Below are positions 1-64,000 of a stretch of DNA of 64,000 bases, piece by piece. This DNA is from Prauserella cavernicola (GTDB lineage Bacteria > Actinomycetota > Actinomycetes > Mycobacteriales > Pseudonocardiaceae), in the NCBI RefSeq assembly GCF_016595675.1, contig NZ_JAENJH010000001.1:62001-126000 (forward strand), given 5' to 3'. Below the pieces are notes generated by a model. The model saw only the letters and a list, made by a program, of their open reading frames with translations. It was not told the DNA's origin and searched no databases. The position numbers and the translations under genes are program-made. The stretch's first letter is position 1. Each line of letters begins with the position of its first letter.

Positions 1-2
1 AC

Positions 3-734
3 CGTGAGCAGGGCCTGCGGGATCCCTACGGCTGGCTCAGCCTCGCCGGGCTGCACTGGCTCGACGAGCAGGCCAGGACCTTCGACGGCATCCCCGGCGC
101 GTGGAGCGCCAGCCCGAGGGCGGCGCGCGTCACCGCGACCGCCGACGAGGGCCTGATCGTGGAGGATCTGCTGCTCGACGGCACCACGCAGCTCAGCACC
201 TCCGAAGGCGCGTCGGCGCTGTTCGCCGAAGCCGGTGGCCTGCGGCTCGAGCTGCTGCGCCGGGACGGTCGCTACGCGATCAGGGTGCGCGACCCGCACT
301 CGCCCGCGCTCGGCGCGTTCTCCGGGGTCAGCGCGTTCGCCTACGACCCCGGCTGGGTCGTGCCCGCGCGGTTCGTGCTGTTCACGCCGCCCCCGGTGAT
401 GCGGGCCGAGACCGCTCAGCCGGGTCTGCGGCGGCGCCGGGAGGTGGTGGGGGAGCTGCGCGTGGAGCTCGGCGGCACCGAGTACGCGCTCGCGGCGACC
501 GCGGGCAGGGGCAGCGACCTGTCCGTCGCGTTCACCGACGCCACGCGCGGATCGGTCACGGCGCCCTGGCGCACCCTCGCCGTGCGCAGGCCGAGAGCGG
601 GCCGCGCGGTGCTCGATTTCAACCGGGCGCTCAATCCGCCCTCGGCGTTCACCCCCTTCGGTACCTGCATCCGCCCGCCCGCCGGAAATGCGCTGCCCTT
701 CGCGGTCGAAGCCGGCGAGCGAGCGCCGTCCTGA
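3..734 (+). CDS. DUF1684 domain protein (5' end outside window)
   Basis: The frame is open from the window edge, so the start lies upstream. The visible part begins with the GWLSLAGLHWL-type motif and ends with a DFNRALNPPSAFTPFGTC block. These are the two best conserved blocks of DUF1684, a family found mainly in actinobacteria and Bacteroidetes with no settled biochemical role. About 243 residues are visible, so only a short N-terminal piece is missing. No signal peptide can be judged. It is followed by 230 bp before the cysteine dioxygenase group and probably is a separate transcription unit. Family assignment is confident; function is unknown. Confidence 0.8.
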   Translation, partial: REQGLRDPYGWLSLAGLHWLDEQARTFDGIPGAWSASPRAARVTATADEGLIVEDLLLDGTTQLSTSEGASALFAEAGGLRLELLRRDGRYAIRVRDPHSPALGAFSGVSAFAYDPGWVVPARFVLFTPPPVMRAETAQPGLRRRREVVGELRVELGGTEYALAATAGRGSDLSVAFTDATRGSVTAPWRTLAVRRPRAGRAVLDFNRALNPPSAFTPFGTCIRPPAGNALPFAVEAGERAPS

Positions 735-772
735 CGATTCCTTTTTTGTTCGGAAAGAAATGATCCGTCGCC

Positions 773-943
773 ATGAGAATTCCCGGGAGCTGGGACCGTA
801 TGCACGCCACAATCGACTTGTGGCATCATCTCGGTGTGCTACCCGTCCGCTACTTCTGGAGAGACCGGACCATCGAGCTCGTCCTGGTGGCCTCCGGTGA
901 ATGTCCGCGCGAGAGCCGTTTCTCGCGCGCCCGCATTCACTGA
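773..943 (+). CDS. candidate small ORF upstream of cysteine dioxygenase
   Basis: A 56-codon frame begins at ATG 773 (alternative in-frame ATG at 800, 47 codons) and stops 21 bp before the cysteine dioxygenase start. About three quarters of third positions are G or C. The product has a run of aliphatic and aromatic residues in the middle and a single Cys late in the peptide. A regulatory or coupling role for the sulfur genes downstream is possible, because sulfur genes in actinobacteria are often preceded by short leader ORFs, but it lacks the usual RHxDL...C leader signature. I do not recognise a family, and it may be non-coding. Confidence 0.3.
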   Translation: MRIPGSWDRMHATIDLWHHLGVLPVRYFWRDRTIELVLVASGECPRESRFSRARIH

Positions 944-964
944 GCACCAGGGAGCAGAATCTTC

Positions 965-1543
965 ATGAGCACGACGACGGCGGACGTCGACGTCCACCCG
1001 GCCCTGCACGCATGGCTGCCGCACCGGCAGCTGCACCCGGAACAGCCGCTGTGGACACCTCAGCAACTGCGGCACCTCACCGAGAGCACGGCCCGTGACC
1101 TGGCCGCGCCTCTGTCCGAACTGGTGCGTTACGTATCCGAACAGCGCTGGTGGTCGCGGCTGGCGCTGACCCGAGGGGTCGAGCTGTGGCTGCTGAGCTG
1201 GCTGCCCGGGCAGGGGACCGACCCCCACGACCACGGCGGTGCGGCCGGCTCGTTCACCGTGTTCACGGGCACGCTGGATGAGACCTACCGCTACCCGGGC
1301 AGCCCGCTGCGCAGGGCGGTGCGCACCACCGGCTCGGCGCTCGGATTCGGGTCCGGGCACGCCCACCAGCTGCGCAACGTCAGCGACGCGCCTGCGGTCA
1401 CCGTGCACGCCTACTCGCCGCCGCTGGTGCCTACCCGCCAGTACGAGAGCCTGAACGACATCCCGGCGGAGATCCCGCCGCTGCCGGCGCTGGACATGCC
1501 GTTCTCAGAGCTGCTGGCCCGCACCGAGGAGGAGGGCCCATGA
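965..1543 (+). CDS. cysteine dioxygenase family protein
   Basis: Cytosolic 192-residue cupin of the CDO type I family, expected to oxidise cysteine (or a related small thiol) to the sulfinate using non-haem iron. The first cupin motif reads DPHDHGGAAGSF, giving likely iron ligands H88 and H90; the third ligand is H148 in the VTVHAYSPP motif. The length is usual for bacterial thiol dioxygenases. The ATG at 965 is preceded by GGGAGCAG. The stop overlaps the rhodanese start as ATGA, so the two are translationally coupled, which fits joint handling of sulfur. The exact substrate (cysteine versus mercaptopropionate) cannot be told from sequence alone. Confidence 0.87.
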   Translation: MSTTTADVDVHPALHAWLPHRQLHPEQPLWTPQQLRHLTESTARDLAAPLSELVRYVSEQRWWSRLALTRGVELWLLSWLPGQGTDPHDHGGAAGSFTVFTGTLDETYRYPGSPLRRAVRTTGSALGFGSGHAHQLRNVSDAPAVTVHAYSPPLVPTRQYESLNDIPAEIPPLPALDMPFSELLARTEEEGP

Positions 1544-1932
1544 GCATCGAGACCGTTCTCGCCGAGGCACGCACGGGACTGCGGCGCGTGGAGCCGCACG
1601 AGGCGCTGCGCCTGCAGGACGACGGTGCTCTGCTCGTCGACATCCGGCCGCGGCACAACCGCGAGGCCGAGGGAGAGATCCCCGGCTCCGTCCCCATCGA
1701 GCGGATCGTGCTGGAGTGGCGGCTCGACCCGCGGGGTGAGCACCGGATCGAGGGCGTCACCGAGCAGACGACCGTGATCGTGTTGTGCAACGAGGGGTAC
1801 GCCTCGAGCCTCGCGGCGCGTGATCTGCAGCAGGTCGGGCTCCCCGCCGCGACCGACCTCGTCGGCGGTTTCCGCGCGTGGGCCGCGGCGGGGCTGCCGG
1901 TGCGCGCCGAGGTGACTCCAGCCATCACATGA
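1540..1932 (+). CDS. rhodanese-like domain protein
   Basis: Single-domain rhodanese of 130 residues. The active-site loop is CNEGYASS with the predicted persulfide-carrying cysteine at C83. The LVDIRPRHNREAEGEIPGS segment is the usual N-terminal rhodanese motif. It probably accepts or transfers sulfane sulfur in the cytosol. It starts inside the stop of the cysteine dioxygenase gene (ATGA overlap), a pairing seen repeatedly in actinobacteria and suggesting a role in clearing sulfur from excess cysteine. The FMN reductase follows after 87 bp. Confidence 0.87.
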   Translation: MSIETVLAEARTGLRRVEPHEALRLQDDGALLVDIRPRHNREAEGEIPGSVPIERIVLEWRLDPRGEHRIEGVTEQTTVIVLCNEGYASSLAARDLQQVGLPAATDLVGGFRAWAAAGLPVRAEVTPAIT

Positions 1933-2019
1933 GGTGGTCGCCGGAGCTCTCCGGCGTACCGGTCGACACGCCGCCGCGTTCCGCGCGGCGGCGGCAAGTA
2001 CCCTCCGGGAGATGATCTC

Positions 2020-2571
2020 GTGGCCAGAATCCTCGCGCTGACCGGCAGCCCGTCGGCGACCTCGCGGACCGAGGCCGTGATCGAGCACGTGGCCGCGCGC
2101 CTGCGCGGTCAGGGGCATCGGATCGCGCTCGTCCCCGTGCGGGACCTGCCGCCGGGAGCGCTGCTGTCCGGCGACGCGACGCAGCCCGACATCGCCGCCG
2201 TCGCCGACGCGCTCGCCAGTGCCGACGGGATCATCGTCGCCTCGCCCGTGTTCAAGGCCTCCTACAGTGGCCTGCTGAAGTCGCTGCTCGACCTGCTGCC
2301 GCAGTTCGCACTGGACGGCAAGGTCGTGCTGCCGCTGGCCACGGGCGGCAGCCTCGCGCACGTACTCGCGATCGACTACGCGTTCCGGCCCGTGTTGAAC
2401 TCGATGGGCGCCGAGCACGTGGTGCAGGGCTACTTCCTGCTCAACCAGCTGGTGACCATGTCGGAACGCGGCGTGACGATCGAGGCCGACGCCGAGGCCC
2501 GGTTGCTGTCCGTTGTGGACGGTTTCTCCGAGGTGCTGCACCGGCGCACCCGCCTGGCCGCCGCCTCCTGA
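2020..2571 (+). CDS. NADPH-dependent FMN reductase (SsuE-like)
   Basis: A 183-residue flavodoxin-fold reductase. It opens with the phosphate-binding loop LALTGSPSATSRTEAV and has the ASPVFKASYSGLLKSLLDLLP block typical of the SsuE branch, enzymes that supply FMNH2 to two-component monooxygenases such as alkanesulfonate monooxygenase. No partner monooxygenase lies nearby. Start is GTG at 2020 behind GGGAG. The gene lies 87 bp after the rhodanese in the same direction, so it may belong to the same sulfur-related unit. It ends 19 bp before the convergent XRE regulator. Confidence 0.85.
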   Translation: MARILALTGSPSATSRTEAVIEHVAARLRGQGHRIALVPVRDLPPGALLSGDATQPDIAAVADALASADGIIVASPVFKASYSGLLKSLLDLLPQFALDGKVVLPLATGGSLAHVLAIDYAFRPVLNSMGAEHVVQGYFLLNQLVTMSERGVTIEADAEARLLSVVDGFSEVLHRRTRLAAAS

Positions 2572-2590
2572 CGGAGGTGGCGAGCCGGGC

Positions 2591-3169
2591 TCAGTGCTTG
2601 TGCTTGGCCCTGACGTGCATCTGCTCGCCCTGCTTGCCGAACAGGCTCAGCAGCTCCACGGGTTCGGCTCGCGCGCTGGCGAACCAGTGCGGCACGCGGG
2701 TGTCGAACTCGGCGGCCTCGCCGGTCTTGAGCACCACGTCGTGCTCTCCGAGCACCAGGCGCAGCTGTCCGGAGAGCACGTAGAGCCATTCGTAGCCCTC
2801 GTGGGTCCGGGGCTCGGGTTCCTCGCCGCGGTAGGGCACGATCAGCTTGAACGCCTGGAGCGGCCCGGGATAGTTGGTCAGCGGCAGAGCGGTCATCCCG
2901 TTCATCCGGATCGGCACCGGGCGCACGCGGGGATCGCCGACGGCGGGCGCGCCGACCAGTTCGTCGAGCGGGATCCGGTACGCCTGCGTGATGGGCAGCA
3001 GCAGTTCGAGGCTGGGCCTGCGCTGCCCGGACTCCAGCCGCGACAGGGTGCTCGTGGAGATGCCGGTGACCCCGGCCAGCTCGGTGAGCGTGACCCCGCG
3101 TTCGGTGCGGAGTCGTTTGAGCCGGGGTCCGACCTCGTCCAGTGTCGCGCTGTGGTCCATGCCGTCCAT
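2591..3169 (-). CDS. XRE family regulator with C-terminal cupin domain
   Basis: N-terminal helix-turn-helix (about residues 10-70, with LTELAGVTGISTSTLSRLESGQRRPSL) followed by a cupin (about residues 105-190, containing HEGYEWLYVLSG and EFDTRVPHWF). This two-domain layout is typical of small-molecule-sensing repressors of catabolic or efflux genes. I place the start at the ATG at 3169; a TTG at 3196 would add nine residues. It lies just downstream of the SDR gene on the same strand (about 50 bp), so it may regulate that short operon. The ligand is unknown. Confidence 0.85.
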   Translation of the reverse strand: MDGMDHSATLDEVGPRLKRLRTERGVTLTELAGVTGISTSTLSRLESGQRRPSLELLLPITQAYRIPLDELVGAPAVGDPRVRPVPIRMNGMTALPLTNYPGPLQAFKLIVPYRGEEPEPRTHEGYEWLYVLSGQLRLVLGEHDVVLKTGEAAEFDTRVPHWFASARAEPVELLSLFGKQGEQMHVRAKHKH

Positions 3170-3217
3170 CCCAGTTTCGGCAACGGCATTTGTCAAGCTG
3201 GCACAGCGCGCCCTGGG

Positions 3218-3946
3218 CTACGCGGCCGTCGGCCTGACCACGATCTCGCTGATGTCCACAGTGGCCGGTTGCGCCACCGCGAACGCGATCGACTCCGCCA
3301 CCGCCGACGCGGGGATCGACACCGCGCGGAAGACACGCATCTCCTCCCGCCCCACCGGATCGGCGATGCTGTCGGCCAGCTCGGACTCGGTGACGCCGGG
3401 GGAGATCACGCTGACGCGGATGTCGGGTCCCACCTCCTGGCGCAGGCCCTCCGACAGCGCCCACACCGCGAACTTCGTGGCGCAGTACACCGCAGCGGTG
3501 GGACTCACCTGGTGCGCGCCGATCGAGGCGACGTTGACGAACTGCCCGTGTGCCTGCGCCTGGAACACGGGCAGCACCGCCGCGATGCCGTTGAGCACCC
3601 CGCGCACGTTGACGTCGATCATGCGGTCCCACTCCTCGACGCGGCCCGCCTCGAGCTTCGACAACGGCATCACTCCCGCGTTGTTCACCAGGACGTCGAT
3701 CCGGCCGTGCGCGGCGAGGGCGGCGTCGGCGAACTCCCGGACGTTCGCGGCGTCGGTGACGTCGAGCGCGTGGAACTCGGCGGTTCCTCCCGCGTCGTGG
3801 ATGTCCTTGGTGAGCGCGCGCAGGCGGTCGGTGCGTCGGGCGCCGAGCACGACGTGGTGGCCGCGGGCGGCGAGCAGGCGGGCGCTCGCCTTGCCGATGC
3901 CGCTGCTGGCGCCGGTGATCAGGACAATCTTGCTCTCGGTGGTCAT
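3218..3946 (-). CDS. SDR family oxidoreductase
   Basis: Classical short-chain dehydrogenase of 242 residues. The cofactor motif is TGASSGIG near the N-terminus, NNAG follows around residue 87, and the catalytic Ser with the YCATK motif are in place. It is expected to be an NAD(P)(H)-dependent cytosolic oxidoreductase of unknown substrate. ATG at 3946 lies 4 bp after the stop of the frameshifted Atu4866-type gene, so the two were one operon opposite the MmyB-like regulator, which is the likely controller. Confidence 0.88.
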   Translation of the reverse strand: MTTESKIVLITGASSGIGKASARLLAARGHHVVLGARRTDRLRALTKDIHDAGGTAEFHALDVTDAANVREFADAALAAHGRIDVLVNNAGVMPLSKLEAGRVEEWDRMIDVNVRGVLNGIAAVLPVFQAQAHGQFVNVASIGAHQVSPTAAVYCATKFAVWALSEGLRQEVGPDIRVSVISPGVTESELADSIADPVGREEMRVFRAVSIPASAVAESIAFAVAQPATVDISEIVVRPTAA

Positions 3947-3950
3947 GTGC

Positions 3951-4194
3951 TCAGCTCTCCCGGTAGAGGACGAGGTGTTCGTGATGGAGCACGCCGTCGC
4001 GCAGGTCCCCGGTGGCGGTGAACCCGGTGTCGTCGACGTAGTCGAGGTGATCGCCAATGACGGGTGTAGGAGCCGGTGTAGGCGCTCGCGCGGTTCCCGC
4101 GGGCCTCGTCGTAGCGGCCGTCGGCGCGCAGTTCCTGACGGATGTGGCCGTCGGCCGTCACCCACATCCCGATCACGTGTGCGTTGCTGGTCAT
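3951..4194 (-). pseudogene. Atu4866-domain protein gene with a single-base frameshift
   Basis: The first frame starts at ATG 4194 and gives GMWVTADGHIRQEL...GRYDEARGNR..YTGSY, the N-terminal half of the Atu4866 domain. The second half (GDHLDYVDDTGFTATGD...GVLHHEHLVLYRES, then stop at 3951-3953) is intact but in the next frame. The break is at a GGG run on the + strand (4062-4064): removing one base restores a continuous domain protein of about 80 residues. This is either a real inactivating insertion or a sequencing error in a homopolymer. Atu4866 proteins are small single-domain proteins of unknown function often found next to SDR and MmyB-like genes. Confidence 0.78.
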
Positions 4195-4239
4195 GGCACC
4201 GACTCTCGATGGGTCGCGAGGGCCGGGCCAGGACGCGGT

Positions 4240-4266
4240 GTGCCTGGGTGCGCGGCACCCAGGCAC
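4240..4266. promoter_or_regulatory. 27-bp perfect palindrome, likely operator of the MmyB-like regulator
   Basis: GTGCCTGGGTGC (4240-4251) and its exact reverse complement GCACCCAGGCAC (4255-4266) are separated by three bases. The site lies between the divergent starts at 4194 and 4296, where autoregulation of the MmyB-like protein and control of the Atu4866/SDR operon would be expected. TAGAGT at about 4285-4290, just before the regulator start, could be a -10 element. Binding is inferred from position and symmetry. Confidence 0.6.
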
Positions 4267-4295
4267 GCGGGGCCGTGCGTTCGTAGAGTGACGGC

Positions 4296-5132
4296 ATGGC
4301 CGACAACGAGCTGGGTGAGTTCCTCCGCGCGCGGCGCGCCCGCCTGCGTCCCGCCGATGTCGGGCTGCGCGAGCACGGCCAGCGGCGGGTCGCGGGCCTG
4401 CGGCGCGAGGAGATCGCGGTGCTGGCCGGGGTCAGCGCCGACTACTACACGCGCCTGGAACAGGGCAGGGAGCGGCATCCGTCCGGGCAAGTGCTCGACG
4501 CGCTCAGCCGGGCGCTCGACCTGGCCGACGACGCGCGCGAGCACCTCTACCGCGTGGCGGGAGCGGGTCCCGGCACGGGCCGCTCGCGCGGGCGCGAGGT
4601 CGTGGGCCCCGAACTGCTCCAGCTGCTCGACACGTGGACGGCCAGCCCGGCGTTCGTGCTCAACCGCACGCTCGACGTGCTGGCGCGTAACGCGATCGCC
4701 GCCGAGCTGTTCTCGCCGTTCGCCGAGGCGGACAACCTGCTGCGCATGACGTTTCTCGACCCGGCGGGCCGGACGTTCTACGCCGACTGGCATCGGGCGG
4801 CGGAGGCCACGGTCGCGAACCTGCGCGTCGCCGCGGGCCACGACGCCCACGACCCGCGGCTGGTCGAGCTCCTCGCCGAGCTCGGCGAGGGCAGCGTGGA
4901 GTTCCCGGCCCTGTGGCACGCCCACGACGTGCGCGGCAAGACCCACGCCGCCAAGGAGCTGGCGCACCCCGACGTGGGCCCGCTGTCGCTGACCTACCAG
5001 GCTTTCGAGGTCCGTGCGGCGCCCGGCCAGCAGCTCATCGTGTACCAGGCCGAGCCGGGCAGCCCGAGCGCGCAGGCGCTGAGCCTGCTGGGCAGCCTCG
5101 CGGCGACCCGGCGCGGGGCGAGTTCCCGCTAG
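4296..5132 (+). CDS. MmyB-like XRE family transcriptional regulator
   Basis: A 278-residue regulator. N-terminal helix-turn-helix (about residues 8-85) with the RRVAGLRREEIAVLAGVSADYYTRLEQGR signature of the MmyB-like group, followed by the MmyB ligand-binding domain (about 100-270, with FVLNRTLDVLARN and LDPAGRTFYADW). Such regulators are common in actinobacteria; the C-terminal domain is reported to bind a fatty-acid-like ligand. It diverges from the SDR/Atu4866 pair across the 27-bp palindrome, so that pair is the likely target. Its stop overlaps the next, convergent small gene by 4 bp. Confidence 0.9.
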   Translation: MADNELGEFLRARRARLRPADVGLREHGQRRVAGLRREEIAVLAGVSADYYTRLEQGRERHPSGQVLDALSRALDLADDAREHLYRVAGAGPGTGRSRGREVVGPELLQLLDTWTASPAFVLNRTLDVLARNAIAAELFSPFAEADNLLRMTFLDPAGRTFYADWHRAAEATVANLRVAAGHDAHDPRLVELLAELGEGSVEFPALWHAHDVRGKTHAAKELAHPDVGPLSLTYQAFEVRAAPGQQLIVYQAEPGSPSAQALSLLGSLAATRRGASSR

Positions 5133-5347
5133 CGGTTCCGTCCGCGCTGCACGGCGTAGCCCACCCAGAACGCCACGGCGCTGCCCAGCATCAGTGCGCT
5201 GCACAACCACAGCACCGGCGAGGGCTCGAACGACACCAGCATCACGACGAACAGCACGCACGCGAGCACGGTCATCGAGGCCATGGCGAGCAGCTGTCGC
5301 CGGGATAGATCGGCTCCGGGCATGCGGTCCATCCTGCCAGCGTCCAC
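5129..5347 (-). CDS. small two-TM membrane protein
   Basis: Up to 72 residues with two clear hydrophobic segments (about 19-40 and 45-64) and a basic C-terminus (VQRGRNR). The longest version starts at GTG 5347; in-frame ATGs at about 5332 and 5323 are equally plausible. It ends tail to tail with the MmyB-like gene (4-bp overlap). No recognised family; probably an inner-membrane protein of unknown function. Confidence 0.6.
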   Translation of the reverse strand: MDAGRMDRMPGADLSRRQLLAMASMTVLACVLFVVMLVSFEPSPVLWLCSALMLGSAVAFWVGYAVQRGRNR

Positions 5348-5380
5348 TACGGACGCCCGCGCCCCCTCGGCGCCGACGGC

Positions 5381-6175
5381 TCAGCGACCCTCGAATGCCG
5401 GGGGTCGTTTGGTGCGGAAGGCGGTCACGCCCTCGGCGAAGTCGGCGCTGTGGAACAGGGCGTTCTGGCCTTCGCGTTCGGCTTCGAGGGCCTGGGGGAG
5501 CCGGTCGAGGACCGTGGTGTTGAAGGCGTGTTTGGTCTGCGCGAACGCCGCTGTCGGGCCCTCGGCGAGCCGGGTGGTGAGGCGCTGGACCTGGTCGTCG
5601 AACTCGTCGTCGGGCACCGCGAACGCGATCAGGCCCCATTCCGCTGCCTGTGGTGCGGGGATGCGTTCGGCGAGCATCGCCATGCGGGCCGCTCGCGCGT
5701 GCCCGATCGCCGCGGGCAGGAGCGCGGTGGCTCCGCCGTCGGGCATCAGTCCGGCGTTGGCGAAGGCGAGCAGGAAGAATGCCGACTCGCGGGCCACGGT
5801 GAGGTCGGCCGCGAGTGCGAACGAGCACCCGACGCCCGCGGCGAGTCCGTTCACGGCGGCCAGCACGGGTTTGGGCACGGTGCGCAGTGCCGTGGTGAGC
5901 CGGTTCGCCGCGTCGAGCGTGGCTCCCGGCGCCGTGCCCTGGCCCGTGCCCGTGAGGTCCGCGCCGGAGCTGAACGCCCGCCCGGCTCCGGTCAGCACGA
6001 TCACGCGCACGCCGGTGTCGCGGCCCGCCGCCTCCACCGCCTCGGCCGCAACGGTGAGCATGTCGGCGGTGACCGCGTTGAGGCTCGCGGGCCGGTTGAT
6101 CGTGATCCGCAGGACCGCCCCGGTTCGCTCGACGAGGACGTCCTCGCCGCGGGGCCGTGCGCTCGGGCCGGTCAT
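5381..6175 (-). CDS. enoyl-CoA hydratase/isomerase family protein
   Basis: A 264-residue crotonase-fold enzyme with the first oxyanion-hole motif around [12 protein letters not shown] and the second around [17 protein letters not shown]. It is expected to hydrate, isomerise or otherwise process an acyl-CoA. The ATG at 6175 overlaps the stop of the CoA-transferase gene as ATGA. It is the last gene of a four-gene acyl-CoA operon, MaoC-like, dehydrogenase, CoA-transferase, crotonase. The substrate is not evident; the gene set suggests breakdown of a branched or dicarboxylic acid. Confidence 0.88.
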
Positions 6176-7266
6176 CCGAGCCAGTCCCGCAGGACCGCGT
6201 CGGTGTCGGCGCCGGGTGCGGGCGGTGGGCTCGGTTGTGCGGGGACCGTACGCGAGAACCGGGGCGCGGGTTTCGGCTGCACGATGCCGTCGATTTCCGT
6301 GAGCGTCTCGCGCGCGGCCAGGTGCGGGTGCTGCGCCACCTCGTCCATGGTGAGTACGGGGGTGAGGCAGGCGTCGGTGTCGGCGAACACCTGCGCCCAC
6401 TCGTCGCGGGTGCGGCTGCAGAACAGCTGGGTGAACCTCGCGCGCAGCGCGGGCCAGCCCGCGCGGTCGAGCTGTGCGGGCAGGTCGGCGGGGTCGAGGC
6501 CGAGGCCTTCGAGTAGCGCGGCGTAGAACTGGGGTTCGAGCGCGCCGACCGCGACGTAGCGGCCGTCGGCGCAGACGTAGGTGTCGTAGAAGGGTGCCGC
6601 GCCGTCGAGCAGGTTGCTGGCCCGTTCGGTGTTCCAGATGCCGATGCCCCGCATCGCCCACATCATCTGCGCGAGCACGCTCGCACCGTCGACCATGGCG
6701 GCGTCGACCACCTGGCCCTGGCCGGAGCGCTCGCGCTCCCACAGCGCTGAGAGCAGGCCGGTGAGCAGGAACATCGACCCGCCGCCGAAGTCGCCGACAA
6801 AGTTCAACGGCGGCACGGGCGGCTCGTCGTGGCGGCCGATGTGGTGCAGTGCCCCGGTGAGGGAGATGTAGTTGATGTCGTGGCCGGCGCGCTGGGCGAG
6901 TGGGCCGTCCTGGCCCCAGCCGGTCATCCGGCCGTAGACCAGCCGTGGGTTGGCGGCCTGGCAGTCGGCGGGGCCGATACCGAGCCGCTCGGCGACGCCG
7001 GGCCGGAATCCCTCGATCAGCACGTCGGCCTTGGCCGCCAGGCGCAGCACGAGGTCCCTGCCCTCCTCGGATTTGAGGTCGGCGGCGACGGAGCGCCTGC
7101 CGCGCAGCAGGTGGTCCGGTTTGTCACCGGAGAGATTCAGTCCACCGGAGGGTCGCTCGATGCGCACGACGTCGGCGCCGAGATCGGCGAGGATCATCGC
7201 CGCGTGCGGGGCCGGCCCGATACCGGCCATCTCGACGACCTTGAGCCCGCTCAGCGGTCCAGCCAC
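6172..7266 (-). CDS. class III CoA-transferase (CaiB/BaiF; alpha-methylacyl-CoA racemase-like)
   Basis: A 364-residue protein starting with [33 protein letters not shown], the standard family III opening. The catalytic-region motif [23 protein letters not shown] supplies the conserved Asp/His pair also used by alpha-methylacyl-CoA racemases. The closest described functions are 2-methylacyl-CoA racemase and CoA-transferase; the neighbourhood (dehydrogenase, MaoC hydratase) fits either. It lies 59 bp after the acyl-CoA dehydrogenase gene and overlaps the crotonase gene. Confidence 0.87.
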
Positions 7267-7325
7267 ATTTCCTCCACCTCACTCGGGTCCTCTGCGTGTC
7301 ACCGTAAGCGCTCGGCGTCGCGGTC

Positions 7326-8492
7326 TCACAGTCCGCCGCGCGCGACCAGTTGGGACACGATGACGTTGCGCTGGATCTCGTTGGTGCCCTCGCCCACGAT
7401 CATCAGGGGCGCGTCGCGGAAGTAGCGTTCGACGTCGAACTCGGTGGAGTAGCCGTAGCCGCCGTGCACCCGCACGGCGTTGAGCGCGACCTCCATGGCG
7501 ACCTCGGAGCAGAACAGTTTGGCCATCCCGGCTTCCAGGTCCGAGCGCTCGCCCGAGTCGTATCTGTTCGCCGCGTGCAGCAGCAGCCTGCGGGCCGCGG
7601 TGAGCTTGGTGCCCATGTCGGCCAGGTGGTTGCCCACCGACTCGTGCTTCCAGATGGGCGTGCCGAACGCTTCGCGCTGCTGGGCGTAGCGCAACGCGTC
7701 GTCGAACGCGGCCCGTGCGACACCCGTGGCGCGCGCGGCCACCTGGATGCGGCCGATCTCCAGCCCGCGCATCATCTGCCCGAACCCGGCGCCCTCGACA
7801 CCGCCCAGCAGCGCATCGGCGGGCACCCGGCAGTCGGTGAACGACAGCTCGCAGGTCTCGACGCCCTTGTAGCCGAGTTTCGGCAGGTCCCTCGACACCG
7901 TGAAGCCCGGCACCTTCTCCACCAGCAACACGCTGATGCCCTTGTGCGCGGGCGAGGCCGACGGGTCGGTCTTGCACAGCAACGCCACCAGCCCGGCGCG
8001 GCGGGCGTTGGAGATCCAGGTCTTGGAGCCGTTGATCACATAACCCCCGGAACCCCCGGCGTCGCGCGCGGCGACGGTGCGCATCGCCTGCAGGTCCGAA
8101 CCGCCGCCCGGCTCGGTCAGCGCCATCGTGGCGCGCAGCTCTCCGGTGGCCATGCGCGGCAGGTAACGCGCCTTCTGCTCCTCGGTCCCGTAGTCGAGCA
8201 GCAGCTTCGACACCACCGTGTGACCGCCCATCGCCCCGGCCAGGCTCATCCAGCCCCGGGCGAGCTCCTCGGTGACCAGCGCGTAGCACGGCGTCGACAC
8301 CCGAACCTCACCATAAGGCTCCGGGATCGCCAGCCCGAAGACACCGAGCTGCTTCATCTGCTCGATCAACGCCTCCGGATAGGTGTTCGCGTGCTCCAGC
8401 TCCCTGACCACCGGGCGGACCTCGTTGTCCACGAAATCCCGCACCGTCTCCACGATCGCCCGCTCATCGACATCCAGCTCAGCCATACTCAC
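7326..8492 (-). CDS. acyl-CoA dehydrogenase
   Basis: A 388-residue FAD-dependent acyl-CoA dehydrogenase. The flavin-binding signature MALTEPGGGSD and a later WISNA are present. The active-site base is in the C-terminal position typical of short/medium-chain enzymes, E368 in EGTNEIQ. The start overlaps the MaoC gene stop (GTGA, GTG at 8492; an ATG two codons in is an alternative). It desaturates an acyl-CoA in the first step of the operon's pathway and needs electron-transfer flavoprotein, which is not encoded here. Confidence 0.9.
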   Translation of the reverse strand: MSMAELDVDERAIVETVRDFVDNEVRPVVRELEHANTYPEALIEQMKQLGVFGLAIPEPYGEVRVSTPCYALVTEELARGWMSLAGAMGGHTVVSKLLLDYGTEEQKARYLPRMATGELRATMALTEPGGGSDLQAMRTVAARDAGGSGGYVINGSKTWISNARRAGLVALLCKTDPSASPAHKGISVLLVEKVPGFTVSRDLPKLGYKGVETCELSFTDCRVPADALLGGVEGAGFGQMMRGLEIGRIQVAARATGVARAAFDDALRYAQQREAFGTPIWKHESVGNHLADMGTKLTAARRLLLHAANRYDSGERSDLEAGMAKLFCSEVAMEVALNAVRVHGGYGYSTEFDVERYFRDAPLMIVGEGTNEIQRNVIVSQLVARGGL

Positions 8493-9355
8493 CGCCCCAA
8501 CCCCCCCAACCGCACCGACGCCGTGGCATGACGCCCCTCAGCGGCGCTCGCCACCGCCAGTTCCGCGCCATCGTCGCCCGCGGGTCCGCCCGTGACCACG
8601 ACCCGGTCGCCCGCGAACACGGGACGGCGCAGCCGGAAGCTCAGCGACGCCACCGGCCGGGAGGTGTTGCGCCGCACCAGCTCCAGCATCAGCACCGCCA
8701 GCAGCGGCCCGTGTACCACGAGCCCCGGATAGCCCTCGACCCCGGTGGCGTAGGGGAGGTCGTAGTGGATGCGGTGCGTGTTGGCGGTCAGGGCGCTGAA
8801 CCGGAACAGCACAGTGGGATCGGTCGCGGGGGTGAGCCGCCACGGCGCCTCGTCCGCGGGTGGCGGCTCGGTGGTGGTCGTGAACGCGCGGGGCGCGTCG
8901 TCGCCGCTGCGGTAGACGTAGTCGAGCTCCTCGGTGAGCCTGAGCTCGCCGCGCTGCCGGTACTCGGAGCGCACCGTCACGAATGCCAGTTCGCCGGTAC
9001 GGCCGTGTTTCACGGTCTTCTCGGCCACAGTGGACACACGTTCGGTGTCGGCTCCCGTCTCGAGCGGGGTCGCGATGGTGAGCCTGCCGCCCGCGAACAT
9101 GCGGCGGCGATCCGGGATGGGCGGCAGGAAGTGCCCGTCGAGGGGATGACCGTCCTCGCCGAGTTCACGCTGCGGCGGCCAGTCGAGGAAGTGCAGCCAG
9201 TGCCACAGCGGCGGCAGCTCCTCGCCCGCGTGCGCGGCGACGGGCTGGTCGAGCACCCCGGAGAGCGCGGCGACGGGCGCGGCGGCGACCACGCCGGTCT
9301 CGGCGCGCGGCTCCGGCCGCCAGTGCCGCAGGTACTGCTCGAGCGGGTCGGCCAT
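8489..9355 (-). CDS. MaoC-like hydratase with N-terminal FAS1-like dehydratase domain
   Basis: A 288-residue double-hotdog protein. The C-terminal MaoC part carries RFSALTANTHRIHYD and YPGLVVHGPLLAVLMLELV, the block shared with mesaconyl-C4-CoA/itaconyl-CoA hydratase-like proteins and mitochondrial HTD2. I place the start at ATG 9355 because GGAGG lies just upstream; an ATG at 9388 would put the start too close to the ATTCTATAGAAT element. First gene of the acyl-CoA operon and divergent from the GntR regulator. Probably hydrates an enoyl-CoA with a carboxylated or branched chain. Confidence 0.83.
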   Translation of the reverse strand: MADPLEQYLRHWRPEPRAETGVVAAAPVAALSGVLDQPVAAHAGEELPPLWHWLHFLDWPPQRELGEDGHPLDGHFLPPIPDRRRMFAGGRLTIATPLETGADTERVSTVAEKTVKHGRTGELAFVTVRSEYRQRGELRLTEELDYVYRSGDDAPRAFTTTTEPPPADEAPWRLTPATDPTVLFRFSALTANTHRIHYDLPYATGVEGYPGLVVHGPLLAVLMLELVRRNTSRPVASLSFRLRRPVFAGDRVVVTGGPAGDDGAELAVASAAEGRHATASVRLGGLGR

Positions 9356-9397
9356 CGATACCTCCGTGGAACCGTCGGACGTCGTCATCCGCCCTGC

Positions 9398-9461
9398 ATT
9401 CTATAGAATCCTCGCGAGGCGGCGGAGTGAGCCCGGTCGCAGGGCCGCATAGAATATAGAA
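9398..9461. promoter_or_regulatory. divergent promoter/operator region of the GntR regulator
   Basis: ATTCTATAGAAT (9398-9409) is a perfect 12-bp palindrome in front of the MaoC gene. Related half-sites, ATAGAAT and ATAGAAA, abut the GntR start. A second perfect palindrome, CCTCGCGAGG, sits at 9410-9419. The AT-rich boxes stand out from a GC-rich background and are placed to overlap both promoters. TAGAAT at 9450-9455 fits the actinobacterial -10 pattern and would put transcription start at or next to the GntR ATG (leaderless). Inference from position. Confidence 0.5.
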
Positions 9462-10175
9462 ATGCCGACCGTCGCGAGAGATCCTGAACGGCCGGGCGCG
9501 CAGCCGCAGCGCCGCGCCGCGTTCGGCGGCAAACAGCAGCTCAGCGAACGGGTCGCCGCCTACGTTCGCGAGGGCATCATGGTCGGCCAGTTCCCCGCGG
9601 GCGAGTTCGTGCGCACCGAGCATCTCGCCGCGGAGCTCGGCGTGAGCCAGACCCCCGTGCGCGAGGCGCTCATGATCTTGCACAGCGAGGGTTCGGTGCG
9701 CTGGGAGCCCCGGCGCGGCTACCGGGTCGTGCCACTGACCCGCCGCGACGTCCAGGACCTCTTCCAGGTGCAGTCCTTCATCGCCGGTGAGCTCGCGGCC
9801 CGCGCCGCGGCCGGTCTCGACGACGCCGAGCTCGACCGGCTCGACGAGGTGCAGGCCCGGCTGGGCGTCGCGGAGCGGCGCGGCGACACCGAACTGGTCG
9901 ACAGCCTCAACCACGAGATCCACCGCACCATCAACAAGGTCTCCGACTCGCTGCGCATGGCCTCCCTGCTGAACCTGACGGTGAGCTACGTGCCGCTGCG
10001 CTTCTTCGGCAGGATCGACGGCTGGGCCTCGGCGTCGGCACACGACCACGCGGCGATCTTCACGGCGCTGCGCGCCCGCGACGCCGACGCCGCGCGCGAG
10101 GCGATGCGGGGGCACATCCAGCACATCGGCGAGCTGCTCGTGGAGCACCTCGCGCGGCAGGGCATCCTCCGCTGA
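9462..10175 (+). CDS. GntR family regulator, FadR/FCD subfamily
   Basis: A 237-residue regulator: winged helix-turn-helix (about 25-95, HLAAELGVSQTPVREALMILHSEGSVRWEPRRGYRVVPL) and C-terminal FCD ligand domain (about 100-230). It diverges from the acyl-CoA operon and most likely represses it, with an organic acid or acyl-CoA intermediate as inducer. The start ATG follows a -10-like TAGAAT by only six bases, so the mRNA may be leaderless. A perfect GC hairpin follows at 10307. Confidence 0.9.
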   Translation: MPTVARDPERPGAQPQRRAAFGGKQQLSERVAAYVREGIMVGQFPAGEFVRTEHLAAELGVSQTPVREALMILHSEGSVRWEPRRGYRVVPLTRRDVQDLFQVQSFIAGELAARAAAGLDDAELDRLDEVQARLGVAERRGDTELVDSLNHEIHRTINKVSDSLRMASLLNLTVSYVPLRFFGRIDGWASASAHDHAAIFTALRARDADAAREAMRGHIQHIGELLVEHLARQGILR

Positions 10176-10306
10176 TCCGCGAGCTCCTTAGCCGGGGGCC
10201 GCGGCTGCCGCGTTTGGCGACACCCTACAAAGCTGGGTCGCGGCACGTGGCGAGTCCGATCATTTGCGGACCCGCCGGTAACCGGAAGAGTACGAGGCAA
10301 GGTGCA

Positions 10307-10336
10307 GGCGACGGCCGCGAACCGGCCGTCGCCTTT
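10307..10336 (+). terminator. GC hairpin with short T run before the carboxylase gene
   Basis: GGCGACGGCCG (10307-10317) pairs perfectly with CGGCCGTCGCC (10323-10333), loop of five, then TTT. It is 130 bp after the GntR stop and only 34-37 bp before the carboxylase start. It may simply end the GntR transcript, or act as an attenuator if the carboxylase promoter lies upstream in 10176-10306. Confidence 0.65.
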
Positions 10337-10369
10337 CGTGATGCTCGTAGGTTGTGAGGTTTGCCGGTT

Positions 10370-15885
<5,516 letters not shown>

Positions 15886-15889
<4 letters not shown>

Positions 15890-16770
15890 CGACTGAGGCT
15901 CCCGCGACGTTCGACGACCTCGCCGGACGGTTGCACCGCACCCTGCCGGAGCTGTCGCGCTCGCACCGGCTGCTCGCCGAGCGAGTGCTGGCGGATCCGG
16001 AGGGCGTCGCGTTCATGACCGTGTCCGACCTCGCGTCGGCCGTGGGCGTGAACGAGGCGACCGTGGTGCGCTTCGCCACGGCGGCGGGGTTCAAGGGCTT
16101 TCCCGAGCTCAAGCGGGTGTGCCGGGAGCGGCTGCGCGAGCAGGCGCAGCTGCTCCGCCGGTTCGACAGCCTCGAGCAGCGGGCCGGCGACGCCGAGGGC
16201 GGGCTGCCCCGCCACGCCGCCGAGCTGGACGCCGCCAACATCGCGAGGACGTTCGCGCGGCTGGACGGGGGGAGCTGGGACGCGACGGTGCGCCTGCTCG
16301 CCGAGGCGCCGCGCATCCACGTGCTGGGCCTGCGCAAGTGCCACGCCCCGGCGTACCTGCTCGGCTACCTCCTGCGCATGGTGCGGGAGGAGGCCGAGAC
16401 GATCACCGGGGAGGCCGGGTCGCTGGCCGACAGTCTGCGCCGGGTGCGCGAGGGCGACGCGTTCGTGGCGATCTCGATTCACCGCTACAGCGCCGACACG
16501 GTCCGTGCCACGGAGTGGGCCAGCAAGCGCGGCGCCCGGTGCGTGGCGCTGACGGACAACGCGTCGTCACCGTTGGTACCGCTGGTGGAGCAGGCGTTCT
16601 TCGTCGACGCGGCCGGCCCGTCGGTGCTGCGGTCGGTGACGGCGTTCACCGCGCTGGTGCAGGCGCTCGTGGCGGGTGTCGCCCAGGTGCTGGGTCACGA
16701 GGTGCGCGACACCCTGTTGCAGGACGAGGCGCTGTTCGACGAGTTCGGCGTGTACGAGCAGCGCGGCTGA
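15886..16770 (+). CDS. MurR/RpiR family transcriptional regulator
   Basis: A 294-residue protein with an N-terminal RpiR helix-turn-helix (about 10-95, FMTVSDLASAVGVNEATVVRFATAAGFKGFPELK) and a C-terminal SIS domain (about 130-270). SIS domains usually sense phosphosugars, though acyl-CoA-linked examples are plausible given its place. It overlaps the giant carboxylase stop by 4 bp, so the enzyme and regulator are made together; autoregulation of the pair is likely. A bidirectional hairpin follows. Confidence 0.9.
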
Positions 16771-16780
16771 CACGGCAGAC

Positions 16781-16820
16781 GCCGACGGGCCCCACCGCTG
16801 TGGCGGCAGGGCCCGTCGGC
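16781..16820. terminator. bidirectional terminator hairpin
   Basis: GCCGACGGGCCC (16781-16792) and GGGCCCGTCGGC (16809-16820) form a perfect 12-bp stem around a 16-base loop, between the convergent RpiR and TauE/SafE genes. There is no T run, as is common for GC-rich actinobacterial terminators. Confidence 0.75.
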
Positions 16821-16826
16821 TCCGGC

Positions 16827-17747
16827 TCAGGTGGTGGTCTGGTGCTCGGAGTCGGGGTCGGTCTCCCCGGCGAGCGCGTTAATGCGCCGCTCCTCGCGGA
16901 TCGAGCGGATCGCCGCCGTGAGGCCGATGGCCCACAGCACGCCGACGGCGGTGAGCACGACCGTGCTGAGCGTGGTGTCCGCGTCGAACTCGCTGAGCAG
17001 TGTCCTGCTGTTGGTGAACACGATGAGCCCACCGGCCGCCGCGCCGAGAATGCGAGGCGGCATTTTGCGGACCAGCCACGCGGCCAGCGGGGCGGCCAGG
17101 ATGCCACCGATCATCAGCCCGGCGACCACGGTGTAGTTCAGCTCGTCCTCCTCCGACAGCGCGAAGAGGAAGCCGATGCTGGCGGCCAGTGCCACGATGA
17201 ACTCGGAGGTGTCGACCGAACCGACCACCTTGCGCGGTTCGAGCCTGCCGGAGGAGAGGAGGGTCGTGGTGGCGACCGGGCCCCAGCCGCCGCCACCGCT
17301 GGCGTCGACGAAGCCGGCCACCAGGCCGAGCGGCGCGAGCATGCGCGCGCCGGGACGTTTCGAGGTGATCAGCTTGCCGAGCTTGAGGAACGCGAACCGG
17401 ATGAGCACGTACAGGCCGAGCACGAGCAGGATCGTGGTGATCCAGAGCGTGGCCCCCTCGGTGGACAGCGAGGTCAGCACGTACGCGCCGAGCACCGCGC
17501 CGATCGCGCCCGGCAGCGCGAGAATGCCCACCGTGCGCCAGTCGATGTTGCGGAACTTCCAGTGGGAGATGCCGGAGGCCAGTGACGTGCCGACCTCGGC
17601 GAGGTGGACCGCGGCCGAGGCCACCGCGGGCACGGTGCCCACGGCGATGAGCGTCGTGGTCGCCGTCACGCCGAACGCCATCCCGAGCGACCCGTCGACG
17701 AGTTGCGCGAGAAAACCGGCGAGTCCGAACAGCAGGAGTGTTTGCAT
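16827..17747 (-). CDS. sulfite exporter TauE/SafE family membrane protein
   Basis: A 306-residue integral membrane protein with about eight hydrophobic segments. The family's repeated motifs are seen as FLAQLVDGSLGMAFGVTATT near the N-terminus and GLVAGFVDASGGGGWGPVATTTLL in the middle. The family exports sulfite, sulfoacetate or related anions. It is preceded by a short Cys-containing leader ORF of the type found before sulfur genes, which strengthens a sulfur role here. It diverges from the ROK regulator. Confidence 0.9.
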   Translation of the reverse strand: MQTLLLFGLAGFLAQLVDGSLGMAFGVTATTTLIAVGTVPAVASAAVHLAEVGTSLASGISHWKFRNIDWRTVGILALPGAIGAVLGAYVLTSLSTEGATLWITTILLVLGLYVLIRFAFLKLGKLITSKRPGARMLAPLGLVAGFVDASGGGGWGPVATTTLLSSGRLEPRKVVGSVDTSEFIVALAASIGFLFALSEEDELNYTVVAGLMIGGILAAPLAAWLVRKMPPRILGAAAGGLIVFTNSRTLLSEFDADTTLSTVVLTAVGVLWAIGLTAAIRSIREERRINALAGETDPDSEHQTTT

Positions 17748-17807
17748 GCTGACCTCAGGATCGAAGGAAGCCGCGCGCTCAGGGCCGCGGCGAGGGCGGG
17801 ATGGGTG

Positions 17808-17891
17808 TCAGAAAGCGCGGCACAAAGCCGAACAAACCCACAACAGATCGATGTGCCGACGTTCAACAAGCACGGTCGGATGCCCTCCCAT
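17808..17891 (-). CDS. short leader peptide, sulfur-responsive attenuator type
   Basis: A 27-codon ORF from ATG 17891 (or 21 codons from GTG 17873) ending about 60 bp before the TauE/SafE start. Its C-terminal half reads RRHIDLLWVCSALCRAF. Short leaders with RHxDL followed by clustered Cys (…V.SA.C…) are a known actinobacterial class found before sulfur assimilation and transport genes, where ribosome stalling at Cys codons is thought to control the downstream gene. The Cys codons lie within the last eight codons. The match to this class is from memory of the family; the regulation is inference. Confidence 0.72.
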   Translation of the reverse strand: MGGHPTVLVERRHIDLLWVCSALCRAF

Positions 17892-18075
17892 GTCCCCGAT
17901 CGTGGCAGACGCCCAAGGGCTGGTCCACCATTTCTCACCATTTGAAAGGAACGCCACTGAATCGCTTTTTGTAACCCCATGAAAATAAGTACGCCTCGTG
18001 TCCCGGGTATCGGAACGGTTTGACAGCACGGCGCCTGGCATATTGATTTCATCCCAGAAGAAAGCGAGGTTGGGT

Positions 18076-19263
18076 GTGGCGAAGAGGTTGCCTGCGGCCG
18101 TCCGCGACGTCCCGGGAGCGGGTGGGGTCCGGGAGTCCAACGCGGCGGCGGTGCTGGGTGCGATCAGGACCGACGGTCCGCTCTCGCGTGCGGCGATCGC
18201 ACGGCGGACGGGCCTGAGCATGCCGACCGTGAGCCGCCAGGTGAGCGCGCTCGCGGAGCTGGAACTCCTGCGCGAGGTCTCCGGTCTGCCGCCCACGCGC
18301 GAGGTCGGCAGGCCCACGGTTCCGGTGGACCTCAACGACGACGTCATCGCCGCCTGCGGCGTGCACATCGGCATCACCACCACCACCTACGGCCTCACCA
18401 ACCTGCGCGGCGGTCTGCTCGGCAGTGAGCGCATCGCGACTCCCTCGGGCGACCCCGAGGACGTGCTCGCCAAGATCGCCGACGAGGTCGGCGCGTTCCT
18501 GCAGGGCTGGCCGGAGCGCACGATCATCGGCGTGGGCCTCGCCATTGGTGGCCAGGTCGACGCCGAGCACGGCCTGCTGCACCACGGCCCGCTTGGCTGG
18601 AACGGCGTGCCCGCCCGCGCGGTGCTGGAGCGCGCCACCGGACTTCCCGTGCACCTCGACGGGCACGTGCCCGCGATGGCCAGCGCCGAGCTGCTGTTCG
18701 GCTCCGCGGGCCGCGCCCAGAGCTCGCTGTACTTCTACGCACGCGAGATGGTCGGTGTCGCGATCGCCGTGGACGGCGTCCTGCACCGGGGTCCGGGGCA
18801 GTCCGGCAGCATCGCCCACCTGCCCGTCGGCGGCGCCGTGCCCTGCTCGTGCGGCCGTACCGGCTGCCTCGAGGCGACCGTCGCCGAGCGCGCGGTAGTG
18901 GAGCAGGCCGTGCATGCCGGGGTGATCGCCGAACCGGACTTCCGGCTGCTCCTGGCCGCCGCCGAGTCCGGCGACCCCGAGGCCGATCGCATCCTCGCCG
19001 AGCGCGCCAGGGCGCTGGGCCGGGCCGTGGCCCTCGTCCGCGACGTCGTCAACCCCGACCTGGTGGTCCTGGGCGGGCAGGCCGTCACCGACGCGCCGGC
19101 CTACCTCGGTGAGCTGTTGAACGCCTTCGCCGACGCCAGCGCCCTGCCGGGCGCCGACCTCGTCGAGGTGACCAAGTTCGGTCCCGATGTGCAGGCCATG
19201 GCGGCGTGTACCGGATTGCTCACCGAGCTCTACGCCCACCCGCTCTCGATTCTCGGGGCATAG
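18076..19263 (+). CDS. ROK family transcriptional regulator
   Basis: About 395 residues. N-terminal winged helix (about 25-80, SRAAIARRTGLSMPTVSRQVSAL) and a C-terminal ROK (sugar-kinase-like) domain with the zinc motif C257-S-C259-G-R-T-G-C264. Such proteins usually repress sugar uptake or catabolic genes and respond to a sugar or amino sugar. I chose GTG 18076 because GAGG ends 6 bp upstream; an upstream GTG (17998) would add an uncharacteristic tail. No sugar genes lie next to it, so the target is unknown. Its 3' end runs into the first 21-bp repeat array. Confidence 0.88.
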   Translation: MAKRLPAAVRDVPGAGGVRESNAAAVLGAIRTDGPLSRAAIARRTGLSMPTVSRQVSALAELELLREVSGLPPTREVGRPTVPVDLNDDVIAACGVHIGITTTTYGLTNLRGGLLGSERIATPSGDPEDVLAKIADEVGAFLQGWPERTIIGVGLAIGGQVDAEHGLLHHGPLGWNGVPARAVLERATGLPVHLDGHVPAMASAELLFGSAGRAQSSLYFYAREMVGVAIAVDGVLHRGPGQSGSIAHLPVGGAVPCSCGRTGCLEATVAERAVVEQAVHAGVIAEPDFRLLLAAAESGDPEADRILAERARALGRAVALVRDVVNPDLVVLGGQAVTDAPAYLGELLNAFADASALPGADLVEVTKFGPDVQAMAACTGLLTELYAHPLSILGA

Positions 19264-19451
19264 CCGGCGCCATTCTTTTCAGGGTGATTGCAAATATGCT
19301 GAAATGAATTGCCGGATTTTCGAGTGTGTGCGGTTGTCGCCGCGTGGTGCCGACGAGAAACCTCCGCCCGAAAAGTCCGAAACCGGCTCCCGCCGATGCC
19401 GGGAAAACGCCCGACCATTCCGGCGCGATCCGGGCACCCGGCCCTGCCACC

Positions 19452-19704
19452 CGCGAGTCCCCCGCCCGGGACGTCGAGTTGCCCGCTCGGGCACGCGAGT
19501 TGCCCGTTCCCGCGCCGAGGTGCCCGCTCGGGACCCGGGCTGTCGGCGCCGACGGGCGAGCGCCGGACTCGCGGACCTGAGGGGGCAACTCGCGTGCTTG
19601 GGCGGGGGACTCGCGCACCCCGGCGGGGGACTCGCGGGCCTGAGTGGGGGACTCGCGCGCCCCGGCGGGGGACTCGCGGGCCCGTGCGGGGGACTCGCGT
19701 GGGG
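19452..19704. repeat. inverted array of 21-bp units between convergent genes (array 1)
   Basis: The left arm has four 21-bp units starting at 19452, 19473, 19494 and 19515, with core CGCGAGT(T/C)(G/C)CCC. The right arm has units starting at 19563, 19584, 19605, 19626, 19647, 19668 and a partial one at 19689, with core GGGGGACTCGCG, the exact reverse complement of the best left core CGCGAGTCCCCC. The centre contains the perfect palindrome GTCGGCGCCGAC (19542-19553). The array fills the gap between the ROK gene and the convergent acyl-CoA dehydrogenase, touching the latter's stop codon. Transcripts from either side could fold into an extended stem. Open frames across it are artefacts of the 21-bp (7-codon) period. 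Confidence 0.85.
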
Positions 19705-20823
19705 TTACAGGCCGTAGGACTTGCCGATGATGTCTCGTTGGATCTCGCTCGTGCCGCCGTAGACCGTCGACACCACCGTGGAGCGCAGGAGCGACTCCAT
19801 GCCGTACTCCGTGGCGTAGCCGTACCCGCCGAGCATCTGCATCCCGTCCAGCGCCATCGCCTTGGCGAACTCGGTGGCCTTGAGCTTGGCCATCGACGCC
19901 TCGCGGGCGAACAGCGTGTCCGGGGCGGCGTCGATGCGCTCGGCGACGTCGTGCACGAGCAGGCGCGTGCACTCCAGTTCGGTCGCGTGATCGGCGAGCC
20001 GGTGCCGCAGCGCCTGGAACGACCCGACCGGGCGGCCGAACTGCTCCCGTTGGCGCACGTAGGCCACGGTGTCGTCGAAGGCCCTGCGCGCGGTGCCGAG
20101 CATCACCGCCGCGAGGATCATGCGCTCGGTGTTGAGGCCGGTCATGAGCTGCGGCCATGCTTTGCCCTCGGTGCCGACCACGGCGTCCTCGCCGAGTTCA
20201 CAGTCGGTGAAGAACAGGTCGTTGACCTCCTTGCCGCCCATCGTGTCGATGCCGCGGACGGTCAGCCCCTCGGCGTCGGCGGGCACGGAGAACATCGTCA
20301 GCCCCTCGTGCTTGCCGCCCTCGCCGGACGTGCGTGCCACGAGCAGGATGTGCTTGGCGATGTGGGCGTTGGAGCACCAGGTCTTCTGGCCGTTGACCAC
20401 CCAGCCGCCGCCCTCCCGCTGCTCCGCCCGGCAGGTCAGCGCCCCGACGTCGGAGCCCGCGCCCGGCTCGGACATCGAGATGGAGAGCACCTCACCGTCG
20501 AGGAAGTCGGTGAGCACGCGCCGCCGCTGTTCGTCGCTGCCGAACTTCTCGTACGTCGCCGCCGTGATCACCGAGGTCGCGAAGCCGCCCATCGGCGCGC
20601 GGTGGTAGGCCGTGGTCTCGAGGAACAGCACGAGGTCGCGCATGCCGCGGCCCGCGCCGCCCTCGGACTCGGCGGTCGCGATGCCGAGCCACCCGAGCGC
20701 GGCCAGCTTGCGGTAGAAGCCGTCGTCGTGCGGACGCTGTGGCGTGCCGGCCAGCTCCCGGCTGCAGAAGTCGCCCACGGCCTCGACGAGGTCCCGCTGA
20801 TCCTGGGTGAGGGTGCTGCTCAC
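19705..20823 (-). CDS. acyl-CoA dehydrogenase (isovaleryl/long-chain-type active site)
   Basis: A 372-residue flavoenzyme with SMSEPGAGSDVGAL and WCSNAHIAKH. At the usual catalytic site the motif reads YGGTSEIQ, with Gly in place of Glu, while a Glu is present in NTERMILAAVMLG, the position used as base by isovaleryl- and long-chain acyl-CoA dehydrogenases. So it is probably active with the alternative base. The GTG start at 20823 overlaps the stop of the AMP-ligase (GTGA). The pair looks like activation plus first oxidation of a fatty acid. Confidence 0.87.
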   Translation of the reverse strand: MSSTLTQDQRDLVEAVGDFCSRELAGTPQRPHDDGFYRKLAALGWLGIATAESEGGAGRGMRDLVLFLETTAYHRAPMGGFATSVITAATYEKFGSDEQRRRVLTDFLDGEVLSISMSEPGAGSDVGALTCRAEQREGGGWVVNGQKTWCSNAHIAKHILLVARTSGEGGKHEGLTMFSVPADAEGLTVRGIDTMGGKEVNDLFFTDCELGEDAVVGTEGKAWPQLMTGLNTERMILAAVMLGTARRAFDDTVAYVRQREQFGRPVGSFQALRHRLADHATELECTRLLVHDVAERIDAAPDTLFAREASMAKLKATEFAKAMALDGMQMLGGYGYATEYGMESLLRSTVVSTVYGGTSEIQRDIIGKSYGL

Positions 20824-22652
20824 TGCTGTCCTTCCTGGTCGTAGAGCGAGGCGATGTCGGTGGCATAGCGGTCGGCGATCACGCGGCGTTTGAGCTTGAG
20901 CGTCGGGGTGAGCTCGCCGGTCTCCGGCGTCCACGGCTCGGCGAGCACCGAGTAACGCTTCACCTGTTCCGGCCGCGACAGCTCGCCGTTCGCGGCCTCG
21001 ACGGCGCCGTCCAGTTCGGCCCGCACGTCGGGGTGCGCGGCGAGTTCACCGAGGTCGGTGGTCTCGAGGCCGCGGGCCTTCGCCCACGCGGGCGCGGCCT
21101 CGTCGTCGAGGGCGAGCAGTGCGGTGAGGTAGGGCCGCCGGTCGCCGATCACCGCCGCGTAGCCGATCAGCGGGTGGGCGCGCAGCAGGCCTTCCGCCCT
21201 GCTCGGGGCGATGTTCTTGCCGCTGGCGGTGATGATCAGCTCTTTCTTGCGGTCGGTGATGCGCAGAAAGCCGTCATCGTCGATGGTGCCGATGTCGCCG
21301 GTCGCGAGCCAGCCGCCCGCGTCGGTGTCCGGCTCGACCCTGCCGTCGGCGTCGAGATAGCCGGGGAACACCAGGGGCCCGCGCACCTCGATCTCGCCGT
21401 CCTCGGCCAGCCGCAGCTCCATGCCCGGCACCGGCATGCCGACCGTGCCCGCCCGGTAGCGGTCGACGAACGTGGTGGTGGCGGCGCCGGTGGTCTCTGA
21501 CAGGCCCCACACCTCCATGATCGTGATGCCCAGGCTGCCGAAGAACTCCAGTACCGACGCCGGGATGGGCGCCGCGCCGCTGCCGAAGCGGGTGGCCTGG
21601 TCCAGGCCGAGCTGCTCACGCAGCGGCCGCAGCACTCCGGCGTCTGCCTGCTCGTAGGCCGACGCGAGTTCGGCGGGCGGTTCGCTGCCGTCGGCCTTGA
21701 TCGCGTAGACGCGGGCGGCGACGTCGCGGGCCTTGTCGATCGGCGCGCGGTTCTCCTCCGGCAGTGAGCCGAGAATGGCCTGGATGCCGGCCGCCATCTT
21801 CTCCCACACCCTCGGCACACCGAAGAACCCGTGCGGGCGCACGGCTTTGAGCGTGGGCAGCAGCTGGGTCTGGTCGGGACACACGGTGACGTGCGCGGCC
21901 GAGAACACGGGAAGGTACATGCCCAGCACGCGTTCGGCGACGTGGGCCAGCGGCAGGTAGGCCACCAGCCGCGGGTTGGGCTCGACCGGGTTGAGCAGTT
22001 CCTGTGCGGCGGCCTGGTAGAGCACGTTGGCGTGGCTGAGCACCACGCCCTTGGGTGCGCCGGTGGTGCCGGAGGTGTAGATCATCGTCACCGGGTCGGC
22101 TGCCCGCACGGCGTCGGTCCAGCGCTCGAGCTGCGCGCGGTCGCCGCGGTGCAGTTCGGCACCGCCGAGCATCAGGTCGTCGTAGCCGACGAAGCGCGCG
22201 TCGCCCCCGGGGGCCACGGCCCCGTCGAGCACCACTACCGCGCGCAGTGCGGGCAGCGAGTCGAGCACGGGACGCCAGCGGCGCAGCTGGGCCTCGCCCT
22301 CCAGCACGACGACGGTCGCGGCGCTGTGGGTGGCCACGTGCCGGATCTGCTCGGTGCTGAGCGTGGCGTAGGTCGTGCAGGGCAGCGCGCCGAGGTGCGT
22401 GGCGGCGAAGTCCGCGATCCAGTGCTCCGGGCGGGCCGAGACGTCGATGAGCATGCGGTCGCCGGGGCCCAGCCCGGCGGCCCGCAGGCCGTGGGCGGCC
22501 GCGGCCACGGCGTCGCGCAGTTCCGCCCAGCTCGTCGTACGTCCCGAGCCGGTGAGGGCCGGGGCGTCGCCGTGCTCCTCGGCGTTGCGGCGGATCAGCG
22601 ACGGGATCGTCCACGTGCCCGCGCTCTCGCGCACCTGGGCTGCGGTGGTCAC
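20820..22652 (-). CDS. AMP-dependent long-chain acyl-CoA synthetase (FadD15-like)
   Basis: A 610-residue adenylate-forming enzyme. The P-loop-like motif is MIYTSGTTGAPKGVVLSHAN (about residue 178), followed by YLPLAHVAERV, WLATGDIGTIDDDGFLRITDRKKELI and a C-terminal KLKRRVI containing the catalytic Lys region. The GTG at 22652 is preceded by GAGAGGAG and gives the normal FadD15-type length, so I chose it over upstream starts. It activates a free fatty acid to acyl-CoA and is coupled to the dehydrogenase. A candidate promoter lies at 23041-23071. Confidence 0.9.
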   Translation of the reverse strand: MTTAAQVRESAGTWTIPSLIRRNAEEHGDAPALTGSGRTTSWAELRDAVAAAAHGLRAAGLGPGDRMLIDVSARPEHWIADFAATHLGALPCTTYATLSTEQIRHVATHSAATVVVLEGEAQLRRWRPVLDSLPALRAVVVLDGAVAPGGDARFVGYDDLMLGGAELHRGDRAQLERWTDAVRAADPVTMIYTSGTTGAPKGVVLSHANVLYQAAAQELLNPVEPNPRLVAYLPLAHVAERVLGMYLPVFSAAHVTVCPDQTQLLPTLKAVRPHGFFGVPRVWEKMAAGIQAILGSLPEENRAPIDKARDVAARVYAIKADGSEPPAELASAYEQADAGVLRPLREQLGLDQATRFGSGAAPIPASVLEFFGSLGITIMEVWGLSETTGAATTTFVDRYRAGTVGMPVPGMELRLAEDGEIEVRGPLVFPGYLDADGRVEPDTDAGGWLATGDIGTIDDDGFLRITDRKKELIITASGKNIAPSRAEGLLRAHPLIGYAAVIGDRRPYLTALLALDDEAAPAWAKARGLETTDLGELAAHPDVRAELDGAVEAANGELSRPEQVKRYSVLAEPWTPETGELTPTLKLKRRVIADRYATDIASLYDQEGQQ

Positions 22653-23040
22653 AGAAGTGCTCCTCTCACAACGGCATTCGGGGATCGAGGATCGACGCGC
22701 TCCCGCGACGCGATCCCGTGGGTGAATCGGCATTCGCGTCGGATGCTCGTCGCGTGAGCACCCGTGGCAGGGACCCGGCTCCCGCTGATCACCCTCGGTA
22801 GATGGCGATCCACAGTGGACATTAAGTGCGTCAAGGTCGCCGCATCGACCGCCTGGCGAACGCGGTCTGCGCGAGGTTCTTCGCCGCATCTCATGGATTC
22901 CGGCCAACGTCCTGGGGGAGTGGCACGGCACGAAGCGTCCGTCATTTCCGCTCCGGTGCCCGGCGTCCTGGGGCCCGGCCGGGTGTGGTGCCGTCGTCCA
23001 TCGCCGCCTCCGTGCGCCAGCGCCGTTGCGAATCTTGATT

Positions 23041-23071
23041 AACCTAGCGTTCTGACACCGGTCGTTGTCAA
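23041..23071 (-). promoter_or_regulatory. candidate promoter for the AMP-ligase/dehydrogenase pair; rest of the 22653-23144 gap
   Basis: On the minus strand TTGACA (23071-23066) is followed after 19 bases by TAGGTT (23046-23041), matching the actinobacterial TANNNT -10 pattern. This would leave a leader of roughly 380 bases before the ligase start. On the plus strand TAGAGT (23094-23099) could be a -10 for the double-TetR gene. I see no gene or clear repeat in the remainder of 22653-23144. Confidence 0.4.
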
Positions 23072-23144
23072 GCCTGCGGCGACCTCAGCGGGGTAGAGTC
23101 CGATTCACCGGTCAGCAACGACGGAGCACGGCGGAGGTCATGCG

Positions 23145-24338
23145 ATGAAGCAGCCGCAAGCGCGTCCCACCGCGTCGCGGCGTCGTCGGAGTGACCGCAA
23201 ATCGCAACTCGCCACCATCGCCGCCGAGCTGTTCTGCGAGCGCGGCTACTACACCGTGGGCCTCAGTGAGATCGCGACCGAGGCCGGCATCACCGGCCCG
23301 GCGATCTACAAACACTTCCGCAACAAGCAGGCGATCCTCGCGCACGCGGCCGCCGAGATCTCCGGTGCGATCGACACGGTGCTGGCGGACGTGCCGTCGG
23401 ACGGCGCGCCGTGGGAGCGGATCGACCGCGTGGTGCGCGACCTGTGCGCGCTCGTGGTCGAGCGGCGGCACGGCGTGCAGCTCTACCAGTGGGAGCGCCG
23501 GTACCTCGACGAGCCCGAGCACGCCCGGTTCACCGCGACCATCACGGCGCTCGTGGCCAGGGTCGCCGACCTGCTGGGCGAGGCCCGGACCCATCTGCCC
23601 GCCGCCGACCGCACCACACTGGCGGCCGCGGCGTGCAGCGCGATCGCGAGCCTGTCGACCCACCGCACCCAGATCTCGCCCCGGGCGGCGTCGGCGGGCC
23701 TGCGCTCCCTCGCACTCGGCGTGCTGGCGACAGGTCTGCCGCCGCGGCTCACCGGCGCGGTGACCGAACCACCGCACCCCGGCGAGCTCGGCGAGTTCGT
23801 GACCCGGCGGGAACGGCTGCTGGTCTCCGCGCTGCGGCCCTTTCGGGAACGCGGGTTCCACGCGGTCACCATGGACGACATCGGCGCCGCGGCCGGCATC
23901 GGCGGGTCCAGTGTGTACCGCCACTTCCCGAGCAAGGCGGACCTGCTGGCCGCCGTCTACTACCGCGCCGCCGAGCGGCTCGCCGTCGCCACGAGCACGG
24001 CCATCGAGGGCGCGCGGGAACCCGGCGAGGCGCTGCGCGGGCTCGTCGACGCCTACGTCGGGTACGCCTACGGCGACAGTGACCTCGCGGCGGTGTACCT
24101 GTCGGAGTACGGGAACCTGCCCGCGGACGACCGGCGCGCGCTGCGGAAGGTGCAGCGCGAGCACGTCGAGCAGTGGGTGCGGTTGGTGGTGGCGGTGCGG
24201 GAGGACACGCACGCCGCGTCGGCGCGGCTGGCGGTGCACGCGGCGCTGAACATCGTGCACGACCTCTCGATGGCCCGGCGCAGGCACGCCGACGCCGACC
24301 AGCTCAAGCATCTGGTCTTCGCCGCGCTCGCCGCCTAA
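23145..24338 (+). CDS. tandem TetR protein: two complete TetR units in one chain
   Basis: A 397-residue protein with two TetR helix-turn-helix regions. The first is near residues 20-65 (LFCERGYYTVGLSEIATEAGITGPAIYKHFRNKQAI). The second is near 220-270 (RPFRERGFHAVTMDDIGAAAGIGGSSVYRHFPSKADLL). Each is followed by about 130 residues of helical ligand-domain-like sequence. One chain would thus mimic a TetR dimer. It lies divergently from the acyl-CoA ligase/dehydrogenase genes and may control them. It ends tail to tail with the next TetR gene, their stops overlapping. Confidence 0.87.
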   Translation: MKQPQARPTASRRRRSDRKSQLATIAAELFCERGYYTVGLSEIATEAGITGPAIYKHFRNKQAILAHAAAEISGAIDTVLADVPSDGAPWERIDRVVRDLCALVVERRHGVQLYQWERRYLDEPEHARFTATITALVARVADLLGEARTHLPAADRTTLAAAACSAIASLSTHRTQISPRAASAGLRSLALGVLATGLPPRLTGAVTEPPHPGELGEFVTRRERLLVSALRPFRERGFHAVTMDDIGAAAGIGGSSVYRHFPSKADLLAAVYYRAAERLAVATSTAIEGAREPGEALRGLVDAYVGYAYGDSDLAAVYLSEYGNLPADDRRALRKVQREHVEQWVRLVVAVREDTHAASARLAVHAALNIVHDLSMARRRHADADQLKHLVFAALAA

Positions 24339-24919
24339 GGCCGCTGCCCGAACAGCAGCTCCGCGGCCGCCCGGAAGACCTCCTCGGGCGGGCGCCGCCC
24401 GGCGAGCCGGCCGAGGTTGTCCCCGCGCCACAGGCTCGCGAACCCGTGGGCGAGTGACCACGCCGCGATGGTCGCGAGCTCGGTGTCCTGCCCGCGCCGG
24501 TCCGCCGGTACCGCGGCGACACCCGCGCGCAGCAGGCCACCGGTGCGTTCCTGGGCCGCCAGCAGTTCCGGGGAGTCGCGACGGTGCAGGTCGGGGCGGA
24601 ACATCACCTCGAAGTGGGCGGGATGCTGGAGTGCGAAGCGCACGTAGCGCACCCCGAGCTCCTGCAGCTGCGCCGGTCCCGCGTCGAGCACGTCGGCGAA
24701 GGCGTCGCCGAGCAACTCGTGACCTTCCACCGCCAGCGCGGTGAGCACCCCGGCCTTGTCCGTGAAGTGGTGCGCGGGCGCGGCGTGCGAGACACCGGCG
24801 CGGCGAGCGAGGTCGCGCAGGCTGAGCGAGCCCGGCCCCTCGGTGGTGATCACGTCGATGGCGGCGTCGAGCACGGCGCGCCGGAGGTCGCCGTGGTGGT
24901 ACGAGCGGGCTCCGGGCAT
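24335..24919 (-). CDS. TetR/AcrR family regulator
   Basis: A 194-residue regulator. N-terminal helix-turn-helix (about 10-60, AVLDAAIDVITTEGPGSLSLRDLARRAGVSHAAPAHHFTDKAGVL) and a TetR C-terminal domain of the WHG type (RYVRFALQHPAHFEVMFRPDLHR). Start ATG 24919. Its stop overlaps that of the double-TetR gene. The secreted lipase gene lies 53 bp upstream on the same strand and could be part of its unit. Ligand unknown. Confidence 0.88.
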   Translation of the reverse strand: MPGARSYHHGDLRRAVLDAAIDVITTEGPGSLSLRDLARRAGVSHAAPAHHFTDKAGVLTALAVEGHELLGDAFADVLDAGPAQLQELGVRYVRFALQHPAHFEVMFRPDLHRRDSPELLAAQERTGGLLRAGVAAVPADRRGQDTELATIAAWSLAHGFASLWRGDNLGRLAGRRPPEEVFRAAAELLFGQRP

Positions 24920-24972
24920 GGCGGCATCGTACCCGCGATCTTGGCATCGACTAGTTGGTGCCCGGGGCCGGG

Positions 24973-25866
24973 TCAGCAGGCGGGCGCGCTCGCGTCGTCC
25001 GGGTCGAGCGCGTTGAACACCAGCCGGTGGACCGCTGGATCGAAGGCGACTCCGACGTGCTCGGTGAGCCTGCCAGGGCAGCTGTCCTGCAGGGTCTGGT
25101 TGTCGACGTTCGGCGCGGATTCGAGGTACGAGGACGTGTACGGCGTCACCACCTCGTCGAGCGTCGTGGCGATCACGGTGTAGTCCACGGCGGGGTCGGT
25201 TTCGCCGCCCGCGTTGAGCTCGGTCAGGAAGTCCGAGCCCGCGAACTGCTGCCGGCACGCCGTGCACAGCACGTCGACCAGGTCGGAAGGGAACACGCCC
25301 AGCAGGGCACTGAGCCCGAGCAGTGTGGTGCCGTGGTTGGACGGCGCCAGCGCCACGAGCGTACCGACCTTCTCCGCACCGCCGAGGTTCTTGAGGTAGT
25401 AGCGCGGCATCATCCCGCCCTGCGAGTGGCCGACCAGGTCCACCTCGTCGGCGCCGGTCGCGGCGAGCACCTCGTCGACGAACCCGGCCAGCTGCCCCGC
25501 CGACGTCGGGATGTCGCCCGTCGCCTGGATGACGTTGCCGGGCGTGCCGCCGTAGTTCAGCGCGAAGACGCAGTACCCCTGATCGGCCAGCCGCGGCGAC
25601 AGCGACAGCCAGTTGTTGAACCGGTTCGCGAAGGTCCCGTGCACCAGTACCACCGGGTTCGGGTGCTCCTCGCCGGGGCGGCACGAGAAGTCGTTGGCGC
25701 CGGGCGGTGGTGCGGTGGGGTCCAGCAGCGACTGCTCGAACGCGGAGCCGAAGTCCTGCTCCTGCTCCTCCTCCGCCGCGCCGGTTGTCGCGGCTCCGAT
25801 CAGGAAAAGGGCGGTGAGCGTCAAGGCCGTCAGCGCTCGGCGGAGGGACTGCGCCGTTCTCGTCAT
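24973..25866 (-). CDS. secreted triacylglycerol lipase (alpha/beta hydrolase)
   Basis: A 297-residue secreted hydrolase. It has a signal peptide (basic MTRTAQSLRRAL, hydrophobic core, probable cleavage after TGA-A near residue 30). NPVVLVHGTFANRFNNW carries the oxyanion region and VGHSQGGMMPRYYL the nucleophile Ser elbow; several Cys suggest disulfides in the mature form. It resembles actinobacterial lipases of the Streptomyces LipA/estA type. ATG 25866 is chosen because GAGGTGG lies upstream. It probably releases fatty acids outside the cell, fitting nearby acyl-CoA genes. Confidence 0.87.
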   Translation of the reverse strand: MTRTAQSLRRALTALTLTALFLIGAATTGAAEEEQEQDFGSAFEQSLLDPTAPPPGANDFSCRPGEEHPNPVVLVHGTFANRFNNWLSLSPRLADQGYCVFALNYGGTPGNVIQATGDIPTSAGQLAGFVDEVLAATGADEVDLVGHSQGGMMPRYYLKNLGGAEKVGTLVALAPSNHGTTLLGLSALLGVFPSDLVDVLCTACRQQFAGSDFLTELNAGGETDPAVDYTVIATTLDEVVTPYTSSYLESAPNVDNQTLQDSCPGRLTEHVGVAFDPAVHRLVFNALDPDDASAPAC

Positions 25867-25962
25867 CGAGCCACCTCGCTCGTCGGGGCCGGGCACGTCG
25901 TCCGAGAATCGGTGACGCGTCGTGTCGAGTTCAATACCCCGTCCGGGTGGAGCGAGATCGGC

Positions 25963-26214
25963 TCACGCGACGGCGAGCTGAGTGGTCAGCAGTTCCCGGC
26001 CCGTCTCCGTGAGCTCCGCGGGCACGCGCTGGCCGGTGCCGCCGGGTCCGGCCGGGCGGATGAGCCCGTCATGGCTGAGCGCGTGCGCGGTGAACTGGTC
26101 GCAGCATGGCACGCCGTCGATGAACAGGTCGGGCTCGCTGCTGCACGTGAGCTGCGCGCGCCCGGAGGCGACGGCGCGGAGCATGGCCAGTGACCGGCGG
26201 TTCGCGGAGATCAT
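25963..26214 (-). CDS. small conserved actinobacterial protein
   Basis: An 83-residue protein starting at ATG 26214 behind a strong GGAAGGAG. The N-terminal MISANRRSLAMLRAVA and the CSSEPDLFIDG-PCCDQFTAHAL part, with two clusters of Cys, then GLIRPAGP, look like a small winged-helix-like fold. I recall similar uncharacterised proteins in actinobacteria but no function. The frame is short but has the codon bias of a real gene. Confidence 0.68.
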   Translation of the reverse strand: MISANRRSLAMLRAVASGRAQLTCSSEPDLFIDGVPCCDQFTAHALSHDGLIRPAGPGGTGQRVPAELTETGRELLTTQLAVA

Positions 26215-26290
26215 GTCGGGCTCCTTCCGGATTCCTCTACTCCTATGTCGAGCGAGGCGCCCGAAATTCGACACCGTCGGCGAAGCGCGT

Positions 26291-27046
26291 TCAGTTCTGT
26301 TGTGCGGCCAGATAGGACTCGAGGCCGTCGAGCACGCGCTGCACGCCGAAGTCGAGGTCGAGGTCGATGCCCTCGCCGGAGTCTCCGGAGGCCGCGAAGC
26401 CCCCTCGGCCGACCAGCGCGGTGAGCGTGGGGAAGCGCTGGGGGTCGACGAACTCGCGCAGCGTGGTCTCGTAGCCGGTCTGGGCCTCTTCGGTGGTGAC
26501 GTTCGACTGTGCGCGCGCTCCGCTGATGTCGATCTCGAGCAGCGCCATCTGGCGGACCGCGCCCATGAGGAACATGACGGTGGCGACGAGTTCGTCGTCG
26601 GCCAGCCCGGCATGGGCGAGCGGTCGCAGTGCGGCCTCGAACCACGCGAGCTGTCCCGGACCCGAGGGCGGGCCGCTGACCTGGACGCGCAGGCTCCACG
26701 GATGGCGCAGGTACACGGCCCACAGCTCGCGCACCCACACCTGGATCTCGTCGCGCCAGTCCCGCACCTCGCCGGTGAAGCGTGGCGGGTCGCCCGCCGC
26801 GCGGTCGAGCATCACCTCGACCAGCTGGTCCTTGCCCGGCACGTAGCGGTACAGCGACATCGTCGTGTAGCCGAGCTCGGCGGCCAGCCGCTGCATCGAG
26901 AGGCCGTCGAGACCGTCGGCATCGGCGATCGCGATGGCGGTGGTGGCGATCTGGTCCAGCGTCAGCTTGGGCTTGGGGCCGCGGCTCGGCCGCTGCGCCC
27001 CGTTCCACAGCAGTTCGAGGCGTTTCCTCGGATCGGTCGTCATCAC
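26291..27046 (-). CDS. TetR family repressor of the DrrAB-like exporter
   Basis: A 251-residue regulator of the tetracycline-repressor class. Helix-turn-helix at about 28-75 (ADGLDGLSMQRLAAELGYTTMSLYRYVPGKDQL) and a TetR_C_1-type ligand domain. Start is GTG 27046 or ATG 27043. It is divergent from the ABC exporter genes with a clear operator between them, so it most likely represses the exporter and itself and is released by a transported compound. Confidence 0.9.
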   Translation of the reverse strand: MMTTDPRKRLELLWNGAQRPSRGPKPKLTLDQIATTAIAIADADGLDGLSMQRLAAELGYTTMSLYRYVPGKDQLVEVMLDRAAGDPPRFTGEVRDWRDEIQVWVRELWAVYLRHPWSLRVQVSGPPSGPGQLAWFEAALRPLAHAGLADDELVATVMFLMGAVRQMALLEIDISGARAQSNVTTEEAQTGYETTLREFVDPQRFPTLTALVGRGGFAASGDSGEGIDLDLDFGVQRVLDGLESYLAAQQN

Positions 27047-27079
27047 ACCCCAACTCGTCGTGCTTGACGCCCATCCTAG

Positions 27080-27123
27080 AACTGTGTATCACTTACACAA
27101 AACCGCGTATGCGATACACAGTT
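27080..27123. promoter_or_regulatory. TetR operator pair between the repressor and the ABC exporter
   Basis: AACTGTGTATC (27080-27090) recurs as its exact reverse complement GATACACAGTT at 27113-27123. Nested within, TGTGTA-TCACT-TACACA (27083-27099) is a 17-bp palindrome with a 5-base centre, a normal TetR site size. The stretch is strikingly AT-rich and lies between starts 27046 and 27141, overlapping both promoters. Confidence 0.7.
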
Positions 27124-27140
27124 ATGGAGAGGGGTGCCGG

Positions 27141-28085
27141 ATGGATCCGGGACACGCGATCGACGTCCGGGGATTGCGCAGGTCCTTCGGCGAGGTGGAC
27201 GTGCTCAAGGGCATCGACCTGCGGGTGGAGCGCGGGAGCCTCGTCTCGCTGCTCGGCCCGAACGGCGCGGGCAAGACGACGACCGTGCGGATTCTGAGCA
27301 CGTTGCTAGAACCGGGTTCGGGCGTGGCGCGGGTCAACGGCTTCGACGTCGCGACGCAGGCGGCGCGAGTGCGGGCCTCGATCGGGCTTACCGGGCAGCA
27401 GACCGCCGTGGACGACCTGCTCAGCGGCTACGAGAACCTGGTGCTGATGGGCAGGCTGTTCCGCCTGGGTGCGGGTTCGGCGCGCAGGCGCGCCCGCGAG
27501 CTGCTCGAGCTGTTCGACCTGGCCGCCGCGGGCCGCAGGCAGGTCAAGACCTACTCCGGCGGCATGCGCCGCAGGCTCGATCTCGCGATCAGCCTCGTCA
27601 CCGCACCGCCGGTGCTGTTTCTCGACGAGCCCACCACCGGCCTCGATCCCCGCAGCCGCGGGGACGTGTGGACGACGGTGCGGGGGCTGCTCGCCGACGG
27701 CGTGACGGTGCTGCTCACGACGCAGTACCTCGAGGAGGCCGACCAGCTCGCCGACCGTGTCGTGGTGATCGACGGCGGCGCGGTCGTCGCGGACGGCACA
27801 CCCGCCGAGCTCAAGCGGCAGGTCGGCGCCGAACGGCTCGAGCTCACCTTCTCCGACGCCGGTGCGCTCGCCACCGCCCACCGCGTGCTCACCGCCGACC
27901 GCCCACGCGGCGACGGTGATCTCACCCTGAGCGTGCCCGTCGAGCACGCCAAGGACATCAAGCGGGTGCTCGACCAGCTCGCCGGGTCCGGGGTGGAGCC
28001 AGGCGAGCTCTTCGTCGCCAAGCCCACGCTCGACGACGTGTTCCTGACCCTGACCGGACAGACCGCCACCGGAGGCGCCCGATGA
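27141..28085 (+). CDS. ABC exporter ATP-binding protein, DrrA type
   Basis: A 314-residue ATPase. Walker A GPNGAGKTTT, Q-loop TGQQTAVDDLLSG, signature YSGGMRRRLDLA, Walker B VLFLDEPTTGLD, and a C-terminal extension of the daunorubicin-resistance (DrrA) family ending in LDDVFLTLTG. ATG 27141 follows AGAGGGGTG. It energises the DrrB-like permease downstream, with which it overlaps by ATGA. Exports an unknown hydrophobic compound under TetR control. Confidence 0.92.
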   Translation: MDPGHAIDVRGLRRSFGEVDVLKGIDLRVERGSLVSLLGPNGAGKTTTVRILSTLLEPGSGVARVNGFDVATQAARVRASIGLTGQQTAVDDLLSGYENLVLMGRLFRLGAGSARRRARELLELFDLAAAGRRQVKTYSGGMRRRLDLAISLVTAPPVLFLDEPTTGLDPRSRGDVWTTVRGLLADGVTVLLTTQYLEEADQLADRVVVIDGGAVVADGTPAELKRQVGAERLELTFSDAGALATAHRVLTADRPRGDGDLTLSVPVEHAKDIKRVLDQLAGSGVEPGELFVAKPTLDDVFLTLTGQTATGGAR

Positions 28086-28882
28086 CCACCGTCCCCGCCG
28101 ACGTGCGGCGATCCTCGCTGTACTGGGCCGTCAACGACTCCCGGGTGCTGATCGGCCGCTGCCTGCGCCACATCGCGCGCAGCCCCGAGCAGCTCGTGCT
28201 GATGCTGTTTCTTCCGGTCATGCTGCTGGTGATGTTCCGTTACCTCTTCGGAGGCGCGATCGACACCGGCGACGTCACCTACGTCAACTATGTGATCTCC
28301 GGGATCGTCGTGGTGGCGGTGATGGTCAACACCACCGCCACGAGCGTCGCGGTGTGTCACGACATGCTCGAGGGCATCGTCGAACGGTTCCGCTCGATGC
28401 CGATGCGGGGCACGGCCGTGCTCGTCGGCCACGTCGCCGCCGCGATGACCCGTCACGCGGTCTCGATCGCGGTGATGGTCGGCGTCGGCCTGCTCATCGG
28501 GTTCCGGCCCCGGGCCGGGTTCCTCGACTGGCTGGTAGCGCTGGGGCTGCTCGCCGTCTTCGCACTGGCGGTGTCGTGGCTCGCCGCGATCCTCGGCCTG
28601 TTGGCCAAGACCGTGGAGGGCGCCAGCGGTCTCGCGATGCCGCTCGTGTTCATCCCCTACGTCGGCAGCGCGCTGGTGCCACCGAGCACCATGCCCGACT
28701 GGCTGCGGGTCTTCGCGGAGAACCAGCCGGTGAGCCTCGTGGCCGACAGCGTGCGCGCGCTGTTCATGGGCACCCCGCTGGGCAACACGGGCTGGCTCGC
28801 ACTCGCGTGGTGGGGCGGAATCATCGTCCTGGCGGTGCCGCTGGCGGGCAGGATCTTCCGTCGCAAGGCCACCCAGCGCTGA
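28082..28882 (+). CDS. ABC-2 type exporter permease, DrrB type
   Basis: A 266-residue membrane protein with six hydrophobic segments and the ABC-2 family layout (RCLRHIARSPEQLVLMLFLPVMLLVMF near the start, LVFIPYVGSALVPPSTMPDWLR late in the protein). Partner of the upstream ATPase. The stop is followed by 79 bp before the DinB-like gene, which may share its transcript. Confidence 0.9.
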   Translation: MTTVPADVRRSSLYWAVNDSRVLIGRCLRHIARSPEQLVLMLFLPVMLLVMFRYLFGGAIDTGDVTYVNYVISGIVVVAVMVNTTATSVAVCHDMLEGIVERFRSMPMRGTAVLVGHVAAAMTRHAVSIAVMVGVGLLIGFRPRAGFLDWLVALGLLAVFALAVSWLAAILGLLAKTVEGASGLAMPLVFIPYVGSALVPPSTMPDWLRVFAENQPVSLVADSVRALFMGTPLGNTGWLALAWWGGIIVLAVPLAGRIFRRKATQR

Positions 28883-28961
28883 CCCGTTTTATTGAGGTCG
28901 AAAAGTGGCCGGAATGGTTCCTAGAGTCGTTCTCGTCAGCCCGGTACGAGAGGACGAGATC

Positions 28962-29474
28962 ATGACGACGGCTACCGACCAGGTCACCACCGGCGAGCGC
29001 GCGGACCTGCTGGAGGCCCTGGCCAAGCACCGGTTCTTCCTGACCTTCCCCGCGCGGGGACTCACGGACGAGCAGGCCGGGCAGCGGACCACCGCCAGTG
29101 AGCTGTGCATCGGCGGGCTCATCAAGCACGTGACCGCCACCGAGCGGAGCTGGCTCGACTTCATCGAGCGCGGTGCGGAGGGAATGGGCGGGAACGAGGA
29201 AGGCTGGCAGGACAACTTCCGCATGCTGGAGGGCGAGACGCTCGCCGGGCTGCTGGAGGCGTACGAGCAGGTTGGCCGCCGGACCGCGGCGCTCGTGGCG
29301 AGCCTGCCCGACCTCGACGTGTCGCACCCGCTGCCGGAGGCGCCGTGGTTCGAGCCGGGCGCGCGCTGGTCGGCGCGGCGGGTGCTGCTGCACCTGATCG
29401 GGGAGACGGCCCAGCACGCCGGGCACGCCGACATCATCCGCGAGGCGATCGACGGGGCCAAGTCGATGGGCTGA
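28962..29474 (+). CDS. DinB-like (DUF664) protein
   Basis: A 170-residue four-helix-bundle protein of the DinB/mycothiol-dependent maleylpyruvate isomerase superfamily. Candidate metal ligands are His in GLIKHVTATERSWLDF and in LIGETAQHAGHADIIREAIDG, the standard three-His pattern. In actinobacteria such proteins are thiol-dependent S-transferases, often of unknown substrate. ATG 28962 with an upstream purine-rich GAGAGGACGAG. A hairpin terminator follows. Confidence 0.85.
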   Translation: MTTATDQVTTGERADLLEALAKHRFFLTFPARGLTDEQAGQRTTASELCIGGLIKHVTATERSWLDFIERGAEGMGGNEEGWQDNFRMLEGETLAGLLEAYEQVGRRTAALVASLPDLDVSHPLPEAPWFEPGARWSARRVLLHLIGETAQHAGHADIIREAIDGAKSMG

Positions 29475-29521
29475 GCCGTTCCGCAACCGTCCTCTGTGGA
29501 CAGTTGTGGCCCCTCTCCGGT

Positions 29522-29562
29522 CCCGGCGACCGCCGAACGCGCTTGTATCGGCGGTCGCCGGG
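29522..29562 (+). terminator. 15-bp perfect hairpin terminator
   Basis: CCCGGCGACCGCCGA (29522-29536) pairs with TCGGCGGTCGCCGGG (29548-29562) around an 11-base loop. It is positioned between the DinB-like gene and the C-S lyase gene. Confidence 0.75.
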
Positions 29563-29607
29563 GTGCCACGATCGCTGCCGGCAGGCATCGATGGAGGGAG
29601 AACGCCC

Positions 29608-30792
29608 GTGAGTCACCCGTTCGACGCGGTCACCGCCGAGCACTTGCGGGCCCGTGGCGGTGTCAAGTGGACACTGCACGACGAGGACCGGCTCGGCGCG
29701 TTCATCGCCGAGATGGACTTCGGCACGGCCCCGCCGGTGCTCGACGCGCTGCACTCCGCCGTCGACGCGCTCGCCTTCGGCTACCTCTCGCCGGTGCTGA
29801 AGCGAGAACTGGCGCAGGCGTGCGCGAGCTGGCTGGAACACCGGCACGGCTGGAGCGTGCCCGCCGAGCGCATCTTCCCGCTGCCCGACGTCGTCAAGGG
29901 CCTCGAGGCGGCCATCGAGCACTTCAGCGCTCGCGGCAGCGCCGTGATCCTGCCGACTCCCGCCTACATGCCCTTCCTCGACGTGCCGCGGCTGCTCGGC
30001 AGGCAGCTCAGCACGGTGCCGATGGCCGAGGACGCGGGCCGGGCGGTTTTCGACCTCGACGCGCTCGCGGCCGCGTTCCGTGCCGGCGGGAACCTGCTGG
30101 TGCTGTGCAACCCGGCGAACCCGCTCGGGCGCGTGTTCACCGAGTCCGAACTCGCCGCGGTGTGCGAGGTCGTCGACCGGCACGGCGGGCGCGTCTTCGC
30201 CGACGAGATCCACGCCCCGCTCGTGTACCCGGGACACCGGCACGTGCCCTACGCCTCGCTGTCGGACACCGCCGCCGCGCACTCGATCACCGCCGTGTCG
30301 GCCTCGAAGGCGTGGAACCTGCCCGGGCTCAAGTGCGCGCAGCTGATCACCACCAACGCCGCGGACACCGCCCGGTTCGCCGAGGTCGGGGAGCCCGCGA
30401 TGCACGGCGCGAGCACGCTCGGCGTGGTCGCCAACACCGCCGCCTACACCCGCGGCGGACCGTGGCTCGAGGACGTGCTCCGCTATCTCGGCGACAACCG
30501 GGCCGCGCTCGGCGAGCTGCTGGCCGAGCACCTGCCCGGCGTGCGCTGTGCGCTGCCCGAAGGCACCTACCTCGCGTGGCTCGACTGCCGCGGGCTCGGT
30601 CTCGGCGAGCACCCCGGCCGCTTCTTCGCCGAGCACGCGGGTGTGGTGCTCGTCGACGGCCCCGAGTGCGGCGAGCCGGGCCGCGGCTTCGCCCGGTTCA
30701 ACTTCGCGACGCCCCGGCCGATCCTGGAACGCGCCGTCGCCGGAATGGGCGCCGCGGTCGCCTCGGCCGCGGCGACCGGAACCACGCTGTGA
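29608..30792 (+). CDS. MalY/PatB-type PLP enzyme (cystathionine beta-lyase-like)
   Basis: A 394-residue fold-type I PLP enzyme. It opens with the KWTLHDEDRLGAFIAEMDF block typical of MalY/PatB C-S lyases. The cofactor Asn-Pro segment is CNPANPLGRV and the Schiff-base lysine is in SASKAWNLPGLKCAQ. It probably cleaves C-S bonds of cystathionine or related thioethers. GTG 29608 lies behind GGAGGGAG. Its stop overlaps the MFS start (GTGA), so export or import of a related compound is possible. Confidence 0.87.
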   Translation: MSHPFDAVTAEHLRARGGVKWTLHDEDRLGAFIAEMDFGTAPPVLDALHSAVDALAFGYLSPVLKRELAQACASWLEHRHGWSVPAERIFPLPDVVKGLEAAIEHFSARGSAVILPTPAYMPFLDVPRLLGRQLSTVPMAEDAGRAVFDLDALAAAFRAGGNLLVLCNPANPLGRVFTESELAAVCEVVDRHGGRVFADEIHAPLVYPGHRHVPYASLSDTAAAHSITAVSASKAWNLPGLKCAQLITTNAADTARFAEVGEPAMHGASTLGVVANTAAYTRGGPWLEDVLRYLGDNRAALGELLAEHLPGVRCALPEGTYLAWLDCRGLGLGEHPGRFFAEHAGVVLVDGPECGEPGRGFARFNFATPRPILERAVAGMGAAVASAAATGTTL

Positions 30793-32027
30793 GTGCGGTG
30801 GTGCCCGCCGACCGGGCCGCCGTGCAGCGGCGCACCGTGCTGGTGCTGTCCGTGGCCCAGGTGCTCGGCGGACTCGGTGTCGCGGTCGGCATCGCCGTCG
30901 GCGGGCTCATCGCCGCCGACATCGCGGGCACCGAGGGCGTCGCGGGGCTCGCGCAGACCCTCGGTGTGCTCGGCGCGGCGCTCGCCGCGGTGCCGTTGGC
31001 GTGGCTCACGCGCACGCGCGGCAGGCGGGCGGGACTGGTGAGCGGGCTGCTCACCGGCGCGGCCGGCGCGGCGCTGGTGGTCACGGCCTCGGCGGTGCGC
31101 TGGCTGCCGTTGCTGTTCGCGGGGCTGTTGCTGTTCGGCTCGGCCACCGCCGCGGGGCTGCAGGCCCGCTACGGCGCCACCGACCTCGCCGAACCCCGGC
31201 ACTCGGCGAGAGCGCTGGCGACGGTGGTGTGGGCGACGACGGTCGGCTCCGTGCTCGGGCCCAACCTCACCGAGCCCGCCGGCAGGCTCGGTGAGGTGGT
31301 CGGGCTGCCCCCGCTGGCGGGACCGTTCCTGGTCACCCTCGCCGCGTTCACCGTGGCCGGGCTCGTGCTGTTCGCGTTGCTGCGCCCCGACCCGCTGCAC
31401 CTGGCCGGGCTGGGCACCGCGGGAGGACAGCCGCACACCGGGCTGCGCGCGTCGCTGCGGGACCTCGCGGCCCGGCCGCGTGCGCTCGTCGGACTGTGCG
31501 CCATCGCGGCGTCGCACGTGGCCATGGTGTCGGTGATGGTGATGACCCCCGTGCACATGCACCACGTGGACGTCTCGCTGACCGTCATCGGGCTCGTGAT
31601 CAGCGTGCACATCCTCGGCATGTACGGCTTCTCGCCGATCGTGGGCCACCTCGCCGACCGCGCCGGGCGGGTGCCCGTGATCGTCGCGGGTGCGGCCCTG
31701 ATGGCGCTCGCCGCCGTGGTCAGCGGCGCGGCCCCCGCCCACGACGCGGTGCAGCTCGGCATCGGGCTGTTCCTGCTGGGGCTGGGCTGGTCGTGCGGCC
31801 TCGTCGCGGGCTCGGCGCTGCTGTCGGAGTCGGTGCCCGCGGCCACCCGCACCGCCGCACAGGGTGTGTCGGACCTGGTGATGAACGGCGTGGCCGCGGT
31901 CGGAGGGTCGCTGGCCGGTGTCGTGGTGGCCCTGGCCTCCTACGGCTGGCTGGCCGCGGGTGCGGCGGTACTCATGCTCGGCATCGGCGGGTACGCGGCG
32001 GCCCGGGTGAGGGGAGTGCGCACGTGA
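30789..32027 (+). CDS. MFS transporter
   Basis: About 412 residues with twelve hydrophobic segments. The A-motif-like loop LTRTRGRRAG follows TM2 and GHLADRAGRVPVI the central loop. GTG 30789 overlaps the C-S lyase stop and the MFS stop overlaps the next gene (GTGA), so the three are one coupled operon. Substrate unknown; with a C-S lyase and ASCH-like protein the unit might handle a sulfur compound, but this is guesswork. Confidence 0.88.
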   Translation: MSAVVPADRAAVQRRTVLVLSVAQVLGGLGVAVGIAVGGLIAADIAGTEGVAGLAQTLGVLGAALAAVPLAWLTRTRGRRAGLVSGLLTGAAGAALVVTASAVRWLPLLFAGLLLFGSATAAGLQARYGATDLAEPRHSARALATVVWATTVGSVLGPNLTEPAGRLGEVVGLPPLAGPFLVTLAAFTVAGLVLFALLRPDPLHLAGLGTAGGQPHTGLRASLRDLAARPRALVGLCAIAASHVAMVSVMVMTPVHMHHVDVSLTVIGLVISVHILGMYGFSPIVGHLADRAGRVPVIVAGAALMALAAVVSGAAPAHDAVQLGIGLFLLGLGWSCGLVAGSALLSESVPAATRTAAQGVSDLVMNGVAAVGGSLAGVVVALASYGWLAAGAAVLMLGIGGYAAARVRGVRT

Positions 32028-32602
32028 TCCTGACCAGAGCGGTCCACGAGGGCATCGCCGACGGCACTATCACGGTGGTCTTCCGCCGCTGGGCGAAGCC
32101 CAACGTGCGGCAGGGCGACACGCTCACCACCGCGCTGGGTGTGGTGCGGATCGACTCGGTCGAGGTCGTGGAGCCCTCGGCGATCACCGACGCCGAGGCG
32201 GCCAGGGCGGGACAGCGTTCCGCCGGCGCCGTGCTGGCCTCGTTGCGCGGGCCCGAAGGTGTCCCGGTGTACCGGATCGGCGTCAGCTGGGCGGGGCCCG
32301 ATCCCCGGCACGCGCTCAGCGCCGAGGCCGACCTCACCGACGACCAGCTCGACGACATCGCGGCCCGGCTGGAGCGGCTCGACCGCCGCGGCGCGCACGG
32401 CCCGTGGACCCACGCCGTGCTGCGGCTCATCGAGGCCAACCCGGCGCGGCGAGCCGGTGACCTCGCCGCGATGCTGGAGCGCGAGACGCAGCCGTTCAAG
32501 CTCGACGTACGCAAGCTGAAGAACCTCGGTCTCACCCACAGCCTCGACGTCGGCTACCGCCTGTCTCCGCGCGGTGCCGCGTACCTCGCCCTCCGCGGCT
32601 GA
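32024..32602 (+). CDS. ASCH-like domain protein with C-terminal winged-helix-like region
   Basis: A 192-residue protein. The first 60 residues (ILTRAVHEGIADGTITVVFRRW...TTALGVVRIDSVEVV) resemble the ASCH fold linked to RNA binding. The C-terminal part (WTHAVLRLIEANPARRAGDLAAMLERETQPFKLDVRKLKNLGLTHSL) reads like a winged helix. Similar proteins are widespread in actinobacteria without known function. GTG 32024 overlaps the MFS stop. Last gene of the operon; a long hairpin follows. Confidence 0.7.
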   Translation: MILTRAVHEGIADGTITVVFRRWAKPNVRQGDTLTTALGVVRIDSVEVVEPSAITDAEAARAGQRSAGAVLASLRGPEGVPVYRIGVSWAGPDPRHALSAEADLTDDQLDDIAARLERLDRRGAHGPWTHAVLRLIEANPARRAGDLAAMLERETQPFKLDVRKLKNLGLTHSLDVGYRLSPRGAAYLALRG

Positions 32603-32605
32603 GCT

Positions 32606-32669
32606 GTCACCTTCCCAGTCGCCGTCTCGTCCACCACTCAGAAACTCGGTCGAGACGGTGGAAGGTGAC
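32606..32669 (+). terminator. long imperfect hairpin after the ASCH-like gene
   Basis: Outer arms GTCACCTTCC (32606-32615) and GGAAGGTGAC (32660-32669) and inner arms CCGTCTCG (32622-32629) and CGAGACGG (32651-32658) pair exactly, with a small internal loop. It starts four bases after the stop codon and ends five bases before the next start, so it may also occlude translation of the membrane-PPOX gene. Confidence 0.65.
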
Positions 32670-32674
32670 CGACG

Positions 32675-33469
32675 ATGGAGATGGGGCAACGCGGGACGCG
32701 GGTGTTCGTGACGGCGGCGACCGGCCTGATCGGGGTGAGCGTCCTCGCGGTCGGGATCTGGGCGCTGCTCGGGCCGTACTCGTTCGCCGACTACATGGGC
32801 TTCCCGGTGCACGTTCACTTCTCGCACGATGCCGGGGCGTTCCAGATCGGCATCGGAGCGGGCCTGCTGCTGGCGCTGATCTGGGCCGACGCGCTCGCCA
32901 CGGTGCTGGCGGGATTTCTGCTCGCCAATACGATCCACGTCGTCAACCACATCGTGGACAGCCACCTCGGCGGCAACGCCTACCAGACCTGGCTGCTGGT
33001 GGTGCAGTCCGTGCTCGCGGCCATCGCGCTGGTGCTGCGGTTGCGGGCGCGCGGTTACGTCGTCGGTCCCGTCGCCCCGGCGACCGTGTCTGCCCTGGCG
33101 CCGTTCGTCGGCCAGAAGACCGTCACCCTCACCACGTTCCGGCGCGACGGCAGACCGGGCAGCAGCCCCGTGAGCATCGTCGTCGACGGCGACCACGCCT
33201 ACGTCCGCAGCTTCGAGACGTCGCTCAAGACCCGGCGCCTGCGTCGCGACCGGCGCGTGGAGGTGGCTCCCTCGACGGGTCGCGGCGTGCCGACCGGACC
33301 CGCCGTGGCAGGCAAGATGCGGTTGCTGGACGGTGCCGAGAACCGGCGCGCGGCCCGCGCGCTGCGGCGCAAGCACCCGCTCCTGCACGGAGTCGTGGTG
33401 CCGCTGGCGCACCGGCTGGGCAGGTCGAAGTCCGGCCGCACCGTCCACTTCGAACTGACGCCGATGTGA
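32675..33469 (+). CDS. membrane domain fused to a PPOX-class flavin/F420-binding domain
   Basis: A 264-residue protein. Residues about 10-125 hold four hydrophobic segments with a central FSHDAGAFQIGIGAGLLLALIWAD and NTIHVVNHIVDSHLGGNAYQ, similar to small DoxX-like or DUF-type membrane proteins. Residues about 140-264 (GQKTVTLTTFRRDGRPGSSPVSIVVDGDHAYVRSFETSLKTRRLRRD) are a PPOX-class split-barrel of the kind that binds F420 or FMN. Tethering a deazaflavin-type reductase to the membrane is unusual. The substrate is unknown. Confidence 0.78.
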   Translation: MEMGQRGTRVFVTAATGLIGVSVLAVGIWALLGPYSFADYMGFPVHVHFSHDAGAFQIGIGAGLLLALIWADALATVLAGFLLANTIHVVNHIVDSHLGGNAYQTWLLVVQSVLAAIALVLRLRARGYVVGPVAPATVSALAPFVGQKTVTLTTFRRDGRPGSSPVSIVVDGDHAYVRSFETSLKTRRLRRDRRVEVAPSTGRGVPTGPAVAGKMRLLDGAENRRAARALRRKHPLLHGVVVPLAHRLGRSKSGRTVHFELTPM

Positions 33470-33546
33470 CACCACGGCCTTGACGCGCCCCGCTGGGATC
33501 AGCACTCTGTTGATCTCCGGCGACGGCGCGGAAGGGACGTGAGCTC

Positions 33547-34965
33547 ATGACCGGCCACGACAACGGCGGCTTCGTACGGGTGCTCGGCAGACTCGACATC
33601 GTCGCACTGGCCTTCGGCGCCATGATCGGCTTCGGCTGGATCGTGCTCACGGGCGGTTTCCTGGAGGACGCGGGCAGCCTCGGCTCGGCACTCGCGTTCG
33701 TGCTCGGCGGCACGGTGGTGGCGCTGGTGGGCCTCACCTATGCCGAACTCGTCTCGGCCATGCCCTCGGCGGGCGGCGAGCACAACTACGCCTTGCGCGC
33801 ACTCGGCTCACGACCCGCGTTCGTCACGTCCTGGACGTTGGTCCTCGGCTACGTCTCGGTGGTCGCCTTCGAGGCCGTCGCGTTGCCGCAGACCCTGCTG
33901 TACCTGATTCCCGACCTGCCGGCGGGCCGGTTGTGGTCGATCGCGGGCTACGACGTCCACCTCACGTGGGTCGCCGTCGGCGTCGTGGGCGCCATCGTGA
34001 TCACGGTGCTCAACTACGTCGGCGTGCGTCCCGCGGCGGTGTTCCAGACCGTCGCCGTGCTGTTCCTGCTCGCCGTGGGGGTGCTGCTGACCCTGGGGGC
34101 GTTCGTGGGCGGTTCCGTGGCCAACATGCAGCCGCTGTTCTCCGGTGGTGTGTCCGGGGTGCTGGTGGTGCTCGTCGCGACACCGTTCCTGTTCGTGGGC
34201 TTCGACGTGATCCCGCAGTCGGCGGAGGAGATCAACCTCCCGCCACGCCGGATCGGCACGTTGCTGCTGGTCTCGGTGCTGCTCGCCATCGCCTGGTACG
34301 TGATGATCATGCTCACCGTCGGTGCCGGGCTCGGTCACGGAGAGCGCGCGGACGCCGAACTGCCCACCGCCGACGCGATGGCCTCGCTCTGGAACAGCCC
34401 GGCGATGGGCACGGTGCTGGTCCTCGGCGGCATCGCCGGGATCGTGACCAGCTGGAACGCCTTCCTGATCGGGGCGAGCAGGTTGCTGTTCGCGATGGCG
34501 ACGTCGGGGATGCTGCCGCGGTGGTTCGCGCGCCTGCACCCGCGGTTCGGCACGCCGTCCAACGCGGTGCTGTTCGTGGGCGGGCTCTCGATGCTGGCGC
34601 CGCTGTTCGGTGAGCAGATGCTGACGTGGCTCGTCGACGCGGGCAGTCTGAGCATCATCGCGGCGTATCTGATGGTCGCTCTGTGTTTTCTGGTGCTGCG
34701 TGCGCGTGAACCGCGGATGCCGCGCCCGTTCCGCGTGCCCGCGGGGCGCACGATCGGCGTGCTCGCGATCGTGTTGAGCCTGGGCACGGGTGTGTTGTTC
34801 CTACCGGGGATGCCCGCCGCGCTGACGTGGCCCTGGGAGTGGGCCATCGTGGGCGTGTGGTGGCTGGCCGGGCTGGTGCTCGTGCTGCGCCTGCCCCGGG
34901 TGGGGCCGGGGCCCGACGCCGAGGACCACCTGATCGTCGCGGTCCGGATGGGGGACAAACACTGA
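33547..34965 (+). CDS. APC superfamily amino acid/amine permease
   Basis: A 472-residue transporter with about twelve hydrophobic segments. The LGRLDIVALAFGAMIGFGWIVLTGGF motif in TM1 is characteristic of the APC family, and FVGFDVIPQSAEEINLPPRRIG follows in the TM6 region. Likely a proton-coupled amino acid or amine importer. ATG 33547 is preceded by GGAAGGG. It stands alone between the PPOX fusion and the chitinase regulatory region. Confidence 0.9.
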   Translation: MTGHDNGGFVRVLGRLDIVALAFGAMIGFGWIVLTGGFLEDAGSLGSALAFVLGGTVVALVGLTYAELVSAMPSAGGEHNYALRALGSRPAFVTSWTLVLGYVSVVAFEAVALPQTLLYLIPDLPAGRLWSIAGYDVHLTWVAVGVVGAIVITVLNYVGVRPAAVFQTVAVLFLLAVGVLLTLGAFVGGSVANMQPLFSGGVSGVLVVLVATPFLFVGFDVIPQSAEEINLPPRRIGTLLLVSVLLAIAWYVMIMLTVGAGLGHGERADAELPTADAMASLWNSPAMGTVLVLGGIAGIVTSWNAFLIGASRLLFAMATSGMLPRWFARLHPRFGTPSNAVLFVGGLSMLAPLFGEQMLTWLVDAGSLSIIAAYLMVALCFLVLRAREPRMPRPFRVPAGRTIGVLAIVLSLGTGVLFLPGMPAALTWPWEWAIVGVWWLAGLVLVLRLPRVGPGPDAEDHLIVAVRMGDKH

Positions 34966-35019
34966 CTAAACGCGACGTCTTTTCGCGTCTCTCTTGCGGC
35001 AGGCACGGTCGGTGCGCAT

Positions 35020-35041
35020 ATTGGTTCGGACCACTTTGACA
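35020..35041 (+). promoter_or_regulatory. DasR-like element next to a -35 box; rest of the 34966-35317 gap
   Basis: ATTGGTTCGGACCACT (35020-35035) matches 12 of 16 positions of the DasR-responsive element, and all of the conserved TGGT/ACCA half-sites. TTGACA follows immediately (35036-35041). DasR controls chitin and N-acetylglucosamine genes in actinobacteria, and a chitinase gene lies downstream. Further on, an inverted repeat at 35205-35231 has arms CAGAACCTGTG and CACAGTTCTG (one extra C). No gene is seen in the gap. Confidence 0.45.
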
Positions 35042-35317
35042 CCGACGAAGGGTTTCGTTCCATGTCCGGTCGCAGAGCCGCCGCGCGGGCCACGCTCCCG
35101 CCGGTGATCGGCGTGTTCGCCGGTGACTCCCACTCGCTCCGCGTCGCCGGAACCGGCCTCCCCTCGAACATCCATTCCGGACTGACTTCCGGCGGCGGTG
35201 CCGTCAGAACCTGTGCTGCAACACAGTTCTGCCGGCATCGCCAGTCCCGCCTGCGTCGAGGGACTCCCGCCGAGCGCTGTCTCGGCCACCCCACCCCGTT
35301 CCAGGAAAGGACAAACC

Positions 35318-36316
35318 ATGCGCCGACTCGCCCGGCTGTTCACGGCCTCGGCCGCGGCAGCCACGGTCCTGCTCACCGGGGCCGTCGCCACCGCGGGCGC
35401 CGACTCCTCGCCGGAGACCGCCGCCCTGCCAGGTAAGCAGCTCACCGGTTACTGGCAGAACTTCGTCAACGACGCCACCCCGCTGCGGGTCGCCGACGTC
35501 CCCGACTCCTACGACCTGCTCGTGCTCGCCTTCGCCGAAGCCGACCCCGCGCAGCCGGGTGCCGTGACCTTCGGTGTCGACCCCGAGCTCGCCGACGCGC
35601 TCGGCGGGTACAGCGACGACGAGCTCAAGTCCGACATCGCCGCCAAGCAGTCCGAGGGTGACTCCGTGGTCCTCTCGATCGGCGGCGAGCTCGGCAACGT
35701 GGACCTGAGCAGCCCCGAGAACGTCACGCGCTTCGTCGACTCGTTCGCCGCGATCGCCGACGAGTACGGCATCCAGGGGCTCGACGTGGACCTCGAGCAC
35801 GGCTTCGACGTCCCGAACATGGCGAGCGCCATCGAGCAGCTGCGCGAGCGCATGGGCGAGGACTTCCTGCTCACCATGGCTCCGCAGACCCTCGACGTGC
35901 AGCCCGGCGGCACCTACCTGGAGCTGATCGAGCAGGTCGGGGACCTGATCACCGTGGTGCACACGCAGTACTACAACTCGGGATCGATGAACGGCTGCGA
36001 CGGCCAGGTCGTCACGCAGGGCACGGTGGACTTCATCACCGGGCAGGCGTGCATCCTGCTCGAGCAGCTGCGGCCGGACCAGGTCTCGCTGGGGCTGCCC
36101 GCCACCAGCAACGCGGCCGGCAGCGGCTACGTCAGCCCCGACGTGGTCACCGCGGCGCTCGACTGCCTCACCAGCGGCGAGAACTGCGGCTCCTACGTGC
36201 CCGCCGAGCCGTCGCCCGAGCTCAGCGGCGTGATGACGTGGTCGATCAACTGGGACGTCAGCGACGGTGAGTCGTTCTCGGGCCCGGTGCGCTCGCACCT
36301 CGACTCACTCGGCTAG
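35318..36316 (+). CDS. secreted GH18 chitinase
   Basis: A 332-residue protein with a Sec signal peptide (MRRLARLF, hydrophobic stretch, cleavage near TAGA-DSS). The catalytic domain starts LTGYWQNFVND and has the GH18 strand-4 motif. That motif reads QGLDVDLEHG, so DxxDxDxE is kept except for the first Asp, which is Gln. The proton donor Glu is present. Later VHTQYYNSGSMNGCDG and the final GVMTWSINWD block are typical of bacterial chitinases. No separate chitin-binding module is visible. ATG 35318 follows AGGAAAGG. The 3' end overlaps the convergent LigT-like gene by 12 bp. Confidence 0.9.
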   Translation: MRRLARLFTASAAAATVLLTGAVATAGADSSPETAALPGKQLTGYWQNFVNDATPLRVADVPDSYDLLVLAFAEADPAQPGAVTFGVDPELADALGGYSDDELKSDIAAKQSEGDSVVLSIGGELGNVDLSSPENVTRFVDSFAAIADEYGIQGLDVDLEHGFDVPNMASAIEQLRERMGEDFLLTMAPQTLDVQPGGTYLELIEQVGDLITVVHTQYYNSGSMNGCDGQVVTQGTVDFITGQACILLEQLRPDQVSLGLPATSNAAGSGYVSPDVVTAALDCLTSGENCGSYVPAEPSPELSGVMTWSINWDVSDGESFSGPVRSHLDSLG

Positions 36317-36811
36317 CGGTACCACCCCGACGTCGCGCAGGCGTGGTGTGCACGGTGCCGACTGGTCGGCGACCAGCAGCACCTCGGTGACCAGCCAGCT
36401 CGCGTCCACGGCTGCCCCGGCCACGTGCCGGGGCAGCCGTCCGCGCGCGAGCACCAGCTCGCCGCGGAACGGTTGCGGATGGGTCACCGGCACCAGTGGC
36501 GTCGTCGCCGCGAACACGTCGGCGGCCAGCTCGTCGAGTCCGCTCACCGGAACCGACAGCCACTGACCGGCGAGCCGGTGGGTCGCCGGGCCGAGCCTGG
36601 CCCGCGTGGCCGGAGCGCCGTCGAGTGCCGCGGCGGCGGCCTCCAGCAACGGTACGCGCAGTGATCCCGCGACGTGGCCGAGCGGGCGCAGCTTGACGAT
36701 CCACTGCTCCGGCACGGACCAGGTCGCGCCGGGCAGCGCGGGCCGGGGGAGTGCGGCCACGACCTCGCGCACCGCCTCTGGCGGCCGGACGGCGAACGCG
36801 AGCCGGACCAT
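36305..36811 (-). CDS. LigT-like (2H phosphoesterase fold) protein lacking both catalytic His motifs
   Basis: A 168-residue protein that aligns with bacterial 2'-5' RNA ligases/cyclic phosphodiesterases over its whole length. The first motif, normally HxT in ENLHLTLRFLG, reads EQWIVKLRPLG here, and the second, normally RPHLTL, reads FRGELVLAR. Both catalytic histidines and the Thr/Ser partners are gone. So it is probably not an active phosphoesterase and may bind RNA or nucleotides. The frame is intact and its codon use normal, arguing against a dead gene. Confidence 0.7.
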   Translation of the reverse strand: MVRLAFAVRPPEAVREVVAALPRPALPGATWSVPEQWIVKLRPLGHVAGSLRVPLLEAAAAALDGAPATRARLGPATHRLAGQWLSVPVSGLDELAADVFAATTPLVPVTHPQPFRGELVLARGRLPRHVAGAAVDASWLVTEVLLVADQSAPCTPRLRDVGVVPLAE

Positions 36812-36843
36812 TCGCCCATCATGCCAGGTATGGGCGTCACTGC

Positions 36844-36901
36844 TTGCTTACCCGCGTCCACGCATTGTAGAGTCTGCAAGCGCTTTCAGGAAAGCGCTTT
36901 C
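36844..36901 (+). promoter_or_regulatory. promoter with two LacI-type operator boxes
   Basis: GAAAGCGCTTTC (36890-36901) is a perfect 12-bp palindrome with the CG centre of LacI-family operators. GCAAGCGCTTTC (36876-36887) is a near-identical copy, 14 bp away centre to centre. TTGCTT near 36844 and TGTAGAGT near 36866-36873 could be -35 and -10 elements, putting the boxes over the transcription start. Sugar-dependent repression of the downstream dehydrogenase is the inference. Confidence 0.6.
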
Positions 36902-36929
36902 AAGGCGGACGGACTCGAGGATGAGTGTG

Positions 36930-38990
36930 ATGTCAAAGCCGAGATGGTCTTTAGTGGCAACGGTGGCACTGACCGCGACGTTGCTCACCGGTACGCAGGC
37001 GGCCGCGCAGGCCGACGACCCGATTCTGGATCCGATCCCGGAGGACCCGGTCACGTCCGGGCTCGGGCTCACTGTGGAGGAGGTCGCGCAGTTCCCGAAA
37101 TCCGAGACGACACCGGAAGCCACTGATCCCCGGATCATCCGGCACGCGCGGATCAACCACCTCGGAGAGCTGCCGGACGGATCGGGTCGCAAGTACGTGC
37201 CGGATCTCAATGGCAACCTGTACTTCCTCGGCGGCGAGGGCAACGGCGACGAGCCGGAGGTGTACCTCGATGTCAAGGCTCAGTTCCCGGACTTCTTCTC
37301 CGGCAAGGGAATGGGGCAGGGATTCGGGTTCGTGACGTTCGACCCCGAGTTCGAGAGCAACGGCGTCTTCTACACCGTGCACACCGAAGCCGGTGCCGCG
37401 CTGGAGAAGGAGACCACCTACCCGGAGCAGCCGGGTACCCAGTTCCACGGCATCGTGACACAGTGGACCGCGGACGACCCGGCCGCCGACGAGTTCAGCG
37501 GTTCCAGTCGCGAGATGCTGCGCTTCGGGTTCGCCCAGCAGATCCACGGGATCCAGCAGATCGACTTCAACTCGACGGCCGCACCGGGCGACGAGGACTA
37601 CGGGCTGCTCTACGTCGCGGTCGGCGACGGAGGGCTCGGGGTGTCGAGCACCGAGCCGCAGGAGCTGAACACTCCGCACGGAAAGATCCTGCGGATCGAC
37701 CCGGACGGCACGGACGGGCCCAACGGCCAGTACGGCGTTCCCGACGTGAACCCGTTCGTCGGCCAGGACGGCGCGCTCGGGGAGATCTTCGCCTACGGCA
37801 TGCGTGACCCGCACCGGTTCAGCTGGGACCCGCAGAGCCCGCACCGGATGTATCTCGGCCACATCGGACAGCGCGCCATCGAGTCGATCTACGAGGTCCA
37901 GGAGGGCGACAACCTCGGCTGGAGCGAGCGGGAGGGCACGTTCCGCTTCAAGCGCGACGACGGCTGCTACCTCTACGCACTACCCGAGGACGACGACCAG
38001 TACGACTACGTCTATCCGGTGGCGCAGTACGACCACAACCCGCCGCCCGACTGGGACTGCGGTGACGTCGGCCGTGCCGTGAGCGGTGGATTCGTGTACC
38101 GGGGCGAGATTCCGGAGCTGCAGGGCAAGTACCTCTTCGCCGATCTGGTGGACGGCAGGGTGTTCTTCACCGAGTCCGGCGAGATGCAGCGCGGGCAGGA
38201 CCCGGCCACCATCAGCACGCTGATGATCTACGACGAGGACGGCAACCGCGTCAGCATGCCGGAACTCGCCGGCGACGACCGGGTCGACCTCCGCTTCGGC
38301 CGCGACGCCGACGGCGAGCTGTACCTGTTGTCGAAGGCCAACGGCAAGCTGTGGAAGGTCACCGGCGCGAAGAACTTCGCCGACTGCACCACCACGGGCA
38401 CGAGCGTGAACGGTGCGACGGGCAAGGGCAGCTGGGCTCCCGTGACGCCGGAGAAGTGGCGCTTCCCCGGCCGTGAGGTGGTACTCGCCGAGGCCGGTGA
38501 CGAGCGTCCCGGGCCGCGCAGGCCGTACGAGTACGCGGTGCTGAGCAAGGGCAAGGAGTACGGCTCCGTGCGGCTCGACGTGAAGGTCCGGCTGGACACG
38601 CCGGTCGAGGAGACCAACCGCGACGTGGTGCTGGTGTTCGGTCATCGCTCGGACACGGAGTTCTACTACGCGCACCTGTCCACCGACAACTCGATCTACG
38701 CGCACAACGGGATCTTCAAGGTGGACAACGGGGACCGGGAACGGCTCGACGACCAGTGGAACGAGACGTTGTCGCGGGGCGCGGCCCCGGCGATCACCGA
38801 TGCCGAGTGGCACGACGTCCGGGTGACGCACTGCGCGTCGACCGGGGAGATCGCGGTGTACGTGGACGGTGAGCCGGAGCCGGTCATGACGGCGGTGGAC
38901 TCCACGTTCACCTCGGGCCGGGTCGGGTTCGGCTCGTTCGACAACGTCGGGCGGTTGAAGGACCTGCACGTGACCGGAACGCGGTCGTGA
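36930..38990 (+). CDS. secreted glucose/sorbosone dehydrogenase-like beta-propeller with C-terminal lectin-like domain
   Basis: A 686-residue secreted protein. Signal peptide at the N-terminus (MSKPRWSLVATVALTATLLTG, Ala-rich cleavage region). Residues about 60-475 form the GSDH propeller (FDPEFESNGVFYTVHTEAG, LYVAVGDGG, NTPHGKILRIDPDG, YGMRDPHRFSWDP, YRGEIPELQGKYLFADL). Residues about 490-686 form a LamG/DUF1080-like beta-sandwich. The propeller family oxidises sugars using PQQ, but cofactor residues cannot be verified here. ATG 36930 is chosen over 36921 because GAGG directly abuts the latter. Regulated by the two LacI boxes. Confidence 0.85.
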   Translation: MSKPRWSLVATVALTATLLTGTQAAAQADDPILDPIPEDPVTSGLGLTVEEVAQFPKSETTPEATDPRIIRHARINHLGELPDGSGRKYVPDLNGNLYFLGGEGNGDEPEVYLDVKAQFPDFFSGKGMGQGFGFVTFDPEFESNGVFYTVHTEAGAALEKETTYPEQPGTQFHGIVTQWTADDPAADEFSGSSREMLRFGFAQQIHGIQQIDFNSTAAPGDEDYGLLYVAVGDGGLGVSSTEPQELNTPHGKILRIDPDGTDGPNGQYGVPDVNPFVGQDGALGEIFAYGMRDPHRFSWDPQSPHRMYLGHIGQRAIESIYEVQEGDNLGWSEREGTFRFKRDDGCYLYALPEDDDQYDYVYPVAQYDHNPPPDWDCGDVGRAVSGGFVYRGEIPELQGKYLFADLVDGRVFFTESGEMQRGQDPATISTLMIYDEDGNRVSMPELAGDDRVDLRFGRDADGELYLLSKANGKLWKVTGAKNFADCTTTGTSVNGATGKGSWAPVTPEKWRFPGREVVLAEAGDERPGPRRPYEYAVLSKGKEYGSVRLDVKVRLDTPVEETNRDVVLVFGHRSDTEFYYAHLSTDNSIYAHNGIFKVDNGDRERLDDQWNETLSRGAAPAITDAEWHDVRVTHCASTGEIAVYVDGEPEPVMTAVDSTFTSGRVGFGSFDNVGRLKDLHVTGTRS

Positions 38991-39021
38991 CGGTCCTGAC
39001 CACGGGGCACTGAAACCGAGG

Positions 39022-39063
39022 GGCGCCGCTACGATCCTGCCGCGCGCAGGGTGTAGCGGCGCC
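39022..39063. terminator. hairpin between the dehydrogenase and the convergent MFS gene
   Basis: GGCGCCGCTAC (39022-39032) pairs with GTAGCGGCGCC (39053-39063), overlapping the last codons of the MFS gene. Likely serves both converging transcripts. Confidence 0.65.
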
Positions 39064-40180
39064 TTCCCGTTGCCGCGACGATGGTGAGCGGAACCGCGGC
39101 GGCGAGGGCGAGCGCGAAGATCAGGCCGAAGCGGCCCTCGTCCACGAGCGGTCCCGCGACGGCGGCGCCGAGCGCGCTGCCACAGAACAACATCGTGGCG
39201 AACAACGACACCGCGGTGGCCCGCGCGCCGGGTGCGACGTCGGTCGCCCACGTCTGCATCGTCGAGTGCAGGAACGCCCAGCCGCCACCGAGCAGCACGC
39301 AGGCCGCGACCGTCGGCACCACGCTCTGGTCGAGCGTCAACCCGGTGTAGGCGGCGATGGCGAGCAGACCGCCGATGAGGATCAGCCGCGCGGGAGCCGT
39401 GGAGCGGGAACGGCGTTTGACCACGCGGGCGAACACGAGCACGGCGATCCCGTAGGCCGCGGTCAGCAGCCCGGAGAGGGTCACGCCGAGCCCCGCGGCC
39501 TGCAGGGTGCTCGGGAAGAAGGTCAGCGGGCCGAGCAGGACGAATCCCTCGGTCAGCGCCAGCATGAGCACGAGTGCGCCCCACCTGTCGCCGAGGACGG
39601 CGCGCAGTGAGGCGCCCACCGGCGCCGGGGCCGCGAGGTCGGGTTCGGCGAGCTTGCGCAGTAGCACCGCGAGCACCCCGGCGGCGACTCCGGTGAGTGC
39701 GAACGCCACGCGCCAGCTCGTGAAGTCGGCGAGCGCGCCCGCGCACACCGTGGCGGCGGTGATGCCGAGCGCGGTGCTGGTCATGAGATCGGTCAGCGGA
39801 GCCTGGCGCACGCGCACCGGCACCGTGTCACCGATGTAGACCAGTGCGCTCGGGATGGCCGCGGCGAAGCACGCGCCGGTGACCCCGCGCGCGGCGATCA
39901 GCCAGTCGATCGAGGGCGCGGCGGCCGAGGCGAGCCCGCCCACGGCGGCCAGGAGCATCGCGAGGCGCATCGTGCGGACGCGGCCGAGCCGGTCGGAGAC
40001 GATCGCCCAGCCGAACTGCGCGATGCCGTAACAGAGAAAGTACGCGGCGGCGGCGCGGCTGACCTCGTCGACGGACGCGCCGACGCCGGTGGCGATGACC
40101 GTGAGCATCGCGGCGATCGTGAGCCGGTCGACGGAGCTGGTGAACGCGGCGACCTGCAGCAGGCGAAGACCGGATGTCAC
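39029..40180 (-). CDS. MFS transporter (arabinose-efflux-like)
   Basis: A 383-residue membrane protein with twelve hydrophobic segments, SDRLGRVRTMRLAMLLAAVGG being the A-motif loop. It resembles small-molecule/sugar efflux permeases of the MFS. It diverges from the ArsR-AHSA1 gene across a pair of GCAACC/GGTTGC boxes and is a probable target of that regulator. Confidence 0.88.
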   Translation of the reverse strand: MTSGLRLLQVAAFTSSVDRLTIAAMLTVIATGVGASVDEVSRAAAAYFLCYGIAQFGWAIVSDRLGRVRTMRLAMLLAAVGGLASAAAPSIDWLIAARGVTGACFAAAIPSALVYIGDTVPVRVRQAPLTDLMTSTALGITAATVCAGALADFTSWRVAFALTGVAAGVLAVLLRKLAEPDLAAPAPVGASLRAVLGDRWGALVLMLALTEGFVLLGPLTFFPSTLQAAGLGVTLSGLLTAAYGIAVLVFARVVKRRSRSTAPARLILIGGLLAIAAYTGLTLDQSVVPTVAACVLLGGGWAFLHSTMQTWATDVAPGARATAVSLFATMLFCGSALGAAVAGPLVDEGRFGLIFALALAAAVPLTIVAATGRRRYTLRAAGS

Positions 40181-40203
40181 GAGCGCACGCTACGGGGGTT
40201 TAC

Positions 40204-40252
40204 AGGCAACCGAATGGTTGCCTATGGTCGAGACATGCAACTAAAGGGTTGC
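40204..40252. promoter_or_regulatory. two ArsR-type operator boxes
   Basis: AGGCAACC (40204-40211) and GGTTGCCT (40216-40223) are exact inverted repeats with a 4-base spacer. A second, weaker box has GCAAC (40237-40241) and GTTGC (40248-40252). They lie between the divergent MFS and ArsR-AHSA1 starts, the second just before the ArsR start. Symmetry and position indicate autorepression plus control of the transporter. Confidence 0.65.
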
Positions 40253-40260
40253 CCGATCCG

Positions 40261-41106
40261 ATGAGTGACCTGGACGCGGTGTTCAAGGCGCTCGCCGACC
40301 CGAGCCGGAGGGCACTGCTCGACCGTCTTCGGGCGGACAACGGGCAGAGCCTGCGTGAGCTGTCGGTCGGGCTGGACATGAGCAGGCAGGCCGTCACCAA
40401 ACACCTCGCGGTGCTCGAGGCGGCCAACCTGGTCAGTGCCGTGCGCACCGGCAGGCAGCGGTTGCACTACCTCAACGCCGCACCGATCTCCGACATCTCG
40501 CAGCGCTGGATCGGTCACTACGACCGCGACCGGATCCACGCGCTCGCCGACCTCAAACTCGTCCTGGAGGGATCACCGATGAGCCACACCAGCGCTGTCG
40601 ACAGCACTGTCGCGCCAGAGTTCGTCCACACCAGCTACATCCGGACCACGCCGGAGCAGCTCTGGCGAGCGCTGACCGAACCGGAGTTCACTCGCCGCTA
40701 CTGGGGTGGCACGGCGCTGCGCTCGGACTGGACTCCCGGCTCGCCCGTGCTGTGGCAGCACGGTCCGGATCAGGAGTTCCGAGATATCGGCGGGGAGGTG
40801 CTGGAAGCCGATCCGTACCGCCTGTTGTCGTATCGCTGGCACAACTACCAGCCCGAGCACGCGGAGCACTTCGGGTGGTCCGCGGAGCGGCTGGCGGAAC
40901 TGCGCGAGGAGCCACTGTCGGTCGTCACGTTCACGCTCGAACCGGCGGGGCAGAACGTCAAGCTGACCGTCGTGCACAACGGGTTCGCGGGCGAGACCGA
41001 GATGTTGCGAACCGTCAGCGGGGCGAACGAGAGGAGTGGCGGCTGGCCGGAGCTGTTGTCGAGTCTCAAGACCCTGCTGGAGACGGGGGAGCCGTTGCGG
41101 GAGTAG
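40261..41106 (+). CDS. ArsR helix-turn-helix fused to an AHSA1/SRPBCC domain
   Basis: A 281-residue fusion. Residues 1-95: ArsR winged helix (FKALADPSRRALLDRLRADNGQSLRELSVGLDMSRQAVTKHLAVLEAANLV). Residues about 115-275: AHSA1-type SRPBCC hydrophobic-pocket domain (FVHTSYIRTTPEQLWRALTEPEFTRRYWGG ... WPELLSSLKTLLETGEP). In most genomes these are two adjacent genes; here the junction is in frame with an internal ATG at about 40579 that could also allow separate translation. The AHSA1 part may bind the inducing ligand. Start ATG 40261. Confidence 0.88.
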   Translation: MSDLDAVFKALADPSRRALLDRLRADNGQSLRELSVGLDMSRQAVTKHLAVLEAANLVSAVRTGRQRLHYLNAAPISDISQRWIGHYDRDRIHALADLKLVLEGSPMSHTSAVDSTVAPEFVHTSYIRTTPEQLWRALTEPEFTRRYWGGTALRSDWTPGSPVLWQHGPDQEFRDIGGEVLEADPYRLLSYRWHNYQPEHAEHFGWSAERLAELREEPLSVVTFTLEPAGQNVKLTVVHNGFAGETEMLRTVSGANERSGGWPELLSSLKTLLETGEPLRE

Positions 41107-41150
41107 CGCGCTCGTGCTCGGTGCCAGGCGCGCCGGCGCCGGATCGCGTC

Positions 41151-41178
41151 GTCAGCCGTCAGCCGTCAGCCGTCAGTC
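41151..41178. repeat. four tandem 7-bp repeats
   Basis: GTCAGCC occurs three times in a row and then once as GTCAGTC (41151-41178), running into the 3' end of the solute-binding-like gene. The number of units could vary between strains by slippage, altering only the last codons and the stop. Confidence 0.7.
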
Positions 41179-42173
41179 GCGGGGAAGCGCAGCGGAGCCT
41201 GCGCCCGATCCGGCGGCCACACCACCCGGCGTTCGCCGTCCTGGCACTGCACCGTCAGCACGCGGTGGCCCGCCTGCTCCCCGGTGCGGGGGTCGAGCCG
41301 GAACGGCGCGAACATCGTGGTGCAGTCCAGGGATCGCGCGGCGGCGAGCACGGCGTCATCGTCGGTGGTGCCCGCGTCCCGCACACAGCGATCCGCGATC
41401 ACACCCGCCGCGAAGGCCTGGGCGGCCGGGTACGGAGGTTCGTCGCCCGTGGCCCGGCGGTAGGCGGTGACGAATCCGGCCGCGGTGGGGCCGTCGGTGG
41501 GTGAGGGCGCCGCCTCGGGCAGCCACTGTGCGGGTCCGATCAGGCCCTCGCGGTCCGGGCCCAGTTCGGCGAGCACCTCCTCCACGCCCGCGCCGACGAA
41601 GCCTGCCAGGCTCCAGGGACCGGGCAGCAGTTGCCGGGCCGCGGCGAGCTCGTCGGAGAAACCGCCCGCGACGAGCAGCACGTCGGCGTCCGGTGGGTGC
41701 TGCGGCAGCACGGTGGTCGCGGCGGAGAGCCCGAGCCGCCGGGCCTCGGTCTCCGCGCCTCGCGCGACGGCTCGCCCGAATCCGGTGGGGGAGTGCGCGA
41801 TCGCGACCGCGCGTACGGCACCGCCGGCGTGGCAGGCGAGCCGCACGGCGCCGGCGAAGTAGGTCTCGGCGGGCGCGAGCACCGGCACCACTCGGTGGCC
41901 CGCGCGCAGGCGGGCGCCACCGTGGTTGAAGACCAGCCGCGAGGTCGCCGCCGTCACCGCACGCGCGGGGCCGCTGCCGTACGGGCCGAACAGCACGTCG
42001 GGGCTCATGGTCTCGGCACGGGCAACGGCGTCGGCGGCGCCGGGATGGGAGTCGACGACGGTCAGCTCGGTGTCACCGCGCCACTGCGACCACAGGTGGA
42101 GCGCGAGCGCACCCGCCCGCCCGTATCCGGCCAGCGGGCCGGACAACGGGGTGACGAGAGCGGCCCTGAGCAT
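41166..42173 (-). CDS. cytosolic branched-chain-amino-acid-binding-protein-like (Peripla_BP_6) protein
   Basis: A 335-residue protein with the periplasmic-binding-protein fold (LRAALVTPLSGPLAGYGRAGALAL, GPYGSGPARAVTAATSRLVFNHGGA, AQAFAAGVIADRCVRDAG). There is no signal peptide or lipobox: the ATG at 42173 is followed directly by the first strand. No ABC transporter genes lie next to it. So it is probably an intracellular ligand sensor of the amide-sensor (AmiC-like) kind. The last coding bases overlap a 7-bp tandem repeat. Confidence 0.75.
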   Translation of the reverse strand: MLRAALVTPLSGPLAGYGRAGALALHLWSQWRGDTELTVVDSHPGAADAVARAETMSPDVLFGPYGSGPARAVTAATSRLVFNHGGARLRAGHRVVPVLAPAETYFAGAVRLACHAGGAVRAVAIAHSPTGFGRAVARGAETEARRLGLSAATTVLPQHPPDADVLLVAGGFSDELAAARQLLPGPWSLAGFVGAGVEEVLAELGPDREGLIGPAQWLPEAAPSPTDGPTAAGFVTAYRRATGDEPPYPAAQAFAAGVIADRCVRDAGTTDDDAVLAAARSLDCTTMFAPFRLDPRTGEQAGHRVLTVQCQDGERRVVWPPDRAQAPLRFPATDG

Positions 42174-42272
42174 GACGACACTCCTCCACACCGGTGCGGC
42201 TCCAGTATCGCCGCCGAGCGGCTCCCGCCGCGCGCGCGACCGTGGTGGTCCGTTCGTGGTCCGCGCTGGGAT

Positions 42273-42312
42273 GCACCGGGTCGCACCGGGTCGCACCGGG
42301 TCGCACCGGGTC
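42273..42312. repeat. four tandem 10-bp repeats in the 42174-42610 gap
   Basis: GCACCGGGTC is repeated four times without change, followed by GCACTG. It lies about 100 bp upstream of the solute-binding-like gene. The rest of the gap holds the 21-bp hairpin at 42392-42439 and no gene that I can support. Confidence 0.75.
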
Positions 42313-42391
42313 GCACTGTGGTGCCGACGGGAGGCGGCCGGTGGCGACGTCATGGTGCGCGGTCGAACCGTGGCGTGCCCAGGCAGATCGA

Positions 42392-42439
42392 CTCGAGGGA
42401 GGCGCTGCCCGGTCCCGGCCGGGCAGCGCCTCCCTCGAG
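42392..42439. terminator. perfect 21-bp stem, 6-base loop
   Basis: The arms 42392-42412 (CTCGAGGGAGGCGCTGCCCG...) and 42419-42439 are exact reverse complements. The hairpin lies 172 bp downstream of the phosphoribosyltransferase gene on the minus strand and upstream of the solute-binding-like gene. A strong terminator is the likely role, though no T run follows. Confidence 0.7.
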
Positions 42440-42610
42440 AAGGTCGACGAGCTGGACCGCGTTCCCGGTTCTGTGGCGCCGGTGTCACTCCCGACGGGGC
42501 CGGGCCGTAGCCGACAGGCGGCCTCGGCCGCGATCGGCAGCGCGGCGCGAGCGGCGACTCGGGTCAGTGCCCGGTCGCTCTGGCCCGGGCCGTGATGTGC
42601 GCGCCTGCGC

Positions 42611-43282
42611 TCACCGGTCGCCGGAGCGCCCGGAGAACTGCTCCGGTGCGTCGGCCCGTTCGTCGAGCAGCGCCAGCACGTCTCGCTCGGAGACCTCGGA
42701 GAAGTCGCGGTACCAGTTGCCGACGGCCCGCATCCACACCCGGGGATTGGGGCAGATGGTGTGGTCGGTGTCGTGGGAGAGCTCCTCGAGCACGTCGGCG
42801 GGGGCGACAGGGACGGCGAGCACGATCCGGCTCGCGCCGCGGGCGCGCAGCACCCGCAGTGCCGCCCGCACCGACGCGCCGGTGGCGATGCCGTCGTCGA
42901 CGAGCACCACGGTCTTACCGCTCACCGGCAGGGGCGCCCTGCCCCGGCGCAGTACCGCGGCCCGGAGATCCAGCTCGGTCAGTGCGCGGCTCACGGCCTC
43001 GTCGACCTTGCGCGGAGACAGTCGCAGGCGCCGGAGGATGTCGGCGTTGGTCACCACCACGCCGCCCTCTCCCACGGCGCCGATGGCGAGCTCTTGCCTG
43101 CCGGGGGCGCCGACCTTGCGGACGAGCAGGACGTCGAGCGGTGCGCCGAGCGCGTCGGCGATCTCCCTGGCCACCACCACACCGCCGCGGGGAAGCCCGA
43201 GCACGATCGGGTGCCGGTCCGCGAGGGGGGCCAGCCGCCGGGCGAGTTCGCGGCCGGCTTCCCGGCGGTTCTCGAACTCCAT
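42611..43282 (-). CDS. type I phosphoribosyltransferase
   Basis: A 223-residue PRTase-fold protein. The PRPP loop is VVLVDDGIATGAS, and PIVLGLPRGGVVVAREIADAL and VRKVGAPGRQELAIGAVGEGG match the family often found as stand-alone or dienelactone-hydrolase-fused PRTases of unknown substrate. ATG 43282 diverges from the alcohol dehydrogenase gene by 157 bp. Probably a nucleotide salvage or regulatory PRTase. Confidence 0.87.
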   Translation of the reverse strand: MEFENRREAGRELARRLAPLADRHPIVLGLPRGGVVVAREIADALGAPLDVLLVRKVGAPGRQELAIGAVGEGGVVVTNADILRRLRLSPRKVDEAVSRALTELDLRAAVLRRGRAPLPVSGKTVVLVDDGIATGASVRAALRVLRARGASRIVLAVPVAPADVLEELSHDTDHTICPNPRVWMRAVGNWYRDFSEVSERDVLALLDERADAPEQFSGRSGDR

Positions 43283-43439
43283 GGCCGTACGTCCCTCCGG
43301 TGGGTTACCGCCGATGGTCGGCCCGCCGGCCCGCCGGGTGAAGGGTCGAAGGTCCCTGGTGGCGAGCGGGGTGGCGAGCGGGCAAGTGTTGTCCCATGGT
43401 GGGAGGACGACCCTGCTCCACCACGTGAAAGGTGCTCGC

Positions 43440-44498
43440 ATGCGCGCGTTGCGTCTGCCGGACTGGAAGTCGGAACCGGTGTTCGCCGATGTCGAGGAGC
43501 CGGTCCCTGGCCCAGGGCAGGTCGTCGTACGCATCGGCGGTGCCGGCGTGTGCCACTCGGATCTGCATCTGATGCACGACTTCGAGGCGGGACAGACACC
43601 GTGGGGGCCGCCGTTCACACTCGGCCACGAGAACGCCGGGTGGGTGCACGCCCTCGGGCAGGGCGTCACCGGGCTCGAAACCGGCCAGCCCGTGGCCGTC
43701 TACGGGCCGTGGGGATGTGGCTCGTGCCGCAACTGCAGGCTCGGCATCGAGACCTACTGCGAGAATCCCGCCGCCGCTCCCGCGCCCGGCGGTGGCGGCG
43801 GGCTGGGGCTCGACGGCGGCATGGCGGATCTCATGCTCGTGCCGCACGCCCGCCACCTCGTGCCGCTTCCCGACGGACTCGACCCGGTGGTCGCCGCGCC
43901 GCTGACCGACGCGGGACTCACGCCGTACCACGCGGTGCGCCGGTCGTGGCCGAAGCTGGTGCCCGGCTCCACCGCGGTGGTGATCGGGATCGGCGGCCTG
44001 GGTCACCTGGCGCTGCAGATCATCAAGGCCACCACGGCCGCCAGGGTGATCGCCGTGGACGCGCGCGAGGACGCGCTGGCCCACGCGCGCGAGCTGGGCG
44101 CCGACCTCGCGCTGCCCTCGGGTCCTGAGACCGCGTCCCGGATCAAGGACGCGACACGCGGCGTCGGAGCGGACGTGGTGATCGACTGCGTCGGCAACGA
44201 CGCCACGCTCGCGCTGGGCGCCGCCAGCGGGCGCCAGCTCGGCGACCTCACCATCGTCGGCATCGGCGGAGGCAGTCTGGGTGTCTCGTTCTTCGCGGTG
44301 CCCTACGAACTGTCGGTGCAGACGACGTACTGGGGCAGCAGGCCCGAGCTCATCGAGGTGCTCGACCTGGCCGCGAGGGGGCTGCTGCACACCACCGTCA
44401 CGCGCTTCGCCTTCGACGACGCGCCCGAGGCGTACCGCATGCTCGCGCGAGGCGAGCTCACCGGCCGTGCCGTCGTCACACCAGGAAACAGAGCGTGA
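43440..44498 (+). CDS. zinc-dependent alcohol dehydrogenase (MDR superfamily)
   Basis: A 352-residue NAD(P)-dependent dehydrogenase. Catalytic zinc ligands C (GVCHSDLHL) and H/E (LGHENAG); structural zinc four-Cys lobe in CGSCRNCRLGIETYC; Rossmann motif GIGGLGHLALQIIKATT. It resembles actinobacterial alcohol/aldehyde dehydrogenases acting on broad primary alcohols. ATG 43440 follows GAAAGG. A short gap leads to the Rv1733c-like gene. Confidence 0.9.
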   Translation: MRALRLPDWKSEPVFADVEEPVPGPGQVVVRIGGAGVCHSDLHLMHDFEAGQTPWGPPFTLGHENAGWVHALGQGVTGLETGQPVAVYGPWGCGSCRNCRLGIETYCENPAAAPAPGGGGGLGLDGGMADLMLVPHARHLVPLPDGLDPVVAAPLTDAGLTPYHAVRRSWPKLVPGSTAVVIGIGGLGHLALQIIKATTAARVIAVDAREDALAHARELGADLALPSGPETASRIKDATRGVGADVVIDCVGNDATLALGAASGRQLGDLTIVGIGGGSLGVSFFAVPYELSVQTTYWGSRPELIEVLDLAARGLLHTTVTRFAFDDAPEAYRMLARGELTGRAVVTPGNRA

Positions 44499-44622
44499 CC
44501 GCGATGCTCCACTGTGGAACCGGCGCGCGCGTTTCCGCTCGCGGATGAGGCCGAAGGACTCTTCGCGCGGACCCGGCCCCCGGTCATCCTTGAAGGCGAG
44601 ACACGGGAGGAGGTCGGTCCCG

Positions 44623-45219
44623 ATGAGCGCGCTCACGACCTGCCTGACCCGGCTGCTGCGCAGGCTGTTCCCCGGCCGCAATCCGCTCGCCCGCTCCTCG
44701 GACCGGGTCGAAGGTGCGGTGCTCCTCCTCGCGCTCCTCATCCCGCTGGTCGCGGTGCCGTTCGCCGTCACGCTGGGCTCCGACGCCTACGCCAGGGAGT
44801 CCCGGGTGGCCGCGGTGGAGGCGACCACCCGCCACGAGACCACGGCCGTGTTGCTGGCCGACGCCACGATCACCGAACCGGGCGCGTACTCGGGCGGCAG
44901 GCAGACGGTCACGGTGCGGGGTGAGTGGCGGCTGCCGAACGGCAACCACCGCACAGGTCGGGTGGTCGCCGATGTGGGTCTGCGCAAGGGCAGTCACGTG
45001 CCGGTGTGGCTCGACCGCTCCGGTCAGCGCGTGGACGCTCCCCGCACCGCGACGATGGTGACCTGGAACGCCATCGCCGTGGCGATCACGGTCTGGCTGG
45101 GCATCGTGGTGGTGTCCGCACTCGGGTTCTGGGGTGTGCGGGTGTTGCTGGACCGGGCCCGATGGCTGCGCTGGCAACGCGAATGGCATCTGGTGGACCA
45201 GCAACGGCACGGGCTCTGA
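44623..45219 (+). CDS. Rv1733c-like membrane protein
   Basis: A 198-residue protein with two hydrophobic segments (about 30-50 and 146-170) flanking a 90-residue extracytoplasmic domain (ATITEPGAYSGGRQTVTVRGEWRLPNG). This layout and the N-terminal NPLARSSDRVEGAVLLLALL are those of mycobacterial Rv1733c, a dormancy-associated membrane protein of unknown function. ATG 44623 follows GGGAGGAGG. No obvious dormancy operator was recognised nearby. Confidence 0.78.
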   Translation: MSALTTCLTRLLRRLFPGRNPLARSSDRVEGAVLLLALLIPLVAVPFAVTLGSDAYARESRVAAVEATTRHETTAVLLADATITEPGAYSGGRQTVTVRGEWRLPNGNHRTGRVVADVGLRKGSHVPVWLDRSGQRVDAPRTATMVTWNAIAVAITVWLGIVVVSALGFWGVRVLLDRARWLRWQREWHLVDQQRHGL

Positions 45220-45242
45220 CGGTTTTTCCGTCACTTCTGTCG

Positions 45243-45548
45243 TTAGTGGACGATCATCACGGCGGGCGAGGTGCCGAGCGTCAGCTCGCCGGGCGTCGCG
45301 TCGTCGAACGTCGACTCGATGTCGGCGGCCACCGCGGTGAGCAGTTCCTCGGTCAGGTCGGTCAGCGCGCGGGCGACGGCCAGTTCTCCTGCCACCTGGG
45401 GGACGCGAGCGACGTCCACGCCCCGGTGCGCGAGCCCGATGCCGTCGAAGTGGTTGCCCCGGTCGTCTCCCAGCCTCACCCGGGCGCGCGTCGTGCCGTT
45501 GGTCTCGTCGAGGACGACGGACATCGTCCACTCGGTCAGTCGTGCCAT
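45243..45548 (-). CDS. DUF1876 family small protein
   Basis: A 101-residue protein (WTMSVVLDETNGTTRARVRLGDD ... VAGELAVARALTDLTEELLTAVAADIE), matching the DUF1876 family, small alpha/beta proteins with a dsRBD-like fold common in actinobacteria. In mycobacteria relatives belong to stress or dormancy groups, in line with the neighbouring Rv1733c-like gene. ATG 45548 follows GAAGGAGAG. Function unknown. Confidence 0.82.
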   Translation of the reverse strand: MARLTEWTMSVVLDETNGTTRARVRLGDDRGNHFDGIGLAHRGVDVARVPQVAGELAVARALTDLTEELLTAVAADIESTFDDATPGELTLGTSPAVMIVH

Positions 45549-46250
45549 GTCTCTCCTTCGAACCGCGGCATCCACCCTCGCAGTCGCGCCCGCCCGGGGC
45601 CTAGGGCCGTTCGTCCCTATCCACGCCCACCCGGCCGGAATGCGACCGCGGTGGTGGGTATTGCCGTAAATTCCCGAGGCGGGGAGCGGTCGATGTGGAC
45701 AGTTCGAAAAAACCACAGTGGATGCGGAGCGGACCAATTCCGGCCGCGCGCCGGTGTTCGCGCTGCTCGGCGAGGCGCGGGGCCGCAGTGGGGAAGACTT
45801 GACGCAGTATACCCGTTTCCCGGTTGAGCGTGACCACTTCGTTAACACATTTCACCGCTGCGAAAGTTCGCTCGCTCGGCCTCCGGAAAACTGTTGCGCG
45901 CACCAGCCCGGAAATAAGATCATGGTCGGTGAAACTCGGTAGCCGGAATAATGGTGGGGCTCGCCGGAGCAACCGCCGTCGCCGGATATCGCGGTGCCGA
46001 CCGGGGCGCGAGGAGAGTTGCCCGTAGTCGCGGCACTGACAGACAATGGTGTCTTCCAAGCTCAGACGCTCGGAGCGCCGGCCGAACGGGACGAGGCGGA
46101 TCGTATGGACGCGCTCGGCGAGATCCACCCAGGACAGGACACCAGGGTCACGGTGGTCCAGTACCTGCGGCCCGTTCCCGCGTCGTCCCCTCCGGACGGC
46201 ACCGCGAGGGCGCCGCTCACCCGGAGCCCTGTCTCGTGTTGGAGGCGTGC
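45549..46250. other. 702-bp gap upstream of the hopanoid operon
   Basis: No gene could be supported. The stretch around 45800-45960 is less GC-rich than its surroundings and has several promoter-like pieces (TTGACG at 45799; TTGCGC at 45894 with TAAGAT at 45915), none convincing. Between 45994 and 46254 one plus-strand and one minus-strand frame are both open with plausible composition, and I cannot choose between them. The hopanoid promoter presumably lies here. Confidence 0.5.
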
Positions 46251-47114
46251 TTGACATCCGCGCACTCACCGGTCCGGGACCGCGCCGCACTGCGGGGCGT
46301 GCTTGCCAAGGCCCACAGCGAGAACTTCCCGGTCGCGCTGCGGCTGCTCCCCTCCGCGCAACGCGCTCATCTGCTCGCGCTGTACGGCTTCGCCCGGATG
46401 GTCGACGACCTCGGCGACGAGGCCCAGGGCGACCGGCCCTGGCTGCTGGACGAGGTGTCGCGGGACCTCGGGCGGATCTACACGGGCGCGCCGCCCGACG
46501 GTGAGCTGTACCAGCGCCTCGCCACCACGGTCTACGCGTGCGGGCTGCCGCGCGCACCGTTCGAGCACCTCGTCGAGGCGGGCCGACGGGACCAGACCTC
46601 CCATCGCTACGGCACCTTCGACGAGCTGCGCTCCTACTGCGCGCTGTCCGCGGAACCCGTGGGGCGACTGGTGCTCGGGGTGTTCGGCGTCGCGACACCG
46701 GAGCGCGCCCGGCTGTCGGATCTCGTCTGCTGCGCGCTGCAGGTGCTGGAGCACTGTCAGGACGTCGTCGAGGACGCCAGGGCGGGGCGGATCTACCTGC
46801 CCGCCGAGGATCTGCGCCGTTTCGGCGTCGCTGAGCGCGATCTGCTGGCCCCTCGCGCGACCCGGGAGGTACGCGCGCTCGTCGGCTTCGAGGTGCAGCG
46901 GGCCGTGGCGTTGCTCGACGAGGGAGCGGCGCTGGTGGCCACGTTGCGCGGCGCGGCGAGGGTCGCCGTCGCCGGATACGTCGCGGGCGGGCGGGCCACC
47001 GCGGTGGCGCTGGCCGAGGCGGGGTTCGACGTCCTCGCCGCGACGCCAAGACCCACGCGGGCACGCACGGCCGCCGAAGCGGGGCGGCTGCTGGTGAAAG
47101 GCGGTGCGCGATGA
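46251..47114 (+). CDS. hpnC: squalene synthase-like HpnC (hydroxysqualene synthase)
   Basis: A 287-residue prenyl-synthase-fold enzyme. The two acidic motifs are ARMVDDLGDEA and CQDVVEDARAGRIYLP, and ENFPVALRLLPSAQRAHLLALYGFAR is characteristic of HpnC. In the three-step bacterial route HpnC turns presqualene diphosphate into hydroxysqualene. I chose TTG 46251 since GGAGG lies 5 bp upstream; GTG 46236 is possible. First gene of the hopanoid operon; it overlaps hpnD by ATGA. Confidence 0.9.
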   Translation: MTSAHSPVRDRAALRGVLAKAHSENFPVALRLLPSAQRAHLLALYGFARMVDDLGDEAQGDRPWLLDEVSRDLGRIYTGAPPDGELYQRLATTVYACGLPRAPFEHLVEAGRRDQTSHRYGTFDELRSYCALSAEPVGRLVLGVFGVATPERARLSDLVCCALQVLEHCQDVVEDARAGRIYLPAEDLRRFGVAERDLLAPRATREVRALVGFEVQRAVALLDEGAALVATLRGAARVAVAGYVAGGRATAVALAEAGFDVLAATPRPTRARTAAEAGRLLVKGGAR

Positions 47115-47968
47115 TCGTGACCGAGGCCTACGCGGAGTGTGAGCGGATCACCCGGCGGCAGGCGCGCAACTTCTCCTACGGCATCCGGCTGCTGCCGCCG
47201 CCCCGCCGCAGGGGGCTCAGCGCGGTGTACGCGTTCGCGCGGCGCATCGACGACATCGGCGACGGTGAGCTCTCCCGCGAGGTGAAGCTGGAGGAGCTGG
47301 AGAACGCGCGCAAGCAGCTGCACTCCCTCGACGAGCCCGGTGACGATCCCGTCCTCGTCGCGCTGGCCGACGCGGCGTGGCGTTTCGCGCTGCCGCTGAC
47401 GGCGTTCGACGAGCTGATCGACGGCTGTCGCGCCGACGTGCTGGGCACCCGCTACGAGACCTTCGCCGAGCTGCACCACTACTGCCGCTGCGTCGCCGGG
47501 TCGATCGGCAGGCTCTCGCTCGCGGTGTTCGGCAGCACGAACCGGGCTCGTGACGAGCGGCTGGCCGACGACCTCGGCACCGCGTTGCAGCTCACCAACA
47601 TCCTGCGCGACGTGCTGGAGGACCGGCGCGCGGGCCGGATCTACGTGCCGGGCGAGGAGCTGCGCAGGTTCGGGTGCACGCTCGACCTCGACGACACCGG
47701 CGCGCTCGCCGATCCGCCCGAGGCACTGCTGCCGCTACTCGAGTACCAGGCGGCCAGGGCGGAGGAGTGGTACGCCAGCGGGCTGCGGTTGCTGGCGTCT
47801 CTCGACCGGCGCAGCCGCGCGTGCTGCGCCGCGATGGCGGGCATCTACCACCGGCTGCTGCGCCGGATGGCGTTGCGGCCCGCGCTCGTGCTGCGTGGCC
47901 GGACCTCCTTGCCGGACTGGGAGAAGCTCGTGGTCGCCGCGAGAGCACTGGCCGGGGCACGGCCATGA
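47111..47968 (+). CDS. hpnD: presqualene diphosphate synthase HpnD
   Basis: A 285-residue enzyme that condenses two farnesyl diphosphates to presqualene diphosphate. Motifs: ARRIDDIGDGE (first acidic motif) and LTNILRDVLEDRRAGRIYVPGEEL (second), with QARNFSYGIRLLPPPRRRGLSAVYAFARRIDD at the N-terminus. It overlaps hpnC at the start and hpnE at the end by 4 bp. It supplies the substrate for HpnC. Confidence 0.92.
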   Translation: MIVTEAYAECERITRRQARNFSYGIRLLPPPRRRGLSAVYAFARRIDDIGDGELSREVKLEELENARKQLHSLDEPGDDPVLVALADAAWRFALPLTAFDELIDGCRADVLGTRYETFAELHHYCRCVAGSIGRLSLAVFGSTNRARDERLADDLGTALQLTNILRDVLEDRRAGRIYVPGEELRRFGCTLDLDDTGALADPPEALLPLLEYQAARAEEWYASGLRLLASLDRRSRACCAAMAGIYHRLLRRMALRPALVLRGRTSLPDWEKLVVAARALAGARP

Positions 47969-49302
47969 CGGGGCGGGTGGTCGTCGTCGGAGGCGGGCTG
48001 GCCGGGCTCACCGCCGCGTGCGACCTCGCCGACGCGGGGTTTCGGGTGACACTGCTGGAGTCGCGCAGCAGACTCGGGGGCGCCACGTTCTCGTTCCGGC
48101 GCGACGGTCTCGTGGTGGACAACGGGCAGCACGTGCTGTTGCGCTGCTGCACCGAGTACCGGGCGCTGCTGGAGCGGCTCGGCACCACGGAGGGAATCGA
48201 CCTGCAGGACCGGTTCCGGATGCCGGTGTTGCTGGCGGACGGGCGGCTCACCGGGCTCGGCCGGACCTCGGCGCCCGCGCCGCTGCACCTCGTGCCGGGG
48301 CTCGCACGCTACGGAGCGCTGTCGCCGGCCGACCGGATGCGCGTGGTGCGCGCCGCCGCCGCGCTGCGGCTGCTCGACCCCGACGACCCCGCCCTCGACG
48401 AGCAGAGCTTCGGCGACTGGCTCACCCGCCACGGCCAGAACAGTGCCACGTTGTCGGCGCTGTGGAACCTGATCTCGGTGGCGGCGCTCAACTGTGACGC
48501 GCACGAGGCCTCGCTCGCACTGGCGGTCACGGTGTTTCGCACGGCGCTGCTCGACCGCGCCGACGGCGCCGACATCGGCGTGCCCCGGTGGCCGCTGGAG
48601 GACCTGCACGTCCGCCCCGCCGAGAAGTACCTGATCGCGCGCGGCGCCGAGATCCGGCTGCGCAGCGCGGTGCGGGCGGTGGAGCGCGGGCGCAGCGGGT
48701 TCACCGTGCGGCTCGACGACGAGAACCTGCCCGCTGACGCCGTCGTGGTCGCCGCACCGCCCGACGCCGCCGCGCGGATGTGCCCCGACGCCGCGGGCGT
48801 CTCGGCCGCCCGGTTGTCCGGGCTCGGCGCCGCGCCGATCGTGAACGTGCACGCCGTCTTCGAGCGGCCCGTCACCGATCTGCCCTTCGCCGCGACCGTC
48901 GGCTCCCCGGCACAGTGGATCTTCGACCGGACCGAGGTCGCCGGGCTCACCGAGGGGCAGTACCTGGCCGTGTCGCTGTCGGCGGCGCGGACGTGGCTGG
49001 ACGCGCCCGCGCCGGTGCTGCGCGAGGTGTTCCTGGCCGAGCTCGGCAGGCTGCTGCCCGCCGCCGCGGCCACCCCCTGCACACAGTTCTTCGTCACCCG
49101 CGAACGGCGGGCCACCTTCCGGCAGGCGCCGGGCACGGGGCGGCTGCGCCCCCGGCCGGAGACCCGGCTGCCCGGGCTCGTGCTCGCCGGGTCGTGGACC
49201 GCCACCGGGTGGCCCGACACGATGGAGGGTGCCGTGCGAAGCGGACACCGAGCGGCCGATCTCGTCCGGGACAGAGCCCGAGCCGGAGGTGGTGCCGGGT
49301 GA
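47965..49302 (+). CDS. hpnE: hydroxysqualene dehydroxylase HpnE (FAD-dependent)
   Basis: A 445-residue flavoprotein of the amine-oxidase/phytoene-desaturase group. The N-terminal dinucleotide motif is VVVVGGGLAGLTAACDLADAGFRVTLLESR, and a C-terminal FAD-binding block ends GLVLAGSWTATGWPDTMEGAVRSG. It reduces hydroxysqualene to squalene. Start ATG 47965 overlaps hpnD. Its stop overlaps the prenyl synthase GTG start. Confidence 0.92.
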   Translation: MTGRVVVVGGGLAGLTAACDLADAGFRVTLLESRSRLGGATFSFRRDGLVVDNGQHVLLRCCTEYRALLERLGTTEGIDLQDRFRMPVLLADGRLTGLGRTSAPAPLHLVPGLARYGALSPADRMRVVRAAAALRLLDPDDPALDEQSFGDWLTRHGQNSATLSALWNLISVAALNCDAHEASLALAVTVFRTALLDRADGADIGVPRWPLEDLHVRPAEKYLIARGAEIRLRSAVRAVERGRSGFTVRLDDENLPADAVVVAAPPDAAARMCPDAAGVSAARLSGLGAAPIVNVHAVFERPVTDLPFAATVGSPAQWIFDRTEVAGLTEGQYLAVSLSAARTWLDAPAPVLREVFLAELGRLLPAAAATPCTQFFVTRERRATFRQAPGTGRLRPRPETRLPGLVLAGSWTATGWPDTMEGAVRSGHRAADLVRDRARAGGGAG

Positions 49303-50309
49303 CCGCGACGCTGCCCGCCGAGGTCACCGCGACCCAGGTCCTCGTCCAGCCCGCGCTGCGGGAGGCCGTGGACCGGTTGCGGCCACCGATGCGCCGCCTC
49401 GTCACCTATCACCTCGGCTGGACCGACGAACGGGGTCACGCCGTCGACGGCGGTGACGGCGGCAAGGCCCTGCGGCCCGCGATCGCGTTGCTCGCCGCGG
49501 AGGCGGTGCGGGTGAGCCCGGAGGCCGCGCTGCCCGGCGCCGTGGCGGTCGAACTGGTGCACAACTTCTCGCTGCTGCACGACGACGTGATGGACGGCGA
49601 CCTCGAACGCAGGCACCGGCCCACGGTGTGGCGCCAGTTCGGTACCCCGGCCGCGATCCTGGCGGGCGACGCGCTGCTCACGCTCGCCATGGACGTACTG
49701 GACCGGGCCGCCGACCCCGCCGCGACGCGCTGCCTCACCACCACGGTGCAGGACCTGATCGTGGGCCAGAGCCAGGACGTCGAGTTCGAGCAGCGGGTGG
49801 ACGTCAGCGTGGCGGAGTGCCTGGAGATGGCCGAGGGCAAGACCGCGGCGCTCATGCGCTGTGCCGCCGAGGTCGGGGCACTGCTCGGCAGGGCGAGCCC
49901 GGTCGCGGCGGAGCTGCTCGCCGAGTTCGGCCGCTGCCTCGGCATGGCGTTCCAGCTCGTCGACGACCTGCTCGGCATCCGCGGGCACCCCGAGGTCACC
50001 GGAAAACCGGTGCTGGCCGATCTGCGGATACGCAAGAAGTCGGTGCCCGTCGTCGCCGCGCTCGGCTCCGGAACCGCGGACGCCGCGGTGCTGCGGGAGC
50101 TGTACCGGCGACCCGAGCCACCCACCGAGGAGGAGCTTCGCACGATGGCACAGCTGATCGAGCGCTCCGGTGCGCTGGACTGGACTCGCGACCGGGCACA
50201 GGGCTACGTCGCCGAGGCGCGCGCGTGCCTCGACCGGCTCGGCCCGCCCGTCCCCATCCACGCCGCGCTGAGCGAGCTCACGCGCTTCGTCGTGGAGCGG
50301 GACCGATGA
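49299..50309 (+). CDS. polyprenyl diphosphate synthase (farnesyl/geranylgeranyl type)
   Basis: A 336-residue trans-prenyl synthase. First Asp-rich motif D95-D-V-M-D99 in HNFSLLHDDVMDGD; second region LVDDLLGIRG (D222-D223) where the last Asp is Gly, a form common in actinobacterial GGPP/FPP synthases. Inside the hopanoid operon its most economical job is making farnesyl diphosphate for HpnD. Product length cannot be read with certainty. GTG start in the hpnE stop; ATGA overlap with shc. Confidence 0.9.
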   Translation: MTATLPAEVTATQVLVQPALREAVDRLRPPMRRLVTYHLGWTDERGHAVDGGDGGKALRPAIALLAAEAVRVSPEAALPGAVAVELVHNFSLLHDDVMDGDLERRHRPTVWRQFGTPAAILAGDALLTLAMDVLDRAADPAATRCLTTTVQDLIVGQSQDVEFEQRVDVSVAECLEMAEGKTAALMRCAAEVGALLGRASPVAAELLAEFGRCLGMAFQLVDDLLGIRGHPEVTGKPVLADLRIRKKSVPVVAALGSGTADAAVLRELYRRPEPPTEEELRTMAQLIERSGALDWTRDRAQGYVAEARACLDRLGPPVPIHAALSELTRFVVERDR

Positions 50310-52216
50310 GCGGGCTCGCCACGCGCGCGTCCGCGCCCGCCGTGGCCCGCGTGGCGGCCGGGAAGGCCCGCGAGTACCTGCTGTCCCTGCAGCACGGCCA
50401 GGGCTGGTGGAAGGGCGAGCTCGAGACCAACGTGACGATGGACGCCGAGGACCTGATGCTGCGGCGCTTCCTCGGCATCCTCGACGAGCCGACGCTGGCC
50501 GAGTCGGCGCGCTGGATCCGGTCGTGTCAGCGCGAGGACGGCACGTGGGCCACCTTCCACGGCGGGCCCGGCGACCTGTCCACCACCGTCGAGGCCTACG
50601 TCGCGCTGCGCCTGGCCGGCGACGATCCCGAGTCACCGCACCTGCACCGCGCGCGCGAGTTCGTGCTCGCCGAGGGCGGGCTCGAGGCCACCCGGGTCTT
50701 CACGCGAATCTGGCTGGCGCTGTTCGGCGAGTGGTCGTGGGACGAGCTGCCCGTGCTGCCGCCGGAGCTGGTGCTGCTGCCGGACTGGTTCCCGCTCAAC
50801 ATCTACGACTGGGCGTGCTGGGCACGCCAGACCGTGGTGCCGTTGACCGTCGTCGCCGCCGCGCGGCCGCGCAGGGCGCTCGGTGTGAGCGTGGCCGAAC
50901 TGCGCACGGGCAGGCCCTCACCGGAACCGGCGTCCCCGCTCAGCTGGGCTGGCGCGTTCCAGCGGCTCGACGGTGTGCTGCACGCGTTCGAACGCCTTCC
51001 GGTGAAGCCGTTGCGAGGGCTCGCTCTCCATCGCGCCGAACGCTGGATCCTCGACCGGCAGGAGGCCGACGGTGGCTGGGGCGGTATCCAGCCGCCGTGG
51101 GTGTACTCGATCCTCGCGCTGAGCCTGCGCGGCTACGACACCGACCACCCAGTGCTGCGCAAGGCACTCGACGGGCTCGACGGGTTCACGGTTCGTGAGC
51201 GCACACCGCGGGGCATGGTGCGCAGGCTCGAGGCGTGCCAGTCGCCGGTGTGGGACACCGCACTCGCGATGATCGCCCTGCTCGACTCTGGCCTGCCGCC
51301 GGACGACCCCGCGCTGGTGCGTGCCGCGGACTGGATGATGGCCGAGGAGATCCGCGGCGCCGGTGACTGGCAGGTGCGCAGGCCGTCGCTGCGGCCGTCC
51401 GGCTGGGCGTTCGAGTTCGCCAACGACCACTACCCGGACACCGACGACACCGCGGAGGTCGTGCTCGGCCTCCAGCGCGTGGCCCACCCCGAGCGAGCCC
51501 GGCATGCCGCGGTACTCGAGCGTGCGGTGGAGTGGACGGCGGGCATGCAGTCGCGCGACGGCGGCTGGGGCGCCTTCGACGCCGACAACACCAGGACACT
51601 GCCGGAGAAGCTGCCGTTCTGCGACTTCGGCGCCGTGATCGACCCGCCGTCGGCCGATGTCACCGCCCACGTGGTGGAGATGCTCGCCGCGAGAGGGCAG
51701 GCGAACGGGGTCGCCGCGCAGCGGGGGGTGCGGTGGCTGCTGCGGCACCAGGAACGGGACGGTTCGTGGTTCGGGCGCTGGGGCGCCAACCACGTCTACG
51801 GCACCGGTGCCGTGGTGCCCGCGCTCGTGGCGTGCGGGATCGAGCCGGGCCATTCTGCGATCCGGGCGGCGCTGGACTGGCTGGCGCGGCACCAGAACGC
51901 GGACGGCGGCTGGGGTGAGGATCTGCGGTCCTATGTGGATCCAGAATGGGTCGGCCGCGGTGAGTCGACGGCGTCGCAGACGGCGTGGGCGCTGCTGGCA
52001 TTTCTGGCCGCGGGGGAGCGCGGCGAGGCCGTGACGCGCGGCGTCGAGTGGCTCGCCCGTACCCAGCGCGAGGACGGCGGCTGGGACGAGCCGCAGTTCA
52101 CCGGCACCGGCTTTCCCGGCGACTTCTACATCAACTACCACCTGTACCGGCTCGTCTTCCCGCTCACGGCGCTCGGGCGATACGTGGAGGTGACCAGCGA
52201 TGACCACACCGGATGA
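50306..52216 (+). CDS. shc: squalene-hopene cyclase
   Basis: A 636-residue triterpene cyclase. The catalytic acid motif is D378-T-D-D381-T-A. Several QW repeats are visible ([39 protein letters not shown]), as is [13 protein letters not shown]. It cyclises squalene to hopene at the membrane as a monotopic protein. Length and motif positions agree with characterised Shc enzymes. It overlaps the prenyl synthase by 4 bp and the HpnG-IspH gene by 17 bp. Confidence 0.95.
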
Positions 52217-53711
52217 CGACCTGATCGTCGTTTCTCCGCTGCTGCTGGAGGCCCTCAGCGTCCGCCGTGGACTGTCCGGGGGCCGCGTCGTGCTCGCGGG
52301 CCCGCACGCGCGCCGCTCGTCGCGGGTGGCCCGAGCCCTGCGGCAGTACCCGGACCGGCCGGTGGCCGTCGCGGGGGTGGCCGGGGCGCTGGTGCACGAC
52401 CTCAAGCCGGGGGATCTCGTGGTGGCCAGCGAGGTGCGCTCCGCGCAGGGGACCCACCACTGCCGCTCGGCGCCACTGGTCGCGGCGCAGCTGCGCGCAC
52501 TGGGCCTGACCGTCCACGTCGGACCAATGGTGGAGACCGACCACGTCGTGTGGCAGCCGGAGGGTGCGCGGCTCGCGCTCGACGGCGCGATCGCCGTGGA
52601 CATGGAGTCGTCGCGGCTGCTCGACCTGATCGGCTCGCGGCCGGCGGCCGTGGTGCGGGCGGTGGTGGACACGCCCACCCGGTCGCTGCTGCACCCCGCG
52701 ACCGTGCCCGGCGGGATCGCGGCGTTGCGCTCGCTGCGCGCCATCGGCCCCGCGCTGCACCGGTGGGCGGCCGCGACGGGCGACCGCGACGTGCTGCTGG
52801 CGGGACCGCGCTCGTTCTGCGCCGGGGTGGAGCGTGCGGTGGAGATCGTGGAGCGGCTGCTCGACCGGCACGCCCCGCCCGTCTACGTCCGCAAGCAGAT
52901 CGTGCACAACTCCCGGGTGGTGGGTGACCTCGAACGCCGGGGCGCGGTGTTCGTCGACGAGCTCGACGAGGTGCCCGAGAACGCGACGGTGGTGTTCTCG
53001 GCACACGGGGTCTCACCCGCGGTGCGGGACGAGGCGGACGAACGCGGTCTCGACGTGGTGGACGCTACCTGCCCGCTCGTGGCCAAGGTGCACGGCGAGG
53101 CTCGGCGCTACGCCCGCGACGGCGACACCGTGTTCCTCATCGGCCACGCCGGACACGAGGAGGTGGAGGGCACCCTCGGCGAGGCCCCCGACCGCACCGT
53201 GCTCGTCGAACGGCCCGAGGACGTCGCCGGGCTCGAGGTGGAGGACCCCGGCCGGGTCTCCTACCTCATGCAGACCACGCTCGCGCTGGACGAGGCGGAG
53301 GAGGTCGCGGACGCGCTGCGCGACCGCTTCCCAGCCTTGCGGGGGCCGGGTTCCGACGACATCTGCTACGCCACCACCAACCGGCAGGACGCGGTGCGGG
53401 CGGTGGCGCGCGAGTCGGAGCTCGTGCTCGTGGCGGGTTCGGCCAACTCGTCGAACTCGCGCCGACTCGTGGAAGTGGCGCAGCGGGAGGGCACCAGGGC
53501 CTACCTGGTGGACAGCGTGCACGAGATCGACCTCGCATGGCTGGCGGGTGTCCGAACCATCGGACTGTCCGCCGGAGCGTCGGCACCGACAGTGCTGGTG
53601 GACGAGATCGTCGACGCGTTGGCCGGTCTCGGAGCGGTGGAGGCGAGGGAGCGCACCACCGCGACCGAAACCGTGAACTTCAGCCTTCCCAAGGAGGTGC
53701 GTCACCGATGA
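52200..53711 (+). CDS. fusion of HpnG-like nucleosidase/phosphorylase and IspH (HMBPP reductase)
   Basis: A 503-residue two-domain protein. Residues 1 to about 193 resemble HpnG-type purine nucleosidase/phosphorylase: [25 protein letters not shown] and the nucleosidase motif [12 protein letters not shown]. HpnG removes adenine from adenosylhopane. Residues about 196-500 are IspH with all three iron-sulfur Cys (C207 in [10 protein letters not shown]291 in [12 protein letters not shown]389 in CYATTNRQ) and the catalytic Glu E321 in GHEEVEGT. IspH makes IPP and DMAPP, the operon's precursors. The join is in frame with no internal stop. GGAGGTG precedes ATG 52200; the stop overlaps hpnH. Confidence 0.88.
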
Positions 53712-54718
53712 ACATGCCCCTGCACCAGGCGGTGCGCGTGGCGAGGCACGTCGTGACCCAGAAACTGCGCGGCCGCGACAAGTTCCCGTTCATCATGGAG
53801 CTCGAACCGATCCTGGCCTGCAACCTCAAGTGCGGCGGCTGCGGCAAGATCCAGCACCCCGCGAACATCCTCAAACAGCGGATGCCCGTGGAACAGGCCG
53901 TCGCCGCCGTCGAGGAGGCCGGCGCGCCGATGGTGTCGATCGCCGGTGGCGAACCGCTGATGCACCCCGACATCGACCGGATGGTCAACGAGCTCGTCAA
54001 GCGCAAGAAGTACGTGTTCCTGTGCACCAATGCCGTGCTGCTGCGCAAGAAACTCGACAAGCTCGATCTGAAGCCGTCGAAGTACTTCGCGTTCACCGTG
54101 CACCTCGACGGCCTGCGTGAGCGGCACGACGCGGCTGTGGCGAAGGAAGGGGTGTTCGACGAGGCGGTGGCGGCCATCCGCGAGGTGAAGCGGCGGGGCT
54201 TCCGCGTCACGACCAACACGACGGTGTTCAACACCGACACCCCGCAGAGCGTGATCGACGTGCTCGACTACCTCAACGACGAGCTCGAGATCGACTCGCT
54301 GATGCTCTCGCCCGCCTACGCCTACGAGAAGGCGCCCGACCAGGAGCACTTCCTCGGCGTGCAGGAGACCAGGGAGCTGTTCCGCAAGACCTTCGCGGGC
54401 GGCAACCGGAAGCGGTGGCGGCTCGTGCACTCGCCGCTGTTCCTGGACTTCCTCGAGGGCAAGGTCGACTTCGAGTGCACGGCGTGGGGCGTGCCGCTCT
54501 ACACGCTGTTCGGCTGGCAGAAGCCGTGTTACCTGATGAGCGACGGGTATGTGCAGACGTACCGGGAGCTGGTGGAGACCACCGAGTGGGAGCGGTACGG
54601 GCGGGGGCGGGACGCGCGCTGCGCCAACTGCATGGCGCACTGCGGCTACGAACCCACGTCGGTCCTCGCGACGATGAGCTCGTTGAAGGAGTCGATCAGA
54701 GCGGCCAGGGAAACGTAA
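53708..54718 (+). CDS. hpnH: adenosyl-hopene transferase HpnH (radical SAM)
   Basis: A 336-residue radical SAM protein with cluster motif C38-N-L-K-C42-G-G-C45, followed by [14 protein letters not shown] and a C-terminal Cys-containing tail [16 protein letters not shown]. It joins the 5'-deoxyadenosyl group to hopene, the first step of C35 hopanoid side-chain formation. Last gene of the operon; the second 21-bp repeat array starts 25 bp after its stop. It acts just before the HpnG step. Confidence 0.95.
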
Positions 54719-54742
54719 TCCCCGACCCGCGCGCTGGTAACC

Positions 54743-55341
54743 CGCGAGTCCCCCGCTCAGGCGCGCGAGTCCCGCGTTCGGGCGCGCGAGTTGCCCGCTC
54801 AGGCGCGCGAGTTGCCCGCTCCGGCACGCGAGTTGCCCGCTCGGGCGCGCGAGTCGCGCGTTCGGGCGCGCGAGTTGCCCCCTCCGGACCGGCAGGGCGG
54901 CGGCCGGACCCGCGTAGTCCGCTCTCGTCGGCGTCTGCCGGTCCCAGCGCGGCCTACGGGCCGGCCCGCGAACTTCTGCTCGAACTCGCGGGTCGGCCAT
55001 GCCGGATATCGCAGTCCGCTCGTGCGTTCCTGTCCAGCCGCGCGGGACTGGGCGGATCGTGGTCCGGCACGGAAGCTTGCGCACCCGACGGGCATTGCGC
55101 GCGGGAGTAGGGAGCTCGCGGTCTGGAACGCAGGGCTCGCAGTCCTGGGTGCAGGACTCGCGGGCCGGAGTGCGGGACTCGCGCTCTTGAGTAGGTGACT
55201 CGCGCTCTTGAGTGGGGGACTCGCGTGCTGGAGTGCAGGACTCGCGGTCTTGAGTGGGGGACTCGCGTGCTGGAGCGGGGGACTCGCGCACCGGAGCGGG
55301 GGACTCGCGCAGCCGGGCGCAGGGCTCGCGGGTCCTCGTGC
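54743..55341. repeat. inverted array of 21-bp units between convergent genes (array 2)
   Basis: The left arm has seven 21-bp units starting at 54743, 54764, 54785, 54806, 54827, 54848 and 54869, core CGCGAGT(T/C)(G/C)CCC. The right arm has ten units starting every 21 bp from 55132 to 55321, core GGGGGACTCGCG or close variants, plus a decayed one before. Between them 54890-55131 is less regular. The best left core CGCGAGTCCCCC is the exact complement of the right core, so each strand can fold onto itself. It fills the gap between hpnH and the convergent SDR gene. The period is exactly two helical turns. Open frames here show a heptapeptide period and are artefacts. Confidence 0.87.
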
Positions 55342-55353
55342 ACGGCTTGTCCG

Positions 55354-56094
55354 TTACGTTGTTCGGCGTTGGAGGGCGTCCGTGACGGTGGGGGCCACGC
55401 CGCGCAGGCGCGCGGGCAGCCGCAGCCAGCGGGGCACGAACACCTGCGACCGGTTCCGCTCCGCCGCGGCCACCAGCGCGGCCGCCACTCGCTCCGGCGG
55501 CACCGGCCGCGGCACCCGCCGCGCGTACGGCGAGCCGCGGCGCGCGAAGAACGGCGTGTCCACCACACCCGGCACCACGATCGTCACCCCCACGCCCCGG
55601 CCGGCGACCTCGCCCCGCACACTCGCTCCGAGCGCGTCGAGCCCGGCCTTGGTCGCCGAGTACACCGCCTCGCCCGCCACGCTCATGCTGCCCGCGATCG
55701 ATGACACGAGCACGATCTGCCCGCGCCCGCGCGCCAGCATCCCCGGCAGCGCCGCGCGCACGAGCAGCATCGGCGCGAGCAGGTTCACGCGCACCAGGTC
55801 GCCGACGCGCTCCTCCGGCATGACCTCCAACGGGCCGGACCAGCCGACACCCGCGTTGCACACCAGCAGGTCCACCTCACCGGCCTCGGCCAGCACGCGA
55901 TCCGCCGCGCCGGGCGAGGTGAGGTCCGCGGCGCAGCACCGGGCGCCGGTGCGCCGCGCGATGTCCGCCAGCGCGTCGGTGTCGCGACCCACCGCCAGCA
56001 CGTCGCACCCGCGGCCCGCCAGCCGCTCCGCCGTGGCGGCGCCGATGCCGGACGAACCCCCGGTCACCACCGCCGTCGTTCCCGCTCCGAACAC
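55354..56094 (-). CDS. SDR family oxidoreductase
   Basis: A 246-residue short-chain dehydrogenase: cofactor motif TGGSSGIG, NAGVGW, catalytic S and YSATK (AVYSATKAGLDAL). The GTG at 56094 lies behind GGAGGAGG, inside the end of the DMT gene (31-bp overlap), so the two are coupled. In this operon it could modify a lipid or sugar-lipid head group, but no direct sign of substrate is visible. Confidence 0.88.
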   Translation of the reverse strand: MFGAGTTAVVTGGSSGIGAATAERLAGRGCDVLAVGRDTDALADIARRTGARCCAADLTSPGAADRVLAEAGEVDLLVCNAGVGWSGPLEVMPEERVGDLVRVNLLAPMLLVRAALPGMLARGRGQIVLVSSIAGSMSVAGEAVYSATKAGLDALGASVRGEVAGRGVGVTIVVPGVVDTPFFARRGSPYARRVPRPVPPERVAAALVAAAERNRSQVFVPRWLRLPARLRGVAPTVTDALQRRTT

Positions 56095-57026
56095 GCCTCC
56101 TCCTCCACCGGACTCCCCGGGCTCACCGGGCTCGCCACAGTCTCCGCGGCCTCCGGAATGCTCACCTGCGGTGCCCGCTGGCTGAGCAGCGCGATTCCCG
56201 CGATCGCCACCGCCAGCGCCAGCACCTGCCCCGCGATCGGCCCCCCGCCACCGGGCAGCCGCTCGCCGAGCCACAGTGATCCGACCCCGATGCTGATCAG
56301 CGGGTCGAGCGCCACGATCACCGCGAGCGCTGGTGCGAGCGCCACCCCGACCCGGAACGCGTTCTGGCTCAACAGGAAACCGGTCACGCCGCACACCACC
56401 ACGACGTAGAAGTGCCAGTGCGTCAACAGCGCCGCGACACCGCGTCGCAGGTCGTCGGCGGCGAGTTTCGTGACACCCGCGGTGACGCCGTACAGCACGC
56501 CGGTGGCGGTGGCCAGGGCCATCACCCGCGCCCGGCCCGTGCACCGGATGGCCACGCCCACCGCCGCGGCGATCAGCACCGCGAGCCCGGCCGCGAGCGG
56601 CAGGACCTCGCCCAGCTCCAGCCGCCCGTGCCCGGCCTTCGGCCTGGCCACGAGGAAGAACGCCGCGAGACCGGCGACGCACAGCGTGGCACCGAGCAGC
56701 ACCATCCCGTCGGGCCGTTCCCGCCTCAGCGCGCTGCTGCTGAACACCGCGAACACCAGCGAGGTCACCAACAGCGGCTGCACGAACACCAGCGGCGCCG
56801 CGCTCAGCGCCAGCCACTGGAACACGATGCCCAGCGCGTTGGCCAGCAGCGACACCAGCCACAGCGGTTGCCGCAGCAGTGCGAACACGAGTCCCCAGCG
56901 CACGGGTCCGCCGCCGGGGACGCGCCGCGCGGCCCGGTGCTGCAGCGCGCCGGTGAGCCCGAACGCGGCGGCGGCCAGGATCGCGGCGGGCACCGCGACC
57001 TCGAGGGCCGTGTCCCCGCCGGTCAT
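56064..57026 (-). CDS. DMT superfamily (EamA-like) transporter
   Basis: A 320-residue membrane protein with about nine to ten hydrophobic segments in two repeats (PLVFVQPLLVTSLVFAVFSS in the first half, ALAPALAVIVALDPLISIGVGSLWLGERL in the second), typical of drug/metabolite transporters. The last 35 residues are hydrophilic and acidic. It overlaps the glycosyltransferase-acyltransferase gene by 4 bp (ATGA) and the SDR by 31 bp. It might move a lipid or precursor made by the fusion enzyme; that is inference. Confidence 0.85.
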   Translation of the reverse strand: MTGGDTALEVAVPAAILAAAAFGLTGALQHRAARRVPGGGPVRWGLVFALLRQPLWLVSLLANALGIVFQWLALSAAPLVFVQPLLVTSLVFAVFSSSALRRERPDGMVLLGATLCVAGLAAFFLVARPKAGHGRLELGEVLPLAAGLAVLIAAAVGVAIRCTGRARVMALATATGVLYGVTAGVTKLAADDLRRGVAALLTHWHFYVVVVCGVTGFLLSQNAFRVGVALAPALAVIVALDPLISIGVGSLWLGERLPGGGGPIAGQVLALAVAIAGIALLSQRAPQVSIPEAAETVASPVSPGSPVEEEACSERERRRW

Positions 57027-59410
57027 GGTCCCGCGCGGGCACCGGCCAGCTCGGCGAAGACGGCGTCGGTGTGCGCGGCGATGCGGTCGACGAGCTCCGC
57101 CTGCTCGGGAGTGCCGGTGAACACCATCGTCACCCAGTGGCCCCACGTCATGGCGCCCCACGCGAGGCCGCTGCCGGGCGCCAGGGCCAGTACGGGATAG
57201 GCCTCCGACATCACCGAGCCGTGCCAGCGGATCTCGCGGCGCGGCCCTGGCATCACCGTGCCGATCGCGTTGAACCAGTCGCCGCGGTAGACGGCCCGCG
57301 CGGCGCGGGCGTGCAGCCGGGGCGGGAACCTGCCGATGAGCCGGATCACGGCGTGCGCGGCCTCGGGCACTCCGGCGTCGATGCGCTCCCGGAGCGCGGC
57401 GGACACCAGCGTGGCCCGTCGCTCGAGCGGCAGGGGGCCGATCGGCAGGTCCACCGACACGGCGCCGGTGTGGTTGCCCGCCGCGCGCATACTGCCCGTC
57501 CGGCGCAGCGACCACGGAGCCATGAGCCGGAACCGCGCACCGTCGCGCGCGCCGAGGACGTCGTGCACGGCGTCGGCGAACACCGCCTTGACCAGGTCGG
57601 CGGGTGCGACGCCGAGTGAGCGGGCCGCCTGCCTGACCTGCCTGCCGGGCAGCCGCAGCAGGGCGTGGTGCCTGCGCGGACCGGTGATCGCCACGTCGAG
57701 CGGGGTCGCTGGTGCCCTGCCCGCGCGCGCCAGCCGCCACAGGCCGTGGGCGAGTAGTCGTGGTGCGGGCCGGAAAACGTTGCCGCCCAACGGAGTCCGT
57801 GGCTGAATCGCCCACGACAGTCCCGTAGTGGTGTCGGTGTCGGACAGTAGCGACTGCATCACGGTCAGGCCGTCGCCGAGTGCGTGGTGCAGTTTGACGA
57901 GCAGGGCGCGCCGCTGTCCGGGTAGCCCGGTGACGAGCCGTCCGGCACCGGCCGCGCGGGTGGTGTCGAGCGGCAGCGAGAAGAACTCGTCGACGGCGGC
58001 GGCGAGGTCCGCCGAGACCACCTCGTCCACCAGGGACAGCGGATCGGCCCGCTCGCCCGGATCCCACCGGGCCCGCCGGGTGAGCGTCGCGGGCACCAGC
58101 CTGCCGTCGATGCCGGGCACCGCGGCGAGCATGCCCGCGGCGTCCTTGCGCGACAACGGCGGCCCGGCCTCGAACACGAGGGCGGTGCCGACGTACTGGG
58201 GGACGGCCTCGGTGCCCGCGTGCAGGAACAGCGCGTCGGGCGAGGCGAGCGGGCGCGGCCTCGTCGTCGCGGGCAGGTTCGCGAAGTTCCGCAGATCCTC
58301 GTCGAGACCGCGTTGCGTGACGTATGCGCGGGCCGCGTCCTCCAGGCCACGCCGCAGCGCGGGCCGCGCCGCGAACTCGCGGACGGTGCGGGCGAGCGAG
58401 CCGGGCTCCGCGCACACCCTGGCCAGGCCGGCCTCGGCCAGCAGCCGCGCGTTGGCCCTGCCGTGGCCCGCGATCGGCTCGTGCAGCAGCACGGCGCGTC
58501 CGCAGGCGAGCGCCTCGAGCGCGGTCGCGCCACCCGCGTTGGTCACGACCAGATCGGCGGCCGTCAGCAGTGTGGCCATGTCGTCGACCCAGCCGAGCAC
58601 CGTGACCCGCTGGTCGCCGGCGAACTCGCGCGTGAGCCGGACGCGCAGGCGCGCGTTGTGCCCGGCCGCCACGACCACACCGGCGCTGGGATCGCCGCCG
58701 AGCACCTCGCGCACCGTGTCACCGGGAGCCCCGAAGGCGAGCGAACCGCACGAGACCACGGTGAGCGGCCCGGAGGGGGCCAGCCCGAGCCGTTCGCGGG
58801 CGGCCGTCCGGTCACCGGGGGAGAAGCCGGGCGGTACCGGGGGAGCCGACACGGCCACGCGCGCGCCGGGCACGCTGCGCCGTGCCGGTTCCGCGGCCAC
58901 CTCGTGCATCACCAGGTTCACGCTCACGCCCTCGTGCACCCACGACGGGTGCGGTGCGATGTCGGAGACCCACGCGGCGGTCGGTACCGACAGCCCGCGA
59001 TGGCGCCGCAGCCACTCGAGTCCGGTGGTACCCAGCGGGTAGGTCGAGACGATCGCGTCGGGGCGCGCGGCATCGAGGACGCCTGCGAGCCGCCGTCCGC
59101 TCCACGCGCCGATCACCCGCTTGGCGGCCTTCGCGAACCACCGGTGATGCCACAGCGACGCGTAGAAGAACTCGTAGAGCCACGGCAACCGTCGCACGGC
59201 CGTCGCGTAGATCCAGCGGAACACCGGGCCCGTGCCGCGCCCCATGGCGTCCAGCACGTCGACCCACTGCACGTCGATGCCCGGCCAGATCCGTCGCGCG
59301 GCGGCCTCCAGAGCGCGTCCGGTCGCGTGATGGCCCTCGCCCATGGTCGCCGACACGATCAGCAGCCGGGCGGGCCCGTTCGCCTCCGGATTCGCGCTCG
59401 TCGTCACCAC
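57023..59410 (-). CDS. fusion of MGDG-synthase/GT28-type glycosyltransferase and WS/DGAT acyltransferase
   Basis: A 795-residue two-enzyme chain. Residues about 15-375 are a GT-B glycosyltransferase of the MGDG-synthase/MurG type: SATMGEGHHATGRALEAAARRIWPG at the start, a donor-binding half with TNAGGATALEALACGRAVLLHEPIAGH. Residues about 385-795 are a wax ester synthase/diacylglycerol acyltransferase domain with SPDALFLHAGTEAVPQYVGTALVFE and the catalytic motif H508-H-A-L-G-D513-G (HHxxxDG). No membrane span is obvious. Such a chain could glycosylate a lipid and acylate it or its sugar. It heads an operon with a DMT transporter and SDR, convergent to the hopanoid operon. Each domain is confident; the joint product is unknown. 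Confidence 0.87.
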   Translation of the reverse strand: MVTTSANPEANGPARLLIVSATMGEGHHATGRALEAAARRIWPGIDVQWVDVLDAMGRGTGPVFRWIYATAVRRLPWLYEFFYASLWHHRWFAKAAKRVIGAWSGRRLAGVLDAARPDAIVSTYPLGTTGLEWLRRHRGLSVPTAAWVSDIAPHPSWVHEGVSVNLVMHEVAAEPARRSVPGARVAVSAPPVPPGFSPGDRTAARERLGLAPSGPLTVVSCGSLAFGAPGDTVREVLGGDPSAGVVVAAGHNARLRVRLTREFAGDQRVTVLGWVDDMATLLTAADLVVTNAGGATALEALACGRAVLLHEPIAGHGRANARLLAEAGLARVCAEPGSLARTVREFAARPALRRGLEDAARAYVTQRGLDEDLRNFANLPATTRPRPLASPDALFLHAGTEAVPQYVGTALVFEAGPPLSRKDAAGMLAAVPGIDGRLVPATLTRRARWDPGERADPLSLVDEVVSADLAAAVDEFFSLPLDTTRAAGAGRLVTGLPGQRRALLVKLHHALGDGLTVMQSLLSDTDTTTGLSWAIQPRTPLGGNVFRPAPRLLAHGLWRLARAGRAPATPLDVAITGPRRHHALLRLPGRQVRQAARSLGVAPADLVKAVFADAVHDVLGARDGARFRLMAPWSLRRTGSMRAAGNHTGAVSVDLPIGPLPLERRATLVSAALRERIDAGVPEAAHAVIRLIGRFPPRLHARAARAVYRGDWFNAIGTVMPGPRREIRWHGSVMSEAYPVLALAPGSGLAWGAMTWGHWVTMVFTGTPEQAELVDRIAAHTDAVFAELAGARAGP

Positions 59411-59496
59411 CGCCCCTCAGCAGGGAAACCGCGCCAGTACCCGATTCAACCACGACCGCGCCCTCTCGCGCGCCGTCCACAGTGTCCTGCCGTGGT

Positions 59497-60720
59497 TCAG
59501 TGCTGGTGTCTGCGCGCCAGGAGCCCGAGGGTGAGCAGCAGCCGGTCGCGCGGTTCGCCGACCTTGCGCCCGGTGGCCGACTCGATCCGCTGCAGCCGGT
59601 AGATCACCGTGTTGCGGTGGCAGTACAGCCGCTGCGCGGCGTGGGTGGGGGAGCCGCCGCTGTCGATCATCGCCTCGAGCGTCTTGAACATCGTCTCCCG
59701 CTCGGGCTCGGGCAGGTCGAGCAGTTCGCGGAAGGCGACCTGCTGCAGCCGCGGCGTCAGGTGCGGGTTGCCGACGAGCAAGGCTTCGGGCAGCCGGTCG
59801 TCGAGGAACGCGACGCCGGGCTCGCGAAGGGTCCGCGCCGCTGTCTGGGCCAGCGTGTAGGCGTCGCCGACCTCGGCGAGCCGGTGCACCACGGGCGAGG
59901 CACCCGCGCGGCCGCACACGGCGGGGGCCAGCGCGTCGAGCACGGCGGCGGGCGCGCGATCGCCGAGCACGACCAGCCCCACGATGTCGGAGGGCCGCAC
60001 GTGCCACGACGACACGATTCCGTGGCAGGCCAGTACATCGCGCGGTGAGCGCAGCGGATCGTCACGAGGGGAGTCCACGGGGGCCACGACGCACAGCATC
60101 GGGCCGCTCGTCGGCAGTCCCAGTGCCGTCGCGGCCTCCTCGGCGAGCGCTGGATCGCCGCCGCGGCCCTCCAGCAGGGCGTTGAGGAACGCGTGCCGCC
60201 TGCTCAGTTCCTGGCTGCGCAGCCGAGCCTCCTCGAGCCGGTAGGCGTCGACCAGCGCCGAGGAGCTGGAGTCGATCACGCGCCAGACGTGGCCCGCCGC
60301 GTCGAGCAGCGCGTGGTCGTAGTACCCGCCGAACCGTTCGCGCGAGGTCTGGAGCAGGCCCTCCCATATGACCCGGCCCCCGAGCTGGTAGGCGCGCAGC
60401 ACCGCCTCCAGCGGCACGCGCTGGCGGGCGCGGAGCTTGCCCGTCTCGCGGGAGGTGTCCTGCGGGTCCTCGCCGACGGGCACGGTCTCGCCGAGCGACT
60501 GCAGCCCGCGTTCGATGTTGCCGCGCAGGCTCTCGCGCAGGTCGTCGGGAGCGGAGATCCCCAGCTGCGCGTAGGCCGGTTCCCGCTGCAGCACGATGAT
60601 CGTCAGCCGGTCGGCGAGAGCCTCGAGGTTGCCGAGCAGCACCCGGCTCAGTGTGTGCAGCGCATCCCGCGCGGGCTCGGGGCAGTCGAGCGCTCCGGTG
60701 CCCTCGGCCGAGGGTCTCAT
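59497..60720 (-). CDS. PucR/CdaR-type transcriptional regulator
   Basis: A 407-residue regulator. An N-terminal RsbRD-like segment (about 20-165), a middle GGDEF-like/CdaR region, and a C-terminal PucR helix-turn-helix (about 340-405) with MIDSGGSPTHAAQRLYCHRNTVIYRLQRIESATGR. ATG 60720 is used; an upstream extension looks unnatural. It diverges from the liv operon and probably controls it, perhaps also the following fusion gene, 86 bp downstream on the same strand. Confidence 0.87.
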   Translation of the reverse strand: MRPSAEGTGALDCPEPARDALHTLSRVLLGNLEALADRLTIIVLQREPAYAQLGISAPDDLRESLRGNIERGLQSLGETVPVGEDPQDTSRETGKLRARQRVPLEAVLRAYQLGGRVIWEGLLQTSRERFGGYYDHALLDAAGHVWRVIDSSSSALVDAYRLEEARLRSQELSRRHAFLNALLEGRGGDPALAEEAATALGLPTSGPMLCVVAPVDSPRDDPLRSPRDVLACHGIVSSWHVRPSDIVGLVVLGDRAPAAVLDALAPAVCGRAGASPVVHRLAEVGDAYTLAQTAARTLREPGVAFLDDRLPEALLVGNPHLTPRLQQVAFRELLDLPEPERETMFKTLEAMIDSGGSPTHAAQRLYCHRNTVIYRLQRIESATGRKVGEPRDRLLLTLGLLARRHQH

Positions 60721-60794
60721 CCGCCGACCTTGGCACGGACCTCGGTGGAAGGTCCAGCGATTCCGGGCGCGGAGCCCATAAATCGGACACATCT

Positions 60795-60832
60795 TTGGGC
60801 GGGGCGCCTATGGCCGCGATTGGGCGCGGCGC
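60795..60832. promoter_or_regulatory. direct repeat between PucR regulator and liv operon
   Basis: TTGGGCGGGGCGC (60795-60807) and TTGGGCGCGGCGC (60820-60832) differ at one position and lie 25 bp apart, between the divergent starts at 60720 and 60878. A tandem activator site for the PucR-type protein is a reasonable guess. Confidence 0.4.
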
Positions 60833-60877
60833 ATCACTCTTAGGACCCTCGAAACCCCAACGGTGGGAGGCGCGGTC

Positions 60878-61711
60878 GTGACGTTGCCGGACACTTCCGA
60901 GACGAGATCGCCCAGCGCCCCACCGGATCCGGCGCCCCTGTTCACCGCCGAGGGTGTGACGGTGCGCTTCGGCGGGCTCACCGCGCTCGACGACGTCTCG
61001 CTCGCCGCGCGTCCCCGCGAGGTGCACGGCGTCATCGGCCCCAACGGAGCGGGCAAGACCACATTCTTCAACGTCTGCTGTGGATTCGTCCGTCCGGACC
61101 AGGGGACGTTGCGCTGGCGGGACGAACCCGTGCGCGGGCTGCATCCGGCGCGGCTGGCCGGGATGGGCATCGCCAGGACGTTGCAGGGGCTCGGGCTCTT
61201 CGCCGGGCTCACCGTCGCGGAGAACGTGCTCGTCGGCGCGGATCGCTTCCGCCGCACCGGTTTCGCGTCGTCGCTGTTCGCCCTGCCCAGGGCGGCGGCC
61301 GACGAGCGGAGCCTGCGTGAGCGGGCCGACCGCGCGCTGGAGGAGGTGGGCGTCGCCTCCTACACCGGCCGGTATCCGGGCAGCCTGCCCTACCCGGTGC
61401 GCAAGCGGGTCGCGCTGGCGCGGGCGCTGGCCGCCGATCCCGAGCTGCTGCTGCTCGACGAGCCCGCGAGCGGGCTGGGCGCGGACGACATGACCGAGCT
61501 CGGCGAGCTGGTGCGCGGGCTCACCGAGCGCATGGCCGTGGTTCTCGTCGACCACCACATGGACCTGGTGATGGCCGTGTGCGACCGGATCACCGTGCTC
61601 GACTTCGGCCGCGTCGTGGCCGCCGGGAGCCCGGCGCAGGTCCGCGACGACCAGGCCGTGATCGACGCCTACCTCGGAGAGGAAGCGCGGGCGGGAGGCG
61701 ACGATGACTGA
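60878..61711 (+). CDS. branched-chain-substrate ABC importer ATPase, LivG type
   Basis: A 277-residue ATPase. Walker A GPNGAGKTTF, Walker B LLLLDEPASGLG, and the family's insert IARTLQGLGLFAGLTVAENVLVGADRF. The signature region LPYPVRKRVALARAL departs from the usual LPYGxQR of LivG. GTG 60878 follows GGGAGG. It overlaps livF by 8 bp. Substrate is a branched-chain amino acid, urea-like or dicarboxylate compound; no binding protein is seen in the window. Confidence 0.88.
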   Translation: MTLPDTSETRSPSAPPDPAPLFTAEGVTVRFGGLTALDDVSLAARPREVHGVIGPNGAGKTTFFNVCCGFVRPDQGTLRWRDEPVRGLHPARLAGMGIARTLQGLGLFAGLTVAENVLVGADRFRRTGFASSLFALPRAAADERSLRERADRALEEVGVASYTGRYPGSLPYPVRKRVALARALAADPELLLLDEPASGLGADDMTELGELVRGLTERMAVVLVDHHMDLVMAVCDRITVLDFGRVVAAGSPAQVRDDQAVIDAYLGEEARAGGDDD

Positions 61712-62435
61712 GCGATCCGGCGCGCTCGAGATCAGGGGCCTGTCCGCCCGCTACGGTCCGGTGACCGCGCTCGACGCCGTGGACATCCACGCCAACCCGG
61801 GACGGATCACGGCGGTGCTGGGGGCCAACGGCGCGGGCAAGACGACGTTGCTGCGCACGATCTCCGGACTGGTGCGCGGCAGCGACGGCAGCGTGCTGCT
61901 CGGCGGACGCGACCTCACCGGCGCGCCCGCGGAGACGATCGCGCGGGCGGGGATCGCCCACGTGCCCGAGGGCAGGGGAGTCATCACCGAGCTGACCGTC
62001 GAGGAGAACCTCCGGCTCGGCGCGCTGCTCGGCACCGCCCGGCGCGGCAGCGCGGGCCGGGGCCGGCTCGACGAGGTGTACGACATGTTCCCCGCGCTCG
62101 GCGACCGGCGGCGCCGGGAGGCCCACTCGCTGTCCGGCGGCGAACGGCAGATGCTCGTGATCGGCAGGGCATTGCTGTCGGAGCCCGAGGTGCTGCTGCT
62201 GGACGAGCCGTCGCTCGGGCTCGCTCCCCGCGTGGTGGCGCAGCTCTTCGCGCTCATCCGCGACCTCGTCGACTCCGAGGGACTCACCGTGCTGCTCGTG
62301 GAGCAGAACGCACGCAGCGCACTGTCCATCGCCGACACCGGGTTCGTGCTCAACCTCGGCCGCGTCGTCGCGGCGGCCGGGGCGGCAGAGCTCGCCGCGG
62401 ACGACGACCTCCGGCACGCCTACCTCGGTTTCTAG
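61704..62435 (+). CDS. branched-chain-substrate ABC importer ATPase, LivF type
   Basis: A 243-residue ATPase. Walker A GANGAGKTTLLR, signature LSGGERQMLVIGRALL, Walker B VLLLDEPSLGLAP, and the LivF hallmarks HVPEGRGVITELTVEENL and LLVEQNARSAL. Pairs with the upstream LivG. ATG 61704 lies within the livG end. Confidence 0.92.
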   Translation: MTERSGALEIRGLSARYGPVTALDAVDIHANPGRITAVLGANGAGKTTLLRTISGLVRGSDGSVLLGGRDLTGAPAETIARAGIAHVPEGRGVITELTVEENLRLGALLGTARRGSAGRGRLDEVYDMFPALGDRRRREAHSLSGGERQMLVIGRALLSEPEVLLLDEPSLGLAPRVVAQLFALIRDLVDSEGLTVLLVEQNARSALSIADTGFVLNLGRVVAAAGAAELAADDDLRHAYLGF

Positions 62436-62461
62436 CCTTCTGGGAGAGGACCACGCAGACG

Positions 62462-63340
62462 ATGCAACAGTTCGTGAACTTCACACTCGGCGGGCTGAGC
62501 CAGGGCGCGATCTACGCGGCCTTCGCGCTCGCACTGGTCCTGATCTGGCGGGCGACGCGGATCATCAACTTCGCCCAGGGCGCCATGGCCATGTTCACCA
62601 CCTACCTCGCGCTCACCCTCATCGAGAGCGGACTGTCCTACTGGGCCGGATTCGCCGCGGCGCTGGCGGGCGGACTCGTGCTCGGCGCACTGGTCGAGCG
62701 GGTCGTGATGCGACCGGTCGAGGGCGGACCCGAGCTCAACGCCGTGATCGTCACCCTGGGACTGTTCGTGGCGTTCCAAGCGCTGGCGGCGATCCTGTTC
62801 GGCGCCACCTTCCAGTCGTTTCCGGCGCCGTTCGGCCTGCGTGGCTTCACCGTCGGCGAGATGACCATCGCGTTCACGCCGTTCTCGGTGTTCGTGATCG
62901 CCTCCGTGGTCGTCGTGATGCTCGCGCTCACCGCGCTGTTCCGGTTCACCGACCTCGGGCTGCGGATGCGCGCGTCGGCGTTCAGCCAGGAGGTGTCCCG
63001 GCTGCTCGGGGTCCGGGTCGGCCGGATGCTGACCCTCGGCTGGGCGCTCGCCGCCGTCGTCGGCTCACTGGCTGGGCTGCTGATCGCGGGCGGCAACCTC
63101 GTGCACCCCGCCTACATGGACGCCGTGATCGTGTACGGCTTCGTCGCCGCTGTGCTCGGCGGGCTGGAGAGTCCCGGGGGCGCCGTGGCGGGCGGGCTGA
63201 TCATCGGGCTCGCACTGTCCTATGTGAGCGGTTATCTCGGCAGCGAGCTGGTGACACTGGCCGCGCTGGCGATCCTCGTCGCGGTGCTGCTGGTGAGGCC
63301 ACGTGGGTTGTTCAGCCGGGTCGCGGCAAGGAGGGTCTGA
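62462..63340 (+). CDS. branched-chain-substrate ABC permease, LivH type
   Basis: A 292-residue permease with about eight hydrophobic segments. It begins FTLGGLSQGAIYAAFALALVLIWRATRIINFAQGAMAMF, the LivH signature, and has the coupling-loop region RFTDLGLRMRASAFSQEVSRLLGVRVGRM. ATG 62462 lies 26 bp after livF. The stop overlaps livM (last base shared). Confidence 0.92.
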   Translation: MQQFVNFTLGGLSQGAIYAAFALALVLIWRATRIINFAQGAMAMFTTYLALTLIESGLSYWAGFAAALAGGLVLGALVERVVMRPVEGGPELNAVIVTLGLFVAFQALAAILFGATFQSFPAPFGLRGFTVGEMTIAFTPFSVFVIASVVVVMLALTALFRFTDLGLRMRASAFSQEVSRLLGVRVGRMLTLGWALAAVVGSLAGLLIAGGNLVHPAYMDAVIVYGFVAAVLGGLESPGGAVAGGLIIGLALSYVSGYLGSELVTLAALAILVAVLLVRPRGLFSRVAARRV

Positions 63341-64000
63341 TGCGCACGCTTCCGCGTCGATTCGTTCCCCGGTCGCTGCTGCTGCGCAACCTGCTCGGCG
63401 TGCTCGCCGGGCTCGTCGTGGTGGTGCTGGTGCTGGAGACCACGAGCCCGTTCCGCAACTCGCAGCTCGCCACCATGTCCTACTACGCCATCGCCGCCGC
63501 GGGGCTGACCGTCCTCACCGGACTCAACGGGCAGATCTCGCTCGGCCACGGCGCGCTCATGGCCGTCGGCGCCTACACCACGGCGCTGCTGCTCGAGGGT
63601 GACGCCGTGCCGTTCTCGCTCGCGATGCTGGTCGCGGCCGCGGTCACCGCGCTGGTCGGCATCCTGGTGGGCGCCGCGGCGTCGCGGCTGCACGGCCCCT
63701 ACCTCGCGGGTGCGACACTCGCGCTGGCCGTGGGGGTGCCCGGGCTCGCGATCTACTTCGACGGCCTGCTGGGCGGGGAGCAGGGGCTCAGCGTGCGCTC
63801 GCCCAGGCCGCCCGACTGGTTCGCCGACGCGCACTACTTCGTCACCGCGGGCGACCTGAGCAGCGCGAAGTACCTCGCCTACATCGGCTGGCTCACGCTG
63901 CTGCTGGTCATCCTGCTGCTGGCCAACCTCATGGCGAGCCGGTTCGGGCGCGTGTGGCGCGCGGTGCGCGACGACGAGGTGGCCGCCGAGCTCGCCGGGC
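63340..64000 (+). CDS. branched-chain-substrate ABC permease, LivM type (cut by window end)
   Basis: 220 codons are visible. Hydrophobic segments include YYAIAAAGLTVLTGLNGQISLGHGALMAVGAYTTALL, the LivM signature, and the visible end is RFGRVWRAVRDDEVAAELAG, the coupling loop. The rest, and presumably the binding protein, lies beyond 64000. ATG 63340 shares its first base with the livH stop. Confidence 0.92.
   Translation, partial: MRTLPRRFVPRSLLLRNLLGVLAGLVVVVLVLETTSPFRNSQLATMSYYAIAAAGLTVLTGLNGQISLGHGALMAVGAYTTALLLEGDAVPFSLAMLVAAAVTALVGILVGAAASRLHGPYLAGATLALAVGVPGLAIYFDGLLGGEQGLSVRSPRPPDWFADAHYFVTAGDLSSAKYLAYIGWLTLLLVILLLANLMASRFGRVWRAVRDDEVAAELAG

Follow-up and report, generated by a model that had tools for sequence, protein, structure and literature searches.

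The window, a stretch of 64,000 nucleotides from Prauserella cavernicola, encodes a fusion of a GT28/MGDG-synthase-like glycosyltransferase (GT) with a WS/DGAT acyltransferase, and from its sequence and genomic setting this protein is somewhat more probably than otherwise a bifunctional hopanoid-tailoring enzyme whose product would be an acylated hopanoid glycoside. Both enzyme superfamilies are already known; the combination and the pathway setting are new. The gene (positions 57023–59410, minus strand) forms one open frame of 795 amino acids, assigned by Pfam and relatives. That both enzymes lie in a single chain had been proposed in the first-pass annotation, and the undivided frame and the Pfam domains of both halves confirmed it. 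The GT half (approximately residues 6–370; 58301–59395, minus strand) scored above the cut-offs for MGDG_synth (PF06925, residues 31–192, 38.5 bits versus 25) and Glyco_tran_28_C (PF04101, residues 218–335, 30.8 bits versus 22), which places the fusion in the GT28/MGDG synthase family. It fell below the cut-offs of both UgtP equivalog models (NF010135, 109.2 of 500 bits; NF010134, 57.6 of 557). Its solved relatives were 9wde (UgtP, 1.1e-20) and 4wyi (MGD1, 9.1e-16). The acyltransferase half (approximately residues 380–795; 57026–58273, minus strand) matched WS_DGAT_cat (PF03007) at residues 388–521 with 40.3 bits versus a cut-off of 23.6, covering only profile positions 1–149 of 263, and WS_DGAT_C (PF06974) at residues 645–788 with 35.4 bits versus 20.7. 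Together with the HHxxxDG motif these matches make the fusion a member of the WS/DGAT acyltransferase superfamily. Membership of the subfamily described by the full-length NCBIfam model TIGR02946 was not found (134.7 bits, cut-off 309.95), and this score marks the acyl half as a divergent branch of the superfamily. One solved relative, 6chj, was found for it (1.3e-6).

The catalytic motifs were inspected in both halves. The acyltransferase motif is intact, as had been claimed; it reads HHALGDG in the window (residues 508–514; 57869–57889, minus strand), and HHxxxDG was present in 21 of 21 aligned fused sequences. The claim of an intact donor-binding motif held in part: the NAGGxTxxEA element was found, but the loop that is GQExxN in UgtP and MGD1 has become GHGRAN in the window. 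The histidine of this loop was found in all 42 related GT sequences shown (42/42). A dN/dS of 0.22–0.24 was obtained for each half, and both halves are therefore under purifying selection. It is quite improbable that one half is catalytically dead and merely anchors or regulates the other: the partial WS_DGAT_cat match and the deviating donor loop would fit such a role, but the conserved HHxxxDG and the similar selection on the two halves argue against it. A structure model of the fusion was built from 8 sequences and had a mean pLDDT of 62.3. The GT half adopts a GT-B fold with MGD1 as the first Foldseek match (4wyi, E 1.2e-13). The acyl half was poorly modelled, and pLDDT was below 50 over residues 368–459, 508–577 and 710–746.

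The fusion gene overlaps by 4 bases with a gene for a DMT-family membrane protein, a candidate flippase (56064–57026, minus strand; NF038012, 82.6 bits, cut-off 50), which as called overlaps by 7 bases with a gene for a short-chain dehydrogenase/reductase (SDR; 55354–56070, minus strand). Upstream on the same strand lies a PucR-type regulator with HTH_30 and GGDEF_2 domains (59497–60720, minus strand); relatives of this regulator adjoin the WS gene in L039, L059 and L061. The neighbouring hopanoid operon is encoded on the plus strand and comprises HpnC (46236–47114; 271.5 bits, cut-off 250.45), HpnD (47111–47968; 288.3 bits, cut-off 278.6), HpnE (47965–49302; 433.7 bits, cut-off 283.05), a polyprenyl diphosphate synthase (49299–50309), squalene-hopene cyclase (50306–52216; TIGR01507, 752.7 bits, cut-off 431.1), an HpnG-like domain fused to IspH (52200–53711; IspH above its cut-off, HpnG below with 60.1 bits versus 187.1) and, as last gene, the adenosylhopane synthase HpnH (53708–54718; 509.4 bits, cut-off 225.05). 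The two operons had been described as head to head. They are in fact convergent, the hopanoid operon spanning 46236–54718 on the plus strand and the fusion lying on the minus strand, and a head-to-head arrangement as a sign of co-regulation is thereby ruled out. A promoter scan yielded 0 sigma-70-like sites, and 1 terminator-like site was observed versus 0.6 expected. HpnC, HpnD and HpnE resemble carotenoid enzymes, and glycosylation and acylation of terpenoids are known from carotenoids, so that a glycosyl ester of a carotenoid or other polyprenoid might be considered as the product. We regard this as very unlikely, since the neighbours pass the cut-offs for HpnC, HpnD, HpnE, HpnH and hopene cyclase but stay below those for CrtB and CrtI.

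The search among relatives that the first-pass annotation had set as its own test was carried out, and the fusion withstood it. Of 249 genomes from the order, 18 carry the fused architecture, representing 8 of 69 genera, and it was additionally found in 3 named genomes. The fusion is intact in Prauserella flavalba and P. endophytica. A fusion was counted when one match crossed both halves or two matches lay within one frame; all fused cases were fetched and checked, and lone-GT frames in this count were checked in part. No point in favour of an assembly or frame artefact was found, and the recurrence of the same stop-free fused frame in these genomes rules it out for all practical purposes. 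Among 396 sampled genomes of the phylum, with two candidates scored per genome, the fusion was detected only in the genome of the window itself, and no plasmid record covered 80% of the query.

Across the order the fusion was consistently associated with hopanoid loci. A squalene-hopene cyclase was present in 18 of 18 fused genomes, a figure that overstates the number of independent cases because 7 of these genomes come from one genus and 5 from another; the fusion occurred in none of the 206 genomes without a cyclase above the cut-off. The gap between fusion and cyclase was 3.2–6.2 kb in all 18, across three operon arrangements (convergent in the window, divergent in L046, same direction in L065). 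This linkage and co-occurrence are as expected of a hopanoid-tailoring enzyme, and the link with hopanoids is stronger than had first been noted. GT relatives scoring above 200 bits likewise occurred only in genomes with a cyclase, including those GTs that are separated from a WS half. Chance closeness of GT and WS genes was rejected in a small control of 12 non-hopanoid GT loci (L041–L045, L062–L064, L072–L075; stretches of 6 to 19 kb), where a WS gene was found in 0 of 12. Some observations count against an acylated hopanoid glycoside: 14 of 43 hopanoid loci carried neither half in the stretch read, and three genomes have their split-off GT outside the hopanoid locus. In addition, the pairing of DMT protein and GT is not exclusive, as weaker DMT matches (65–163 bits) were also seen at 8 of those 14 loci with neither half.

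The first-pass annotation had left two candidate products, an acylated hopanoid glycoside and a glycosylated acylglycerol. The former emerged as the most likely; the hopanoid product is favoured over the acylglycerol because of genomic linkage and co-occurrence with the cyclase. For an acylglycerol, the GT would make a glycosyl-acylglycerol like UgtP or MGD1, the WS/DGAT half would add an acyl chain, and the hopanoid operon would be adjacent since both lipids serve the same membrane. Among solved structures, UgtP and MGD1 come closest to the GT half, and its Pfam family is MGDG_synth. We nevertheless consider this reading unlikely: the fusion is found in cyclase-bearing genomes only, the adjacency is kept through rearrangement, the GQExxN loop differs, and the WS half stands at hopanoid loci even where the GT is missing. 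Such loci comprise two with a WS/DGAT carrying an eroded GT remnant (L059, L061) and seven of 43 hopanoid loci, in 7 genomes, with a PAP2_3–WS/DGAT fusion.

Another reading holds that two separate reactions share one chain, the WS/DGAT acylating a hopanoid and the GT glycosylating another lipid, with the fusion serving co-expression or co-localisation. The halves do part in evolution, as seen in the eroded GT of L059 and L061 and in L062–L064, where the GT has split off and stands without the WS half. This reading is also unlikely, given the restriction of the stronger GT relatives to cyclase-bearing genomes and the two distant lone GTs that are likewise at hopanoid loci (L083, L091). In the WS tree, the acyltransferase halves of the GT and PAP2_3 fusions formed one group (98/97), separate from 7 ordinary WS/DGATs, which counts in favour of a hopanoid glycoside; the ordinary ones are few because sequence sampling relied on resemblance to the window protein or to hopene cyclase. 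The position of L065 disagrees between the GT and WS trees, which counts against a hopanoid glycoside. The GT tree omits L042 (identical in sequence to L031), L044 (gene broken into two pieces) and L061 (remnant), and the fetched-sequence comparison and trees omit L007–L030, which duplicate the window or loci that were fetched again as longer stretches. The simple gene caller truncated some genes at their start and overlooked the PAP2_3–WS gene of L093; a stop-to-stop scan recovered this gene.

For the preferred product, an acylated hopanoid glycoside, the N-terminal GT-B domain would use a nucleotide-sugar to glycosylate a polyol hopanoid, for instance bacteriohopanetetrol. Then or beforehand, the C-terminal WS/DGAT domain would attach an acyl group, presumably donated by acyl-CoA as is usual in the family, at a hydroxyl on the sugar or the hopanoid side chain; the order of the two steps, the substrate channelling suggested in the first-pass annotation and any gain from fusing the domains are likewise conjectural. 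The adjacent DMT protein may flip the acylated hopanoid glycoside across the membrane. More tentatively, the loci could represent an undescribed hopanoid-tailoring system in Actinobacteria of this order. Its constant element would be a hopanoid-specific WS/DGAT branch, fused either to GT28, giving acylated hopanoid glycosides, or to PAP2_3, in which case a phosphate group would be removed or transferred and acylated hopanoids would result; the DMT flippase would belong with the glycosyl branch, and the neighbouring SDR would perhaps act on the hopanoid side chain. Searches of the open-access literature turned up no paper on such an acyltransferase beside hopanoid genes. If correct, the assignment would allow acylated hopanoid glycosides to be traced by a gene marker, give the WS/DGAT superfamily a new role and open a direct route to asking what sugar and acyl caps do for membranes. 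The genomes with GT lost (L059, L061), GT split off (L062–L064) or PAP2_3 in its place (7 genomes) are natural controls for a lipid comparison without genetics.

Among known systems, MGD1 and UgtP (GT28; PF06925 plus PF04101) share domain content, the GT-B fold and the lipid-glycosyltransferase family with the GT half, but the protein described here is fused to an acyltransferase, reads GHGRAN, lies in a hopanoid neighbourhood and stays below the full-length NCBIfam cut-offs. Ordinary WS/DGAT wax ester synthases/diacylglycerol acyltransferases (TIGR02946; solved as 6chj and 7nxg) have the same HHxxxDG and both Pfam domains; they differ from the present acyl half in its GT domain, its low TIGR02946 score and its grouping with PAP2_3–WS proteins. 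Diacylglycerol is the acceptor of the nearest characterised GTs, and the nearest WS/DGATs make storage lipids; both facts count against a hopanoid glycoside. HpnI, HpnJ and HpnK constitute the route to glucosaminyl-bacteriohopanetetrol and, like the proposed reaction, would place a sugar on a C35 hopanoid. However, HpnI belongs to a GT family other than GT28, whereas the GT here is GT28-like; none of the 23 genomes tested had an HpnI match (TIGR03472) above the cut-off, which counts in favour of the present reading, and the places listed did not include the window gene. A table in PMC10383236 names cholesteryl acyl-glycosides from Helicobacter and Borrelia, which are also polycyclic lipids bearing a sugar and an acyl group. 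Their sterol, in contrast, is host-derived. The enzymes that form them are separate proteins of other families. Hopanoids bearing a sugar and an acyl group are themselves known as compounds, and the accessible text of PMC8537080, which names no enzymes, gives as an example the N-acylglucosaminyl-bacteriohopanetetrol of Alicyclobacillus, which differs in its amide on the sugar and its occurrence in a Firmicute but, as a hopanoid with sugar and acyl group, belongs to the product class predicted here.

The open frame at 57023-59410 on the minus strand encodes 795 residues, in which MGDG_synth, Glyco_tran_28_C, WS_DGAT_cat and WS_DGAT_C were found in this order, all above the Pfam cut-offs. It is the sole MGDG_synth match in its genome. 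The WS_DGAT_cat match, the weakest of seven in the genome, covers only profile positions 1-149 of 263. UgtP and MGD1 were the closest solved proteins to the N-terminal glycosyltransferase (GT) half, and the WS/DGATs 6chj and 7nxg to the C-terminal acyl half. An AlphaFold2 model built with 8 sequences was good for the GT half and poor for the acyl half. In a Foldseek search with this model, MGD1 was the top match (1.2e-13, TM-score 0.73 by target). The acyl half carries HHALGDG at residues 508-514, and HHxxxDG was retained in all 21 fused rows of the alignment. The first-pass annotation had also proposed substrate channelling between the halves, a claim that was not supported.

Of 249 genomes of the order, 18 carried the fusion (8 of 69 genera; 4 families by the tool's codes), and in these the domains were checked to lie within one stop-free frame. 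It also occurs in Prauserella endophytica and P. flavalba (81%) and in Saccharopolyspora sp. HNM0986 (41%). Among 396 genomes sampled across the phylum, it was found in the window's own genome only. Between the window's gene and these two Prauserella copies, dN/dS was 0.22-0.24 for either half. The fusion is genuine and conserved.

In the window, a gene for a DMT-family membrane protein overlaps the fusion gene by 4 bases, and an SDR gene, as called, overlaps the DMT gene by 7. Because of these overlaps, the three genes probably form a single operon. A PucR-type regulator gene lies upstream of the fusion on the same strand. The operon is convergent with the hopanoid operon (HpnC, HpnD, HpnE, polyprenyl synthase, squalene-hopene cyclase, an HpnG-like–IspH fusion and HpnH), and the earlier description of the two as head to head was wrong. 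In the HpnG-like–IspH gene (52200-53711), a nucleoside phosphorylase domain and IspH share a single frame, an arrangement that recurs at many of the hopanoid loci fetched. The polyprenyl synthase (49299-50309) scored 411.8 bits against a "family 2 encapsulin cargo" model, slightly below the cut-off of 450. Between the convergent operons (54719-55353) lie two 21-base tandem repeat arrays in opposite orientation, at 54743-54884 and about 55110-55330. As RNA, this stretch folded much better than 20 shuffles (z -20.9), and a 16-base core pattern had 18 copies in the genome compared with 1 for the reversed control. Elsewhere (L099 15442-17811, contig C11), the genome has a second IspH gene, which neighbours another polyprenyl synthase gene; an ordinary WS/DGAT lies several kb away.

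In the same 249 genomes, TIGR01507 (squalene-hopene cyclase) exceeded its cut-off in 43. All 18 fused genomes belong to these 43, and the fusion was found in none of the remaining 206 (hypergeometric 5e-16, with kinship ignored; 7 of the 18 come from one genus and 5 from another). In all 18, a distance of 3.2-6.2 kb separates the fusion from the cyclase. Fusion and hopanoid operon were convergent at most loci, but divergent at L046 and codirectional at L065. Adjacency kept through rearrangement is stronger evidence than a single inherited order. At L065, the fusion lies back to back with another GT gene of this family, a lone one (7050-11247). A small membrane protein cluster adjoins HpnH at 10 fused loci (L040, L048-L053, L055, L056, L065); the L055 copy matched the VC0807 family with 91.2 bits.

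For the 43 cyclase-bearing genomes, the hopanoid loci were read in segments of at most 19 kb, together with the window; contig ends cut some of them short. The GT–WS fusion was present at 18 loci, and at two (L059, L061) only a remnant of the GT, without a GT domain by Pfam, accompanied the WS gene. Seven carried a PAP2_3–WS/DGAT fusion, assigned by Pfam at L068, L069 and L071 and by our own profiles at L077, L078, L079 and L093. Thus, at 27 of the 43 an acyltransferase of the fusion's WS kind lies beside the hopanoid operon. Two loci (L083, L091) had a lone GT accompanied by an SDR and two DMT genes. In the stretches read, 14 had neither half; at one of them, L080, a GT lies about 11 kb from the cyclase. 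The PAP2_3–WS proteins, with frames of 650-700 residues and a PAP2_3 membrane domain, constitute another fusion type associated with hopanoid loci. The window's genome also has a PAP2_3–WS gene distant from its hopanoid locus (L097 8237-9814, contig C90), with a short WS part without HHxxxDG. A separate PAP2 gene adjoins the GT–WS fusion at L057 (10395-11048); its cluster also occurs at L058 and L060.

In the WS tree, the WS parts of the GT–WS fusions and the two GT-less WS proteins formed one group (100/99) and the PAP2_3–WS proteins another (96/92). Both groups were jointly separated (98/97) from 7 ordinary WS/DGATs, of which the window's genome supplied 5. A single genus accounts for the lone GTs of L062-L064, which in the GT tree fell within the fused group beside L046 (99/96), and they have most simply lost the acyl half; in each of these genomes, the hopanoid locus instead carries a PAP2_3–WS gene. 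The lone GTs of L083 and L091 fell in a distant group, so a GT seems to have reached hopanoid loci at least twice. Against a neat picture, L065 is placed differently in the two trees, and the long branches of L065, L083 and L091 are unsure by the tree program's warning.

Because it accompanies the hopanoid operon with or without the GT, the acyl half most likely acylates a hopanoid. Close relatives of the GT (>200 bits) occurred in cyclase-bearing genomes only, including those where they are separate from the WS half, so the GT half most likely glycosylates a hopanoid as well. Together the halves would yield an acylated hopanoid glycoside, which we regard with modest confidence as the best-supported product. 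The DMT protein would then serve as flippase for the glycosylated product. Its gene was present at all 21 fused loci, was absent from the two with an eroded GT, and adjoins the split-off GT in L062-L064. It is not exclusive to GT loci; 8 of the 14 hopanoid loci that lack both halves had weaker DMT matches. The SDR gene was found at 19 of 21 fused and both GT-less loci. Of the 16 loci with only a GT or with neither half, 6 had it (L080, L083, L084, L088, L091, L092). Among these genomes, 23 were tested for HpnI, and in none did it exceed the cut-off. One guess for the SDR is a side-chain reductase; its absence from all 7 PAP2_3–WS loci argues against a function common to all C35 hopanoids.

In the open-access literature, nothing was found linking hopanoids with a wax ester synthase and a glycosyltransferase, or with Prauserella, and further searches there returned no title or abstract opening on such an enzyme; an earlier description elsewhere is possible. 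Hopanoid side chains can bear sugars and can be acylated, and N-acylglucosaminyl-bacteriohopanetetrol occurs in Alicyclobacillus (PMC8537080). A table of PMC10383236 has cholesteryl acyl-glycosides and bacteriohopanetetrol cyclitol ethers, and ribosylhopane is given for Streptomyces coelicolor in PMC10301674. The parts of the fusion are known superfamilies; their combination and its association with hopanoid loci seem to be new as far as the literature could be searched. Whereas UgtP and MGD1 have GQExxN, the window's fusion has GHGRAN at the same place, and its His is present in all 42 related GT rows, fused and unfused, so that the sugar may not be the one used by the characterised enzymes.
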